DNA of 64,000 bases. Origin: Trichomonas vaginalis G3. Its lineage: Eukaryota; Parabasalia; Trichomonadida; Trichomonadidae. The notes beneath the pieces are model-generated. The model saw only the letters and a program-made list of their open reading frames with translations. It was not told the DNA's origin and did not search any database. The stretch lies in contig NC_067204.1 of the NCBI RefSeq assembly GCF_026262505.1, positions 9,519,797 through 9,583,796 on the forward strand. Direction: 5' to 3'. Positions 1 to 64,000 of this stretch are shown in pieces; position 1 is the stretch's first letter; each line of letters begins with the position of its first letter. Position numbers and translations under genes: made by a program.

Positions 1-1798
1 CACTCACTGAACCATCTTCACTGTCATAACAGATGTTAAAAGCTTTATGAAAGCCGTCTGTGCTACACTCAAAGTCAGCAAAGAAAACGTGCTCAGGAAT
101 GAACTTGCACTTATTTTTATTTACTTCTTTTGACTCGGCTTTCTTCTTCAGTTGTACACAATACTTTGGAGCATATGACAAGTCTTTAAATGGTGCAAGG
201 TTCTGTTTATATAAGTCAGTAGTATATGTGAAAAGTTCTCCATAAGAAATAGGTTCGAAATATTTGCACTCCCACAATGTTTTCATAACATCCCATAATG
301 GTGTTGTTCTATCATAACGAACTACATATTTATCTTCTCTCTTTGTATAAATCTTCATTTGTTTCTCAATGTTCATTCCACCACAAGCTTTGAGAATTTC
401 TTTGTAATTTCTGACGAAATATGTTGTCATTGGTAATCTTTCGTTTAGCATGTAGTGGTCTTCAACAAGAAGTAAGTCAATAGTTCTAACAGTTTCACAT
501 TCTTTTGGTATGTATCTCTTTATTTCATTATGTCTTGAGTCATTGAAATAACCAATGGTAACATTAAATGCTATACCTGTTGCGTCAGAAATTTCTTGTA
601 CTTTACTTTGAGGAAAGTCTCTAACACGAATGACTTCTCTCATGTGGTCAATAGTTTCTTCATCTACTCCAGCCTGAATGCAAGCATAAACGAAACAATT
701 GTCCTCTGTCATAAGTGCTGCAGTTCTTTTGTTCAATTCATTGAAGATTTGGTAGCGCTCAAGATTTATAGGTAATGTGCAAAGATACTTCCAGAACTGA
801 CCGCTTCTCTTCTTATAAAACTTCTTTTCACCATTATCTTTCCAAAAGCTTTCTATAAGTGCTGGGTTTCCTGTTTGCTTAAGAGCTTCCAAAATGGCTT
901 TTCTGGTCATTTGTCAGTGTGCTTTCATCTCTATATGGTCTCTTTTTTGGTTTGCCTTTCTTACATCTGACATCATTAAGCCTTCATATTCTGTTAAATC
1001 ATACATCTTTATTTCAGTAAGATTCTTTATGTTTGTCAAGAAGAAGTCATAGTGCATTTCAACAATACCTGCAGCATTTGCTTCTATCTCTGATATAAAG
1101 TTCTCCTTCAAGAGCTGATGTAGTAATGTTCCAATATTATTGAGGTTTAACGTAGAACATTCATACTTTCCACCAAGTTTATAACATACCATCCATCTCT
1201 GTTGTGAGTTTTATTTTAATTTTCTCTAAGAGTCTCATGAAAACCTTACCGAAATGTTTGTGTAAGTAGTCTCTGTTTGGTTCATCTAAAGCTTCGATGT
1301 TAAAGTCAATGAGTCTATTGCCTGACTTCACATTTCTCTTCTATTCTCTTCATCTTTCTTTAACCATCTCTCACCTTCTTTTGGTTTGTCGTCAATGGAA
1401 CGAATGACATCGTTAGCTTTGCGAACTTGTTCTATAGCACTTTTAAACATCTCTCTTCTCTGTTGTTTCAGTGTGTCGTCTCTCTTTCGTGTTTTACCAA
1501 CGTTTGCATTTGTTATGTCAAACATTTCTCTTCTTACTTCATGTGGTACTGAACGTCTATGATATAAGTCAATAGCAATGTCATTTAAAGGAAATGCTCT
1601 TGCATGGACTTTGTCCTCGCCGCGTTGCGGCTTTATGAACTCATGAATTCTATCATAACTTATTGCACCATTATAGTCATTGAGGATGTCAGCGAGTGCT
1701 TTTTTGTTTGTTGCGTAATGTTTTGCTACTTCTATGTTAGCTTCTGTTAGAAGTTGTTTTATTTCCGAGTGTTCTAACTTAGACAACTTCCGATACAT
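1..1798 (-). pseudogene. polB: Protein-primed family B DNA polymerase, N-terminal part (element A)
   Basis: Reading leftwards from the ATG at 1798 the product matches the N-terminal ~600 residues of the element B polymerase (40617-44455) and runs off the window just after the first exonuclease motif (around 50-90). At least two frameshifts break it: one near 1330, where the frame runs into a stop after 156 codons, and one near 930. The stretch between 1193 and 1327 is coding-like but in another frame. Protein-primed PolB replicates the linear Maverick DNA from its ends. Identity rests on the element B copy, where exonuclease and polymerase motifs are visible. It starts divergently from the 1890 gene, 91 bp away. 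Confidence 0.88.
1606..1631. repeat. Twin mini-hairpin inside polB (A)
   Basis: Read on the minus strand: GCCGCAACGCGGC, spacer GA, GGACAAAGTCC. These are two adjacent perfect palindromes with 3-nt loops (AAC, AAA), forming part of the polymerase N-terminus in frame. The same locus in element B (40783-40808) has the second loop as GAA. Confidence 0.8.
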
Positions 1799-1889
1799 CT
1801 TTAGTAGGAAATAAAAAAAATATTTTTTGAAAAAATTAGATTAGATTTTTTAAAGTTATTTTTCAAAATAATTTAATATTTTTATTTTA

Positions 1890-2362
1890 ATGAAACACAT
1901 GCAAGATTGCAAGTTCTTTTCATACAATGCTCTCGCTAATGCCATCAAGAATGAGTTCAATGGTGCTGCAAACGTTAATGTTATCTTTAACAAGAAGTTT
2001 GTGAAAGAATCTAAGTTTGGCAGTATGTGAGACCATTAGCTATCGTCATTGACCGCAAACGGTATACTTCACAAGAGTTAGCAGTAGTTTTGAAACAAAA
2101 GAGTTTCTTCGTGAATGTCAAAGATACACACTATACTGTCATAAAGAACTCTAACATTGACTTCTTCAGTATTGCTTTAAATCTTTCCGAACAGAAAGAA
2201 TATAAGAAAGGTGAAACAAATGTGAAATATTATCCTTCATCTCTGAAGACAATAACGAACAAAGATGTTATACAGAAATTCTTACCAAAGGTTGAAGAAG
2301 CTTCTATTGACATTGACGAAGGAAGTGAAATGGTTGAAGAAATAGACCCTGACGTTATTTAA
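1890..2362 (+). pseudogene. Maverick hypothetical protein next to polB (A)
   Basis: The ATG at 1890 opens a ~47-codon frame ending near 2030; the rest of the protein continues in another frame from about 2027 to 2362. Comparison with the element B homologue (40059-40528) shows that one base is missing around 2023-2026 and that a nearby C-to-G change makes the local stop. The product would be about 157 residues with an acidic C-terminus (rich in E and D) and no motif I recognise. It is divergent from polB, so the two probably share the AT-rich 91-bp spacer as promoter. Position beside the polymerase in both elements suggests a replication role, but this is inference only. Confidence 0.6.
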
Positions 2363-2380
2363 GCAAAAATATATTTTTGG

Positions 2381-2596
2381 TTAGTCTTCATATCGATATT
2401 TTACAACAATTCCCCAATGTATAAACTTTTCATACGCTTTTTCATAAGCTTTATATACCTTCAGAAATTTTGCATAATCTTTAGAAGCATTTAGATATTG
2501 TTTAAATGCTTTGTATGTCTTCAGAAATTTTGCATAATCTTTTACATGTTGTTCGTTCTCTTCTTCTGTCATGAGTTCCGAATATTCTAAATTCAT
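2381..2596 (-). CDS. Small repeat-containing hypothetical protein
   Basis: 71-residue Lys/Tyr-rich protein containing a duplicated block (KDYAKFLK-x-YKA appears twice about 20 residues apart). The repeat is also visible in DNA as two copies of a ~23-bp segment near 2460 and 2520. No counterpart exists at the same place in element B, where the KilA-N gene and the polB-side hypothetical gene are separated only by a short repeat. It ends 19 bp from the oppositely oriented 1890-2362 gene. Function unknown; it looks like accessory cargo. Confidence 0.5.
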   Translation of the reverse strand: MNLEYSELMTEEENEQHVKDYAKFLKTYKAFKQYLNASKDYAKFLKVYKAYEKAYEKFIHWGIVVKYRYED

Positions 2597-2652
2597 GTTC
2601 TTTCATATGAGATAAAATTTTATAAAAAAAATAAAATTAGCTTAGATTTTTT

Positions 2653-3480
2653 TTATTCTTCCTCTTTGAAGTTATCGAAATATTCTGTTATTTTTTCCTT
2701 CAGTAATGGTAAGTCTTCTTTGAATGTAAGTATTGTACAACCTTTAATATCATAGTGTGTTTGAGGAAGAGTATTTTTGACAATTTCCTTTATCTGCTCA
2801 TTCGGTGTCATTGAAATCGGTAAGTTTTCACGATAGAACCAGTTTCTGTCAGATTTATATATCTTAGCTAAGTCGTAAAAGCTCTTGTTGTTTCTTCTCA
2901 CTAAATGCAACATAACCATGTCACTGTCTTCTTCTTTCTCCAACTTTTCAGTATATATCATATACTTATAGTTCTTTTCCTTTCCTTTTGGTACCGAACG
3001 CGGTATTCTTTTCTGTATGCTTTTGTCTTTGGATTCAATGACTTCATCTTTTGCTTGAAGTTTCTTTTCCATCTCTTCACGTTCTGCTTTATATAGTTCA
3101 TCTAACATCATGAAAATATAACAAGCATAACGAGGTGAAGCCCACATTGCTACAGCATTTACTAAAAGTCTATGAACATAATAACCTTTCAAACCAGGAG
3201 CCAAATTCTTGCGATTTTCGTACGGAATCTCTTCTCTCGGTTTTCCGAGGGAAGCAATCATATGAGGAAATTCTTCTAAAAGTTCTTTTGTCTGTTGGTT
3301 TTCAAACCAATGATATGCTTGCTTTGTAGAACGAAGAGCATTCATTATACTTTGCATTTGGTACATATCGTCTTTGACCGAACGAATGAGGCGAAGTTGT
3401 TTGTTATATTGTATGTATTCGTATTCTTCATTTATGGCTTCATGGACTATAACTGTTGTTGTGTTCTCTAATGTTGTCAT
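2653..3480 (-). CDS. KilA-N domain DNA-binding protein (element A, intact)
   Basis: About 275 residues. The N-terminal half fits a KilA-N domain: a short strand region, 'WFENQQTKELL' (the W-x-x-N-x-x-T helix typical of the family), then 'GYYVHRLLVNAVAMWASP' matching the G-x-[YW]-[VI]-x-x-x-L-x-x-x-x-A-x-W-x-S-P signature. A charged coiled linker (KKLQAKDEVIESKDKSIQK) follows, then a second domain of ~100 residues. KilA-N domains bind DNA in phages and large DNA viruses and are abundant in T. vaginalis. I use the ATG at 3480, which aligns with the element B start; an in-frame ATG at 3498 is possible. Residues 46-97 differ sharply from the element B homologue although both flanks are nearly identical. 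Confidence 0.85.
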   Translation of the reverse strand: MTTLENTTTVIVHEAINEEYEYIQYNKQLRLIRSVKDDMYQMQSIMNALRSTKQAYHWFENQQTKELLEEFPHMIASLGKPREEIPYENRKNLAPGLKGYYVHRLLVNAVAMWASPRYACYIFMMLDELYKAEREEMEKKLQAKDEVIESKDKSIQKRIPRSVPKGKEKNYKYMIYTEKLEKEEDSDMVMLHLVRRNNKSFYDLAKIYKSDRNWFYRENLPISMTPNEQIKEIVKNTLPQTHYDIKGCTILTFKEDLPLLKEKITEYFDNFKEEE

Positions 3481-3576
3481 TACTGTCTTTACATACAAAA
3501 TAAAAAAATAAATAAAAATAAAATTAGCGTTATTTTTCTAACTAATGAAATTCATTATTTTTGTGCTGAATTCAAG

Positions 3577-3637
3577 AAAAATATATTTTAGGGTAGATGG
3601 TTAGATCTAACCCGATATCTACCCTCTTTTCTACCCC
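3577..3637. repeat. Border repeat R1, GGGTAGA flavour
   Basis: AT-rich head (AAAAATATATTTTA) followed by an imperfect palindrome built from iterated GGGTAGAT and GGTTAGAT-like heptamers and their complements. It lies about 100 bp upstream of the KilA-N start codon. Same design as R3 and R5. Confidence 0.8.
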
Positions 3638-3754
3638 AGTTATTTTATAAAAGTTTCACATGATATACGTTATTTTTTAAATTTTGTGAAAACTCAACGC
3701 TTTGACACATGCCCTAAAAATTATTTTACTCAGAATTTTGTTGCCAAATTCAAT

Positions 3755-3825
3755 AAAAATATATTTTAGGTGAAGAGGTGAGATTTCACCTCTTTTTTCA
3801 CCTAATTTTTCACCTCTTTTTTCAC
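3755..3825. repeat. Border repeat R2, GGTGAA flavour
   Basis: AAAAATATATTTTA head, then AGGTGAAGAGGTGA / TTTCACCTCTTTTTTCACC with two further TTTTTCACC iterations. It overlaps the 3' end of the 3822-4786 gene. Inverted relative to R4 (5306-5372). Confidence 0.8.
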
Positions 3826-4786
3826 AAGCGTTTTACATGAATTGTACGATGTATATTTGAAATCCTAAACAATTTCGTAGCTTCAATTTCTTCTTTTAGT
3901 ACATCAAAAATTTTAACAATGCCGAAAGTTTCTTTATACTTCTTCTTGACATCAGATAGAAGGAAATCGTCAGCAGTTGGATAGTTTTTGTTCAGAAATG
4001 GTAACATGTCCATTTTATCTTCTACCGGCTTCTCTGCCTCCCTCTTTAAGTCAGCATAGTCGTTTCGCATACGTTCTATCTCTTTTACTGAATAGTTATA
4101 TTTCCTCATTGCTGCTTTACATTTAGAACATTGCGGATTCATTTTTGCGTTATATTCTGAAACCTTACCTGCTAAAACAACTAAGGCGTCAATGGTTTTC
4201 TTTAAATCTGAAGCAGTTGGTTTTATCTGTTCATGCCATACCTTACCTCTTCTGTCTTTATCTCTTATCTGCCATACACATTTTGCAACTAATGAAACAA
4301 AGTTGTCGTATGTCTTAAACCCCCCGATTTATATATGTCAGAGATGTTCTTATATACCATGTCGCAATCTTTGTCCATAACTTTATGGTTGCAATGATAT
4401 CCTAGAAACTCATAATTTACCTTTCGTATGAACTTCTTTATTTCTACTGAGTCAGTTGCTTTGACTTCAATTTCGTCGAATTCAGGAATAGTTAGTTTTT
4501 GCTGCTGAATTTCAGGTAGTTTAGGCAAATGGTCGATGAGGTCCTCCATTTCATAAAGATACTGTTCATTTGTTTCATCTTTCGCACTACAGTCTAAATT
4601 ACTTGTTAAAAGTTCCTGCTTTATTCTTTGTATTTCTGTTTCGAAAGTAAATGAAGAAGGAATGAAGTTTTTCATCTCTACTAACATTGACGTAGGATTC
4701 ATGACTAGCGAGTTTGGTGCTGTAGTTGTGGACAGAGTCCCGCCGTTCGCGGCTTGAATTGTTGTTGTGCCGATTGTTGAAATCAT
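3822..4786 (-). pseudogene. Module X protein: unknown, CxxC-containing (element A)
   Basis: One gene of about 320 codons, reconstructed by comparison with element B (37009-37973). The N-terminal part is Thr/Ser-rich, the middle acidic, and the C-terminal third contains N-P-Q-C-S-K-C-K-A-A (a single CxxC) followed by a charged helical stretch. A frameshift near 4320, at a run of C residues, splits it into two reading frames; the element B copy is broken elsewhere. I do not recognise a family. The module lies between R2 and R3 and has the opposite orientation relative to integrase and KilA-N gene from that seen in element B, so it behaves as an invertible or exchangeable cassette. Confidence 0.6.
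4730..4753. repeat. Twin mini-hairpin inside module X (A)
   Basis: On the minus strand: GCCGCGAACGGC, one base, GGACTCTGTCC. It is in frame (Q-A-A-N-G-G-T-L-S). Conserved in element B at 37917-37940. Confidence 0.7.
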
Positions 4787-4868
4787 ATCTTTTATACAAA
4801 ATAAAAAAATAAATAAAAATAAAACTAACTTTATTTTTTCTATCTTAAGGAAATTCATGAAAATTCAA

Positions 4869-4894
4869 GACCTTTGGGTCTCGCCGCTTAGCGG
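4869..4894. repeat. Twin mini-hairpin, present only in A
   Basis: GACCTTTGGGTC, spacer TCG, CCGCTTAGCGG. The flanks 'gaaaattcaa' and 'gagg' are contiguous in element B at 38045-38058, so about 28 bp is inserted here (or deleted there). Confidence 0.75.
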
Positions 4895-4896
4895 TT

Positions 4897-4959
4897 GAGG
4901 GTAGAAATCGGGTTAGATATCGGGTTAGATCTAACCATCTACCCTAAACATTATTTTTG
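4897..4959. repeat. Border repeat R3, GGGTAGA flavour (inverted to R1)
   Basis: Reverse-oriented relative to R1: GGGTAGAAATCGGGTTAGAT, a second GGGTTAGATCTAACC palindrome, CTACCCTAAA, then an AT-rich tail. Confidence 0.78.
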
Positions 4960-5240
4960 CTGAATTCAGCAACAAAATGAACGAGGTCAGGATGTATGTA
5001 AATACCTTTGAATTCATTTATAACGCCCTTAGTAAGCTCATAAAATGCTTGTTTTGAGGTTGAGCCACTTTTGGCTCGACCGTATTCTTTCATCCAAAAC
5101 TCAAGAATTTCCTGCATGAATTTTGTATAAAAAGCAACAGTCCGAATTCCGGCGGTTGCTATATTCTTCACAAAATGCCTTATAATACTCTTCCCAGGAC
5201 TTATTTTCCAACAACTTTCTAAAGTCTTTCCTAAACTGAC
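4944..5240 (-). pseudogene. KilA-N domain fragment
   Basis: The last ~25 residues (KGIYIHPDLVHFVAEFSK) resemble the C-terminal half of a KilA-N domain, G-x-Y-[VI]-H-x-x-L-x-x-x-x-A. The upstream part reads in two frames (one 5171-4944, another upstream to about 5240), so the gene is broken, and it is truncated at R3 with no second domain. A 24-bp palindrome (5058-5081) is embedded in frame. This would be a second KilA-N gene in element A, lying between R3 and R4. Element B has a different gene in this region. The assignment rests on a short match. Confidence 0.5.
5058..5081. repeat. Palindrome embedded in KilA-N fragment
   Basis: 9-bp stem (one G-T wobble) with a 6-nt loop, GGTTGAGCC-ACTTTT-GGCTCGACC, 24 bp and in frame. 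A longer relative of the twin mini-hairpins. Confidence 0.65.
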
Positions 5241-5266
5241 TGACTGACTGACGGCACAAAGTGGCT
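5236..5266. repeat. GACT tandem repeat with degenerate mini-hairpin
   Basis: Four CTGA/GACT units followed by GGCACAAAGTGGC, an AAA-loop hairpin with one mismatched pair. The same arrangement (TGACTGAC then hairpin) occurs at 10451-10484. Confidence 0.5.
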
Positions 5267-5305
5267 TAACGAAAACATTAATATATAAAATTCATGAAAA
5301 TTCAT

Positions 5306-5372
5306 GAGGGTGAAAAAACAGGTGAAAAAAGAGGTGAAATTTCACCTCTTCACCTAAATTATATTTTTTGGT
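5306..5372. repeat. Border repeat R4, GGTGAA flavour (inverted to R2)
   Basis: GGGTGAAAAAACAGGTGAAAA, then AGAGGTGAAATTTCACCTCT, then TCACCTAAATTATATTTTTT. Lies just 3' of the integrase. Confidence 0.8.
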
Positions 5373-5444
5373 GTAAATAAATGGTACCATTAATGATATC
5401 ATGACTGTTCTCGTTCATGTCTGATTTACATCTAATGAAAAAGT

Positions 5445-6529
5445 TTAGAAGAATTTTCTTATTCTTTCTGGCTTATTTTTATCTTTCCAGTACTCCTGCT
5501 CTAATGGTCCCAGATGAGTTGGTTTAGATTCTCTCAAGTTCTTAGATGGTATAACATCTTCAACGCCTCCTTCATATCTTACTTTATAAGTGTCATCGTT
5601 TATGTTGTAGCCAAGTATTTTAATAACCACTCCTCGCTTTGCTTCGTCAATGATTTCAGCAAGTTTGCCATTACTACTTTCGACTAACTTATGTCGAGGG
5701 TAAAATGTAATGGAGTCGTCAGCAGCTTTTATAAGATATCCATTACCTTGCGTAGAGTCTACGATATAATAATTTCGACTTAACCTTAAACGTTTCTTTG
5801 TCAACGGTTTGTCGTCAAGAACTACACGAACTTTTGTACCAGGAATGAGGGTAAATTGTGTTGAATTTCTGATATTTTGTGTTTGGCTTCGTTTCTTTTG
5901 TATATACTTTTCTTCTTGTTGTTGTGTCATTGAATTTGGTGTATGTCCTGTTGTAGAATGTGTTGAGGAATTATATACTTCGAGAAAATGTTTCATTGTT
6001 TCTTCGGTAAAGTCTCGCTCTTGATTTAAATCTCTGAGAGTCCTTATGAAGCGGTTTATGATGCCGAGTATGTTATGGTTATGGTCTTCGGTAGTGTAGT
6101 GAGTTATGTTATGCTTAATGAGAAAATCTGTGATTTCATTGCTGAGGTATGCACTGTCTTGGTCTGATGTTAAAGTACTTGGGTTATGTTCTGCTACAAA
6201 CTTTTGTAAAACTCTTACACTTCACGAGTTCCTTTATTTTTCATTGGATATGCATATGCTTACGAGTGTTAACATTTATGAAGATGAGGAATGGTTTATG
6301 TCCTCCTTTTCTGCTTTGAATGAGAGTGTCAAATTGGTATGCGTCAGGAGTGTTGGAGTAAATTGGTAAAAAAGTAGTCGTAAGGGTTTATTTTTGTTTG
6401 ATGTACAACATTTTTGTCAAAGAACCTTTTCACTTCAGCTCTGTTAGTAAATCCCCAACTCTTTGCAGCTTCATTGAACTTCTTAAATGACCTCCATGGA
6501 TGTTGTTCGAATACTTCTTTCAAGCTCAT
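5445..6529 (-). pseudogene. Retroviral-type integrase of Maverick (element A)
   Basis: Same protein as the uninterrupted 355-codon copy at 35562-36629. Here the frame is lost near 6370, where a T run (minus strand) has six bases against five in element B, and re-opened only at about 5996. The C-terminal ~180 residues are readable (K-V-R-V, R-N-Y-Y and P-R-H-K-L-V blocks of a chromo/SH3-like tail). The central core keeps the D,D pair, and the expected catalytic glutamate position is Asn, as in element B. It retains an S-T-H-S-T-T segment that element B lacks. Downstream of it lies R4; upstream, 60 bp separates it from the fibre gene. Confidence 0.88.
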
Positions 6530-6564
6530 TTATGTAAAGTTAAAGATTTTATTCAAGACGGTAA

Positions 6565-6601
6565 GCCTGCAAAGCAGGCTCAAGCGCGTTCATTGAACGC
6601 G
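6565..6601. repeat. Twin mini-hairpin at fibre stop codon (A)
   Basis: GCCTGCAAAGCAGGC, 5-bp spacer, CGCGTTCATTGAACGCG. The second palindrome contains the fibre stop codon and its last two sense codons (V-Q). Element B keeps only that palindrome (35510-35526) and has lost the other. Confidence 0.75.
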
Positions 6602-9457
6602 GTACCATGCATAAACCGTCATAAATGGTGGCATATAATCTTCACCCGAGCCTGTTGGATTTGTTGTGAAAGTATGGACATGATTTCCTCCTGGTTCAGT
6701 TGGTCGAAAAGTCTTTTTTGCTGAATTGTTATAAGATGGAGATAAAACTTCATTGCCAGCTTCATAGTCTGAGTTGTATAATGGGTGGTCTCTTAATGAG
6801 TGTCTATGGTCGCCAGAAAAGTTTGTAGTTCCTGTATGAGTGTGTGCAGGTAAGTTTGCTTCAGTAATTTTCTTCGAACCTCCTGTTTGCTTTGGAGAGT
6901 TAGCACAGTATAAGAATTTGTCTACAATCTGTTCCCAAGTACCAAAACCTAAAACACTTGCTGGATTTGTTGAGTTCATTGACGTATAAATAGAGCCTAT
7001 AGGATATAATGTTTGAAGTATTTCAGTCTTTAATGTTTGAAGCTCTGTTTTGTCTGCTTTCTTATCATATAAATCTTGAGCAGTGAATTTAACATTATTT
7101 TCATCATTCATGACATAAACATTTTTACAGCTAATTTCTTTCTTCGTTGTTATGTTTTCATTCGATGTTAAACCTTGTGGAAAGTTAGGAGGTTTATAAT
7201 ATAATGCATCCCCACCAGTTCCGCCAACCGTTCCTTCAATACTTTCTATAGCAACAGTTGAGAAGGAGTTATGTGTATGTTCTTTATCTGCTTTCTTATC
7301 TAACATTGCTGGTAGTTTATATGTTTCAAAGTTTCTGACATGACCTTCAATGTTCATACATTTACTATTTAAGGAGTTTAGTGTATCTTTTACGCTTGTA
7401 CTTGGATTCTCTAAAGGTGCACTTGAACCAAGGGTATAGTTCAATATTATGTCGTCTGCTCTAACAGTAGTGAAGGATTCATGTGTATGGTTCTTGTCAG
7501 CTTTACTATTTAATGTAGCTTGAAGTTCATTTATATCGGAGATATTGTGTTTATGAGATTTCAAAACTTTGTTCGTTGCGTCAAGTTCATCTTTGTCAGC
7601 TTTACTTTTAATAGCATCTTCAAAAGTTATTTTTGTCTTAACTCTCAATGTAAATCTTGGTTCAACTAATACACCGTTAACAAAGAAATACGAAGCATAT
7701 ATTTCATCGCTATAACCAAATGCTTCTTGTGCTTTACCTGTGTCATACTGTACAGTACAGTGTATGTCATAACCTTTAGCACGAATGTATTTATATCTTC
7801 TTTCATTAACATCTTCAGTGCTTATTTGTTCATCCTGTATTAAATATCCGTGGTAGTCCGTTATAATTTGTTCATCTGAACTTATATAATGAACATGGTT
7901 TTTATCTGCTTTTTCGGCTAATTTCTCTTCTATCTCATTTATTTCAAGTTCATGCCTACCACCACCTCCCGAAGAAGTATTTTTCTTCAGCTCTTGAAGA
8001 ACATCCACTTCACCATCTTCGGTGTCAATAATGAGACTTTGTGTTAAAACTTTTCCTGTCTTAATGGATGTTTGTAAAACATCTTCTTCACCGTGTTCTG
8101 GGTCATGGTCGTCATCATATCTTGTGAAATCAGAGATGTTGTCATACATTAAGCATATCTGTCTCAAAAGTTCTGCTATTTGAAACTGGAACGAAAGATA
8201 TACAGAACTTTCATCATCTCCTAAAGTCAAGTCTGCTTTCTTAAGTATTTCTTGAATGTATGCAATGAGAACAGAGTACCTTGGAAAATATTCGAACAAT
8301 ATTTCATTAGCTGTTGGTTTTGGTGGTTCTTCTGGAGTTTCTGTTGTTTCAGTTCCTTCTGTAGGTTCTGTTGGAGTTTCTGCATCTCTTGACTTCAATG
8401 CTCTTGCTCTCAAAGACCTAAATGTTAGAGCACCAGGTTTTACAAAGGACTTTATAAATGCTTTAATAGTTCCTGGTAAGTTATTGTTAGCATTAAGTAA
8501 GTTCCTTATGCTTCCATCATGTACGTCCATAGCACTATGTAAAAAATCTATACTTTTCTTGTAGTCAGCAATAGACTGACTGTGATTTTTTAAAGATTTG
8601 TCAATACCTTTAAGCCAATCTTCATGCATGTCTGATACTGAGCCAAGAATATCATTTGCTTCCTTTAGTGTATTTTGTGCTTCTCGTAAAGTATCCAATC
8701 CCGTACGTGCATTGTTTGCTATACGTCTTACAGTATCTATTTGACTCCTTGTTTCTTGCATCCAACCAGATAAAGTTTTAATAGTATCCGAACCATTTGA
8801 AATGAAGTTCAAAGCATCTTTGACGTCATCTAAAGCTTCTTCACCAAGTACTGCCCATATCTTTCCGATTTGGTATTGAAGAACTCCATATGAAGCAGCT
8901 GTTAAACCAGTATTTATAAGGTTCCATATCCATGATTTAGCAGTTTTTCCATCCTTTCCATCTTCACCATCCAAACCGTTTTCGCCTTGAGGTCCTTGTA
9001 TTCCTTGTGGTCCTTGAGCTCCAGTGTCACCCTTCTCTCCTTTCAGTTCATCTTTATGTTTGTTATAATATTCTAATGTCATAAGGTGTACATCATTACT
9101 GCTACCAGCAACGCCGAGAATTTGTTTCTCATTCATGACTAAATTCTTTAAGCATTTAATGTTGTCGTCAAATCGGAAGCTCTTTAACAATTCAATGAGA
9201 ACATTCAGTACTTTCACTAATGAGGCATCTACTGTTGAATTTATATATTGCACCGTTCCATCATTTATGATGGGAACCTTGCTTGTTGTAATGAATGGGT
9301 CATAAGTGTTAAAAGTATCGAAATCAATGACTTTTTTAGTTTTTCCATCGTCAATGACTAAATCATTGCCTTCCACTGTTAAAGTTGAGTTTTCATTTAC
9401 TAGTTCATGTGCTCTTCTTGCTTCATTTGTTTCATACGCATATGCAGCAATAGTCAT
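6590..9457 (-). CDS. Giant phage-like attachment fibre (element A, intact)
   Basis: 955 residues, uninterrupted. N-terminal ~135 residues form a globular/helical head; residues ~140-171 are collagen-like G-x-x repeats (GEKGDTGAQGPQG...); then a helical, coiled-coil-like shaft; a Pro/Thr/Glu-rich linker; and several 'KADKNHTH' repeats typical of phage tail fibres. The C-terminus holds 'LYPIGSIYTSMNSTNP' and HTHTGT/HVHTFTT metal-binding-type motifs as in phage tail-collar/short-fibre tips, ending DYMPPFMTVYAWYR. By family knowledge such proteins are trimeric adhesins; I infer a virion spike. The start is divergent from the 9475 gene with a 17-bp gap. The tip, about 6683-6830, is hypervariable against elements B and C. 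Confidence 0.85.
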   Translation of the reverse strand: MTIAAYAYETNEARRAHELVNENSTLTVEGNDLVIDDGKTKKVIDFDTFNTYDPFITTSKVPIINDGTVQYINSTVDASLVKVLNVLIELLKSFRFDDNIKCLKNLVMNEKQILGVAGSSNDVHLMTLEYYNKHKDELKGEKGDTGAQGPQGIQGPQGENGLDGEDGKDGKTAKSWIWNLINTGLTAASYGVLQYQIGKIWAVLGEEALDDVKDALNFISNGSDTIKTLSGWMQETRSQIDTVRRIANNARTGLDTLREAQNTLKEANDILGSVSDMHEDWLKGIDKSLKNHSQSIADYKKSIDFLHSAMDVHDGSIRNLLNANNNLPGTIKAFIKSFVKPGALTFRSLRARALKSRDAETPTEPTEGTETTETPEEPPKPTANEILFEYFPRYSVLIAYIQEILKKADLTLGDDESSVYLSFQFQIAELLRQICLMYDNISDFTRYDDDHDPEHGEEDVLQTSIKTGKVLTQSLIIDTEDGEVDVLQELKKNTSSGGGGRHELEINEIEEKLAEKADKNHVHYISSDEQIITDYHGYLIQDEQISTEDVNERRYKYIRAKGYDIHCTVQYDTGKAQEAFGYSDEIYASYFFVNGVLVEPRFTLRVKTKITFEDAIKSKADKDELDATNKVLKSHKHNISDINELQATLNSKADKNHTHESFTTVRADDIILNYTLGSSAPLENPSTSVKDTLNSLNSKCMNIEGHVRNFETYKLPAMLDKKADKEHTHNSFSTVAIESIEGTVGGTGGDALYYKPPNFPQGLTSNENITTKKEISCKNVYVMNDENNVKFTAQDLYDKKADKTELQTLKTEILQTLYPIGSIYTSMNSTNPASVLGFGTWEQIVDKFLYCANSPKQTGGSKKITEANLPAHTHTGTTNFSGDHRHSLRDHPLYNSDYEAGNEVLSPSYNNSAKKTFRPTEPGGNHVHTFTTNPTGSGEDYMPPFMTVYAWYRVQ

Positions 9458-9474
9458 ATTTTAATGAGAATAAA
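9458..9474. promoter_or_regulatory. 17-bp bidirectional start region
   Basis: Only ATTTTAATGAGAATAAA separates the start codons of the divergent fibre and 9475 genes. On the minus strand it contains TCATTA, matching the trichomonad Inr pattern TCA-Y-W. Conserved in element B (32391-32407). Confidence 0.5.
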
Positions 9475-10239
9475 ATGTTGTTCTATTTACAAAGTACAGA
9501 CCGAAACGAATACGGAATAGTAAAGCTACAAACAAACTTAGGTCTTCAGAATGAAGCACTTGCTTTCAGAGTTGTTGACTTCAATACTATCGCAACTTTT
9601 GTCATAACAGATGAAACAGATTTCATAGAGATTGAAATAGATGACAAAAGAAGTTTTATAACATTTCCTAACAGAGCAGAGTATAGAATAGATAAAATTG
9701 TTGGAGTCATAGATACTCTCATAAATGAAGAAACTATTGACAACATAGATGTCGAACTCTCTTCTGAGGGAACATTGAAGTTCAGCAGCGAGAAAGAGTT
9801 TAAGATACCAAGAATGAGTCATAGAGTTCAATTGCTTCTGGGAGCATACCATATGACATTTCCTTTGAAAAGTGTTGACAAAACGATTGAGATGAAATCT
9901 GTTCCATACGTATGTTATGGCAATTGTTTGTACATTGAGTCAAAAATAGCTAATGTCACAGGTATTTCAGGAGTTAATAGTAAAGGTTCAGTAGAATATA
10001 AGTCTTTCTGTTATGAAGTAAATTCAATGTTCATTCCAAACGTTCCTGTCATAGCAACTCATTTAGGTAAATGGGTTCGCATTAGTCCTCATAATTTGAA
10101 AGACATGCAATTCAGACTTGTTGACTTTCAAGGAGAGCCTGTAGAACTGAAGGCACCAGTGCGAATGACTGTTGAAGTTGATTTTTTAGAAAATATTAAA
10201 TGCGACGGCTTACAAGAGAACTCAGAGCTAAAAATATAA
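9475..10239 (+). CDS. Conserved Maverick protein, possible minor virion component
   Basis: 254 residues, intact. No signal peptide or membrane segment. The C-terminal half, predicted beta-rich by eye, ends with 'RLVDFQGEPVELKAPVRMTVEVDF', a pattern like the last strand of structural proteins in many Polintons (R-x-x-D-x-x-G-x-P-[VI]-x-L); this is a weak, by-eye similarity. Residues ~51-108 are replaced by an unrelated-looking sequence in element B (31616-32390) while both sides are almost identical, so the gene is mosaic. Overlaps the next gene by 40 bp. Confidence 0.65.
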   Translation: MLFYLQSTDRNEYGIVKLQTNLGLQNEALAFRVVDFNTIATFVITDETDFIEIEIDDKRSFITFPNRAEYRIDKIVGVIDTLINEETIDNIDVELSSEGTLKFSSEKEFKIPRMSHRVQLLLGAYHMTFPLKSVDKTIEMKSVPYVCYGNCLYIESKIANVTGISGVNSKGSVEYKSFCYEVNSMFIPNVPVIATHLGKWVRISPHNLKDMQFRLVDFQGEPVELKAPVRMTVEVDFLENIKCDGLQENSELKI

Positions 10240-10442
10240 AGTATGAATGTTATGTATTAGGTCATGAACTTTGGTTGTTGCTGTTTGATGAAACAAATGA
10301 GTTAGTTATGTCAGTCAAGAGAACAGAAAAATATTGTGTTAGTGAAAACTGCACCAAGTCAATAAGATTAGGTTTGCATTATGAAGATGAGTTCGATACT
10401 GTTGAAGAAGTTTTGGATAGATATTACAAATTGCTAACTTGA
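10200..10442 (+). CDS. Small conserved Maverick protein
   Basis: 80 residues from the ATG at 10200 (context ATATTAAATG), overlapping the end of the preceding gene in another frame. Charged, no recognisable domain. The element B homologue (31386-31655) is 9-10 residues longer because a 30-bp twin mini-hairpin is inserted in frame at the point corresponding to 10329/10330. Both copies are open, supporting that it is a real gene. Confidence 0.65.
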   Translation: MRRLTRELRAKNIKYECYVLGHELWLLLFDETNELVMSVKRTEKYCVSENCTKSIRLGLHYEDEFDTVEEVLDRYYKLLT

Positions 10443-10458
10443 AATTTTTTTGACTGAC

Positions 10459-10484
10459 GGCGCAAAGCGCCAAGACCGAAGGTC
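10459..10484. repeat. Twin mini-hairpin between convergent genes
   Basis: GGCGCAAAGCGCC, spacer AA, GACCGAAGGTC, directly preceded by TGACTGAC. It lies between the 3' ends of the 10200 gene and the 10494 gene. The corresponding element B junction (around 31386) has the two stop codons almost touching and no hairpin. Confidence 0.8.
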
Positions 10485-10493
10485 CTGACTGCT

Positions 10494-11108
10494 TTAATTT
10501 ACTAAAACATATTTCAAACAAAGCTTATAGTCAGTAGATAGTTTTGTATACTCGTTCGAATATCTATACTTAAACTCAACTCCTGTAGTTCCTGGTGTTT
10601 CAATGATGCGGATGTTACCTATTTTCATGAATATTGGCGTTTGACCACAGCATTCGATTTCAGGGTCGAGATAGTCAATGACACATTGTTTCCCTGTTAT
10701 TCGCGATATAACATTTTCTAAATCCTCCTTTGTTAGAATTATTTGGTTCTTGCTTATAAGATTTGTCAAAAGCTTCTTATCGTCTTTGAGTAAAATTGTT
10801 TGGTATAACTGAAGAAGGTAATGGTCTACGTTATCTGAAGGATTTGTTTGAACATTTGTGTAAGGATTGTCGTTGGTTTCTCTTGAAAGAACTTGGTCCA
10901 GTGGTGGATACTCTAACTTAACATCTGATGTAGCGTTAGCGTTTGAAGCTGAGTTTAAATTCACCGACTTAAGTTCTGGTTCTTTTTCTTTCAAACACTC
11001 CGAACTATAGTTGTTTATGACAATATTGTTTGTCGTTCGTGAGCCAACATTTGATGTTGGTTCAATTGGAACATTAACGGCACCAGCTAAGATGGATTTG
11101 CTTCTCAT
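10494..11108 (-). CDS. Conserved Maverick hypothetical protein
   Basis: 204 residues, intact, about 95% alike with element B 30775-31389 by eye. Low-complexity Asn/Ser/Thr-rich N-terminal third, a helical middle ('LLTNLISKNQIILTKEDLEN'), and a C-terminal part with C-C-G-Q-T-P and hydrophobic strands. No family recognised. It is divergent from the 11134 gene with 25 bp between the start codons, and it is kept open in both elements, which argues for function (perhaps virion assembly; inference). Confidence 0.7.
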   Translation of the reverse strand: MRSKSILAGAVNVPIEPTSNVGSRTTNNIVINNYSSECLKEKEPELKSVNLNSASNANATSDVKLEYPPLDQVLSRETNDNPYTNVQTNPSDNVDHYLLQLYQTILLKDDKKLLTNLISKNQIILTKEDLENVISRITGKQCVIDYLDPEIECCGQTPIFMKIGNIRIIETPGTTGVEFKYRYSNEYTKLSTDYKLCLKYVLVN

Positions 11109-11133
11109 TTCATATAGAATAAAAACCTTTTAT

Positions 11134-11535
11134 ATGTATGAAATGAACAATATACTCGACAAGGGTTTGAATGTAAAGCTAACGAATGAAAATATTGTTG
11201 AATTCACTGAGACAGGTGCTGTGTATAAAGATGTAGAACTACTGAACAAAAGAGCTAAGGGAAGAAGCAGGAACATGAACAAAGGGTAGAAGCCTATAAA
11301 AATTTATGTCAATGATGGCTCAGGAGGTTCAAACATAAAGTATGCAGAAAGTTATAGAGTTTATGCTCTCAAAGGTGAAAAGCCTTCATTTAAGAACAGC
11401 TATTCTAACGCATATCCTCAAAAGCTAACGGATGGGGAAGTGGATGATATGAATGACAGCAAAAATATTAACAGAAATGGCGACAGAGATGCATGGAATT
11501 TGTTTACCATCAGTCAATTGAAGATTAAACTTTAA
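11134..11535 (+). pseudogene. Conserved Maverick hypothetical protein with nonsense mutation
   Basis: The ATG at 11134 begins M-Y-E-M-N-N; the frame meets TAG at 11287-11289 where element B (30348-30749) has TGG (Trp), then continues open to 11535. So a single G-to-A change truncates it at 51 of 133 codons. The product is basic in its middle (K-R-A-K-G-R-S-R-N) and unrecognised. Its end overlaps the end of the ATPase gene by 4 bp. Confidence 0.65.
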
Positions 11536-12419
11536 AACAATGTTGGTCGTTCCCATGGAATATTTTTGACTTTAATGGTATTAGTCATGATATGAATCTC
11601 AAGGTATGAACGAGGAGAGATGAGAGACTTATATGCTTCCCAAATTTCTTCAAAAGGTAATGTTATACCTGACTGTTTCCAAATGAGTTCAATATCATAA
11701 CGTGAGAAACCTTGAAAGATAACGAAGTCAGTTATGAGACGTTTTATGTTTAAAGCTAAAAACCTCCATGTTTGCATAAGTATTGCTACAGTTAAGTGGT
11801 AATGTCTGACTTTAGTAATGATGTTAGCTAATGGTGAGTCTGGTTTTGACACTAAACCTTTTCCGGCGAAGTCGTCACAAACGAGCAGAGTGTTTGAAGG
11901 ATACTTTTTGAAGGGGTATTTTGAAAGTTTTGACAGAATGTAGTTTGTAAGTCGTTTCATATCGTAAACTCCTGAGTATTGACGTAAGTGGTGTTTGTCA
12001 ATAATTCTTTCCATCTCCTCAGAAGTCTTTTGCATTCCTGACTGTATAAATTCAACGATGGCATAATATTTCCTCTTACGTCGAATGTAACGTTGAAGAA
12101 ATTCAATGAGTTCACTGTCTGGAACTTTAACGACAGAGGCTTGAACTTTTGACATAAATGTTTTCGCTGTTGAATCCATAGAGTCTGAAGTTGCTGATAT
12201 AATGATTTGGTCATAGTAAGAGTCGTTTCCTAAACGCTCTGTTATGAGTATATGACGAATGAGGTTAAATGTCTTACCTGAACCCATCTTTCCACAATAG
12301 AAATAAACACCATTTGAACAGAACTCATAGTCCTTACTGAAAGGAAGAATGAGAGAACTGTTGAGCTTTTCACTGCTTTCATTCATGTCTTCATCTACGT
12401 CATGTATTAAATGCTTCAT
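11532..12419 (-). CDS. FtsK/HerA-type (A32-like) genome-packaging ATPase
   Basis: 295 residues, intact. Walker A 'GKMGSGKT' at residues 43-50 and Walker B 'LLVCDDFAG' near residue 180, with a conserved 'RHYHLTVAILMQTWR' (sensor-like Q) downstream, as in the DNA-packaging ATPases of Mavericks and nucleocytoplasmic large DNA viruses. It would pump element DNA into a capsid. Divergent from the 12436 gene with 16 bp between start codons. The element B copy (29465-30351) carries a one-base deletion. Confidence 0.9.
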   Translation of the reverse strand: MKHLIHDVDEDMNESSEKLNSSLILPFSKDYEFCSNGVYFYCGKMGSGKTFNLIRHILITERLGNDSYYDQIIISATSDSMDSTAKTFMSKVQASVVKVPDSELIEFLQRYIRRKRKYYAIVEFIQSGMQKTSEEMERIIDKHHLRQYSGVYDMKRLTNYILSKLSKYPFKKYPSNTLLVCDDFAGKGLVSKPDSPLANIITKVRHYHLTVAILMQTWRFLALNIKRLITDFVIFQGFSRYDIELIWKQSGITLPFEEIWEAYKSLISPRSYLEIHIMTNTIKVKNIPWERPTLF

Positions 12420-12435
12420 TTTATCTCCATTAAAA

Positions 12436-13316
12436 ATGCAAGTCAGAAATATTCAGAACATAGCACCGAGTCTAACTGACAAGAGTATAAAGATATACTA
12501 TGAACACGTTATGATGAAACCTACCAAAATTCAAGAAAGTCAGTATACTTATGAATATCCAAGACACTGGGTAGAGTATATAGGAGGTGAGAAAGCTATT
12601 GAAATAAGACAAGTTAGAAGTATTCCAGCAGGAAGAACAATATTATTGAAGAACTTTAATGTTTTGAGGTATAATGATGAAACAAAGAAGCAAGATAGTT
12701 TTCCTGTTGCTGTGTATGTGAACCTAGACACAGGAGATGACATGAAAGTTTTTAACACAAAGCTTCAAACGGTAGTGAGAGAACAACTTACTGCGGAAGG
12801 ACATCCATTACCTTCAGAAGTTACCATAGCATATAATTTTGAAATAAATGCAATAGATTTTAAAGTCATCTCTGCAAAGAAGTCAGGTTTTACATTTAAT
12901 GAAGCAGATGTATATTCGAATGAAAACTTCAAAGCTATTGCATGGTTAGATAATGACGATTGCTTTAAGAAAATATTTAAATACAGTGACTCAACGATGT
13001 CAATAGATGACCTTCGTGGAATGTTACCATCGACGTTTACAGTAGAAGGTTCAGCAGGATTGCTTACAAGATTGTCAATTGTGGTATTTGGTCTCGTGAG
13101 AACATTGTTATAAAATCCAGTATAAGTGAATTTGCTGAAGAATCTATATTATGTCTTTCAAACTATATGTATTCGCCGCCGAAGCATTATAGTATAACAA
13201 ACTTTGTCAGTAAGTTTAACATAAGACTTGTCGAACCTTCTTCAATGAAAGATGTTGTGCTACCCAAAGACGGAAAGGATGGACTCATTATTGAGATGAT
13301 TTTAATAGCATATTAA
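12436..13316 (+). pseudogene. Probable minor capsid (penton-like) protein, frameshifted
   Basis: About 293 codons from ATG 12436 to TAA 13314-13316. The frame is lost near 13081, where one G is missing from a GG pair present in element B (28575-29448). Motif Y-x-Y-P-R-H-W-V in the N-terminal part and V-V-L-P-K-D-G-K-D at the C-terminus recur in two other genes of the window (44534-45386 and 24663-25512), marking a paralogous family. Likely beta-rich. It sits beside the ATPase as capsid genes do; the penton-like assignment is inference from context and size. The stop codon abuts the next ATG (TAAATG). Confidence 0.6.
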
Positions 13317-13541
13317 ATGAGCTTGTTCTTGAAGGTCATTCATGATGAAATAACTGTTGTAGAAGATGTTAGCAATTGTTCAGACATTTTGAAGCGTATA
13401 GATGATATAAGAAATAAGTTAGATAGACCGCAAAGCGGTGAGGGCGAAGCCCGTGAGAATGTTTATGTTTCATTGACTTTCTCCAGTAACGAGAACTTTT
13501 ATGAGATAATATTGAAGAGAGATGATTTTAATATGGTGTAA
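13317..13541 (+). CDS. Small Maverick protein abutting its neighbours
   Basis: 74 residues. Its ATG directly follows the TAA of the upstream gene and its own TAA directly precedes the next ATG, so three genes are joined by zero-gap TAAATG junctions. A twin mini-hairpin at 13428-13452 encodes residues 38-46 (P-Q-S-G-E-G-E-A-R). The element B copy (28352-28574) loses two bases inside this hairpin and is frameshifted. Function unknown. Confidence 0.6.
   Translation: MSLFLKVIHDEITVVEDVSNCSDILKRIDDIRNKLDRPQSGEGEARENVYVSLTFSSNENFYEIILKRDDFNMV
13428..13452. repeat. Twin mini-hairpin in coding sequence (A)
   Basis: CCGCAAAGCGG, spacer TGA, GGGCGAAGCCC. The GCGAAGC core of the second half is the well-known very stable DNA mini-hairpin. 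Confidence 0.85.
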
Positions 13542-14069
13542 ATGGTAGCTTGGGCAGCTTTAGGCGCAATGGGAACAAAAGCATTAGCATTTGGAGCAAA
13601 AGCACTTGGAGCTTATGACGCAGTAAATAAAATGAGTGGAGGAAGGGTTTCGAAGACATTAGATGCAAATAAAGGGAAGATTGGAGGCTGGGTTGCAAAG
13701 AAGTTAAGATTAAATAAAATAGGGCTCATAAATAAAGCATCCAATTTGGTTGCGACTGAGTCAGAAAATGCTTTAGGAAAGGACGATGAGTTTGCAAAAC
13801 ACGCAAAAGACTTTAATGACCAGATGAAAGGTGAAACAATGCATTTAAATAGAGTCGATGGAACTAAAGAAAATGTTTCTTCTCCACAAGTAGTTCTTCC
13901 ATATGGTCCCTATGGAATGTATGGAAACCCTTACGAAAGACCATTTGACCCATTGACTGGTGGAAGTAATTGGTATCATTACGGCCGAAGAAGAAAGGCA
14001 GTCAAGCTGGAGACAGATGTTAAGAAAGCAACTAAAAAGAAACCAAGGAAGAGAGTTATAAAGCAATGA
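13542..14069 (+). CDS. Maverick structural-type protein with Gly/Ala N-terminus
   Basis: 175 residues, intact. The N-terminus (MVAWAALGAMGTKALAFGA) is a small-residue amphipathic or membrane-active-looking helix; the centre is basic; then a P-Y-G-P-Y-G-M-Y-G-N-P-Y stretch; the C-terminus is very basic (KKATKKKPRKR). This design resembles minor virion proteins that contact membrane or DNA, which I infer only from composition. Broken by a one-base deletion in element B (27825-28351). The last ~30 bp are shared with the 3' end of an unrelated gene (48295-48531) in element B. Confidence 0.65.
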   Translation: MVAWAALGAMGTKALAFGAKALGAYDAVNKMSGGRVSKTLDANKGKIGGWVAKKLRLNKIGLINKASNLVATESENALGKDDEFAKHAKDFNDQMKGETMHLNRVDGTKENVSSPQVVLPYGPYGMYGNPYERPFDPLTGGSNWYHYGRRRKAVKLETDVKKATKKKPRKRVIKQ

Positions 14070-14076
14070 ATTCAAC

Positions 14077-14138
14077 AGGGTAGAAATCGGGTTAGTTATC
14101 GGGTTAGATCTAACCTTCTACCCTAAATTTATTTTTGT
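14077..14138. repeat. Border repeat R5, GGGTAGA flavour
   Basis: GGGTAGAAATCGGGTTAGTTA, GGGTTAGATCTAACC, TTCTACCCTAAATTTATTTTTG. At the same locus element B (R12, 48546-48609) has the GGTGAA flavour between identical flanks (aatgaattcaac ... tatgttttcatac). Confidence 0.82.
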
Positions 14139-14212
14139 GCTATGTTTTCATACGTGTGGAAGTGGTGATATCATTAATTTTTAAGTTTATTTTTTATTTT
14201 ATTTTTATATAA

Positions 14213-14497
14213 ATGACAGAACAAAAGCAACTCATACAAATCAAAACATATAACAAACATACATTTAAACATTTATTCTTCCTTCCTGAGTATAACATGT
14301 TCTTTACACTTCATCCTAGACCAGTTGACTATACACTGACTGTTTATAAAGATTGTCATGGTAGTTTTATAAAAACTTATGATGATGAAGGTAAGTTAAC
14401 AAGACTATGCATTTCAAAACTTGAGAAACTTTATGACTTCAAGTATGACTACAATAGGGTTAACATTGACGATGAAGATATAGAAGAAAATTTATGA
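14213..14497 (+). CDS. TIR-borne small protein, divergent allele
   Basis: 94 residues starting MTEQKQ. It occupies the same place, with the same upstream sequence (ttttatataaATG), as the 106-residue MTKTIE protein carried by both TIRs of element B, and shares its plan (F-K-x-L-F-F near residue 20, S-K-L-x-x-x-Y/I-x-F-D later), but most residues differ. An allelic or paralogous small acidic-tailed protein. No domain recognised. Confidence 0.6.
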   Translation: MTEQKQLIQIKTYNKHTFKHLFFLPEYNMFFTLHPRPVDYTLTVYKDCHGSFIKTYDDEGKLTRLCISKLEKLYDFKYDYNRVNIDDEDIEENL

Positions 14498-14690
14498 GAA
14501 CGTTTATTTTTTCATTAGTGAGTTCGTTAGTGAGGTGAAATGGTTGGCGGCTTTGTAAATATTTAAGGTTAAGTTAGTTTTTGCGTTCATGTTGTAAAAT
14601 ATACATTAGCGGTTTTGTAAAGTGTCAAATTCACATATAATGGGTAAGGAGGCGCGCAGTGCCTCCGTACCCAACTAACCCATACTAACT
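14498..14690. repeat. Terminal part of element A TIR
   Basis: Same sequence as the ends of element B: (g/t)TTGTAAAATATAC, GTGTCAAATTCACATATAATG, a GGAGGC...GCCTCC hairpin, ending CATACTAACT. All element ends in the window finish in the core (G/C)(T/C)ATACTAACT, that is, TIRs begin 5'-AGTTAGTAT. Confidence 0.8.
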
Positions 14691-15094
14691 AATGGGAGAT
14701 ATATAAAAGCAATAGATACAAACGGTAAGCGGGTTTCATTAGCTTTGTCAAAACTTACTAACATTTATTTTGACAGTGACTTTGACTCTGACGATTGGAG
14801 TGATAGCAGCGATACTGAAGAATATGAACTATTGTGTGAAGCACAGCAATGGGAAGCGCTGCAATACTTTTGTAAATGAGAACATTAGTGAGAACGTTTA
14901 TTTTTTCATTAGTGAAGTCGTTAGCGAAAACGTTAGTGAGGTGAAGTGGTTGGCGGCTTTGTAAATATTTAAGGCTAAGTTGGTGTTTGTGTTTGTGTTG
15001 TAAAATATACGTTGGCGGTTTTGTAAAGTGTCAAACTGTTATCTTGGGTGGGGTGGAGTGTAGTGCCACCATACCCAAGATAGGTATACTAACT
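14691..15094 (+). mobile_element. Remnant end of a further Maverick
   Basis: 14691-14879 is the 3' half of an MTKTIE-type TIR gene (ends ...LLCEAQQWEALQYFCK, stop at 14877), and 14880-15094 is a second complete TIR end finishing GTATACTAACT. Element A therefore ends inside the TIR gene of another Maverick copy, which itself abuts host DNA at 15095. Confidence 0.78.
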
Positions 15095-16099
15095 TTAGTC
15101 GGTTTGACAAATTATAACATTGATGGATCACCCCTGAATGATAATGAAGAGTTACTCCTTTTCGAAGATTTTACACCAACAAAGGTTCTTCCTTCAAGCG
15201 ATACTGTCGCTGCTGTTGTTGCACCCTCCATGAAACCATCAAAGCGGAACATCATTGCTGTCGCTCATCAAGCTGTCGATATCATACAGTCATCACAAGA
15301 GGCGAACTACCTTTACCCAATTAAAGGTGGTATTGTTGGTCTTCATAATATGGGAAATACGTGTCATTTGAACGTATGTTTACAGGTTCTGTTCTACATA
15401 TCCGAAGTGAGAACAGAAGTTTTGAAGGTTGCCAATTAGTCCTCTCCCATCGTAACAGAGATGTCAAGTATCTTTACAAATTTGAATTCATTGAAGTCCA
15501 AAGGATTAGTCTTCGTTCCCCATGAACTTGCCACATGACTTGGTAACTCAACATATGAGGCACAAGATTGTGATGACACGATGACAAGATTGATCACAGA
15601 TCTCGCAGAGCAAATACCAGGAATCGGTCAACTCTTCCGAATCACTTACCGTGATAGTGCCAACGAACAAACAAATTGCTACTCGATTCACACCAGAATT
15701 GGAGAACCAGATCTCGATCATGCCATTCAATATCATTTGTCAACTACAAGGAACACATCATGGCCACAATTCTTGACTTTCGACATTCAGAGAGAGTGGC
15801 AGAATGATTCGATTCATCAAGTCATCTTTGACTTCCCGAAAAAGTTGACACTCCCAACAGTCGAAAGGCAAAGATATCAATTGATTGCAATTGTTGCCTA
15901 TTGCAATTTTCATTACGTGGTCTTTTTGCAAAAAAGTGCATATTGGATCATGATCAATGATGAAGTCGCATACTCTGTTCCATCAACAGATATCAATGCA
16001 TTGAAGGGATGCTCAACTGCTGAGATGCCACCTTTATGGTACAAGACTCTCGAACACAAATGGCTCGCAAAGATGCTCATTTATCGAATGGTTCAATGA
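15095..16099 (+). pseudogene. Ubiquitin carboxyl-terminal hydrolase (USP family), 5'-truncated
   Basis: Host-type coding sequence. 'GLHNMGNTCHLNVCLQ' is the USP Cys box (catalytic Cys in GNTC) at about 15330-15380, and 'RYQLIAIVAYCNFHYVVFLQ' with a following W-I-M-I-N-D is the His box near 15870-15950. The frame stops at 15437 and resumes in another frame at about 15581, so the catalytic core is split, and the 5' end is cut off by the Maverick end at 15094. USPs cleave ubiquitin from proteins. The gene was probably killed by insertion or decayed afterwards. Confidence 0.8.
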
Positions 16100-17281
16100 A
16101 GAAAATTCATAACATTCTCCTAAGATTTTTTTTAATTTATCTCAATTAAAAATTTTATTATTACCTAAATTAATTTTGTAAACTATTTTTGAATAGTTTA
16201 CAATTTATCCTAATGGGACCCATATGCGGGTTCAATTTCTGGTTTATCATCTAGATATATTATGAAAGCCACTCAAAGGGTGATTGATTTTAGGATGTTC
16301 TTAGAAGATTTTTCGTTCATTTATATTAATTTTGTATTCCCGATTTACATTCACTAGCAAATCAATGCATTTCACACTTTAAATGACAATTAAATTCTAA
16401 GACATTGCTAGAACTGCAATTTCCATAAAAAGTTTTAGTGTAAATTGCTTAAATAAATAATTATTTTCATTATTTTTCTCCAACAAGCTTGAAAATCAAA
16501 CGAAAACTTTACAAAATACTTATTTACTCATTTGTAAATATAAATTTCTAACAATTTTTATCCTGAATTTAACATAATACTGTATTTCTAAAATTTGCAC
16601 TAGTTCATTCCTAATTGATGCTCGGATTTCGGTATTCCATATGTGGTATTACATATTCCAATAAAAGGCACTTAATGTGCATTTTCTAATTCAATTAGAT
16701 TTGCACATTAAGTGCCTTATTATTATAATAACTTTAATATGGAATAAGTCGAGTTTATTCCAATATACGAGCTTATGCTCATATGTCGGGTTAAAATCTG
16801 GCGTTTGGCAATGTCGCAAAACGCCGATATGCTAATTCCTAAAAAAATTTTTTTATGAAAAAATTCTTTATTCGCAAAAGGTATAGTATTTGCTCATGTA
16901 CGAACATATGCGAGAAATTCCCAATTTCTCTATTCATTTATCTCCCACCGATAAAATGAATAAAATTTTGGGCTTTTAATACGATCGTTCCCGAATCAAT
17001 TCAATTGAATGCGATCACTTTCAATTTTTCAACAAAATAATTTCGATCGCGCTAGTAATAATGCCCACACACCAGATTTACTGTTCGGTAAACGCAAATA
17101 CGCGAATTTAGATCATATTATTTGGATCTAAAATTTTTAAATAAACGATATATGAAATTTGTAATATTTATCAAATTCACTAAAAATATCATAAGAGTTG
17201 GTCATGGTCCATTTAAATTTTTGAGAGAATGTTTCAGAATCAACCGCCATTCATATAGAAAAAGTCTTATTTTACTTCTTG
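16100..17281. other. Intergenic, AT-rich, with one clear hairpin
   Basis: No coding sequence recognised. 16665-16681 and 16702-16718 form a perfect 17-bp inverted repeat around AAGGCACTTAATGTGCA with a 20-nt loop. Around it, further short inverted pieces (ATTCCA/TGGAAT, GCTCG/CGAGC) suggest a decayed foldback element from about 16620 to 16800. TCATAT at 17251-17256 fits the Inr pattern 26 bp upstream of the next gene. Confidence 0.5.
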
Positions 17282-18091
17282 ATGTCAATACTCAACCAGC
17301 TCACATCCATCACCAGAGCAGATATACCATTCTTCCTTGGTCTTATTACTGCATATTCTGTTTTCAGATGGTTCCTCGTTAACAAAGTTTTCGCAACATT
17401 AGGCCGTTTGGCAAAAGTAGACCCAAAGAGATTATATAAGTTCTCCAACAGATGCTTCGATCTCCTTCACTACTCATCCTCTGCAATCATTGGTCTCATC
17501 GCTGTTCTTAGCAGACCATACGCCAAATGCATGTTCTGGTCTTATGACTGTGCTGATTTCTACATGCCAACAGAAGAAGCTTTCCAGGTCACAGTCATGG
17601 AAAAGATCTACGTTCTTATCTTCTTCTGCTACTACATCGTTGATGTGGCATATATCGGTGCTAACACAGGAATTGCTTTAATTGCAATCCACCATGTTGC
17701 CACATTATCCCTCGTATTCGGCTCTATCATTCTCCAGGCTCCAGTTGTTTGTGTTATAATCATGATCCTCCACGACGTTGTTGATGTCCCATTGTACACT
17801 GGAAAGATCTGCGCTTACCTCGGTTACATCAAGATCAAAGATTTCACCCTTGTTTCTTTCGCTATCCTCTGCACATGGTTCAGAATGATCAACTACCCAT
17901 TAGTTGCTAATGCTGCATGGAAGAACCAGTACCGCGAAGGCATCATCTACCCAGTCCTCTACAGAGGTGTCGCTTACTTCTTATGGGTTTTGTTCTTCTG
18001 CCACTGCTGCTGGTTCTACGATATCCTTAAGGCTGTTTTACAGATTGTCCAAGGAAATCCAAACGCTATCCGTGATAATAGATCCGACTAA
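17282..18091 (+). CDS. TLC-domain protein, probable ceramide synthase (Lag1-like)
   Basis: 269 residues from ATG 17282. About six hydrophobic segments. The Lag1 region is recognisable: 'KFSNRCFDLLHYSSSAIIG' early, then H-H-V-A-T-L-S-L-V-F-G-S and H-D-V-V-D-V-P-L-Y-T-G-K, the paired His and H-D-x-x-D residues essential in ceramide synthases. These ER membrane enzymes N-acylate sphingoid bases. A TRAM-type or other TLC protein is the alternative. Codon use is more C-rich than the surrounding DNA, as in expressed trichomonad genes. The Inr candidate is TCATAT at 17251. Confidence 0.85.
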   Translation: MSILNQLTSITRADIPFFLGLITAYSVFRWFLVNKVFATLGRLAKVDPKRLYKFSNRCFDLLHYSSSAIIGLIAVLSRPYAKCMFWSYDCADFYMPTEEAFQVTVMEKIYVLIFFCYYIVDVAYIGANTGIALIAIHHVATLSLVFGSIILQAPVVCVIIMILHDVVDVPLYTGKICAYLGYIKIKDFTLVSFAILCTWFRMINYPLVANAAWKNQYREGIIYPVLYRGVAYFLWVLFFCHCCWFYDILKAVLQIVQGNPNAIRDNRSD

Positions 18092-18952
18092 TTGTAATTT
18101 TTTATTTGTTTTATTTTTTTCTTTCTGTTTTAAACTCTTATTCTTTCTTTGTATATAATTCACTTAAATATTTCGATTTATCATAGATTTAACTTAACTC
18201 TTAACTTAATAAAATATCGGTAAGAATTATCACGATCAAGTACCATATCTCCTTTGATTTTTAGCAGCGCAACAAATCACTTTGCAATTTTATTGGGAAT
18301 TAAAGTCATATTTCTTATATCATTACTTACTTAAAAGATGATAAACAATAAATATATGCTTTCAGCAGTTGTTTTTATATCAAATTAGTTTTAAATTAGT
18401 TCTGCAAGAGATTGCATGGTTTCTTGCTTTTTCTCAAAAGAAATATGATGAAACTAAAAATATTACAGGTAAATAGTAGATAGCATTAAACAAATATTGC
18501 TATATAGCTGAATTTGATCTGTAAGCTTTCATTAAATCTATTGAGATAGCAAGAATAAATATAACAGATATTAATTTGTTTCAGATATGAGTAACAATAT
18601 CAACAGCAATCTATAAATGAATAATCTGATTAGGGTTTTACCTATTATTCAAAAATATATGATACTTATAAACCTATTTCATCACAAATATGAAGTTTAA
18701 TTTATTAACATCGTTTCTTAGTGTCTAGTTTTATAAACCTGTTCAAAATGTATTAATTCCTTTAGCAAAATTGGCTTAAAAGAGTTAAATTAATGTTGAT
18801 TTAAAATTATTACTATCATTATGAAGAAATAAGATCTCATTTGATCAGAACAGATGAATTTTTATTAATGTTTAACAATAAATTAGTGTATTTTTGTAAT
18901 TTTTTAAAAACTATAGATTTTGATTTATTCAAAACACGAAAAATAAATTATT
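18092..18952. other. AT-rich intergenic spacer
   Basis: Between the 3' end of the TLC gene and the 3' end of the convergent ChAPs-like gene. No coding sequence, tRNA or clear repeat seen; presumably holds both poly(A) signals. Confidence 0.5.
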
Positions 18953-20620
18953 TTATCTAGACAATAAAGAAGGAAGGTTCTGTGATATCGGAACTATAAC
19001 ATCAAGCGCGTTTCTCTCAGCGAGAGTCCATCTGAGTTTTGGATCCTTATAAACGGGGACATCTCCGCCATTTCTTGCGAAAACGGCCATTTGTATCAAA
19101 AAGTGAACTGGTCTGTATCTCTTCTTTGACTCGAAGAAATTAAGTGCAATTCTGAGAGTTTCCTGGTCTCCTGTCTTTAGCGCCAGCACAGCTGCACGTC
19201 TTGCATCCTGCTGAGACGAAACAGAGCCATTGCGCTTCAATTTCGATACTTCATCTGATTCATGATCGATAACTTCGAGAACATCGAAGAAATAAGAGGA
19301 GAACGGCAGTCTGTAGAATATTGTTGGTACAGATGGGAAAGAACTAACGCCCGGATCGAACAAATTATCTAAATCTTCGTCATTATTTGAAGATTCAATG
19401 GAAAGATTTGTATTTCCTTGGTAATTCTGATCCTTTATGATTCCATTCTTTGGTTGTGGATAGTTCTTTGCGTCTTTGAGTCTCATTACTCCGTAACTTT
19501 CTCTTAATTCAAATACAACATGATAAATCAAGTCTGAAGTCATATCCAGCTGCGATTCTATGATTTCCTTTTCTATAGATCTAGGAACAGACCTCGGTGC
19601 GCTGTTAGAAGGCGATTCCGGCAATTCAGGATTAAATTTTAAGTTTTGTGGCTCTTGGTATTCACGGCAATAGAATGTACCGTTTGTAATGACCTTGGCC
19701 TCTTCGAATTTCTTGAGACATATATATGTTTTCGCGAAGGAAATGCAAGTTGTTGGATTTGACCATGATGTGTTCTTAATAACCGACGTGATCTGGTGGG
19801 TGATCTGCTTGTCTTTCTTCATTGAGGCCATTTCGATGACAGTTTTGATGATTAATGGGTTGTCTGGGTATTTTGAAAAAGAATGAAGCAAAAAGTCGTA
19901 TAATTTGTCGGCTAATGGTGATGAAAGGGGTATAAATCGTAATATAGAGGCAATTACACCTGGGAATTTGGTTTTTAGTACATTAACGGTGTTGATAAAA
20001 TCATTTGAGTTGAAATTAGCAAGTAAAAAGGCAGCTAACGCAAAATCTAAATCGGCTGATGAATTGAGATTGTCTGAAATATATGTGAGTTCATCATTTG
20101 TAAGAAGTTTCGGTGTTTGAACGTTAAGAGGATATGAATCGGTATAAGGTAAGTTAAATATCGATCTGTAGAGTTGGTCATATGGTATCCAGTATCTGAG
20201 TGTTGATGCAATCGTTATTTCATCAAACAGTTGCTGATTAAAATCAATATGTTCGTTTGAAGCATTATAGCAGTTTATTGTAACGTTTTTCTTATCGTCT
20301 ACTTGAATTCGGAAGTCAGTCTTTGAAAATGGATTCCAAATACATAAATCAACTTTTGTTAATTCATATTGAAGTTGTCTGAGAAGTTTATGTGGTCTTC
20401 TCGACTTTAGATTAGTTACAAAATCTTTAATATCGCTTTCTTTTCGGAAAGATAAACCAGAAAAGTAAGAATAAGTAATAATATTTCCTTGTGATGACTT
20501 TTTTGTTAAAATAAGAAGATCAGCGGGTCCTAAACCGGCACTGTTCTCGCTAAGAAAGTTAATACGCTTCTGAAGCTGGCCTTTCTCTGGCAATTCGACT
20601 AAGCCAGAAATCGGCTTCAT
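18953..20620 (-). CDS. ChAPs-family-like (Chs5-Arf1-binding) protein
   Basis: 555 residues, intact. The N-terminal third has 'GPADLLILTKK' ... 'YSYFSGLSF' ... 'WNPFSKTDFRIQV', which correspond to the conserved G-P-x-D-L, Y-x-Y-x-S-G and N-x-[FY]-S-x-x-D-x-R-[IV] blocks of fungal ChAPs/exomer subunits. The rest is alpha-helical and TPR-like, and residues ~340-430 form a charged, probably disordered insert. In yeast such proteins bind Arf1 at the trans-Golgi for cargo export; the same role here is inference. I rely on remembered motif blocks, so the family call is moderate. Convergent with the TLC gene. Confidence 0.6.
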   Translation of the reverse strand: MKPISGLVELPEKGQLQKRINFLSENSAGLGPADLLILTKKSSQGNIITYSYFSGLSFRKESDIKDFVTNLKSRRPHKLLRQLQYELTKVDLCIWNPFSKTDFRIQVDDKKNVTINCYNASNEHIDFNQQLFDEITIASTLRYWIPYDQLYRSIFNLPYTDSYPLNVQTPKLLTNDELTYISDNLNSSADLDFALAAFLLANFNSNDFINTVNVLKTKFPGVIASILRFIPLSSPLADKLYDFLLHSFSKYPDNPLIIKTVIEMASMKKDKQITHQITSVIKNTSWSNPTTCISFAKTYICLKKFEEAKVITNGTFYCREYQEPQNLKFNPELPESPSNSAPRSVPRSIEKEIIESQLDMTSDLIYHVVFELRESYGVMRLKDAKNYPQPKNGIIKDQNYQGNTNLSIESSNNDEDLDNLFDPGVSSFPSVPTIFYRLPFSSYFFDVLEVIDHESDEVSKLKRNGSVSSQQDARRAAVLALKTGDQETLRIALNFFESKKRYRPVHFLIQMAVFARNGGDVPVYKDPKLRWTLAERNALDVIVPISQNLPSLLSR

Positions 20621-21197
20621 ATTGAATGTTGCTTTTTCAATGCTAATTCAACTGTTATTGATACAAGAAATGCGAACTTATATTAATGATTGGAAAACCT
20701 TTAAAATTTATTAAATATAATCCCTAAAAAGTTGATTTTTAAGAAATATTAAAATAAAATTATGCGATTTGATGAATAAACGAGCTTTGAAGCATGAGCT
20801 CATGTGTTGTTGAATTAAAACACACATCATATTCGATGTTATGATGTTCAATATGTAAAATTTGTTCTCAGATCCATTCAAAGTCCATGTTAGTATATAT
20901 TGATATAAAATGTATGCATTATTCTCTTTGTGTGGCATGACACAAGTGCAAATACTCTTCAAAAATATTAATCTTCATGATGATTCATATAAATTTACAG
21001 ACAAAGGATCTTGTATCAATTAAACATTTTTATTTAAGGTATTTATCTTTTTCCAAAACTATTCTCTTTCATTTTAATCAACATTTGATAGAATTTTTTA
21101 TAACTTTTATGGATATGAATAAATGTTGGTATACATTAACTAAAATAAGTCTGTATTCTATACTTTATTAATAAAACAATAATATATGATTTGAAAA
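20621..21197. other. AT-rich intergenic spacer
   Basis: Upstream of the ChAPs-like gene and downstream of the glycosyltransferase pseudogene. Only short random reading frames; nothing recognised. Confidence 0.45.
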
Positions 21198-22502
21198 CTA
21201 GTGAATATAATCAATAAATGAGATGTTTGGTGTTGGTTTAGGAAAATGTCCTGTAATTGATGTTTCAACACCAACTTTGATAGCTTCAATAGAAAGAGGA
21301 ATGTCAACATTAAAACTATCATGGTGATTATAAAGATGAATGAAATAAATAACTTTGATGTGAACAGAAAGAATGGAATAAACAACTGCATAGTCAAACA
21401 TCTCATTGCTTGCAATAATAACAACTGTGTTTGGATGCATGAAAATTGTTTTAACTGCATTGCTTCCTGTTGGAAGGAAAACACACTTGATCGATGGATA
21501 AAACTTTGCATATGATTCAATTGATCCAAGTCGATCTTCAATTTCCTCGAATTCTACTTCCTTTATATTACTTCGAACAGCTGTGATGAGATCCTTAATA
21601 TTATTAATATGTCTTCTAATCGAAAGAGCTCGATTCAATAATAACATATTTGGTTGGTTTTATGTCTAATGTTCGAAAATAAATTTTCAAATGATCAACA
21701 AGTTTTTGCAGAGGAACACCAAAGTGCATAAGATGTGGCGACCTTCAATGGCAACAGCGAGAAGATCAGCATGGACCCATTCGTTATGTGTAAGATAGAT
21801 ATAACGACGAACACCAACTGCTTTAAGAACATCTTCACCAAATTTTCTTGTTTGTTCTGATAAGATGACAACACATTCTTCTAAGAAATCACTTGGAACT
21901 ATCATCAAAGGAGATAAATAATCATGGATAAAATGACCAAAATTATACATCCAAGTATGTCCAAATACACATGCTTTATCACAGTCCAAAACAACAGGAC
22001 CATCTCCATAAGCGCGAATTCCAATTGGTGCTGAATCAAATGGAGGTCTAATTATATGATTGTCTATAGCAAACTCCCCAAATTCATTCGCATAAGCATT
22101 TTTGTAGATAGCGATTTTTCCTTTGAAATTATTCACAAAATCTTTAGTTTGATTTGTTGCATATCTAGGAACGTATCTAAGGTTTGAATAATATTTGCTG
22201 TATTGAATTTTGTCGGAGTTCTTTAAAAAAACCAAAGAAGTTTCCGTCTGGAGGATTTCGTATGTTAAATGCATAGGAATTAACTGATCTAAATATTCAG
22301 GATATAATCCATCTTTGATACCCTGAATTTTGACCGCTTTGTTGTGATTTAAAGTCAAATATTTATATTTTTCAACACAGTTAGTAAAAATTTGAATTCT
22401 TTTTAAGGTGAAATTAATATTTGGGCTGCCTTCTGATATAAGATTATAGCAAGAAAATAATATTATATATGGAACCAGCGAAGATAGAAGCTGACAAAGC
22501 AT
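21198..22502 (-). pseudogene. GT61-family (DUF563) glycosyltransferase, frameshifted
   Basis: The first 250 codons (ATG 22502) give a hydrophobic N-terminus (signal anchor) and a lumenal domain with 'FGHTWMYNFGHFIHDYLSP', the GT61 H-x-x-x-N-x-x-H-[FW]-x-H-D/E signature. The C-terminal part 'FLPTGSNAVKTIFMHPNTVVII' (G-[SA]-x-x-x-N) with downstream strands reads in another frame from about 21647 to 21198. Near 21745 and again near 21640 single-base shifts separate the pieces, so at least two frameshifts exist. GT61 enzymes transfer sugars such as xylose in the Golgi. Unless the shifts are sequencing errors, the gene is dead. Confidence 0.72.
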
Positions 22503-22845
22503 GTAAAAAGTGGCAGTGTGTCAAGATGAAACCTGCTCCCAAATTAATTTTAAAATTATAGGGTTGTTAAAAATATCAAAAATTAGCGTTTTGAAGGCAC
22601 CATGCTGTCTTATAATTTTCCCTTCCTTATTGGCGTGTAGAAATAAATGCGCCAATAGATTGAAGAAGAAGAATTGTTTTTCTCTTAATGAACTTTAATC
22701 CTTTTGATATAAGAATATTAAAAACATTAATATAATTTCGATTTCGGAAATTAAATTTCCAAATTTTTTGTCGATTTCGGAAATAACAGGATCCCGCATC
22801 CAACACGCAACAACAAAACACAAAAAAAAAAAAAAAAAAAAAAAA
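22503..22845. other. Intergenic spacer ending in a 24-nt A run
   Basis: No gene recognised. Positions 22822-22845 are an uninterrupted A tract, directly followed by element C sequence (GGTAGTGGGGCTTCC). The A run could be a slippage or assembly junction. Confidence 0.5.
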
Positions 22846-22861
22846 GGTAGTGGGGCTTCCA

Positions 22862-22874
22862 GGCACTTCGTGCC
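22862..22874. repeat. Single mini-hairpin near left edge of element C
   Basis: GGCACTTCGTGCC, a 5-bp stem with a 3-nt loop (GAA on the minus strand), inside a longer imperfect stem GGGCT...AGCCC. Confidence 0.6.
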
Positions 22875-23075
22875 CTCTAGCCCTGAAGATGTTTAGTATA
22901 AATGAAGTTTATATTCGGAGGACTCTTCTTCTTCCTCCATTGCTTCTGGGAAGAAGCCTTCTTCTGGGTCGAAAACATTATATAATGTTTCACTTTTCAC
23001 AAATTATATATGTTTTCATGTTTTGTCACTTTTCTGTCACTTTTCGGGTAAAAACATTTTTATTATTATATATAA

Positions 23076-23845
23076 ATGAATTTTACAAAACCTCCGTTAC
23101 CGTTCTTTGAAATAAGAGTAAAATGTAAAGATATTATATTGAGAGAACTTAAGAAACTACCGAATGGTCTAACATTTGTAGATTTGTTCGGTGGAAGTTT
23201 CTATATATTCCATTTGTGCATATAATATATTCCCAGACTCAAAGATTATATGCAATGACTTCGACAACTATATGGACCGTCTCAAACATATTCCAGACAC
23301 AAAACAATATATTGAAAGAGTTAAAAGAAAAGATACCTATAGGTAAGATGGAAAGTATACCATTAGATAAGAAAAAATATTGTGAGAGAGGTTTTGAAAA
23401 AAAGCAGAATATATAGACTGGGATAGTATATCTGCTAGACTATTATATAGTGGTGCTATAAGAGTTCATGACATTGAAACACTTATGTCAAAAGTTTTAT
23501 ATCTTAACTATACAAATGTTTTCAAAGAGGGACATAGAAAAATATATTGAGGGTATAGAGTTTGTGAGATGTCATTGGACAGATTTGTATGAAAAATAAT
23601 AGAAGAAAGGAAAATGTTTTCTTTATAGTGGACCCGCCGTTCTATAACACATGGGATTTTCAATACCAAGTAGACTGGACTTTGAGAGACTCTTTAGAAA
23701 CTTTAGACGTTTTACATAACCATCCAGCTTTTACTTTACATCCGATAAAAGTGGGTTTAAACCGTTATGAGATGGTTAGAGGACATACATGACTATGAGT
23801 TTATATTATGACAAGATAGAATATGAGAGAGGTCTATAAACTGGA
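23076..23845 (+). pseudogene. D12-class N6-adenine DNA methyltransferase
   Basis: From ATG 23076 the frame gives 'FVDLFGGS', the AdoMet-binding motif I (F-x-G-x-S type), within 50 residues. Later 'VFFIVDPPFYNTW' (23625-23665) provides the catalytic DPPY-type motif (DPPF) and a 'VDW' stretch. The pieces lie in at least three frames (breaks near 23215, 23340, 23545 and 23600), so the gene is dead. N6-methyladenine is reported as the main DNA modification of T. vaginalis, with Maverick-borne methyltransferases, so the placement fits. The target sequence cannot be read from this. Confidence 0.75.
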
Positions 23846-23880
23846 GAAGTGTCACAAAAAGAAATTTTATTAGTAAGTAA

Positions 23881-24033
23881 ATGTGGTTTGAAATCGGACT
23901 ACTTGTTTTAGGTTTTTTCCATTGTGTCATTTATTTCTTTGACGTGGCAGAAAAGTACAGAGAATATGAAGATGAACAATGCCTGCAAATGTTCAGTATA
24001 TGTACTCGTAAGAGATATTTTTATCTAATATTA
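23881..24033 (+). CDS. Small membrane protein of element C
   Basis: M-W-F-E-I-G-L-L-V-L-G-F-F-H-C-V-I-Y-F-F begins with one hydrophobic segment of about 19 residues, then a charged tail (KYREYEDEQ). The open frame runs on to 24102 over the next gene, so the true end is uncertain. A short single-pass protein is common in Maverick gene sets. Unrecognised. Confidence 0.35.
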
Positions 24034-24399
24034 AATGGACGCACAGAACTTAGCGAATGCACAGCAACCTGGACAACCAAACCCAGAGAATATTCCAAAT
24101 GAAGTTAGAATACAAACTGCAATGGCAAAACTATGGTCAAGTGCCAACAGATGTACAAATGCAAACTGCCATGTCAAATGACGCTGCGTTAGGTTTGCCA
24201 CCATGGTATGCAAATATGAGATGGAAAGAGTTTTATACAAACCCTGAAGTGGGATTATAAACAACTTTATGCAGATGACGCGAACACAGGAGTTGACCCA
24301 GAATATGTTTTCTACCAGAGGAGAAACAGAATGTATGAGCTCCAGTTAAAGAATGCTATGGAACTCAACAGGAAACGCAAAAGACTAGGCGGACATTAG
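24034..24399 (+). pseudogene. Unrecognised element C protein, two frameshifts
   Basis: ATG at 24034 (context ATTAAATG). Asn/Pro/Gln-rich start, then two similar blocks V-x-[IM]-Q-T-A-M, then 'GLPPWYANMRWKEFY', and a basic end (NRKRKRLGGH) closing at 24399. Frame changes are needed near 24130 and 24257. No family recognised; the basic tail suggests a virion-core type protein. Confidence 0.4.
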
Positions 24400-24417
24400 A
24401 TTTTTACATATAGTAAA

Positions 24418-24710
24418 ATGGGTTTCTTCAGTAGTATTGGAAACTTCTTTCGAAATGTTGGAAGAGGTATATGGAATGGAATAAAACCGTAGGAAGAGGA
24501 ATTTGGAACGGTGTCAAAAATATTGGTAAAAGGGTAGGTCAGTCGTTTGGTATTATACCTAAAGACCCTGAACCAGAAGAGCAAGCTCCTGTTATACAAC
24601 AGCCTGAACCTGCACCACAGTTAGTTGGCAACCAAATCCAACACCTCAACCGTATTAAAAAATTATATTTTTACGGTTCGATAGTAGTTGTATATGAAAC
24701 TAAGTTCTAA
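24418..24710 (+). pseudogene. Amphipathic-repeat protein, frameshifted
   Basis: ATG 24418 starts M-G-F-F-S-S-I-G-N-F-F-R-N-V-G-R-G-I-W-N-G, followed after a frameshift near 24485 by two more 'VGRGIWNGVKNIGK' copies and a Pro/Glu-rich stretch. Repeated G-[RK]-G-I-W-N-G units make amphipathic helices like membrane-lytic or scaffold peptides of non-enveloped virions (inference). Its 3' end overlaps the opposite 24663 gene. Confidence 0.45.
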
Positions 24711-25512
24711 GTAAAACGCATGGTATAATGGAATTATTCTTTTTCTTCCATCTGTAGTAAACCATACTTGAAAGTCTGAAATACTTCCACTTGGTGGTTC
24801 GTATAACTTTGTAGGTTTTTCGTAAAAGTCATTTGCCAAGCATAAGAAAGAGTTTTGGGCGCCAGAAAATGAAGCATGAACAATAATAGCAGCTGGGTCG
24901 AAAACATCTTTAAATAAATATGGTTCATCTCTTGCATATCGACTGTAAATATTTGCTAAAGGAAGTTCGACTTTCTGATTTAACATTCTTTGCAAATAAT
25001 ACCATGACATTGCAGTGAATTCTGTATATATTTGTTCGTCTTTATTTGGATTGTTTTCGTAGATTTGAAATGACACTTGTGAATTTTGTTTGTCATATAC
25101 AATTCTCACATAAAGTGTGCTCTCGGTATTTGCATATTCATCAGCATATTTTGCATAACATGAATTTATTTTATCTTCTATATTTTTTAACGCAGTCTGT
25201 AGAGAAGATGAAAGGTCAACTTGTATTAGCTCAATTTCTTCCCACATTTTTCGTTTCCCTTCAGATATATAATCTATATGAAACCTTACAATAAAATGGA
25301 AAACTTTTATCTTCTACAGACACAAACTTCATTCTACGAAAGCCAATAGCTTTTGTGACAGATGGGTCTCTTAGCCATCTTAATGGGTAGTCAAAACGAT
25401 AGCCTTCATGCTTTACGGTCTCTGTCTCAAACTTTTGACCGACATTAGTAAAAAGTTCATCTAATGGTTTAGTTGTAGCAACTCTTGAATTTTCTTTTTC
25501 TATTGGAAGCAT
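24663..25512 (-). pseudogene. Capsid-associated paralogue (Y-x-Y-P-x-x-W family), element C
   Basis: ATG 25512 opens a frame containing 'YRFDYPLRWL' and 'IGFRRMKFVS', the same block seen in 12436-13316 and 44534-45386. A frameshift at about 25255 leads into a 194-codon frame ending at 24663 with 'AFYLELSFIY' near its C-terminus, matching the L-x-I-E end of the others. Likely beta-sandwich structural protein; divergent from the fibre gene (start codons 18 bp apart). Confidence 0.5.
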
Positions 25513-25530
25513 ATTTTATCTAGAATAAAA

Positions 25531-26941
25531 ATGTCGAAAGATATTGCTTCCATGAGAGAAATACAACACAACCGACAACTCATTATGCAAGCTCTAAATA
25601 AGAACACAACAAACTTTTCAAACTATTCTAAGATATCTGAGTCATTGAAAGAAGGAAACTTAAAACTGACATTAAACCCTTTAACAGATGAGTTTCTATT
25701 TCAAGACAATAAGAACAAATACTGTCTGTATAAATCCAACAAAAGGAACTTTAAAACGAGAAACCTATAAATGAACTTCTTTTGAAAGCAGATGTTGACA
25801 ACAAAGCTGACAAAGAATATGTAGACGATGCAATAGCAAAAGAAGAAGAAAGAGCTAACAATGCTTATGCAACAAAAGAACATACTCATCCTGAACTAGC
25901 AGACAAAACATATGTTGACAATAAAATGTCAAGTGAAGTGACAAGAGCTGAAAAACGAATATTCTAAAAAGACTCATACACATTCTATATCTGAAATAAC
26001 AGACTTAAACGTTAGCCTTGAAAATAAGGTAGATAAGGGACTTATGGCTAGTGTGTTAGTGAAGAAGGCGGATAAGGAATATGTGGATGAAAAAGATAAA
26101 GAAATTATAGAAAGGGTTGACTGGTACCATGAACGGACATCGAAGATTTTAAAAACTAAAGCCGATACAGGATGGTTTCAGGATGTTTAGACCTTAAAGC
26201 AGATAAAACTTATGTTAACGATGAGTTAGAGAAGAAAGCAGATAAGAACCATACACATACAAGTTTTACAACTGTTGCTATAGAAAGTATTGAAGGAACG
26301 GTTGAAGAAATGGTGGGGATGTATTATATTGTAAACCTCCTAACTTTCCACAAGGTTTAACATCGGATGACGACATAACGACGATGAGAAACATTAGATG
26401 TAAAGATGTTTATGTCATGAAGGATGAACATAATATTAAATTCACTGCTCAAGATTTATATGACAAGAAAGCAGACAAAACAGAGCTTCAAACATTAAAG
26501 ACAGAAATGCTTCAAACATTATATCCTATAGGCTCTATTTATACGTCAATGAACTCTACCAGACCAGAAACAGTTCTGGGTTTTGGAACTTGGACTCAAA
26601 TAGTCGACAGGTTTTTGTATTGTGCAAACTCTTCAAAGGAAACAGGTGGAAGTAAAACGATTTCAGGTGCAAATTTACCTGCACACAGTCACTACATAGA
26701 TTTAAGTACATCTCAAGCAGGTTTGCATAGTCATAGATTTTGGGATTGGTCAGGAATGACAAAAGGTAAAGGATATGATGTTAAAGAGGACGTTAAGTTT
26801 GCTATAAATTGTTACTGGAATAACACTGAGGGAGGAGGAATCCATACACATCGCGTTTCAGGATATACGCAAACAACGGGACAAAGTAAAGACTACATGC
26901 CACCTTACATGACAGTTTACGCATGGTATAGAAATGCTTAG
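25531..26941 (+). pseudogene. Phage-like fibre of element C, frameshifted
   Basis: Starts at ATG 25531 with a short head, then repeated 'KADKTYVD' / 'NKADKEYVDD' units (phage tail-fibre repeats), a 'KADKNHTHTSFTTV' block shared with A and B, and the tail-collar C-terminus 'LYPIGSIYTSMNSTRP' with HSH/HTH motifs, ending YMPPYMTVYAWYR. Frame breaks near 25770, 25965, 26190 and 26310. The last 185 codons are open. The tip, about 26690-26870, has a third unrelated sequence between conserved edges. No collagen-like segment is visible. Confidence 0.75.
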
Positions 26942-27167
26942 TCGTCATTTTCAACTTCTTTAGCATATTCGTCAGGAGTTGTCTTATATTTGTTAGGAAC
27001 TGTCTTTGAAAGTATACCACCTTGAACTTTGACAAGTTTGAAACGAGGTCTGACAATAGTAGTTTTATCTTCTGCTTGCAGTCTGTACATTTTGCCATGT
27101 TTGCCTAAAACTTCATAATATTCTCTTGTATACTTTCTTCTATTTTTACGAACACGAATGTGAGTAC
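26938..27167 (-). pseudogene. Integrase C-terminal fragment of element C
   Basis: About 75 codons with the block R-V-R-K-N-R-R-K-Y-T-R-E-Y-Y ... 'RPRFKLVKV', aligning with the K-V-R-V ... R-N-Y-Y ... P-R-H-K-L-V tail of the A and B integrases. It is cut upstream by the TIR of element B at 27168; the rest of the gene is not found on the other side of B. Convergent with and 4 bp overlapping the fibre end. Confidence 0.65.
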
Positions 27168-27695
27168 AGTTAGTATACAAGTCTCGTGTATGGAGGCACT
27201 GCGTTCCTCCGTACGCAATACTTGTGAATTTGACACTTTACAAAACCGTTAACGTATATTTTACAACATAAACACAAACACTAACTTAACCTTAAATATT
27301 TACAAACCGCCAACCACTAACGACTTCATTAATGTAAAAATAAACGTTCTCACTTACAAAAGTATTGCAACTCCTCCCATTGCTGTGCTTCACATAACAG
27401 CTCATAATCTTCTGACTCACTTTCTTCTTCATATAGGTCAAAGTCACTGTCAAAATAAATGTTAGTAAGTTTTGACAAAGCTAATGAAACACGTTTACCG
27501 TTTGTATCGTATGCTTGTATAAACTTTCCATTCTTCATTCCTTCATAAACGCTCAAACTAACTTTACCCTTTCTCCCTCGTATCTGATAGAATGTATTTT
27601 CACGAGGAACGAAGAACAAATTCTTGAACTCATGACCGTTGTAGTTTGTTATCTCAATAGTTTTCGTCATTACATCCAAAATAAAATAAAAAATT
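27168..27695. repeat. Left TIR of element B
   Basis: About 520 bp, inverted copy of 48640-49161, including a complete small gene. The outer part has a GGAGGC...CCTCC hairpin (27193-27211), then GTGAATTTGACACTTTACAA. Confidence 0.85.
27350..27670 (-). CDS. TIR-borne small protein (MTKTIE type), left copy
   Basis: 106 residues from ATG 27670; nearly identical to 48671-48991 (one visible Y/H difference). Contains 'FKNLFFVPRENTFYQIRGRKG', a basic-aromatic N-terminal half, and a strongly acidic C-terminal half (YEEESESEDYE). Being encoded within both TIRs it is present twice per element. No domain recognised; may be an early regulatory or nucleocapsid-type protein (inference). Confidence 0.7.
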   Translation of the reverse strand: MTKTIEITNYNGHEFKNLFFVPRENTFYQIRGRKGKVSLSVYEGMKNGKFIQAYDTNGKRVSLALSKLTNIYFDSDFDLYEEESESEDYELLCEAQQWEELQYFCK

Positions 27696-27738
27696 ATTTA
27701 AAAAATAAACTTAAAAAATTTATAAAAAATCAGCCATT

Positions 27739-27775
27739 AGAACAGTCAGTCAGTCAGTCAGTCAGTGACTGTTCT
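27739..27775. repeat. GTCA tandem repeat inside an inverted repeat
   Basis: AGAACAGTCA, five to six GTCA units, TGACTGTTCT. It lies between the TIR gene and the 27825 gene, where element A instead has border repeat R5. Confidence 0.75.
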
Positions 27776-27824
27776 ACAAAAATATTTCATACACGACAAA
27801 AATAATTTTGAAGTTTACTCCTCT

Positions 27825-28351
27825 TCATTGCTTTATTCCTCTCTTCCTTGGTTTCTTTTTAGTTGCTTTCTTCACGTCTGTCTCCAACTTGACTATCTTT
27901 CTTCTTCGTCCGTAATGATACCAATTACTTCCACCAGTCAATGGGTCAAATGGTCTTTCGTAAGGGTTTCCATACATTCCATAGGGACCATACGGAAGAA
28001 CTACTGGTGGAGAAGAAACATTTTCTTTAGTTCCATCGACTCTATTTAAATGCATTGTTTCACCTTTCATCTGGTCATTAAAGTCTTTTGCGTGTTTTGC
28101 AAACTCATCGTCCTTTCCTAAAGCATTTTCTGACTCAGTCGCAACCAAATTGGATGCTTTATTTATGAGCCCTATTTTATTTAATCTTAACTTCTTTGCA
28201 ACCCAGCCTCCAATCTTTCCTTTATTTGCATCTAATGTCTTCGAAACCTTCCTCCACTCATTTTATTTACTGCGTCATAAGCTCCAAGTGCTTTTGCTCC
28301 AAATGCTAATGCTTTTGTTCCCATTGCGCCTAAAGCTGCCCAAGCTACCAT
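27825..28351 (-). pseudogene. Structural-type protein, homologue of 13542-14069
   Basis: Same protein as in element A; the N-terminal part (MVAWAALGA, start at 28351) is in a different frame from the C-terminal 107 codons because one G is missing near 28250 (AAGGTTTCG here, AAGGGTTTCG in A). The P-Y-G-P-Y-G-M-Y-G-N block and basic tail are conserved. Its start codon abuts the stop of the next gene (TAAATG). Confidence 0.68.
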
Positions 28352-28574
28352 TTACACCATATTAAAATCATCTCTCTTCAATATTATCTCATAAAAGTTC
28401 TCGTTACTGGAGAAAGTCAATGAAACATAAACGTTCTCACGGCTTCGCCTCACCACTTTGCGGTCTATCTAACTTCTTTCTTATATCATCTATACGCTTC
28501 AAAATGTCTGAACAATTGCTAACATCTTCTACAACAGTTATTTCATCATGAATGACCTTCAAGAACAAGCTCAT
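28352..28574 (-). pseudogene. Small Maverick protein, homologue of 13317-13541
   Basis: Starts MSLFLKVIHDE at 28574. Frame lost inside the twin mini-hairpin at 28441-28463, which is 2 bp shorter than in element A; a stop follows immediately. Zero-gap TAAATG junctions on both sides, as in A. Confidence 0.6.
28441..28463. repeat. Twin mini-hairpin, shortened symmetrically (B)
   Basis: On the minus strand CCGCAAAGTGG, spacer TGA, GGCGAAGCC. Compared with element A one G and the C paired with it are both missing, so the stem stays perfect while the reading frame is lost. Confidence 0.8.
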
Positions 28575-29448
28575 TTAATATGCTATTAAAATCATCTCAA
28601 TAATGAGTCCATCCTTTCCGTCTTTGGTAGCACAACATCTTTCATTGAAGAAGGTTCGACAAGTCTTATGTTAAACTTACTGACAAAGTTTGTTATACTA
28701 TAATGCTTCGGGGAATACATGTAGTTTGAAAGACATAATATAGATTCTTCAGCAAATTCACTTATACTGGATTTTATAACAATGTTCTCACGAGACCAAA
28801 TACCACCAATTGACAATCTTGTAAGCAATCCTGCTGAACCTTCAACTGTAAACGTCGATGGTAACATTCCACGAAGGTCATCTATTGACATCTTGAGTCA
28901 CTGAATTTAAATATTTTCTTAAAGCAATCGTCATTATCTAACCATGCAATAGCTTTGAAGTTTTCATTCGAATATACATCTGCTTCATTAAATGTAAAAC
29001 CTGACTTCTTTGCAGAGATGACTTTAAAATCTATTGAGTTTGTTTCAAAATTATATGCTATGGTAACTTCTGAAGGTAATGGATGTCCTTCCGCAGTCAG
29101 TTGTTCTCTCACTACCGTTTGAAGCTTTGTGTTAAAAACTTTCATGTCATCTCCTGTATCTAAGTTCACATACACAGCAACAGGAAACTATCTTGCTTCT
29201 TTGTTCATCATTATATCTCAAAACATTAAAGTTCTTCAATAATATTGTCTTCCTGCTGGAATACTTCGAACCTGTCTTATTTCAATAGCTTTCTCACCTC
29301 CTACATACTCTACCCAGTGTCTTGGATATTCATAAGTATACTGACTTTCTTGAATTTTGGTTGGTTTCATCATAACGTGTTCATAGTATATCTTTATACT
29401 CTTGTCAGTTAGACTCGGTGCTATGTTCTGAATATTTCTGACTTGCAT
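28575..29448 (-). pseudogene. Minor capsid-like protein, homologue of 12436-13316
   Basis: Same family as in A (Y-x-Y-P-R-H-W-V, then V-V-L-P-K near the end). Breaks near 29240, 29195, 28890 and 28620, each a small deletion against A; but the GG pair lost in A near 13081 is intact here. So neither copy encodes the whole protein. Confidence 0.62.
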
Positions 29449-29464
29449 TTTTAATGGAGATAAA

Positions 29465-30351
29465 ATGAAGCATTTAATACATGACGTAGATGAAGACATG
29501 AATGAAACTACAGACAAACTTAACTCTTCTCTTATTCTTCCTTTCAGTAAGGACTATGAGTTCTGTTCAAATGGTGTTTATTTCTATTGTGGAAAGATGG
29601 GTTCAGGTAAGACATTTAACCTCATTCGTCATATACTCATAACAGAACGTTTAGGAAATGACTCATATTATGACCAAATCATTATATCAGCAACTTCAGA
29701 CTCTATGGACTCAACAGCGAAAACATTTATGTCAAAAGTTCAAGCCTCTGTCGTTAAAGTTCCAGACAGTGAACTCATTGAATTTCTTCAACGTTACATT
29801 CGACGTAAGAGGAAATATTATGCCATCGTTGAATTTATACAGTCAGGAATGCAAAAGACTTCAGAGAGATGGAAAGAATTATTGACAAACACCACTTACG
29901 TCAATACTCAGGAGTTTACGATATGAAACGACTTACAAACTACATTCTGTCAAAACTTTCAAAATACCCCTTCAAAAAATATCCTTCAAACACTCTGCTC
30001 GTTTGTGACGACTTCGCTGGTAAAGGTTTAGTGTCAAAACCAGACTCGCCATTAGCGAACATCATAACTAAAGTCAGACATTACCACTTAACTGTAGCAA
30101 TACTTATGCAAACATGGAGGTTTTTAGCTTTAAACATAAAACGTCTCATAACTGACTTCGTTATCTTTCAAGGTTTCTCACGCTATGATATTGAACTCAT
30201 TTGGAAACAGTCAGGTATAACATTACCTTTTGAAGAAATTTGGGAAGCATATAAGTCTCTCATCTCTCCTCGTTCATACCTTGAGATTCATATCATGACT
30301 AATACCATTAAAGTCAAAAATATTCCATGGGAACGACCAACATTGTTTTAA
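29465..30351 (+). pseudogene. FtsK/A32-like packaging ATPase (element B)
   Basis: Homologue of 11532-12419. Walker A (GKMGSGKT) and Walker B (LLVCDDFAG) both present, but one G is missing near 29865 (CAGAGAGATGG against CAGAGGAGATGG), so the product stops shortly after residue 140; the remainder is open from 29869. Divergent from the 28575 gene with 16 bp between start codons. Confidence 0.85.
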
Positions 30352-30749
30352 AGTTTAACCTTCAATTGACTGATGGTAAACAAATTCCATGCATCTCTGT
30401 CGCCATTTCTGTTAATATTTTTGCTGTCATTCATATCATCCACTTCCCCATCCGTTAACTTTTGAGGATATGGGTTAGAATAGCTGTTCTTAAATGAAGG
30501 CTTTTCACCTTTGAGAGCATAAACTCTATAACTTTCTGCATACTTTATGTTTGAACCTCCTGAGCCATCATTGACATAAATTTTTATAGGCTTCCACCCT
30601 TTGTTCATGTTCCTGCTTCTTCCCTTTGCTCTTTTGTTCAGTAGTTCTACATCTTTATACACAGCTCCTGTCTCAGTGAATTCAACAATATTTTCATTCG
30701 TTAGCTTTACATTCAAACCCTTGTCGAGTATATTGTTCATTTCATACAT
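30348..30749 (-). CDS. Conserved Maverick hypothetical protein (intact here)
   Basis: 133 residues from ATG 30749; homologue of 11134-11535 without its nonsense codon (Trp at the corresponding place). Basic centre (RAKGRSRNMNKG), then 'KIYVNDGSGGSN'. Overlaps the end of the ATPase gene by 4 bp. Unrecognised. Confidence 0.65.
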   Translation of the reverse strand: MYEMNNILDKGLNVKLTNENIVEFTETGAVYKDVELLNKRAKGRSRNMNKGWKPIKIYVNDGSGGSNIKYAESYRVYALKGEKPSFKNSYSNPYPQKLTDGEVDDMNDSKNINRNGDRDAWNLFTISQLKVKL

Positions 30750-30774
30750 ATAAAAGGTTTTTATTCTATATGAA

Positions 30775-31389
30775 ATGAGAAGCAAATCCATCTTAGCTGG
30801 TGCCGTTAATGTTCCAATTGAACCAACATCAAATGTTGACTCACGAACGACAAACAATATTGTCATAAAGAACTATAGTTCAGAGTGTTTGAAAGAGCCA
30901 GAACCAGAGCTGAAATCCGTGAATTTAAACACAGCTTCAAACGCTAACGCTACATCAGATGTTAAGTTAGAGTATCCACCACTGGACCAAATTCTTTCAA
31001 GAGAAGCCAACGACAACCCTTACACAAATGTTCAAACAAATCCTTCAGATAACGTAGACCATTACCTTCTTCAGTTATACCAAACAATTTTACTCAAAGA
31101 CGATAAGAAGCTTTTGACAAATCTTATAAGCAAGAACCAAATAATTCTAACAAAGGAGGATTTAGAAAATGTTATCTCACGAATAACAGGGAAACAATGT
31201 GTCATTGACTATCTCGACCCTGAAATCGAATGCTGTGGTCAAACGCCACCATTCATGAAAATAGGTAACATCCGCATCATTGAAATACCAGGTACTCCAG
31301 GAGTTGAGTTTAAGTATAAATATTCGAACGAGTATACAAAACTTTCAACAGAATATAAACTTTGTTTGAAATATGTTTTAGTAAATTAA
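30775..31389 (+). CDS. Conserved Maverick hypothetical protein
   Basis: 204 residues, intact, near-identical to 10494-11108 in element A, with the same Asn/Thr-rich N-terminal third and C-C-G-Q-T-P motif. Start codons of this gene and 30348-30749 are 25 bp apart, divergent. Its stop overlaps the stop of the next, opposite gene by 4 bp. Confidence 0.7.
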   Translation: MRSKSILAGAVNVPIEPTSNVDSRTTNNIVIKNYSSECLKEPEPELKSVNLNTASNANATSDVKLEYPPLDQILSREANDNPYTNVQTNPSDNVDHYLLQLYQTILLKDDKKLLTNLISKNQIILTKEDLENVISRITGKQCVIDYLDPEIECCGQTPPFMKIGNIRIIEIPGTPGVEFKYKYSNEYTKLSTEYKLCLKYVLVN

Positions 31390-31655
31390 AGCAATTTGTA
31401 ATATCTGTCCAAAACTTCTTCAACAGTATCGAACTCATCTTCATAATGCAAACCTAATCTTATTGACTTGGTGCAGTTCTCACTAACACAATATAGCGCT
31501 TTGCGCTCGGCGCCTTTGACGCCTTTTTCTGTTCTCTTGACTGACATAACTAACTCATTTGTTTCATCAAACAGCAACAACCAAAGTTCATGACCTAATA
31601 CATAACATTCATACTTTATATTTTTAGCTCTGAGTTCTCTTGTAAGCTGTTGCAT
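31386..31655 (-). CDS. Small conserved Maverick protein with in-frame hairpin insert
   Basis: 89 residues; homologue of 10200-10442. A 30-bp twin mini-hairpin (31496-31523 plus 2 bp) adds ten codons (about G-V-K-G-A-E-R-K-A-L) between 'RTEK' and 'YCVSEN'. The frame is preserved. Overlaps the end of the neighbouring gene by 40 bp as in A. Confidence 0.65.
   Translation of the reverse strand: MQQLTRELRAKNIKYECYVLGHELWLLLFDETNELVMSVKRTEKGVKGAERKALYCVSENCTKSIRLGLHYEDEFDTVEEVLDRYYKLL
31496..31523. repeat. Twin mini-hairpin inserted in frame (B only)
   Basis: On the minus strand GGCGTCAAAGGCGCC, spacer GA, GCGCAAAGCGC. Element A has an empty site at 10329/10330 with exactly 30 bp fewer. Confidence 0.88.
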
Positions 31656-32390
31656 TTAATATTTTCTAAAAAGTCTACTTCAACAGTCATTCGCACTGGT
31701 GCCTTCAGTTCTACAGGCTCTCCTTGAAAGTCAACTAGTCTGAATTGCATGTCTTTCAAATTATGAGGACTAATGCGAACCCATTTACCTAAATGAGTTG
31801 CTATGACAGGAACGTTTGGAATGAACATTGAATTTACTTCATAACAGAAAGACTTATATTCTACTGAACCTTTACTATTAACTCCTGAAATGCCTGTGAC
31901 ATTAGCTATTTTTGACTCAATGTATAAACAATTACCATAACATACGTATGGAACAGATTTCATCTCAATCGTTTTGTCAACTTTTCAAAGGAAATGTCAT
32001 ATGGTATGCTCCCAGAAGCAATTGAACTCTATGACTCATTCGTGTTATCTTAAACTCCTTCGCATAACTGAACTTCAAAACTCCTGCAATAAGTTTAACA
32101 TTCATTAAGTTTTCTTCGTTCTCCTTGTTTATTGTAGTATTTATGAGCGCATTTAACACTCCAGCTAATGTTTCCATCTTATATTCTACATTATTGTGAA
32201 ATCTTATTTCATGCTTCTTTCCATCTATTTCAAACTCCATGAAATCTGTTTCATCTGTTATGACAAAAGTTGCGATAGTATTAAAGTCAACAACTCTGAA
32301 AGCAAGCGCTTCATTCTGAAGACCTAAGTTTGTTTGTAGCTTTACTGTCCCGTATTCGTTTGGGTCAGTACTTTGCAAATAGAACAACAT
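31616..32390 (-). pseudogene. Possible minor virion protein, homologue of 9475-10239
   Basis: Frame broken near 31970 by loss of two bases (AAAAGTTGAC against AAAAGTGTTGAC). N-terminal 50 and C-terminal 145 residues are nearly identical to A, but the segment at about 32050-32240 is a different sequence of similar composition, so the gene is mosaic. Divergent from the fibre gene with a 17-bp gap. Confidence 0.62.
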
Positions 32391-32407
32391 TTTATTCTCA
32401 TTAAAAT

Positions 32408-35400
32408 ATGACTATTGCTGCATATGCGTATGAAACAAATGAAGCAAGAAGAGCACATGAACTAGTAAACGAAAACTCAACTTTAACCATTGAAGGCAAT
32501 GATTTAGTCATTGACGATGGAAAAACTAAAAAAGTCATTGATTTCGATACTTTTAACACTTATGACCCATTCATTACAACAAGCAAGGTTCCCATCATAA
32601 ATGATGGAACGGTGCAATATATAAATTCTACAGTAGATGCCTCATTAGTGAAAGTATTAAATGTTCTCATTGAATTGTTAAAGAGCTTTCGATTTGACGA
32701 CAACATTAAATGCCTAAAGAATTTAGTCATGAATGAGAAACAAATATTAGGAGTTGCTGGTAGCAGTAATGATGTACACCTTATGACATTAGAATATTAT
32801 AACGAACATAAAGATGAACTGAAAGGAGAGAAGGGTGACACCGGACCACAAGGAATACAAGGACCTCAAGGAATACAAGGACCTCAAGGAATACAAGGAC
32901 CTCAAGGCGAAAACGGTTTGGATGGAAAGGATGGAAAGGATGGAAAAACTGCTAAATCATGGATATGGGACCTTATAAATACTGGTTTAACAGCTGCTTC
33001 ATATGGAGTTCTTCAATACCAAATCGGAAAGATATGGGCAGTACTTGGTGAAGAAGCTTTAGATGATGTTAAAAATGCTTTGAACTTCATTTCAAATGGT
33101 TCGGATACTATTAAAACTTTATCTGGTTGGATGCAAGAAACAAGGAGTCAAATAGATACTGTAAGACGTATAGCAAACAATGCACGTACGGGATTGGATA
33201 CTTTACGAAAAGCACAAAATACACTAAAGGAAGCAAATGATATTCTTGGCTCAGTATCAGACATGCATGAAGATTGGCTTAAAGGTATTGACAAATCTTT
33301 AAAAAATCACAGTCAGTCTATTGCTGACTACAAGAAAAGTATAGATTTTTTACATAGTGCTATGGACGTACATGATGGAAGCATAAGGAACTTACTTAAT
33401 GCTAACAATAACTTACCAGGAACTATTAAAGCATTTATAAAGTCCTTTGTAAAACCCGGTGCTCTAACATTTAGGTCTTTGAGAGCAAGAGCATTGAAGT
33501 CAAGAGATGCAGAAACTCCAACAGAAACTCCAGAAGGAACTGAAACAACAGAAACTCCAGAAGAACCACCAAAACCAACAGCTAATGAAATATTGTTCGA
33601 ATATTTTCCAAGGTACTCTGTTCTCATTGCATACATTCAAGAAATACTTAAGAAAGCAGACTTGACTTTAGGAGATGATGAAAGTTCTGTATATCTTTCG
33701 TTCCAATTCCAAATAGCAGAACTTTTGAGACAGATATGCTTAATGTATGACAACATCTCTGATTTCACAAGATATGACGACGACCATGACCCCGAACACG
33801 GTGAAGAAGAAGTTTTACAAACATCCATTAAGACAGGAAAGGTTTTAACTCAAAGTCTCATTATTGACACCAAAGATGGCGAAGTGGACGTTCTTCAAGA
33901 GCTGAAGAAAAATACTTCTTCGGGAGGTGGTGGTAGGCATGAACTTGAAATAAATGAGATAGAAGAGAAATTAGCCGAAAAAGCAGATAAAAACCACGTT
34001 CATTATATAACTTCAGACGAACAGATTATAACAGACTACCATGGATATTTAACACGAAGTGATGAAGTGAAGACGGAAGATGTTAATGAAAGAAGATATA
34101 AATACATTCGTGCTAAAGGTTATGACATAAGCTGTACTGTACAGTATGACACGGGTAAAGCACCAGAAGCATTTAGTTATAACGATGAAATTTATGCCTC
34201 TACTTTCTCTGTTAAAGGTGTATTAGTTGAACCAAGATTTACTTTGAGAGTTAAGTCAAAAATAACGTTTGAAGATGCTATTAAAAGTAAAGCTGACAAA
34301 ACAGAACTTGACGCAACGAACAAAGTTTTGAAATCTCATAAACACAACATCTCCGATATAAATGAACTTCAAACTTCTTTAGACAGTAAAGCCGACAAGA
34401 ACCATACACATAAATCCTTCACTACTGTTAGAGCAGACGACATAATATTGAACTTTGACCTTGGTTCAAGTGCACCTTTAGAGAATCCAAGTACAAGCGT
34501 AAAAGATACACTAAACTCCTTAAATAGTAAATGTATGAACATTGAAGGTCATGTCAGAAACTTTGAAACACATGAACTACCAGCAATGTTAGATAAGAAA
34601 GCAGATAAGAACCATACACATGATTTCTTCACAACTGTTGGTATAGAAAGTATTGAAGGAACGGTTGAAGGAACTGGTGGGGATGCATTATATTGGAAAC
34701 CTCCTAACTTTCCACAAGGTTTAACATCGGAGGAAAACATAACGACGATGAAATACATTAGATGTAGAAATGTTTATGTCATGGAGGATGAAAATAATGT
34801 TAAATTCACTGCTCAAGATTTATATGATAAGAAAGCCGACAAGAACCATACACATAAATCCTTCACTACTGTTAGAGCAGACGACATAATATTGAACTTT
34901 GACCTTGGTTCAAGTGCACCATTAGAAAATCCAAGTACAAGCGTAAAAGATACTCTTAACAATTTAGATAAGAGTTGCAGGAATACCGAAGATCATGCCA
35001 GAAACTTTGAAGCATATGAACTACCAGCAATGTTAGATAAGAAAGCTGACAAAACAGAGCTTCAAACATTAAAGACAGAAATACTTCAAACATTATATCC
35101 TATAGGTTCTATTTATACGTCAATGAACTCAACAAATCCAGCAACAGTTCTGGGTTTCGGTACGTGGGAACAGATTGTAGATAAATTCTTATACTGTGCG
35201 AACTCTTCAAAGCAAACAGGTGGTTCGAAGAAAATTAAAGAAGCAAACCTTCCACCGCACACTCATACAGGAACTACAAACACAACAGGTAGTCATTCAC
35301 ATTCAATAACAAAAAGAGGTTATACAAATCTTGCAGCAGGTTCGGATAGACAGGGAATGCATAGATATGATATTTCAAGTGACCCAGTAGATTTAAGCAC

Positions 35401-35521
35401 AGGTATTTTCTGTGGAACCACAGGAAATCATTCACACACTTTCACAACAAATCCAACAGGCTCGGGTGAAGATTATATGCCACCATTTGTGACTATATTC
35501 GCATGGTACCGCGTTCAATGA
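32408..35521 (+). CDS. Giant phage-like attachment fibre (element B, intact)
   Basis: 1037 residues. Same plan as in A: head, collagen-like G-x-x tract (here with three 'GPQGIQ' units against fewer in A), helical shaft, P/T/E linker, 'KADKNHTH' repeats and tail-collar tip. It is 82 residues longer mainly because a KADKNHTHKSFTTV...SSAPLENPSTSVKDTL block (34395-34600) is duplicated at 34833-35040. The tip, about 35280-35440, is replaced relative to A, between HTHTGT and HSHTFTT. The last codons and stop lie in a palindrome (35510-35526). Confidence 0.85.
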   Translation: MTIAAYAYETNEARRAHELVNENSTLTIEGNDLVIDDGKTKKVIDFDTFNTYDPFITTSKVPIINDGTVQYINSTVDASLVKVLNVLIELLKSFRFDDNIKCLKNLVMNEKQILGVAGSSNDVHLMTLEYYNEHKDELKGEKGDTGPQGIQGPQGIQGPQGIQGPQGENGLDGKDGKDGKTAKSWIWDLINTGLTAASYGVLQYQIGKIWAVLGEEALDDVKNALNFISNGSDTIKTLSGWMQETRSQIDTVRRIANNARTGLDTLRKAQNTLKEANDILGSVSDMHEDWLKGIDKSLKNHSQSIADYKKSIDFLHSAMDVHDGSIRNLLNANNNLPGTIKAFIKSFVKPGALTFRSLRARALKSRDAETPTETPEGTETTETPEEPPKPTANEILFEYFPRYSVLIAYIQEILKKADLTLGDDESSVYLSFQFQIAELLRQICLMYDNISDFTRYDDDHDPEHGEEEVLQTSIKTGKVLTQSLIIDTKDGEVDVLQELKKNTSSGGGGRHELEINEIEEKLAEKADKNHVHYITSDEQIITDYHGYLTRSDEVKTEDVNERRYKYIRAKGYDISCTVQYDTGKAPEAFSYNDEIYASTFSVKGVLVEPRFTLRVKSKITFEDAIKSKADKTELDATNKVLKSHKHNISDINELQTSLDSKADKNHTHKSFTTVRADDIILNFDLGSSAPLENPSTSVKDTLNSLNSKCMNIEGHVRNFETHELPAMLDKKADKNHTHDFFTTVGIESIEGTVEGTGGDALYWKPPNFPQGLTSEENITTMKYIRCRNVYVMEDENNVKFTAQDLYDKKADKNHTHKSFTTVRADDIILNFDLGSSAPLENPSTSVKDTLNNLDKSCRNTEDHARNFEAYELPAMLDKKADKTELQTLKTEILQTLYPIGSIYTSMNSTNPATVLGFGTWEQIVDKFLYCANSSKQTGGSKKIKEANLPPHTHTGTTNTTGSHSHSITKRGYTNLAAGSDRQGMHRYDISSDPVDLSTGIFCGTTGNHSHTFTTNPTGSGEDYMPPFVTIFAWYRVQ

Positions 35522-35526
35522 ACGCG
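35510..35526. repeat. Palindrome over fibre stop codon (B)
   Basis: CGCGTTCAATGAACGCG, the surviving half of the twin mini-hairpin seen at 6565-6601 in A. Confidence 0.7.
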
Positions 35527-35561
35527 CTTGAGCCTAGAATAAAATCTTTAACTTTACATAA

Positions 35562-36629
35562 ATGAGCTTGAAAGAAGTATTCGAACAACATCCATGGAGG
35601 TCTTTTAAGAAATTCAATGAAGCTGCAAAGAGTTGGGGATTTACTAACAGAGCTGAAGTGAAAAGGTTCTTTGACAAAAATGTTGTACATCAAACAAAAA
35701 TAAATCCTTACGACTACTTTTTACCAATTTACTCCAACACTCCTGACGCATACCAATTTGACACTCTCATTCAAAGCAGAAAAGGAGGACATAAACCATT
35801 CCTCATCTTCATTAATGTTAACACTCGCAAAGCTTTTGCGTATATAATGAGAAATAAAGGAACTCATGAAGTGTTAAGAGTTTTACAAAAGTTTGTAGCA
35901 GAACATAGCCCAAGTATTTTAACATCAGACCAAGACGGTGCATACCTCAGCAACGAAATCACAGAATTTCTCATTAAGCATAACATAACTCACTACACTA
36001 CTGAAGACCATAACCATAACATACTCGGTATCATTAACCGCTTCATAAGGACTCTCAGAGATTTAAATCAAGAGCGAGACTTTACCGAAGAAACAATGAA
36101 ACATTTCATCGAAGTTTACAATTCTGGACATACACCAAATTCAATGACACAACAACAAGAAGAAAAGTATATACAAAAGAAACGAAGTCAAACACAAAAT
36201 ATCAGAAATTCAACACAATTTACTCTCATTCCTGGAACAAAAGTTCGTGTAGTTCTTGACGACAAACCGTTGACAAAGAAACGTTTAAGGTTAAGTCGAA
36301 ACTATTATATCGTAGACTCTACGCAAGGTAATGGATATCTTATAAAAGCTGCTGACGACTCCATAGCATTTTATCCTCGTCATAAATTAGTCGAAAGTAG
36401 TAATGGCAAACTTGCTGAAACCATTGACGAAGCAAAGCGAGGAGTGGTTATTGAAATACTTGACTACAACATAAACGATGACACTTATAAAGTAAGATAT
36501 GAAGGAGGCGTTGAAGATGTTATACCATCTAAGAACTTGAGAGAATCTAAACCAACTCATCTGGGACCATTAGAGCGGGAGTACTGGAAAGATAAAAACA
36601 TGCCAGAAAGAATAAGAAAATTCTTCTAA
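35562..36629 (+). CDS. Retroviral-type integrase of Maverick (element B, open)
   Basis: 355 residues. N-terminal helical region, DDE-type core with D67 (QFDTLIQS) and D123 (TSDQDGAYLS), and a chromo/SH3-like C-terminus. The residue 35 positions after D123, where retroviral-type integrases have the catalytic Glu, is N159 (GIINRFIRTL); element A also has Asn. Against A, six codons (S-T-H-S-T-T region) are missing after 'EVYNS', a conserved zone of integrases. So although open, the enzyme may be inactive or use another residue. Integrates Maverick DNA by analogy with the family. Confidence 0.88.
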   Translation: MSLKEVFEQHPWRSFKKFNEAAKSWGFTNRAEVKRFFDKNVVHQTKINPYDYFLPIYSNTPDAYQFDTLIQSRKGGHKPFLIFINVNTRKAFAYIMRNKGTHEVLRVLQKFVAEHSPSILTSDQDGAYLSNEITEFLIKHNITHYTTEDHNHNILGIINRFIRTLRDLNQERDFTEETMKHFIEVYNSGHTPNSMTQQQEEKYIQKKRSQTQNIRNSTQFTLIPGTKVRVVLDDKPLTKKRLRLSRNYYIVDSTQGNGYLIKAADDSIAFYPRHKLVESSNGKLAETIDEAKRGVVIEILDYNINDDTYKVRYEGGVEDVIPSKNLRESKPTHLGPLEREYWKDKNMPERIRKFF

Positions 36630-36654
36630 ACTTTTTCGTTGGATGTAAATCAGA

Positions 36655-37011
36655 CAAAAATATATTATAGGTGAAGAGGTGAGATTTCACCTCTTTTTTC
36701 ACCTAATTTTTCACCCTCATGACTTTGTCAAGATTTCTTCGTAAATGCTTTGTCAAGATTTCATCGTAAATGCTTTGTCAAGATTTCATCGTAAATGAGT
36801 GTAAATGACCAAAAATATAATTTAGGTGAAGAGGTGAGATTTCACCTGTTTTCTCACCTGTTTTTTCACCCTCATGACTTTGTCAAGATTTCATCGTAAA
36901 TGCTTTGTCAAGATTTCATCGTAAATGAGTGTAAATGACCAAAAATATAATTTAGGTGAAGAGGTGAGATTTCACCTGTTTTCTCACCTGTTTTTTCACC
37001 TCTTTTTTTCA
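36655..37011. repeat. Border repeats R6-R8 with 24-bp tandem units
   Basis: Three GGTGAA-flavour repeats (36655-36717, 36810-36872, 36940-37011), all in one orientation, separated by tandem copies of a 24-25-bp unit containing TTTGTCAAGATTTCATCG. R7 plus its 24-bp units is a near-exact duplication of R8's surroundings (higher-order repeat of about 130 bp). Confidence 0.82.
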
Positions 37012-37973
37012 CAAGCGTTTTACATGAATTGTACGATGTATATTTGAAATCCTAAACAGTTTTGTAGCTTCTATTTCTTCGCTGAGGATATCAAAAGTTT
37101 TAACAATGCCGAAAGTCTCTTTATATTTCTTCTTGACGTCAGATAGAAGGAAATCTTCTACTATTGGATAGTTTTTGTTCAGAAATGCTAACATGTCCAT
37201 TTTATCTTCTGCTGGCTTTTCTGCTTCTTTCTTTAAGTCTGCATAGTCGTTTCGCATTCTTTCTATCTCTTTGACGGAGTAGTTATATTTCCTTATTGCT
37301 GCTTTACATTTTGAACATTGTGGGTTCATTTTTGCATTATACATTGAAATTTGACCTGCTAGAACAACTAAAGCGTCAATTGCTCTCTTCATCTCAAACA
37401 TAGCGGGTCTTAGTTGTTGTTCCATACTTTGCCTCTTCTATCTTTATCTCTTATTTCCCAAACACATTCAGCAACTAACGAAACAAAGTTGTCGTAGGTC
37501 TTAAATTCTTCAGATTTATATATGTCAGAAACATTCTTATATACCATATCGCAATCTTTGTCCATAACTTTATGGTTGCAATGAAAACCAAGGAATTCAT
37601 AATTTACTTTACGTATGAACTTCTTTATTTCTACTGAGTCAGTTGCTTTGACTTCAATTTCGTCGAATTCAGGAATAGTTAGTTTTTGATGCTGAATTTC
37701 AGGTAGTTTAGGTAAATGGTCGATGAGGTCCTCCATTTCATAAAGATACTGTTCATTTGTTTCATCTTTCGCACTACAGTCTAAATTACTTGTTAAAAGT
37801 TCCTGCTTAATTTTTTGTATTTCTGTTTCGAAAGTAAATGAAGAAGGAATGAAGCTTTCCATCTCTACTAACATAGATGTTGGATTCATGACTAACGAGT
37901 TTGGTGAAGTTGTTGTGGACAGAGTCCCGCCGTTCGCGGCTTGAATTGTTGTTGTGCCGATTGTTGAAATCAT
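37009..37973 (-). pseudogene. Module X protein (element B), inverted relative to A
   Basis: Homologue of 3822-4786. Two overlapping frames (37973-37410 and 37425-37009) show one break near 37420; the C-run frameshift of A is absent here. Ser/Thr-rich start, acidic middle, CSKCKAA motif. In A it lies on the integrase strand; here it is opposite to integrase, KilA-N gene and polB. Inverted GGTGAA repeats (R8 and R9) bound it. Confidence 0.62.
37917..37940. repeat. Twin mini-hairpin in module X (B)
   Basis: Same as 4730-4753: GGACAGAGTCC, one base, GCCGTTCGCGGC. Confidence 0.7.
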
Positions 37974-38053
37974 ATCTTTTATACAAAATAAAAAATAAAT
38001 AAAAATAAAACTAACTTTATTTTTTCTATCTTAAGGAAATTCACGAAAATTCA

Positions 38054-38274
38054 AGAGGTGAAAAATTAGGTGAAAAAAGAGGTGAAATCTCACCTCTTCA
38101 CCTAAATTATATTTTTGGTCATTTACACTCATTTACGAAGAAGTCATGACAAAGCATTTACGATGAAATCTTGACAAAGCATTTACGAAGAAATCTTGAC
38201 AAATTCAAGAGGTGAAAAATTAGGTGAAAAAAGAGGTGAAATCTCACCTCTTCACCTAAATTATATTTTTGGTC
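38054..38274. repeat. Border repeats R9-R10 with tandem units
   Basis: Two GGTGAA-flavour repeats (38054-38120, 38208-38274) oriented opposite to R6-R8, with three 24-bp units (CATTTACGA-x-GAA-x-TC-x-TGACAAAG) between them in reverse orientation relative to those at 36722-36930. Confidence 0.8.
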
Positions 38275-38508
38275 AAAGCTTCCACGAGAGAAAAGATTCC
38301 TCATTTGCTAAGGATTCCAAAAATGAAAAAATCGTTGATTTCGGCTGAGAAAAAACGGCAAAAACCCTTCTTCCACGGGAACAAAGAAATAAAGAAGAAA
38401 TAAAGTAAATTTTTTATTTATTCCCGTGGAAGATAGAGCACTTTTATGACACTTTTTATTCACGACAAACAAGACAAATAAAGAAAATAAGAAAATACGG
38501 CGCTGTCG

Positions 38509-38571
38509 CGGTTCGAACCACAGACCCTGACCCCTCCATAACACCACCTTAGACCACTGTGCTACGTAGCC
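38509..38571 (-). tRNA. tRNA-like remnant (box A and box B)
   Basis: Minus strand: TAGCACAGTGG (38554-38564) is a perfect RNA polymerase III box A (TRGCNNAGTGG), and GGTTCGAACC (38510-38519) is a near-perfect box B, 34 nt apart as in a tRNA. The 5' end GGCTACG has no matching 3' acceptor strand and the T stem is poorly paired, so it is not a functional tRNA. A tRNA pseudogene or SINE-like head inside the variable segment of element B. Confidence 0.45.
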
Positions 38572-38612
38572 TGTCGACATAAGATTTTATAAATTGCATA
38601 TTTGACGTAAAT

Positions 38613-38987
38613 TTATTTCCATCTGGCTTCCCACTGCATAAGATATTCATACGTGTTTGTAAGACATTCATTAAACTTCTTTTCTATTGCATCTAATCTT
38701 GCGTTATTTTTTTCAATAACTTGTCTGTATTCTTCATCATCTCCAGCAGTGTTTGGGTCTTCACGTTTAAAATATTCATTGTTAACCAATTTTTTATCTA
38801 CAAATTTTATTAGTGTTTGATTCACTTCGTTATGATAACGGTCATATTCTTTCAATACGTAAGTGAAGACAAAATGCGTCGTACCTTCAATCTTAAAGCT
38901 TAAAGAACTTTCAACACAGTTTTGAGGGTCTGTCAGTGCGTCAATGAGATAGTATTCGAAGTCAGTCAATAATCTTTTTAAAGTCAT
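38613..38987 (-). CDS. Hypothetical protein, cargo specific to element B
   Basis: 124 residues, intact, helical and charged ('VIEKNNARLDAIEKKFNE' near the end suggests a coiled coil). No homologue in element A, where the corresponding segment holds a KilA-N fragment. Start codon context ATGAAATG. Divergent from the KilA-N gene, about 107 bp apart. No family recognised. Confidence 0.55.
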   Translation of the reverse strand: MTLKRLLTDFEYYLIDALTDPQNCVESSLSFKIEGTTHFVFTYVLKEYDRYHNEVNQTLIKFVDKKLVNNEYFKREDPNTAGDDEEYRQVIEKNNARLDAIEKKFNECLTNTYEYLMQWEARWK

Positions 38988-39094
38988 TTCATACAGGATA
39001 AAATTTAATGTTGTGAAGAAATAGTGTTTATCTCAAAAAAAATAAAGTTAGTTTTTATTTTATTTATTTTTTTATCCTGTATGTAAAGACAGAT

Positions 39095-39954
39095 ATGTCA
39101 ACATTAGAGAACACAACAACTGCTATCGTTCATGAAGTCATAAATGAAGAATACGAATACATACAGTATAACAAACAATTGAGACTCATTCGTTCTGTCA
39201 AAGACGACATGTACCAAATGCAAAGTATTTTGACGGCTTGTTTTGCTCCAGATACTAAGCTTCCTAAAGACTGGTTTAGGAACCAAAGCACCATAGAACT
39301 ATTAAGTGAAGCACAGCGAGACGTACTTTTTTCTGAAAACAGTGAAGAACAGCGAGTAGGTAAAAAATCCCAGTCGCCAAAACTCTATGAAAACCGTGAA
39401 AAATTGCCAAACGGTTTGAGAGGATATTATGTTCATAGACTTTTAGTAAATGCAGTTGCAATGTGGGCTTCACCACGTTATGCTTGGAATATTTACAAAC
39501 TTCTTGACGAACTTCACAGACAAGAACGTGGAGAGATGGAAAAGAAACTTCAAGCAAAAGATGAAGTCATTGAATCCAAAGACAAAAGCATACAGAAAAG
39601 AATACCGCGTTCAGTACCAAAAGGAAAGGAAAAGAACTATAAGTATATGATTTATACTGAAGAGTTGGAGAATGAAGAAGATAAGATATGGTTATGTTGC
39701 ATTTAGTCAGAAGAAACAACAAAAGCTTTTACGACCTTGCTAAAATATATAAATCTGACAGAAACTGGTTCTATCGTGAAAACTTACCGATTTCAATGAC
39801 ACCGAATGAGCAAATAAAAGAAATTGTCAAAAATACTCTTCCTCAAACACACTATGACATCAAAGGTTGCACAATACTTACCTTCAAAGAAGACTTACCA
39901 TTACTGAAGGAAAAAATAACAGAATATTTCGATAACTTCAAAGAGGAAGAATGA
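39095..39954 (+). pseudogene. KilA-N domain protein (element B), frameshifted
   Basis: Homologue of 2653-3480. The KilA-N half is open: 'WFRNQSTIELL' and 'GYYVHRLLVNAVAMWASP'. After the coiled linker a one-base loss near 39687 (GAAGATAAGATATGG) shifts the frame; the second domain continues from 39688 to 39954. Residues 46-107 are unlike element A although the flanks are almost identical, and this copy is ten residues longer there. The separated DNA-binding half could still be made. Confidence 0.82.
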
Positions 39955-39955
39955 A

Positions 39956-40060
39956 GTCACGACAACATTAACGAAGAAGTCACGACAACATTAACGAAGA
40001 GAGAATGAGGTGAAAAAACAGGTGAAATCTCACCTCTTCACCAAAAATATATTTTTGGTT
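39956..40060. repeat. Short tandem repeat plus border repeat R11
   Basis: Two to three GAAGTCACGACAACATTAAC units (39956-40005), then R11 (40007-40060; GAGGTGAAAAAACAGGTGAAA, TCTCACCTCTTCACC, AAAAATATATTTTTGG). In A only the terminal AAAAATATATTTTTGG remains at the equivalent site (2365-2382). Confidence 0.72.
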
Positions 40061-40528
40061 AAATAGCTTCAGGGTCAATTTCTTCAACCATTTCACTTCC
40101 TTCGTCAATGTCAATAGAAGCTTCTTCAACCTTTGGTAAGAACTTTTGTATAACATCTTTGTTCGTTATTGTCTTCAGAGATGAAGGATAATATTTCACA
40201 TTTTTTCACCCTTCTTATATTCTTTCTGTTCGGAAAGATTTAGCAATACTGAAGAAGTCAATGTTGGAGTTCTTTATAACAGTATAATGAGTATCTTTGA
40301 CATTCACGAAGAAACCCTTTTGTTTCAAAACTACTGCTAACTCTTGTGAAGTATAACGTTTGCGGTCAATGACAATAGCTAATGGTCTGACATACTGACC
40401 GAACTTAGATTCTTTCACAAACTTCTTGTTAAAGATAACATTAACGTTTGAGCACCATTGAACTCATTCTTGATGGCAGTAGCGAGAGCATTGTATGAAA
40501 AGAACTTGCAATCTTGCATGTGTTTCAT
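40059..40528 (-). pseudogene. Maverick hypothetical protein next to polB (B)
   Basis: Homologue of 1890-2362, starting at 40528. Frame breaks near 40450, 40245 and 40205, all different from the break in A. Keeps 'RPLAIVIDRKRYTSQELAVV' and the acidic end. Divergent from polB. Confidence 0.58.
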
Positions 40529-40616
40529 TAAAATAAAAATATTAAATTATTTTGAAAAATAACTTAAAAAATCTAATCTAATTTTTCAAAAAATATTTTT
40601 TTATTTCCTACTAAAG

Positions 40617-43600
40617 ATGTATCGGAAGTTGTCTAAGTTAGAACACTCGGAAATAAAACAACTTCTTACAGAAGCTAATATAGATGTTGCAAAACATTAC
40701 GCGACAAACAAAAAGCACTCGCTGACTTCATTAAAGACTACAATGGTGCAATAAGTTATGATAGAATTCATGAGTTCATAAAGCCGCAACGCGGCGAGGA
40801 CGAAGTCCATGCAAGAGCATTTCCTTTAAATGACATTGCTATTGACTTATATCATAGACGTTCAGTACCTCATGAAGTAAGAAGAGAAATGTTTGACATA
40901 ACAAATGCGAACGTTGGTCATACTCGTAAAGCTCTTTCGCATGATGTTCGTCAAGAAATGTTTGACATAACAAATGCAAACGTTGGTGAAACAAGAAGAA
41001 GAGACGACACACTGAAACAACAGAGAAGAGAGATGTTTAAAAGTGCTATAGAACAAGTTCGCAAAGCTAACGATGTCATTCGTTCCATTGACGACAAACC
41101 AAAAGAAGGTGAGAGATGGTTAAAGAAAGATGAAGAGAATAGGAAGAGAAATGTGAAGTCAGGCAATAGACTCATTGACTTTAACATCGAAGCTTTAGAT
41201 GAACCAAACAGAGAATATTTACACAAACATTTCGGTAAGGTTTTCATGAGACTCTTAGAGAAAATTAAAATAAACTCGCAACAAAGATGGATGGTATGTT
41301 ATAAACTTGGTGGAAAGTATGAATGTTCTACGTTAAACCTCAATAATATTGGAACATTACTACATCAGCTCTTGAAGGAGAACTTTATATCAGAGATAGA
41401 AGCAAATGCTGCAGGTATTGTTGAAATGCACTATGACTTCTTCTTGACAAACATAAAGAATCTTACTGAAATAAAGATGTATGATTTAACAGAATATGAA
41501 GGCTTAACGATGTCAGATGTAAAGAAAGGCAAACCAAAAAAGAGACCATATAGAGATGAAAGCACACTGACAAATGACCAGAAAGCCATTTTGGAAGCTC
41601 TTAAGCAAACAGGAAACCCAGCACTTATAGAAAGCTTTTGGAAAGATAATGGTGAAAAGAAGTTTTATAAGAAGAGAAGCGGTCAGTTATGGAAGTATCT
41701 TTGCACATTACCTATAAATCTTGAACGCTACCAAATCTTCAATGAACTGAACAAAAGAACTGCAATACTTATGACAGAGGACAATTGTTTCGTTTATGCT
41801 TGCATTCAGGCTGGAGTAAATGAAGAAACTATTGACCACATGAGAGAAGTCATTCGTGTTAGAGACTTTCCTCAAAGTAAAGTACAAGAAATTTCTGACG
41901 CAACAGGTATAGCATTTAATGTTACCATTGGTTATTTCAATGACTCAAGACATAATGAAATAAAGAGATATATACCAAAAGAATGCGAAACTGTTAGAAC
42001 TATTGACTTACTTCTTGTTGAAGACCACTACATGCTAAATGAAAGACTTCCAATGACAACATACTTCATTCGAAACTATAAAGAAATTCTCAAAGCTTGT
42101 GGTGGAATGAACATTGAGAAACAGATGAAGATTTATACAAAGAGAGAAGATAAATATGTAGTTCGTTATGATAGAACAACACCGTTATGGGATGTTATGA
42201 AAACATTGTGGGAGTGCAAATATTTCGAACCTATTTCTTATGGAGAACTTTTCACATATACTACTGACTTATATAAACAGAACCTTGCACCATTTAAAGA
42301 TTTGACATATGCTCCAAAGTATTGTGTACAACTGAAGAAGAAAGCAGAGTCAAAAGAAGTAAATAAAGCTAAATGTAAATTCATTCCTGAGCACGTTTTC
42401 TTTGCTGACTTTGAGTGTAGTACGGATGGCTTTCATAAAGCTTTTAACATCTGTTATGACAGTGAAGATGGTTCAGTGAGTGAAAGCATTTGGGGTCAAA
42501 ACTGTGCAACAGAATTTTTGGAAAGACTCCCTGACAAGAGTTTAATATATTTTCACAACCTCAGTTATGACATAAACTTCATCTTAAGACACATGACAGA
42601 AGTGAAAGGAACTCCCATCATTAAAGGTTCACGAACAATGCAAATAACTGGTTTATATAAAGGACGGGCAATTATTATAAAAGACTCTTACAGTGTTATA
42701 AATAAGAAGCTTAAACTATTTCCTGCTATGTTTAACTTACAAACAGGACCGAAAGAAGTATTTCCATATAACTACTACAGCAGTGTTTTGTTAGCAAATG
42801 ACAACAGAACTGGTGTCATTTCTGAAGCATGTAAGTTTATCCGGGATGCAGATACATTTGAAAAACATAGATTCCATCAAAGGTTGCAGAATAGATGAGA
42901 ACTTCGACTTAGAAAAATATAGCACGTTTTACTGCAAACAAGATGTAAGAATTTAAGAGAAGGTTTTGTAAAGTTCCGCAATGACTTATTGAAAGAGTTG
43001 ATTTAAACGTTTATGACTACGTTAGTATTTGTTCAATTGCTAACAAATTGTTTGAGAACAGAGTATACTTCCGAATGGAAATCTTTATGACCTCTCAAAT
43101 AAACCAAGAGAATTTATTTCGAGATGCATTCAAGGTGGAAGATGTATGTTGTCAGATAACATGAAACAAAAGAGCAAAAAGAAACTCATTGCTGACTTCG
43201 ACACTGTTTCATTATATCCTTCAGCTATAGCAAGACTTTATACTTTAGAAGGTATTCCAAAAGTATTGAAGGAAGAAATGTTAAACACAGAGTATCTCAT
43301 GAGACATTTATTCGATGATGACCAAAAGGAACCCATTGGTGAAAAGTTTATGTCTGGCTTCTTTGTTCTCATTAAGATAACAGAGATTGGTATACCCAGA
43401 CCTTTCATTTAATAGTTTGCGACCCTGAAACTAAATCCAGAACTTAACGTTCCAAGAAGTTCAAACACTTGCTGTCTCATGTATGTTGACCATATAACAT
43501 TACAAGACCTCATAAAATATCAAGGTGTCAAATGTGAAGTGTTGCAAGGATACTATTACGATGGAAAAGAGATATGAGAATAAGAGATGAAGTAAAGAAG

Positions 43601-44455
43601 TTGTTTGAGTTAAGGTTAAAGTATAAAAAGAAGAAAACCCCTTACAAGAAATTATAAAACTCATTCTGAACAGCATTTATGGCAAAACTATTCTATCTCC
43701 TATTGAGTCAAAATAACCAATAGTAGATGACAAAGATGCTATAAGATATGCTATAAGAAATTACAACCATATAGTGAAGTTCGAAGGTTTGGATGGTTCA
43801 GATAAAACTATTTTCAAGCTAACGAAAAGCATTTGCAGACACTTTAACTTCTGTCCACTTGGTGTTAATATTTTCTGTCTATGTCAAAACGTATTATGAA
43901 TGAAGTATTCTGTACTGCTGAGATATGGGACTTCAAATATTTTACCAGGATACGACAGTATGCACTTATATAATGAAGACATCCCAAAGCTTGCAGCAGA
44001 GTTTAAGAAGAGATACGGTAGAGAACTTATAGGAAAGAACCTTGGTCAATTTCATAGCGACTTTGCAGAAATAACACCTGGAAAACAAAGTTTAGCTTTA
44101 AAAAGTATTTTCTGTGGAAAGAAGACCTACATAGCTTACTCACGAAGATGATTTAAATGAAGTTGCATTTCACTGCAGAATGAAAGGCGTGAAGCAAGAT
44201 GTTATTGCTTTAACCGCTAATGAAATGTTTCCTGAAGCTATACAATGCTATTACAATGAAGATAAGAACATTCACATACCTTGTTGGAACATATGACAAA
44301 GACTCTGAGTTCAGTTTAATGAAATTTACAAAGCACTTTATGATGGTCAAGAGATTGCATTCGACTTATGTAAGTCATGTCAACCTTGCTTTGCTGAAAA
44401 GTTCAACTTTTCAATAACGACTAAAACAAGCTTTATTCGTAAGTTGAAGTTCTGA
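40617..44455 (+). pseudogene. polB: Protein-primed family B DNA polymerase (element B)
   Basis: About 1270 codons. Exo I 'FFADFECSTDG' (D-x-E) and Exo II 'FHNLSYDINFI' (N-x-x-x-D) lie near 42400 and 42560; motif A 'DFDTVSLYPSAI' at about 43198; motif B 'KLILNSIYGK' at about 43660; motif C near 43940 is damaged by loss of one base so D-T-D-S cannot be read in frame. Other breaks: near 40705 (an A run of five against six in A), 42900-43145, 43410-43720 and 43880-44220. An unbroken 669-codon stretch runs 40889-42898. Contains a duplicated 'REMFDITNANVG' segment (40889 and 40954) found once in A. Protein-primed type is inferred from the Maverick context. Confidence 0.9.
40783..40808. repeat. Twin mini-hairpin inside polB (B)
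   Basis: GCCGCAACGCGGC, spacer GA, GGACGAAGTCC; same site as 1606-1631 with a loop change AAA to GAA. Confidence 0.8.
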
Positions 44456-44498
44456 GGTCATTTTTTTGTCAGCAATGAGGTCATTTGTGATAAAATAA

Positions 44499-44523
44499 GC
44501 CGCTAGCGGCATGGGCGAAGCCT
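44499..44523. repeat. Twin mini-hairpin downstream of polB
   Basis: GCCGCTAGCGGC, spacer AT, GGGCGAAGCCT; the second stem can extend to 6 bp (ATGGGC/GCCTAT). It lies between the convergent polB and capsid-like gene ends. Confidence 0.78.
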
Positions 44524-44533
44524 ATATGGTCAT

Positions 44534-45386
44534 TTACAATACAGCTATTGTAGAGTTTAACAATTGTGCTTCAATGTATAAACAATCTTTCCCATCTGGA
44601 GGTAAGAACACTGGGCACTTATGGTCATGAGTGGAGAACATGTCTATCCAAAACTCACGATTGAAGCCAGTAGCTTGTAATACTTAGGATTTGACAGTGG
44701 TGAAGTTCTTGTATGACCAATGAACTCATTTTCAACTCCCTTACTTAAGTTTGAATATAATATAGCTTGCTTTCTATCCCAAATGCCAGGTGTTACAATC
44801 TTTGAAAATTCATTTTTCCTCGGAAGCATTGCATCATAATTGAAAACATTCTTGAAATCATCACTGGTTCAAGAGATTTGAAATCTTATACGTAATGGAT
44901 TTTCTTTCTCTTTAGCGACTTCATTGAATGGTGAGAATAATAAAACTGACAGTCATGAGTTCCATCTTCATTTTCATTAAATTCATAATGAAAGTCTATA
45001 AGTTGTGGCTGACTACCTTTTCTTTCAGTTGTGCAAGAAACTCACGTAAAGGCTGTAAAGTTTGTACTTCAATATTGAACTTTTTCTCGAACATCTCATT
45101 AAATGAAATCATACATTGCAACAATGTTGTATCGTCTTTAAAGTATTTGTATATGTGAATGTTTTGGGCGCTTAAAGACTGTTCGTCATTTTCTATCTCG
45201 ACTTGAAGTATAAAGTCAACCTTTCTGAAAGCACGTGTTATATATAGATGTTATGCCAATGTACTTCTCTTCATTTATGTTCACAATCCAGTCTGTTGGA
45301 AACTTAAACGTTACTCTGTTCCCCTTTATTTTGACGTCAGGGTTTTCACTACTGAACGCAACAGTTAAAGGTATTTGTCTATACAT
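44534..45386 (-). pseudogene. Capsid-associated paralogue (Y-x-Y-P-x-x-W family), element B
   Basis: ATG 45386. The first 62 codons read M-Y-R-Q-I-P-L-T... 'FKFPTDWIVNINEEKYIGIT', the [FY]-x-[FY]-P-x-x-W-[IVL] block of this family; a stop comes near 45200. The C-terminal part in other frames holds 'NIWDRKQAILYSNL'-like sequence and ends P-P-D-G-K-D-C-L-Y-I-E, matching P-K-D-G-K-D-x-L-I-I-E of the 12436 gene. At least three frame breaks. Likely a structural virion protein. Confidence 0.5.
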
Positions 45387-45410
45387 TTAATTCGGATAAA
45401 AATAAACCAT

Positions 45411-45680
45411 TTACTCTTTCTTTGCTTCAGCTTCTTTAGCTTTTTGTTCTTCCTTTGCTTTTGCTTCTTCTCTAGCTTTTTTCGCCAGCAAACGTGGGTT
45501 CTTCTGTTTCCAGCAGCTAATGCAGCTAGTTGTTTTTCACTAAGTTTTCTCTTTGGTCTCTCTGGCTTTTGTTCTGGTTTTTGTTCCTTCAGTTCGGATA
45601 AAATTTGTTCACGAATTTCTTTCTTCAATGCTTCAACATCTATGACCCCTTGGGTCTTGTCCGTAGGATTTGTGAGTCAT
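45411..45680 (-). pseudogene. Lys/Glu-rich helical protein, frameshifted
   Basis: ATG 45680. Very charged: 'EIREQILSELKEQKPEQKPE', then K-R-K-L-S-E-K-Q, then K-K-A-R-E-E-A-K-A-K-E-E-Q-type helix. The frame is shifted once at a hairpin (45644-45656), where one extra base lies in the stem, and again near 45500. Divergent from 45726, 45 bp apart. Unrecognised; a core or scaffold-like composition. Confidence 0.45.
45644..45668. repeat. Probable twin mini-hairpin
   Basis: GACCCCTTGGGTC, spacer TTG, TCCGTAGGA. The second half has only a 3-bp stem. Confidence 0.5.
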
Positions 45681-45725
45681 TTGACTGTAGATAAAAAACT
45701 AAATTAAAACTTTAACCGATGTAAA

Positions 45726-46160
45726 ATGAGCTTGTCAAAATCAGAACGAGAGTCTATTATATTAAATGACGCCAGAGGAATACAACATCCTTTCTATTAT
45801 GTAAGTCAGAGTAAAGATGGTAAAATATATGTAAGAAAAAGAAAGGTTCCATTAGCGAATACAGAGAGCGACAACATTAAGGTGCATGGCACCGAGGGCG
45901 AAGCCCACGAAGCCCATATAAAACCTTCTGTACAAACTGAGCCACCAAAAGAACAAGAAGAAAAGAAGCCAGATGTACTTTCAATAACGAACCAAGAGCT
46001 TATTGCAAAGTTCGTGAATTTCATTGAAAAGCAAACCGAGTCAAAGAACCCTGACCCACCAGTGAAAGAAGTCGAGACAAAAGAGAATGTACAGTTCATT
46101 GAAAATGTCAAGAAACAACTTCCACGAATACCAAGAAGAAGAGTGAGAATAATGAAGTAA
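45726..46160 (+). CDS. Hypothetical Maverick protein with F-Y...DG...RK-K-PL domain
   Basis: 144 residues, intact. The N-terminal 45 residues contain 'PFYYVSQSKDGKIYVRKRKVPL', similar in layout to the 48295 gene. A twin mini-hairpin (45881-45906) encodes part of the linker (V-H-G-T-E-G-E-A-H). Then a Pro/Glu-rich stretch and a very basic end (RIPRRRVRIMK). Located just before the capsid gene. No known family; the basic tail could bind DNA. Confidence 0.6.
   Translation: MSLSKSERESIILNDARGIQHPFYYVSQSKDGKIYVRKRKVPLANTESDNIKVHGTEGEAHEAHIKPSVQTEPPKEQEEKKPDVLSITNQELIAKFVNFIEKQTESKNPDPPVKEVETKENVQFIENVKKQLPRIPRRRVRIMK
45881..45906. repeat. Twin mini-hairpin in coding sequence
   Basis: GGTGCATGGCACC, spacer GA, GGGCGAAGCCC; in frame within the 45726 gene. 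Confidence 0.82.
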
Positions 46161-46187
46161 ATAGATATTTTTATCTGAAGTAAATAC

Positions 46188-47757
46188 ATGCAGAACGAAC
46201 AGTTAAACGAATTTACTCCAGCAGAGCATATTCATCAGATTCGCTATATTTCGATATCATAGACAATGCAGTTCAAATTGGTGACACTAATAGAAAATAT
46301 TCTGACGCAAAGATTCCATCACAACCTGGAACTGCTAAAGATAACACATGGGTAACATTCAATCTCTCACCTCCTGGTGAAAATATGTTGGACCTTTACA
46401 ATACATTCATTACGTATAAAATGGAAGGTCAATTTATTGTAGATAAAGAAATTGGTTCAGGTTCCAATAAAACAAACCCACCAGGATTTGGATTGGTTTC
46501 GATGACGCTTTCTATGCAGTTGCTGGATATCAAATCCTTGCAAATGGTCGTATCGTATATTCTCAAGACAACGCAAGAGAAGAAGCATATATAACTTCAA
46601 ACTCACAACTACCGAACAAATAAAGAAAGTAGATGTTTTCTCAAAGACTCGACATGAAGATGTATGGAGTCATTCGGGAACATGCAGAACAGGACAAATT
46701 GTTAGTGGTCCAATTACAGCAGGAAAATCATTTGATTTTAAGCTTCGTTTAAGAATTCCTGTTAGAAGATTCCTTCCATTAGAAGCTATTCGATTTATTC
46801 CAGCTTTTGCAGGAAACATTCAGCTTAAAGTAAAGTTCAGTAGCGACGCCTTACAATGCACATCTATAATCTGTAAATGATATCATTGCTTTCAATCCAA
46901 CTCTTAAAGTTGCATTTGCTTCAGATTCAAATCCACCGACAAATAAATTTGTTCCATGGAATGAACCATTCACTATGATAACGAAGGCAGTAGAAGCTAG
47001 TGGAACAGTTACTATTACAACTGTAAACCAGCAACTATTTCGAAAAAAGATGGATTTTAATGAATGTTTCATTCATCCAAAGTCATTCTCTTTAGACCTA
47101 ACATTTATACAGAACTTGTAAGAACATTATACAAACGAGGCTTTATGTTTTCCTGTTAAAGTTATGGATTGGATTCCTATGGACGGTTCATTCTCAAAGA
47201 ATACAGATAGTTCAAGTGCAACATTTACAGCAGCTTATACGGCCTATTAATGTTAAAAGTATTTGGGCACTATTTAGAAAGAAAGACAACTATTATGTTA
47301 ATTTTGAGAACCCTAAGTTTAAATATCTTCAGCTTTCCATGGGAGCTTATGGAAATATGCCTGCAGAACCTGAAAAATCATATGGACCTGTATTTTATGA
47401 AATGGTTGCGAACGCTTGCAATACAAACAATGATATGATAGGATTTAATGAAGATGTTATGAGGTCATTGGTGATGATGGTAGTGTGGAACATAAATGGG
47501 ATAGCTATGACAACACACATTTCTTATGTGGTTTTCCAAAGAAGTGGACTTTTGCTTCCAGCAAGGTCAAACATCTACTGCTCCAATAACATACAAATTG
47601 TCTGTTAAAGGACCTATTGAACTAGCAACTGAAAACGTACCAAAGCCACTTATTGGATTTATGAGGGATTGTTGCTTTGCCATTCAGGTAAGACAGTCAG
47701 GCACCCATAATAAGATTAGATGACTATAACTTAGCCACGGACGACAGTGAGGAATAA
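46188..47757 (+). pseudogene. Probable major capsid protein (double jelly-roll type)
   Basis: About 520 codons from ATG 46188 to TAA 47755-47757 with frame breaks near 46232, 46490, 46590, 46855, 47115, 47235 and 47480-47600. Readable blocks: 'VTFNLSPPGENMLDLYNTF', 'RIVYSQDNAREEAYI' (I-x-x-N-G-x-x-V region), 'RLRIPVRRFLPLEAIRF', 'YLQLSMGAYGNMPAEPEKSY'. Size, beta-rich composition and position fit the Maverick major capsid; no other gene in B does. I cannot prove the fold from sequence alone. Would form the icosahedral shell. Confidence 0.62.
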
Positions 47758-47787
47758 AGGATGAACGTTTATTTTTAAAGCTTATAA

Positions 47788-48246
47788 ATGAGTTCTTCAT
47801 CAAGCTCTCGCGAACCTTCACCATCTATGAAACAAACTTTACCAAACGATTATGGAGCACCTATTGAATATTTCTTACGAGCTGCACAATGGCAAAGAGC
47901 AGTCTCACCAAGGTTAGGTGTTCCACCAGCTCCTGTCAAAAATAGCATTTGGTCAAGTCCTTATATAAAATATGGTCTCCCACTAGGTTTGCTAGTTACA
48001 GCAGGAGCAGTAATGATGTTGAAAAGAAATAAAGCAAATGTTGTAAATAATACTGAAGTAGCTGAAGTTAAACAAACTCCGACACCATCGTCAAAACCAA
48101 CGCCTTCACAAACAACACCTTCAATGACTCCTGAACCTATGGAATTACAAACTCCTGTTCAAAAGTCAACTCCAAAACCGACTCCAACATTTAAACCAGA
48201 ACCTACACCACAAATAAATCGTAAAACTCCTGCGTTTCCTTACTGA
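47788..48246 (+). CDS. Single-pass membrane protein with Pro/Thr-rich tail
   Basis: 152 residues, intact. Ser-rich start (MSSSSSSREPSPS), one membrane segment (YIKYGLPLGLLVTAGAVMML, residues ~59-78), then a short basic stretch and a Pro/Thr-rich tail (TPTPSSKPTPSQTTPSMTPE). It lies directly downstream of the capsid gene (ATAAATG start). A virion membrane or spike-anchor protein is plausible by position. No homologue is visible in the sequenced part of A. Confidence 0.65.
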   Translation: MSSSSSSREPSPSMKQTLPNDYGAPIEYFLRAAQWQRAVSPRLGVPPAPVKNSIWSSPYIKYGLPLGLLVTAGAVMMLKRNKANVVNNTEVAEVKQTPTPSSKPTPSQTTPSMTPEPMELQTPVQKSTPKPTPTFKPEPTPQINRKTPAFPY

Positions 48247-48294
48247 AAAAATAACGTTATTTTTATTTAATATTAAAATTTTTATTTTATTGAA

Positions 48295-48531
48295 ATGACA
48301 AATAAAGTCACTGAAGCAATGAAACAAAAGTTCTTGGTAGAATACATTAAATCAGGAACTATTCCAGAAGGTTTTTACATTCATACTATGAAGGATGGTA
48401 GAGTTCAGTTTAGAAAGATAAAGCAACCATTAGATAAAGAAGGAATTTTGAGAAAGATTAAACTTCATGAGGACAACATTGCTGAACTTAAGAAGAAGTT
48501 AGAAGAGTTGGAGAAAGGAAGAGAGTTATAA
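48295..48531 (+). CDS. Small coiled-coil protein with F-Y...DG...RK-K-PL domain
   Basis: 78 residues. N-terminal 'GFYIHTMKDGRVQFRKIKQPL' resembles 'PFYYVSQSKDGKIYVRKRKVPL' of the 45726 gene; C-terminal 30 residues form a coiled coil (IAELKKKLEELEKG). The last ~30 bp (GAGAGTTATAAAGCAATG) are identical to the 3' end of the unrelated 13542 gene of A but read in another frame, pointing to a recombination join. Confidence 0.6.
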   Translation: MTNKVTEAMKQKFLVEYIKSGTIPEGFYIHTMKDGRVQFRKIKQPLDKEGILRKIKLHEDNIAELKKKLEELEKGREL

Positions 48532-48545
48532 AGCAATGAATTCAA

Positions 48546-48609
48546 CGGGTGAAAAAAGAGGTGAAAAAAGAGGTGAGATTTCACCACTTCACCTAAATTT
48601 ATTTTTGGG
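48546..48609. repeat. Border repeat R12, GGTGAA flavour
   Basis: GGGTGAAAAAAGAGGTGAAAA, AGAGGTGAGATTTCACC, ACTTCACCTAAATTTATTTTTG, at the locus where A has the GGGTAGA flavour (R5). Confidence 0.82.
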
Positions 48610-48639
48610 CTATGTTTTCATACATGTGAGGGTGGTGAT

Positions 48640-49161
48640 ATCATTTATTTTTTATTTTATTTTTATATAAATGACGAAAACTATTGAGATAACAAACTAC
48701 AACGGTCATGAGTTCAAGAATTTGTTCTTCGTTCCTCGTGAAAATACATTCTATCAGATACGAGGGAGAAAGGGTAAAGTTAGTTTGAGCGTTTATGAAG
48801 GAATGAAGAATGGAAAGTTTATACAAGCATACGATACAAACGGTAAACGTGTTTCATTAGCTTTGTCAAAACTTACTAACATTCATTTTGACAGTGACTT
48901 TGACCTATATGAAGAAGAAAGTGAGTCAGAAGATTATGAGCTGTTATGTGAAGCACAGCAATGGGAGGAGTTGCAATACTTTTGTAAGTGAGAACGTTTA
49001 TTTTTACATTAATGAAGTCGTTTGTGAAAACGTTAGTGAAGTCGTTAGTGAAGTCGTTAGTGTTGTAAAATATACGTTAACGGTTTTGTAAAGTGTCAAA
49101 TTCACATATAATGGGTAAGGAGGCGCGCAGTGCCTCAGTACACGAGATATGTATACTAACT
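48640..49161. repeat. Right TIR of element B
   Basis: Inverted copy of 27168-27695 including the small gene; ends GTATACTAACT at 49161. Confidence 0.85.
48671..48991 (+). CDS. TIR-borne small protein (MTKTIE type), right copy
   Basis: 106 residues, practically identical to 27350-27670, start context TATAAATG. Aromatic/basic N-terminal half and acidic tail. The downstream 170 bp to the TIR end have no other gene. The copy pair stays near-identical, so the TIRs are probably homogenised by replication or gene conversion. Confidence 0.7.
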   Translation: MTKTIEITNYNGHEFKNLFFVPRENTFYQIRGRKGKVSLSVYEGMKNGKFIQAYDTNGKRVSLALSKLTNIHFDSDFDLYEEESESEDYELLCEAQQWEELQYFCK

Positions 49162-49649
49162 AAAGTTCCAAAACTTTGGGTTAATTGCAAGACATTAACC
49201 CAAAGTTTTGGAACTTTCAAGTGGAGATGGAAGGCTTTGGGGTACATATTAATATAATATACCTCAAAGCCTTCCATCTCCACTACAAATGGGAGAAACT
49301 TTGTCCGAATAGTTTAACATTCGACAAAGTTTCTCCCATTTAAAGAAAAATTGTTCCTTATGAGGTATATATTCATACTGTATACCTCATAAGGAACAAT
49401 TCCCTCCTTAAAACGAGAAAACTTGTTCGAAATTGTTTATCATTTCGAACAAGTTTTCTCGTTTTTAATAAGAAACTAAGGCTATGAGGCACTGATTATA
49501 TATTAGTGCCTCACAGCCTTTAGTTTCTAATAGATAGCTGGGAAACTTTCTCCAAATGATAAGTTATTCAGAGAAAGTTTCCCAGCTATCAAGAGGAATT
49601 GTTCCTTATGAGGTATATAGTTATAATGTATGCCTCATAAGGAACAATT
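49162..49649. repeat. Array of eight different long hairpins
   Basis: Stems (bp) and positions of arms: 1) 49162-49184/49195-49217, 23, perfect; 2) 49221-49244/49260-49283, one mismatch; 3) 49287-49310/49319-49341, one bulge; 4) 49350-49369/49381-49400, perfect; 5) 49410-49433/49442-49465, perfect; 6) 49471-49493/49505-49528, few mismatches; 7) 49533-49552/49571-49590, perfect; 8) 49597-49617/49629-49649, one mismatch. Loops are 8-18 nt and gaps between hairpins 3-10 nt. Sequences differ, except that 4 and 8 share the arm TTGTTCCTTATGAGGTATA and the follower CAATTCCCTC. The array abuts the TIR end of B exactly. Confidence 0.9.
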
Positions 49650-51569
49650 CCCTCATTAAAATCGTAGATATTTTTTACTTATTACTCATGCTTTCAAAAT
49701 CACAATCCTCTGAAAAGTTATTTTTTATTAAGAATTTTAGAATTTTGATAAATACCTTTTTTCAATTTGATATAATACTTATATATTTTCAAAAAGACAT
49801 TTTGAAAAGATATCTCAAAAGTTCTCTGAAAACCTATTTTTGATTAATTTTGAGAAATATCCGTATTAAATTAATCAATAAATTCATTCAACACTACTTT
49901 AATTTTTAAATTCAAAAAATTATATGTGCTTCTTAAAATGTCTCACAAAAATTTTATTATAAAATTATATACAATATTAAAAATCCCACAACATTTTTTA
50001 CTTTACATAATCGTACTTCCTCGACGATTAATTTCCACTCAATTCCTATCGTTGACCGAACTTAGCAACAATACTTCTAGTCAAACGCTTTAATATGATC
50101 TTATTCGAATTGAATTATGTTATAGACCGAAAATAGATTTTTTCGGTTTTCTCTTCAAATAATTGAAAGAATGATACTATTATAGGTTTATTATATTATA
50201 TAGCATATAATCATGCTATAGCCGAAAATTATAAGTTTTGAGAAGATTGAATATAACACAAATAAATTTGAATGTAAGTTAAATTGCTTGTTGTTTTTAA
50301 TAGCAATTTAATGAGAAATCCAATATTGCAAAATTCAAATTGAATGATTGAAAGAACAGAAAAAGTCATTCTTTTCAATTTCGAATATGTTTCATTGTAT
50401 TTATAATTAGATGGCAAATAAGATATTTAAACTTGATTTGTAAAGGAAAATTCACAAAATTGAATAAATTCAAATAATTTTTTTCAAAAATAAACCAGTT
50501 ATTTGAGTTTAATACTAATTATCTATTCAAACTACAAAGTTTGTAATTTAAAATATTTTGTGAGATCAGATTGAATTAATTCAAGGTTCTTTTCAATTAA
50601 TATTAATGACCATATTACGCATTTTCGAACATTCTATACCAAATATATAAAAATGGGAGACGAATGTTAAATTTGCTAGACATGGGGGAGTTGTCTGCAA
50701 AGTTTTAGCTCTTATCTCTAACAAAAAATTAATTTTTAAAAAAAAAGACCGAATACGTTTCACAGCGAGAAAAAAATAAAAGGCAAGATAGAATTTTCTA
50801 GACATAAAGAAGTTGTTTACCGAGTTTTAGCTCTTATCTCTAACAAAAAATTAATTTTTAAAAAAAAGACCGAATACGTTTCACAGCGAGAAAAAAATAA
50901 AAGGCAAGATAGAATTTTCTAGACATAAAGAAGTTGTTTACCGAGTTTTAGCTCTTATCTCTAACAAAAAATTAATTTTTAAATGCAAAAATTGAAAAAC
51001 CCATTTCAATACTTCCTATTCATTTCCATAATAACTTCTATTTTGTGCTCTCGATTGTTTAACTTTAAATGCGCAAATTGCTACAGTTCATATTTTCCTT
51101 ACTGGCGTAAAAATGGAAAAAAAGGTTTTCTAATTTATGTCATAATAGGTTAATGTAATCGATTGTACTTTATTTAAGAAAAAAACGACAATCGTATTTT
51201 TTTGAGGAACTCTAATAAAAAATAAAATCATTTTTTGAAACAAAAGTACTCATGATAAAAGCTACTTTTGTATAACTTTTAGGCAATTTTGACTCTTGGG
51301 AAAATTTTTGAGAAGGGAATCATGTAAATCAAATTTTATAAACATTATTTTAATTTTAGTTTGAAATATGTTTCTATCGATTATTGTTCCATAAAAATTC
51401 TTTCGAAATTGAATTATGTTCGATATGGCTATAGAAAAATTGCATATGCCTTTCAAATTTCTTTCCCAAGTGGGTCATTAATATATAATAAGTGGATTTT
51501 ATAAATGAAACTAGATTCAACAATGTGGATTATAAAGTATTCAATTGATTTGAAAGTAAGATTATCATA
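49650..51569. other. AT-rich intergenic region with 121-bp tandem repeat
   Basis: No gene recognised. About 2.6 tandem copies of a ~121-bp unit lie at 50669-50982 (unit contains TTTTAGCTCTTATCTCTAAC and GACCGAATACGTTTCACAGC). The second and third copies are almost identical, the first diverged. The rest is AT-rich spacer. Confidence 0.65.
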
Positions 51570-51575
51570 TCACTT
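51570..51575 (+). promoter_or_regulatory. Inr initiator of the hybrid cluster protein gene
   Basis: TCACTT matches the trichomonad initiator TCA-Y-T-W; the predicted start A is 6 nt before the ATG, giving the very short 5' UTR typical of Trichomonas. Confidence 0.65.
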
Positions 51576-51577
51576 AA

Positions 51578-53206
51578 ATGCTTTCCTCCCAACCGGCATC
51601 GCATTTCTTAAACCTCTTCGGTGGCCGCTCTAAGTCCCACCTCCGTGTAGGCGAAAAGATGTTCTGCTTCCAATGCCAGGAAACAAATAACAACACAGGC
51701 TGCACAAAGAAGGGTGTTTGCGGCAAGCAAGCTTCCACAGCTAACATCGAAGATGAAATGGTCCAAATCGTTAAGGAAATTTCTATCGCTCTCGGTGATG
51801 GCGCCGTTTCCGTCGAGATGGGCGAACTCTTAAACAAGACACTCTTCATGACCATCACAAACGCTAACTTCGATGATATCGCTCTCAAGAGACAGCTTGA
51901 CTATTGCAAGGAGATCAAGTCTAAGCTCACAAAGAAGAACATCACAGCTCCACTTGGTGTTAACTCCCATTCAAATCCAGATGTTGTTTCACTTCGTGAA
52001 ATGATTCTTTACGGCGTCAAGGGTATGGCCGCTTACATCGATCATGCTGCTATGATCGGTTTCCATGATCCAGAAATCTACGCCTGGCAAGTTAAGACAC
52101 TCGCCAAGCTTTCTAAGGAAGAAGACATCAACAACCTTATCGCCCTCACATTAGAAACAGGCAAGTACTGCGTCAAGGGTATGGAACTCCTCGACAAGGC
52201 CAACACATCTCGCTACGGCAAGCCAGAGATGACAAAGGTCAACATTGGTGTTGGCACACGCCCAGGCATCCTTGTATCCGGTCACGATCTTAGAGATCTT
52301 GAAGACCTCCTTGAGCAGACAAAGGATTCCGGTGTCGATGTTTACACACACGGTGAAATGCTTCCAGCTCATGGCTATCCATTCTTCAAGAAGTACCCAC
52401 ACCTCCGTGGCAACTACGGTGGCCCATGGTTCCGCCAGGATCGTGAATTCGGCCCATTCAACGGCCCAATCCTCATGACAACAAACTGCATTGTCCCAGT
52501 CCGCAAGGAGTACAAGGACCGCATCTTCACAACAGGCGCTGTCGGCTGGCCAGAACTCAAGCACATCCCAGACCGCAAGGATGTCAACGGACAGAAGGAC
52601 TTCTCAGAGATCATCGCTCTCGCTAAGACATGCCCACCACCAAAGGAGCTCGAAAAGGGACAGGTCACAGTCGGTCTTGCCCACGATCAGGTTCTCGCCG
52701 TCGCTGACAAGATTGTCGAGGGCGTCAAGAACGGACAGATCAAGAAATTCGTCTGCATGGGTGGTTGCGATGGCCGCCATAAGGAACGTGACTACTACAC
52801 AAAGGTTGCTAAGGCACTTCCAAAGGACACATTAATCCTTACAGCTGGCTGCGCTAAGTACCGCTACAACAAGCTCGACCTTGGCGAAATCAACGGCATC
52901 CCACGTGTTATCGATGCTGGCCAGTGCAATGACTCATACTCCCTTGCTATTATTGCCCTCAAGCTTAAGAAAGTCTTTGGCCTTGACGATGTCAACAAGC
53001 TCCCACTCGCTTTCGATATCGCTTGGTACGAACAGAAGGCCGTCTGCGTCCTTCTCGCTCTCCTCTTCCTCGGATTCAAGAACATCCGTGTTGGCCCAAC
53101 ACTTCCAGGCTTCCTTTCTCCAAACGTTGCTAACGTTCTTGTCAAGAACTTCGGCATCAAGGGAATTGGCTCAATTGAGGATGATCTCAAGGATATCCTT
53201 CAGTAA
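51578..53206 (+). CDS. hcp: Hybrid cluster protein (prismane / hydroxylamine reductase type), hydrogenosomal
   Basis: 542 residues, intact. Residues 1-27 ([16 protein letters not shown] then RSKSHLRV) look like a hydrogenosomal presequence (M-L-S start, basic, no acids). The [4Fe-4S] Cys set is C30-x2-C33-x8-C42-x5-C48. Hybrid-cluster ligands are visible in 'CMGGCDGRH', '[10 protein letters not shown]', 'GQCNDSY' and 'WYEQKAV'. The family reduces hydroxylamine or NO and protects against nitrosative stress. Codon use is strongly C-ending, as in highly expressed trichomonad genes. Inr at 51570. Confidence 0.96.
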
Positions 53207-53413
53207 GTTGTTTCTTCTAGGGAATAAAAGTATTTTTTAACCTTTTTAAAAATTCATACGTTTTCTTCAGAAAAATTGAAAGGATTATATAGTTTACAAG
53301 GAATAATTTATAAAACGATATTCAATTATATCAAGATAAATCGAATTTTTGGATGAAAATCAATAAACATTTCGTAGTAATTAATTATTCATTGATTTTT
53401 TGCTATCCGCGTA

Positions 53414-56400
53414 ATGCGCGCAGAAAAAAATAACTTTTCAGTTATGAAACGGAGACAAGCCTGGAAGCCTGAAAAGGAGAAACCAGAGTGCTTAGTCTCC
53501 GCTTTAAACGAAAGTTGGTGTCTACCAGCAATGACTCAGCCAAAGATTTCGAAAAATCCGATTTATAAAGATTATTTTACACATTTTCCTGTAAATTTAG
53601 AAATTTTCAAGGGGAACGAGCTAATAGATCTATACTTTAAAGATGTAATATCAGCTACACAAAACAATGATTATGAAATTTCGATTAAAAAATCAAGAAA
53701 ACCAAAATTTAATACTGTAAAAGATATTATTAATGGAGAAAAGCCAGTTAATTCAAATATTTACAATAAACAAGTTGCGTACTTCTTCGTTAAGTATACA
53801 AATAACCCGCCAATCTCACCAAGAACTCTAAATTCGCGTTATTATTCACCTTTTACATTAGAAAAAGCCGTATATCTTGCTACTCAGTTTGAAGATATCA
53901 AGTATACATTCGTTCCAGGATCCCCAATTGTTGTTCGCACATATTTATTTGATGGAGAAGAAATAATTACTGAAATGGTAGATTGGATACCGCAAGCATG
54001 CGCCTCAGAGTTCCAAAGTAAGAAACATTTCTGGAACGTTCAGAAAATCGCATACGAAATGCCAAGATCAAATCCAGATCTTGCTTTAGTTGTAACATTA
54101 TCTCATCCACTTCACAACAATCACGGAGATGCATTTATCAATTATTATCAAAAGGCTAACGAATCTACATTAAAATCAGCGAAAAAACAAATCATTGAAT
54201 TATGGAGTATGCAAAATACTGTTTTAGAAACTTTTGCTTGGACAATAGCAAGAGTAACAGATATACTTTCAGCCGAAGGATTGTTTACCTTCCCAAATCC
54301 CGTTCCAATCGGATCTCAACCTGATAAAGAAACAATCATGAAAAATTTGCACGAATTCGAGAAGAGAAACCAACTAAATCTCAAAATAACTATAAATGCC
54401 AAACTTATGCATAAATCTAAAGAAATTGCAGGATATAAAATTGCAAAATCACTTTCATATAAAGAAACTACACCATCCTATCAATTCAGACATCATATAG
54501 TATTCACATTAAACGAATTACGCATTACAAAAAGCTTTGAAAATGTAATTGCAAAAATTTCTTTATTCAACAAGAGATTGAACAAGAAACTACCAGCGTT
54601 TACAGCACCTTATTCATCAGAAAGGACAACATCGGCTATTACAAGGCTTCATACTCAAAAATTTCGAAGTTCAAGTTTGGTATTTTTTAATGAGCGCTTT
54701 ACTTTCGAATTACCTGCTAAGATATCAATAGATATTACAATCCAGATAGAACTTTTCAACATAAGAGTTAGCCATCCCAATCAATTCAACCAAATTGATA
54801 AAATAATTATTCCTTATGATGATCCACGCGTTTACATCGATAGTATTTACGAAATTGGTGCTAATTTGAAGCGAAGTCTCTTTCCAAGACTCAGAGTTGC
54901 TGAACTTACTCTTAAATCCAACTTTTCTGAAGGAATTTTTTTACTTGATGACATAATAAACGACCACAACACCAAGATCTGCTATTCTTATGCGATGCAG
55001 TTTGGTCTTCCTCAAGATTTCAAACAAACCATGGTAAATCTCGTCAATTTCATGCCCGAATCGAGTTATACAATATGGTTTGTCCTTGAATTAGCCCTAA
55101 AAGACACAATTAAACCCGATTCCAGGATTGAAGTTCTGAATCTTATTGATAAACTAACAGAAATGAAGAAAATCGACCACATTGCACGATTTACTAACTG
55201 TTTACTAGGTTTAGGATTCGTTTCCGCCGCCAGCGAAATCGTTTACAGAGTTTACCAAAAGTTGATTGAAATGAAAAGCGATGCCAACTTGTTTTACATC
55301 AATTTATTGACTCCGAGACATATCTGCGAATCCTTTTTGTGCACGGACTATTCCATTATGACATTCTCTTTAGTTTGCCAATCAAAAGATCTCAGAGTTT
55401 TCGAGAGATTGTTAATTTGTTTCAGTGAAATTCCTGACAAATTAACTAAAGAAATATTGAAGAGAATGATGCCTCCTTTATCATTCCTTTTCCCCATTAA
55501 GAACTGTCCTTTTGTCATGTTCTTCCTTGAAAACATCACTGACGAAATGTTTAAAGAGTGGTGGCCGAAAGTTAACCACAAAGATGTTTTGTCATCAATG
55601 TTTTATGATGAACAAAGGTATCAGTTGTCAGGATTGACGTTCTACGACAAGTGTTTGAGCCCTGGAAATATATCATTGATTTCGCAATTAATTTTCGATT
55701 TAATTCCTAATTTGGTTGTGAACAATTTCCAGTTGGTTTTTCAAATAATTTCAAAAATGACAGAAATGAAAGAATTTTACAAAAAGTGTCAGCCAAATTT
55801 AGCTGTTTTCTTTTCACGTGTTTTTATGTTTTGTGCAGCTTATAATGATGGATATAAGCTGTTCAGTTCTTTGTATGATGGCGACAAAAAGTTCCATAAC
55901 TCAGTTTCAAGAAGTCGAAGTATTTTGACTTATTCAATTTATTTGGCCGACCAAAAATATCTGAAAAACGTGAGTTATTTAAACAAAGACGAGACAAAAG
56001 CATTGTATCAGAGAGTGTTGAATTACAAGCACTTGAAGAATGATCTCTACGAACAGTCCAAAGTCATCAAACATTCTCCAGACGCTTTTGTTGATTTGAT
56101 GTTGAAATTAAGTGAAAATTATCACAAAGAAGACATGTTTTCAGAGGAAATTCAAACGAAAATATATGTTGTAGCATATATTGTTGAACACATGATATAT
56201 CTACATAAGATCCAGGATATATTTAACACGAATCATCCTTTTGCAAACGTTTGTCCTTCTTCTGCAAATATTGTTCCTTCTGGAAAAGTTTGTTCAGGAA
56301 TTTTCACTGATTTCTTCACAAAAGAATTCCTCCAAAAACTGGTCAAACAAACAATTGATGTTTGCTTGGAATCAAAGTACTACGAATACGGAACATCTTT

Positions 56401-57331
56401 TATTGATGATGTAGTTCCTTTGTGCCAGTTTTTGTTCAATTCTTTCTTTAATAAAGAGAAAGAAATGATGATAGAAAAACTCCAAAATGTCGAAAAAAGA
56501 TATTTTGGAAATTATTTCAGAGTTTCTTTCATTGGAAAAAAGTTTTGCCATGAAAATGGATTAGTCTTTGTTGTCCATTTCCCGAAACTTTCCCGTTTGT
56601 TGGATGTTTGCAAATATTACACGAATTATTGCAAAGAAAAGTTTGGTGAAAAGACAAAAATAGAAGTTGTTCAAAGCATCGGACAAATAACTGATGAAAT
56701 GAAGAATGACAAAGAAAAAGTCTATTTTTGTGTCACTTTCATCGAACCTTATCATAAAGATCGTGAGAATTCAAGCGGATTTGAAAGTTTCCATTTCGTC
56801 AACAATTTCTTTTTCGAAAGGCCATTCACTATTTCAGGGAATGCACAAGGAACTGTTGAAAATCAATGGCTGGAAAGAACTGTTTTGTCGACATCTGATA
56901 AAATGCCATCAGTCTCAATGCGATCGCTTGTTGTACGTGAGAAAAGCATCAAAATGTCTCCGATTCGTGTAGCTTATCGACAGTTACATCAAAGAGTCAT
57001 TAATTTAGAGAATACAATAAATTCTGGAGCATATGAGACTTTACAGACACTTTTATCAGGTAATATAATGATCTCTGTTAATGAAGGCGTTGTGAGAATT
57101 GCTGAAGTATTCTTAAATAGTCCAACTACTGAAGACTACGAAGATCCAGTTATTCTAAAATACAGAGTCAAACTGAAAAATGTTTTCGAAGATTTTTTGG
57201 AGAAAAACAGAGAAGGACTCGAAAAACACAAAAATTATGCAGCAGAGCACCAAAATTTCATGCCATTGCATAATGAACTATCAACAAAATTTGAGCAACT
57301 CGAGAAAACACTTTCACAATACTTGTCGTAA
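53414..57331 (+). CDS. DOCK-family guanine nucleotide exchange factor (DHR-2)
   Basis: 1305 residues, intact. The C-terminal ~330 residues are a DHR-2 domain: 'YFRVSFIGKKF', 'YFCVTFIEPYHKD', 'NNFFFERPFTISGNAQGT', 'QWLERTVLST', 'KMSPIRVAYRQLHQRV', matching the lobe B/C blocks of DOCK proteins (F-Y-G-K-K-F, V-x-P-Y, P-F-T-x-x-G, Q-W-x-R-R-T, L-S-P-I-E). The middle is all-helical armadillo-like; a diverged DHR-1/C2-type region may lie near residues 310-480. These proteins activate Rac/Cdc42-type GTPases and control actin. There are several in-frame early Met codons, so the exact start is uncertain. Confidence 0.86.
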   Translation: MRAEKNNFSVMKRRQAWKPEKEKPECLVSALNESWCLPAMTQPKISKNPIYKDYFTHFPVNLEIFKGNELIDLYFKDVISATQNNDYEISIKKSRKPKFNTVKDIINGEKPVNSNIYNKQVAYFFVKYTNNPPISPRTLNSRYYSPFTLEKAVYLATQFEDIKYTFVPGSPIVVRTYLFDGEEIITEMVDWIPQACASEFQSKKHFWNVQKIAYEMPRSNPDLALVVTLSHPLHNNHGDAFINYYQKANESTLKSAKKQIIELWSMQNTVLETFAWTIARVTDILSAEGLFTFPNPVPIGSQPDKETIMKNLHEFEKRNQLNLKITINAKLMHKSKEIAGYKIAKSLSYKETTPSYQFRHHIVFTLNELRITKSFENVIAKISLFNKRLNKKLPAFTAPYSSERTTSAITRLHTQKFRSSSLVFFNERFTFELPAKISIDITIQIELFNIRVSHPNQFNQIDKIIIPYDDPRVYIDSIYEIGANLKRSLFPRLRVAELTLKSNFSEGIFLLDDIINDHNTKICYSYAMQFGLPQDFKQTMVNLVNFMPESSYTIWFVLELALKDTIKPDSRIEVLNLIDKLTEMKKIDHIARFTNCLLGLGFVSAASEIVYRVYQKLIEMKSDANLFYINLLTPRHICESFLCTDYSIMTFSLVCQSKDLRVFERLLICFSEIPDKLTKEILKRMMPPLSFLFPIKNCPFVMFFLENITDEMFKEWWPKVNHKDVLSSMFYDEQRYQLSGLTFYDKCLSPGNISLISQLIFDLIPNLVVNNFQLVFQIISKMTEMKEFYKKCQPNLAVFFSRVFMFCAAYNDGYKLFSSLYDGDKKFHNSVSRSRSILTYSIYLADQKYLKNVSYLNKDETKALYQRVLNYKHLKNDLYEQSKVIKHSPDAFVDLMLKLSENYHKEDMFSEEIQTKIYVVAYIVEHMIYLHKIQDIFNTNHPFANVCPSSANIVPSGKVCSGIFTDFFTKEFLQKLVKQTIDVCLESKYYEYGTSFIDDVVPLCQFLFNSFFNKEKEMMIEKLQNVEKRYFGNYFRVSFIGKKFCHENGLVFVVHFPKLSRLLDVCKYYTNYCKEKFGEKTKIEVVQSIGQITDEMKNDKEKVYFCVTFIEPYHKDRENSSGFESFHFVNNFFFERPFTISGNAQGTVENQWLERTVLSTSDKMPSVSMRSLVVREKSIKMSPIRVAYRQLHQRVINLENTINSGAYETLQTLLSGNIMISVNEGVVRIAEVFLNSPTTEDYEDPVILKYRVKLKNVFEDFLEKNREGLEKHKNYAAEHQNFMPLHNELSTKFEQLEKTLSQYLS

Positions 57332-57521
57332 GCTTATTTATTATATTTTGTATATTTATTTTGTTTGTAAATATTTATTGTTATGTTAAGTGAATTTTAT
57401 ATCATATTTCAAGTGTTCTCATAGAAACAATGGAAATATTATTTGTATTTGTATTTCAATTTTTCATTACTAAACTGCTGTGCAAAAAGAGTAGGGCTAG
57501 ATAAATTTAAATCTATAATAG

Positions 57522-57633
57522 ATTTAACAAACTGGCACGAATTCTCGAAACTCGTGCCAGCTCCGGGCGTAAAATTGAATGAACAAAGGGCAAAAAGGGG
57601 AAATTTTGTAACATCGTGCCACTTTGTTAAACC
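57522..57633. repeat. Inverted repeats with three competing arms
   Basis: TTTAACAAACTGGCACGA (57524-57541) can pair with CTCGTGCCAG nearby (hairpin 57531-57562) or with TCGTGCCACTTTGTTAAA (57614-57631). A decayed MITE-like element or regulatory foldback between the DOCK and ankyrin genes. Confidence 0.45.
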
Positions 57634-58972
57634 CTAAATCTATTTATATTCAGAATTGCGAAATTGATATCTCCTTCCTTAAAAAAATATGAACTTAATA
57701 TACTAGATAAACAAAACTTTTATGAGATTATATAGGTAATACAGAATATTGGACAGGTGTCATCCCGTTATTATCTTTGGAATCTTTATCTGCACCATGG
57801 AATATCAGAAATTTTGCTGTATCTTGTGGAATAAATCTTACGGCATAATGAAGAGGAGTTTTCCCATCATTATCTTTTAAATTTATATTAGCCCCATGTG
57901 AAATTAGAATCCTTGCAATCTCTATCCAATTATTTTTTGCTGAATAATGAAGGGGAGTTTTTCCATATTTATTCATTGAATTTACATCTGCACCATGCAA
58001 AATAAGAAATTTGGCAGTTTCTGGACAATTACACCATGCTGCATAATGTAGCGCAGTGCATTCGCTAAAATCTCTTGCATTGACATTAGATTTATGCTTA
58101 ATAAGAAGTTCAGTAGTTTTGATACTATTACATGATGCAGCATAATGAAGCGGAATGTATCCTTTTGCATCTTGCTTTCTGATATTTGAACCATGTGAAA
58201 GGAGAATTTTTGCAGTTTCGATATCATTATATTTTGCGGCATAATGAAGAGCAGTTTTCTCATAGCGTTTATTGGGTAAATTGATGTATGCTCCATTACT
58301 AATAAGCAGCATTAAAATTTTTCTATGCTTATATTTTGCTGCATAATGTAATGCTGTTTGGTATTTCCTATTTGTTTTATTAATAAGAGCATCATGTGAA
58401 AGTAGAATTTTTATTATTTCTATCTTTTTATTATATCTCGCTGCAAAATGGAGTGGTGTATCTTCACAAACATTATCTTTAGCATTAACATTAGCTCCAT
58501 GTGAAAGAAGTAGCTCTATTATTTCTTTATTTTTATTTTTGACCGCATAATGAAGAGCAGTTTGACCATTTTTATTTTTTGCATTAACATCAGAATCATG
58601 TGAAATAAGGAGTTTTGATATTTCTTTATTTTTATTTTTTACTGATAAATGAAGGGCTGTTTGGCCATTTTTATCTTTAGCATTGATATCTAAATCAAAT
58701 GAAAGAAGAAATTCTGTCATTTCTTTATTGTTATTTTTTACTGAAATATGTAGTACTGTTTTCTCGTCTTTATCTTTTATATTAACATCAGCATCATTTG
58801 AAAGCAGAAACTTTGCTTGTTCTCTATTATTATTTTTTACTGCAATATGAAGAATTGTTTGGCCATGTTTATCTTTTGCATTAACATCTACCTTCTGTCC
58901 AAGGATTAATTCAATTATTTCTTTACTGTTCTTTTGAATTGCATTTCTGAGTATTTTTCTTTGAATAGTATA

Positions 58973-60271
58973 GGGTGTCCAAAGGTGCGTTTAGCACAGC
59001 GCTCTATATGAGACTATTAAAGGAGATATATGCTGATTATAAATATATAATAAAAAATATGAATATATGTATATGATGAGTATGTTGTATTTTGGCGCCA
59101 TGCCGGGATATAAAATGAATTTTGAGACAAGAGGCGGTTTCTCGGGAAATTTTGGCGGGATTTTTTTCATTTTTTAATGAATCATAAAGAAAACATCCTC
59201 GCTCTTGCAAAAAAATGCAAAGACTGTAAAAAAATCTACGAGACATTGGTAAAATGCTTCGGTATGGATGCTCCTAGCTATTCCACTGTAACGTATCATG
59301 TTAGGATGTATCACTTCATGAACAAAAAGGCGCCCATCATAAAAATTGACAAAAAATCGCCGGATCAAAGAAAAATCAAAGCAATTCTTCAAGCGCTAGA
59401 TGAAGACCCAAGAGCATCACTCAGAAGGATAGAGGAGATGACAAAGATACCACGTACAACAGTCAGTTATTATCTGCACAATTATTTGAACTACAAACTA
59501 GCGTATACACGTTGGGTTCCGCACAACCTTAATTCAGTTCAAAAAAAATCTAGAGTCCAATCTTCGAAAGAGCTCCTCTCTATATTGGGTGCGTATCAAT
59601 CCAAGAAGTTTCGCTTTTTAGTAACAGGGGACGAGTCTTGGTTTCAATATGCAACAGAAGCCAAAATCATGTGGATCCCGAAGGATGAAAATCCGCAAAC
59701 ATTCCCGAAGAAAAAAATTGACACACCAATGATGATGTTATCGGTTTTTTGGGGCGTGAATGGCATCATCGCAATTGATATTCTTCAAAAACCTAATACG
59801 ATGAATGCTCAGTATCTAATTGACAATGTTCTTACTCAAATTATCAATTCTGATGAGTTTGAGAAATCCAAACAACAAAAACAAAAGTTTGCAATTCATT
59901 TTGATAATTCAAGAGTTCACAAAAGTCATAAGGTAATGAATTACTTGGTGGAAAACAATGTCAAAGTTGTTCCAAACCCAATTTATTCACCTGATATTGC
60001 ACCCTCTGACTTTTATTTATTCGGCACGCTAAAAAAGAGAGCTGAAGGACGCGAATTCGCGAGTCCAGATGATCTTGAAAATTTTGTAAGAGAGTAATTT
60101 GAGCAATTTTCTCATGATGATTTAAAGCGTGTCTTTCAAGCCTGGATCGATCGCTGCGAACGCGTGATTGAATCCAATGGTGATTATATTTAAATAAACT
60201 TTATATATATGTAACTTGTTTATTTCTATTCGCAGTATTCAGGTTTGTGCTAAACACACCTTTGGACACCC
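58973..60271 (+). mobile_element. Mariner transposon, Tvmar1-like
   Basis: About 1.3 kb. TIRs of ~26 bp: GGGTGTCCAAAGGTGCGTTT on the left and its inverted copy (one mismatch) on the right, flanked by TA target duplications (58971-58972, 60272-60273). Contains one transposase gene. Length, TIR and host fit Tvmar1 of T. vaginalis. Confidence 0.92.
59177..60097 (+). CDS. Mariner (Tc1/mariner) transposase, near full length
   Basis: 306 residues. N-terminal HTH region (A-L-D-E-D-P-R-A-S-L-R-R-I-E-E-M), catalytic D in 'TGDESWF', second D in 'HFDNSRVHKSH', third D in 'YSPDIAPSDFYLFG': a D,D34D-type mariner triad. A TAA at 60095 ends the frame; about 30 further codons (F-E-Q-F-S-H-D-D-L... N-G-D-Y-I) continue in the same frame to 60192, so the last ~10% is cut off by one nonsense change. 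It may be inactive or nearly active. Confidence 0.92.
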   Translation: MNHKENILALAKKCKDCKKIYETLVKCFGMDAPSYSTVTYHVRMYHFMNKKAPIIKIDKKSPDQRKIKAILQALDEDPRASLRRIEEMTKIPRTTVSYYLHNYLNYKLAYTRWVPHNLNSVQKKSRVQSSKELLSILGAYQSKKFRFLVTGDESWFQYATEAKIMWIPKDENPQTFPKKKIDTPMMMLSVFWGVNGIIAIDILQKPNTMNAQYLIDNVLTQIINSDEFEKSKQQKQKFAIHFDNSRVHKSHKVMNYLVENNVKVVPNPIYSPDIAPSDFYLFGTLKKRAEGREFASPDDLENFVRE

Positions 60272-61267
60272 TATATCATTTAAATATGCATTTTTGTTAT
60301 ATTTCTCAAGAAAAAGAATCATTGCTTTCAAGTTTGAGGAATTAACAATATCACATAAATCAATATCGTTGATCATGTATGAAAATCTCTCCAAAATATG
60401 TTCGAAATATGTAATGTTATGGGAATCAATAATAAATTTCAAGCAAATTTTATCTATTTGATGATATACCTGGCATTCACTGATAATATCTATATTCCCA
60501 CCGATAAATGAGTATCGAAGGCATTCCTTTGTAATTTTGGTATTCATATTTGATATGAGAAAATTAAAAATATTCACAGATCCAAAATAGCAACATGCTT
60601 CAATTGGCGATAAACCTTGAAAACATGGAATTGCTATTGAAATATCTGTTATTGGTTTAATTAAAGCATAGACCTTGAATTTTTGGATTTCATCATTCAT
60701 AATCATTTCTTGAATTTCCAAGATATCTGATGATGTTTCAATCCCTAAATCGATCTTGTTATTAGTATAGTCTATACTTAAATAATTTGAAGCAAAATCT
60801 AAAACCTCGATACTTAATAATCTTTTTGAAAATATTTGATATTCATTTGATAAATGATTAAGTATTTGAATATAAAGCTTGATGGATCCATAATTGAATT
60901 TGATTGCGTTTAAAATACTCATTATCAGATCGTTAATGGGCATTTTATACTTGTTTACTAAAACAGAAATTATCATATTGGTAAGTTCTTCAAGGGACTC
61001 TTCTGACTTTAAATGATAAAGCATTTCATTTGTTCTTATATAATCATCATAGCGCGTTAAGTACGCATTTATCATAATGAATGTTTGCAAATTTTTTTCC
61101 ACTTTGAATTTTTGTGAAAATTGTAAATCTTTCAAAAATGGATAATACCTTCAATTGTTTTTGTCAAAATTTTTATGATTCCCATCTCATGAGTTATATG
61201 GATATAATAATAACAGTTTGCTAGATTTTACAAATTTTCAAAATCTGGCAAACTCTATTTGAATTTT

Positions 61268-61531
61268 TCAAATAAATTTATGATTTTGCCAATATTTGAG
61301 AGGAAAATTTGCCCTGAAAGAATTGAATTGAAGAAAATTTGCCCCATGCCAAAGAAAATATTCGCATAAGGGTGGATCACTGAACATCACAGAAATAACA
61401 AAGCATTTGTTAACATTTTTAATTTGATTATTATACAACACACAATCATCTAAATCAATCTTTAAATTAACGAAAATTAATGTTGTATGAAATAATTGCA
61501 TATGCAATGAATCTTTTGATATTTCAAACAT
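61268..61531 (-). pseudogene. DUF3447/ankyrin-type gene remnant
   Basis: 87 codons with 'PPLCEYFLWHGANF', a motif of trichomonad ankyrin (DUF3447) proteins. It is cut at its 5' side by the foldback element at 61533 and has a stop 130 bp before the neighbouring ankyrin gene. Only a fragment; same strand as the split ankyrin gene. Confidence 0.45.
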
Positions 61532-61532
61532 T

Positions 61533-62148
61533 GGGGTTCATTATAAATTCCCCCATTATTATGAATACGGTATCATTATTATAAATTCCATTTAATACGC
61601 ATAATGGATTAATTCGAATAAAGGGTCAATTCGAATAACCGCCAAAAATGGAATAACGGGTTTTATGGAAATTCCATTTATTTTATCTGAATTTCGAATA
61701 ACCGCTTTATTCGAATTTCCATTCAAATTAGAATTTCGAATAAACGGGTGTTATTGGAATTTCTATTCCCAGAAATGCAGTATCTAATATATGTAATTGA
61801 TCTAGCTAATCAAAATTTCATGCCAAATATATTTAATCTTTTGGAAACAAATGATAATCCATATTTGCTATATTTGATGTGTGAGTATTAAGCCAAAATA
61901 TAACATTTTTTGGAATGGAAATTCCAATAACACCCGTTTATTCGAAATTCTAATTTGAATGGAAATTCGAATAAAGCGGTTATTCGAAATTCAGATAAAA
62001 TAAATGGAATTTCCATAAAACCCGTTATTCCATTTTTGGCGGTTATTCGAATTGACCCTTTATTCGAATTAATCCATTATGCGTATTAAATGGAATTTAT
62101 AATAATGATACCGTATTCATAATAATGGGGGAATTTATAATGGACCCC
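61533..62148. mobile_element. Foldback/MITE-like element with ~238-bp arms
   Basis: Starts GGGGTTCATTATAAATTCCC and ends with the inverted GGGAATTTATAATGGACCCC. Arms 61533-61770 and 61911-62148 are almost perfect inverted copies around a ~140-bp loop. Flanked by ATT on both sides (61530-61532, 62149-62151), a possible 3-bp target duplication. No coding sequence. Arms contain repeated TTCGAAT/ATTCGAA motifs. Confidence 0.85.
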
Positions 62149-62340
62149 ATTCACTCATGATCATGATTTCTGGATTTCCACATAAAAATGAATTTCTAGA
62201 CATGTTTGAGGGATTTCTTAGTTAAATTTTGATCTTAATAACTTGAAACAATCAACTGCTCCATTGAAACCAATATGGGAAACTCTGCACGCCGATAACA
62301 GATGAATGATAAAATATCATAATAAAAAAGTGACAATCCT

Positions 62341-64000
62341 ATGACAATTAACAACATAGTTCAACCAAAGTTCTCTGCAATTGCCGTAGGCGATGATATA
62401 TATAAAGTCGAATGCGTCGATGGTGAGTACTTATCCGTTTTTAAAGGCAAAATTGGAATTCCTTTTGAAATGTTAGATGTCAAAGGAGAATCTCCAGTAA
62501 ATCGCGATTTATTTAGCCTTACAGTTATTGACGACGATTCATTTCTCCTTACAGGCGGAATTTGCCCTTCAATTTTGGAGTTTGATATTTGGCGTTTTAA
62601 TATTTCAAAGAATTCATGGACTAAATTAACGAATTGTGGACAAAGAGTACCGTGCAGAAAAGGACATTGTTCGATATTATGGTATTACGCAGGATGTTCT
62701 CGATTATATGTAATTGGAGGCGCAAGCTTTGTATATTTACGCAAAGACATACTTTGTATCGAATTCAATGGGGATACATTTACAGCTACAAGTATTCCTT
62801 TGGAAGCAGATGGACTTCCTCCTCGAGTTTTTTGTTCAGTTTCTTTAATTCAAAACAGATTACGCGTTTTCGGTGGATTAGACGAGAACGGTAAGATCCT
62901 TGGTGATCTGTGGGATCTTTCCGCTACATATCATAACCCTGCAGTCATGTGGACTCCGAAAAATCATTTAAGCGGACATAACTCAAAATCTATCGAAAAA
63001 ATGGGCAGATACAACCACATTTCCTACGTAGTTGACGACCACGTCTACATTGTCGGCGGAATCGGTCGAAATGGCCCATTAAATAATGTCGCCGCTCCAT
63101 GGGAGATCAAAAACATCTACGAAGCCGAGGAACCTGTTATTTACAGTAACAAGGGACTCGTGGAAGTCTGCGATCCTCCGAAACTCGTAGAATTGAACAG
63201 TATTTACACGCAAATGGACATTTTATTCGACGACTTGAGGCAAAAAGAAACTCTCTACACCCAAACAATAGAACTGAAGAAGCACTTGCGGCAACAACGT
63301 ATAGAAGAGCAGAAACTCATTTCCCAGGAGTTTTCTGAAGAATTTTTCAACGAAGTAATGGCAAGTAAGATGGAAGAAAGGGATATCTTGATGGATGAGC
63401 TCTCACAATCACTCGTGGAACTCACAAACTTCCAATTCTCCGGTAGAGAATCAAATGGAAACGGAATTAAAGCAATTATTTGTTTCTTCGAGTACCAATT
63501 AAGGAAAAAGAAGAAGATCCATGAAGCAAAATACAATCTACTTAAGAAGGAAATCGAAATTGCTACTGAAAAGCTCAATAAAATGCCACAAGTCGAAATT
63601 ATAAAATATGATACAGGAAATTACGACAGTATATGGAAGATTATTGAGCCAATGAATAATTCAGATAGATCTGCTATATTAGATCAGTATATTACTCGTC
63701 AATTACTTGATCTTGCAGAACTTAGAGATAAATGCGCCAGATACAAACAGAAAAAGCACAAAGACATGCAATCCTGCATCAGAATAATATCAAAGACTGC
63801 TGAAAATGCATCGGAAACACTCGTGGAAGCCAAGAAAAGCCATCAAAGATGGTATGACCGTTTGGATGCCCTGCAAAAGGATCTTTTGGACGCAGAAAGT
63901 TTTAACGGGGCAATACAAAAAGGTCTGGACAGAAACGTTGTTTCAAGACTGTTCGAAGCAAGGTGGAAGCTGAGGGATGAACTAGAAAAACTTTGCGACC
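62341..64000 (+). CDS. Kelch-repeat protein with long coiled coil (runs off window)
   Basis: ATG at 62341, open to the window end (553 codons). N-terminal ~230 residues contain kelch-type blades ('FLLTGGICPSI', 'LYVIGGASFVYL', 'LRVFGGLDENG', 'VYIVGGIGRNG', each a hydrophobic-G-G motif followed by W or L positions), probably a beta-propeller. From residue ~270 a long charged helical region (KKEIEIATEKLNK, RDKCARYKQKKHKD) suggests a coiled coil. A cytoskeletal or scaffold role is inferred. The end and any C-terminal domain lie outside. Confidence 0.82.
   Translation, partial: MTINNIVQPKFSAIAVGDDIYKVECVDGEYLSVFKGKIGIPFEMLDVKGESPVNRDLFSLTVIDDDSFLLTGGICPSILEFDIWRFNISKNSWTKLTNCGQRVPCRKGHCSILWYYAGCSRLYVIGGASFVYLRKDILCIEFNGDTFTATSIPLEADGLPPRVFCSVSLIQNRLRVFGGLDENGKILGDLWDLSATYHNPAVMWTPKNHLSGHNSKSIEKMGRYNHISYVVDDHVYIVGGIGRNGPLNNVAAPWEIKNIYEAEEPVIYSNKGLVEVCDPPKLVELNSIYTQMDILFDDLRQKETLYTQTIELKKHLRQQRIEEQKLISQEFSEEFFNEVMASKMEERDILMDELSQSLVELTNFQFSGRESNGNGIKAIICFFEYQLRKKKKIHEAKYNLLKKEIEIATEKLNKMPQVEIIKYDTGNYDSIWKIIEPMNNSDRSAILDQYITRQLLDLAELRDKCARYKQKKHKDMQSCIRIISKTAENASETLVEAKKSHQRWYDRLDALQKDLLDAESFNGAIQKGLDRNVVSRLFEARWKLRDELEKLCD

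Follow-up and report, generated by a model that had tools for sequence, protein, structure and literature searches.

The row of eight hairpins at 49162-49651 of the window, by which we mean the whole 64-kb stretch of Trichomonas vaginalis DNA analysed here, is, on the evidence of sequence comparison, what survives of an array of 11 hairpins that belonged to a DNA transposon of IS481EU type. Arrays of this kind may be a portable cis-acting module of T. vaginalis transposons that works as DNA, a reading that we hold with some caution and rate a little below an even chance.

All eight stem-loops announced in the original prediction, which was made from the letters alone, are present according to a palindrome scan, folding and shuffled controls. 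They are near-perfect, the first opening at 49162 and the last closing at 49651. The ungapped scan recovers seven of them, and hairpin 6, which has a one-base bulge, is recovered by folding. Dinucleotide shuffles of the array stretch gave an equally strong hairpin in 1 of 300 trials, versus the seven observed with the same scan; the remainder of the window holds two hairpins of that strength, and five whole-window shuffles gave none. Folded as single-stranded DNA, the array stretch reaches z = -31.5, and 0 of 100 shuffles folded equally well. The features are as follows, L002 and L009 being two copies found elsewhere in the genome and A and B the two hairpin classes described below.

27168-49161, no strand assigned: Maverick-type element; its right end adjoins the array and cuts it short; inverted ends at 27168-27694 and 48647-49161, from self-comparison
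49162-49217, no strand assigned: hairpin 1, class B, with a 24-bp stem and 8-nt loop; equivalent to hairpin 4 of the complete element's 11-hairpin array
49220-49284, no strand assigned: hairpin 2, class A
49287-49341, no strand assigned: hairpin 3, class B; right arm one base short relative to L002
49349-49401, no strand assigned: hairpin 4, class A
49410-49465, no strand assigned: hairpin 5, class B
49471-49528, no strand assigned: hairpin 6, class A by way of its counterpart in L009; one-base bulge in the window copy, from the fold
49533-49590, no strand assigned: hairpin 7, class B
49595-49651, no strand assigned: hairpin 8, class A; near copy of hairpin 4
49652-50070, forward strand: AT-rich 3' tail of the IS481EU-type element, ending in the right terminal repeat with a short deletion (terminal letters read by eye)

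The hairpins thus run B A B A B A B A. It had been proposed that the stems differ from one another except that hairpins 4 and 8 match; the match is borne out by comparison, but the other stems are not unrelated, as they make up two alternating classes. Nor are the hairpins unrelated MITE fragments, which would have refuted the proposal: they belong to a single array type, though one that lies within transposons. Beyond the array, the window contains a prismane / CO dehydrogenase family gene (51578-53206), a DHR-2 (DOCK-type) gene (53414-57331) and, by self-comparison, short repeats at 50670-50983 and 58317-58890.

The carrier was recognised by searching the 180.9-Mb assembly (86 contigs) with the 488-bp array, which gave at least 231 matches (best 40 of 1235 candidates scored), and 20 matching places were taken with their flanks for element analysis. 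One of them holds a complete copy of the carrier family, hereafter F1.

L009:4427-6893, 2467 bp: complete F1 copy with a 22-bp terminal repeat, a 349-aa transposase ORF, 11 hairpins, an AT-rich tail and an inverted terminal repeat

The 22-bp terminal repeat, TGTTGCATGCTAAGTTCGGTCA, has 387 exact copies in the genome (reversed control, 0). The 349-aa ORF matches the Pfam families rva_4 and rve_3 above cut-off and rve 0.1 bit below it, and shows the catalytic spacing D-56-D-34-E; the array begins about 80 bases past its stop. All 11 copies examined at both ends have the termini TGTTGC..GCAACA, which fit TNT..AYA, and nine of these 11 have a perfect 4-bp target duplication, absent in L013 and L023. 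Window positions 49162-50067 are 99% identical to L002:1501-2408, while the left part of the element is absent from the window. The main text of Kojima and Bao (2023; PMC10045372) describes the IS481EU transposons of parabasalids as having an rve-type DDD/E transposase, TGT..ACA ends and short terminal repeats, and gives for IS481EU the termini TNT..AYA, terminal inverted repeats mostly below 50 bp and target duplications of about 4, 15 or 25 bp. With ends, short repeats, duplication and transposase type all in agreement, F1 fits an IS481EU-type transposon. The TGT ends and 4-bp duplications had first suggested a Ginger element, an identity that is not favoured because the IS481EU description fits better; the same authors separate IS481EU from Ginger1 and Ginger2 (PMC10045372). 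Among the F1 copies, L013:2670-7396 contains two inverted back to back, the first truncated and the pair sharing no target duplication, and an ORF beside another copy (L002:2951-3490) looks malic enzyme-like by eye. Foldback transposons have long terminal repeats made of tandem units. F1 was rejected as a Foldback element, its terminal repeats being only 22 bp and its array internal and one-sided.

The neighbouring Maverick-type element has an rve domain in the ORF at 35562-36629; its integrase is not a close relative. The first hairpin does start at the first base past the Maverick end, as had been claimed (boundary 49161/49162). The array therefore lies outside the Maverick terminal repeat, and this position, together with the differing flanks (AAAGTT on the right, GAGTAC on the left, with no matching 6-bp duplication), rules out that it is part of the Maverick. 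Since the Maverick abuts the array without such a duplication, the junction probably stems from a later rearrangement. The further proposal that array growth is linked to Maverick insertion, units being added beside the terminal repeat, did not survive: complete copies such as L009, with its 11 hairpins, are housed in a transposon that has ends and a target duplication of its own, the Maverick end in the window only truncates the array, and longer arrays step by 250 bp (four hairpins), which resembles internal tandem duplication. A capture array tied to Maverick insertion, or a eukaryotic CRISPR-like locus, is accordingly a reading to which we give hardly any weight. It could draw on the contact with the Maverick in the window, on Maverick-like ends seen by eye beside array copies in L015, L021 and L027, and on the CRISPR-like repeat arrays reported in T. 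vaginalis in 2023 (PMC10696477), but it is already contradicted by the complete elements. Moreover, its units would have to be identical direct repeats with unique spacers, whereas those observed are two diverging classes of related palindromes, separated by spacers of 0-14 bp and one of 30; the CRISPR-like arrays reported in this species (PMC10696477) may conversely include such hairpin arrays. Maverick-like ends at L012:1230-1278, L015:5171-5219 and L021:6515-6561 contain a short hairpin whose GAGGC..GCCTC-like core resembles class A by eye. The window also has two Maverick-type stretches in opposite orientation (1-15094 and 27168-49161), about 77-98% alike in matching pieces; phage tail-fibre-like domains (Gp10_C, PTR) occur in long ORFs of both (6590-9457 and 32408-35521).

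The two classes are each built on a palindrome of their own. In class B, a stem of 24 bp closes a loop of 8 nt, and the core AAACTT is near-invariant in 12 hairpins, one of which has T for C; class A is marked by the core TATGAGGTA, with outer arms resembling GGAATTG. Under the class rule, a short motif test built from the same hairpins, the order is strictly A B A B A B A B A B A in L009, L010, L011, L012, L013 (first copy), L015 and L016, and one array place falls below the scan threshold in L014, L017, L019 and L028. Each class aligns without gaps, and for the covariation analysis hairpins were picked by hand, as distinct types, from 130 distinct sequences; they are not a random sample, and the shuffles used as control leave their relatedness in. 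In class B (24 stem pairs, 12 hairpins), 16 pairs change on both sides, six are invariant, one changes on one side and one only via an unpaired cell; 96.9% of the 288 cells pair, versus a shuffled mean of 70.1%, and the covariation score is 0.686 versus 0.156, reached by 0 of 500 shuffles. In class A (25 pairs, 13 hairpins), 21 pairs change on both sides, 92.9% of the 325 cells pair versus 69.0% after shuffling, and the score is 0.646 versus 0.209, again reached by 0 of 500. The weakest measure, that of further pair types, was reached by 7 of 500 shuffles for B and 1 of 500 for A. Counted by cell, class B has 75 two-sided differences versus one that is one-sided (G-U) and nine that are unpaired, and class A has 71 two-sided versus 10 one-sided (G-U). 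Stems are thus kept while letters change, in line with the earlier suggestion that compensated differences would imply selection or a common generating mechanism.

The second regularity is one of spacing. Of 299 pairs of neighbouring hairpins (L009-L037 and the window, pairs being counted at less than 90 bp between centres), 245 have their centres exactly 62.5 bp apart and 282 depart from that value by at most 1 bp; these pairs mostly come from relatives and are not independent, and two places are counted twice (the window is L028, and L011 and L034 overlap). This length corresponds to about six turns of B-DNA. The spacing is held despite hairpin lengths of 42-68 bp and spacers of 0-14 bp, with one of 30. 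All 10 intervals of L009 are 62.5 bp, as are all nine scanned intervals between class A and B hairpins in L036, an array carried by a MULE transposon, and the two arrays align without gaps with 390 of 688 positions identical. The spacing is not free of exceptions, intervals in the window copy being 62.5, 62.0, 61.0, 62.5 and 61.5 bp. Set against L009, the arrays of ten young copies differ by 47 substitutions and 13 indel events; L017 accounts for six of the indels and the window copy for four. Indels thus arise in young copies, yet the diverged L009 and L036 arrays hold one spacing, which looks like constraint.

Arrays are also found in elements other than F1. Members of F2 (e.g., L024, 2017 bp) are without most of the transposase but retain the ends and 14 scanned hairpins; the F2 array in L024 is less regular, with uneven stretches and with hairpins that are weak, fit no class or show the motifs of both, and three of its five gaps fold into further hairpins, the other two only weakly. 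A second element of this kind is still smaller.

L030:1887-2833, 947 bp: non-autonomous element with ends and five hairpins, no transposase, target duplication GGAT

The array in L030 belongs to this separate element, which excludes as its owner the transposase of 62% identity found in the same locus. Arrays are thus retained in elements that have no transposase. A further rve element, which has inserted itself at hairpin 1 of L012 and is flanked there by a duplication of about 15-17 bp, has its own four-hairpin array 3' of its transposase. In F3 (L029, L031), the transposase is 48-49% identical to that of F1, and the array is 92.8-94.1% identical to the F1 array and inverted relative to the transposase. 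The two families differ at 14 of 254 stem sites in L031 and 18 of 256 in L029, versus 172 of 402 positions between the tails of F1 and L031; arrays so much more alike than the element tails have, we infer, been exchanged between F1 and F3. At least 24 of 40 F3-group transposase matches have an array within 2.5 kb, and 16 have none among the arrays listed. The distant IS481EU-like relatives L032 and L033 show no array in the 1.5-1.9 kb downstream, where L032 has a single hairpin with 13-bp arms.

The most distant carrier, F5, belongs to another superfamily. In F5, the array is placed some 250 bp upstream of an ORF that encodes 559 aa and matches a MULE domain (PF10551, 33.6 bits, cut-off 27.6), a size near that of the 557-aa TvMULE3 (Lopes 2009; PMC2725143), so that an unrelated transposase is found with an array placed 5' of the gene, in contrast to its 3' position in IS481EU. 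Among the matches listed for the best 40 F5 arrays, at least 34 arrays have a MULE gene match within 3 kb, and 26 of these adjoin a shortened gene remnant less than 700 bp away. Best identities between MULE and IS481EU hairpins are 39, 45, 40, 43 and 33 of 56 for class B, where 500 arm-shuffled sets gave a maximum of 33, equalled by one of the values, and 41, 42, 49, 40 and 36 of 57 for class A, with a maximum of 35 in 500 sets. Tested class by class in this way, the hairpins of the two superfamilies appear to be homologous. The end of the MULE array has two or more hairpins of neither class, and its hairpins 10-11 are weakly class-like. At the F5 termini, 22 of 23 bp form an inverted match when the left end of L036, an interrupted copy, is set against the right end of a different copy, L011; TvMULE elements are described in the main text of PMC2725143 as having terminal repeats with target duplications of 9-14 bp. 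A hairpin arm of L011 that seemed to encode part of a recombinase was set aside, the gene being the MULE transposase, to which the arm is fused only in deletion derivatives. Among the 150 MULE gene matches listed, 28 fall in G000:C2:1181402-1995940, many at steps of about 5.1 or 6.4 kb, as in a tandem-like cluster.

Array size varies widely. Regular arrays have 5 (L030), 7 (L020, L022, L026), 11, 15 (L018) or 35 (L037) hairpins, the longest being the following.

C3:12980700-12983900 (L037): array of 35 hairpins, perfectly alternating and A-ended

Because array matches step by 250 bp, that is, by four hairpins, arrays probably grow by duplication of four-hairpin units, judging from these alignments. 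Genome-wide, the A core pattern TATGAGGYAN{9,25}TRCCTCATA has 870 sites and a 30-place B core pattern has 1357, each with a reversed control of 0; in these B sites, one stem pair is C-G in 428 cases, mismatched in 61 and, by subtraction, T-A in the remaining 868. Exact hairpin patterns had no match in viral_contigs (two patterns) or genome_contigs (one pattern). In the first 15.36 Mb of contig C1, exact F1-type terminal repeats number 24, some elements contributing both of their ends; an A hairpin occurs no more than 2.2 kb from 23 of them, and 21 of the 28 A clusters in that region are equally close to such a repeat.

Could the arrays then be a functionless satellite that hitchhikes on transposons, spreads by unequal exchange and capture, and owes its palindromy to arm copying, i.e., template switching at imperfect palindromes? 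Expansion in 250-bp steps up to 35 hairpins would fit, as would the exchange implied by F1 and F3 arrays far closer in their stems (14 of 254 sites in L031) than in their tails (172 of 402), and simultaneous copying predicts what is seen in class B, where differences are nearly all two-sided. Recent copies speak on both sides. Changes per site in 22 of them are 0.0075 in stems, 0.0179 in loops, 0.015 in spacers and 0.0035 in the tail, and stems that change more than the tail count against a DNA module and for a satellite. On the other hand, among the 76 stem substitutions of these copies, 34 break a Watson-Crick pair and none is compensated, so that arm-to-arm correction is not fast and the paired change must have accumulated in propagating lineages. 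The near-invariant cores and the spacing kept across diverged arrays look like constraint, as does the A hairpin at 23 of 24 terminal-repeat sites on C1. On balance, we consider such a satellite unlikely, although it retains an appreciable share of our belief.

A function at the RNA level, with the hairpin chain acting as small-RNA precursors, silencing decoys or mRNA-protecting 3' structures, seems to us rather improbable. The stems of about 24 bp with short loops would suit it, and so would the start of the F1 array about 80 bases after the transposase stop; palindromes yield a near-identical hairpin from either strand, which makes orientation-independence compatible with this reading too. 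For the host, a putative RNase III and two PIWI-like Argonautes are reported, together with 34-nt small RNAs that correlate with reduced gene and transposon expression (PMC7845603). However, RNA hairpins offer no evident cause for centres phased at exactly 62.5 bp, the MULE array sits 5' of its gene, and one-sided G-U changes are rare (1 versus 75 two-sided in B; 10 versus 71 in A). Rfam gave 95 matches at E up to 1 on 49000-50200, none at the family gathering score, so that a microRNA or other structured RNA family was rejected as identity for the array on sub-threshold matches only. On the transposase strand, G-T and A-C stem mismatches number 5:6 in F1, 9:7 in F2 and 2:6 in F3 (16 versus 19 in sum), with 8:5 in F5, where the strand is marked uncertain; being about equal, they give no support for selection on a transposase-strand RNA. 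The 61 mismatched B sites, many of which are copies of one another, are polarised 53 to 8 in favour of T-G on one strand (by loop letters), which speaks against bias being wholly absent and could hint at a one-strand RNA or at few ancestral events. A third of them, 20 of 61, lie in G000:C4:10344001-10707357, which suggests local amplification of one mutated array.

The array is found 3' of IS481EU transposases, 5' of the MULE transposase and inverted in F3, which makes it independent of position and orientation. This placement in different superfamilies, the inverted F3 array and the centre spacing favour a role at the level of DNA. In a module of this kind, A and B palindromes would alternate with each symmetry centre 62.5 bp, or about six helical turns, from the next, and would form a row of symmetric binding sites or extruded cruciforms, all on the same side of the double helix. 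A host factor shared by both superfamilies would recognise the module and thereby raise its carrier's expression, its persistence or its copying in connection with replication; what the window shows would simply be such a module cut by the Maverick end. The fully paired stems count against a plain binding site, for which a symmetric core alone would be needed. More specifically, and more tentatively still, one palindrome lattice may have been adopted by unrelated superfamilies and their non-autonomous derivatives as a host-directed control element of phased cruciforms or symmetric sites.

The main text on IS481EU (PMC10045372) never uses 'hairpin', 'palindrom' or 'internal repeat', and that on TvMULE (PMC2725143) is likewise free of 'hairpin', 'palindrom', 'tandem repeat' and 'secondary structure'. 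In the open-access main texts covered by the literature search, we found no description of these arrays, nor any such palindrome-lattice cis-element for a eukaryotic transposon. Known systems nonetheless offer partial likenesses. In the BIME arrays of bacterial REP palindromes, at least two palindrome types alternate, joined by short linkers, and the arrays are linked to mobile elements. The T. vaginalis arrays share these traits, but lie inside eukaryotic DDE and MULE transposons and have long, fully paired stems and an exact lattice of centres. In plants, the subterminal repeat arrays of Ac and En/Spm consist of sites that bind the element's own protein. Here, too, a non-coding array of sites lies within a transposon and is kept in non-autonomous copies; the T. 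vaginalis array, by contrast, is common to two unrelated transposase types.

That symmetry, alternation and spacing are kept while letters change, and this with two transposase types, suggests that transposons trade host-responsive cis-modules, and carriage by unrelated families points to a shared function of folded or symmetric DNA. The arrays also offer a natural test of selection versus arm-to-arm copying in palindromes. The T. vaginalis genome is very rich in transposons (PMC7845603), and with 870 A-pattern and 1357 B-pattern sites there are many loci at which the module could influence chromatin, transcription or the movement of forks.
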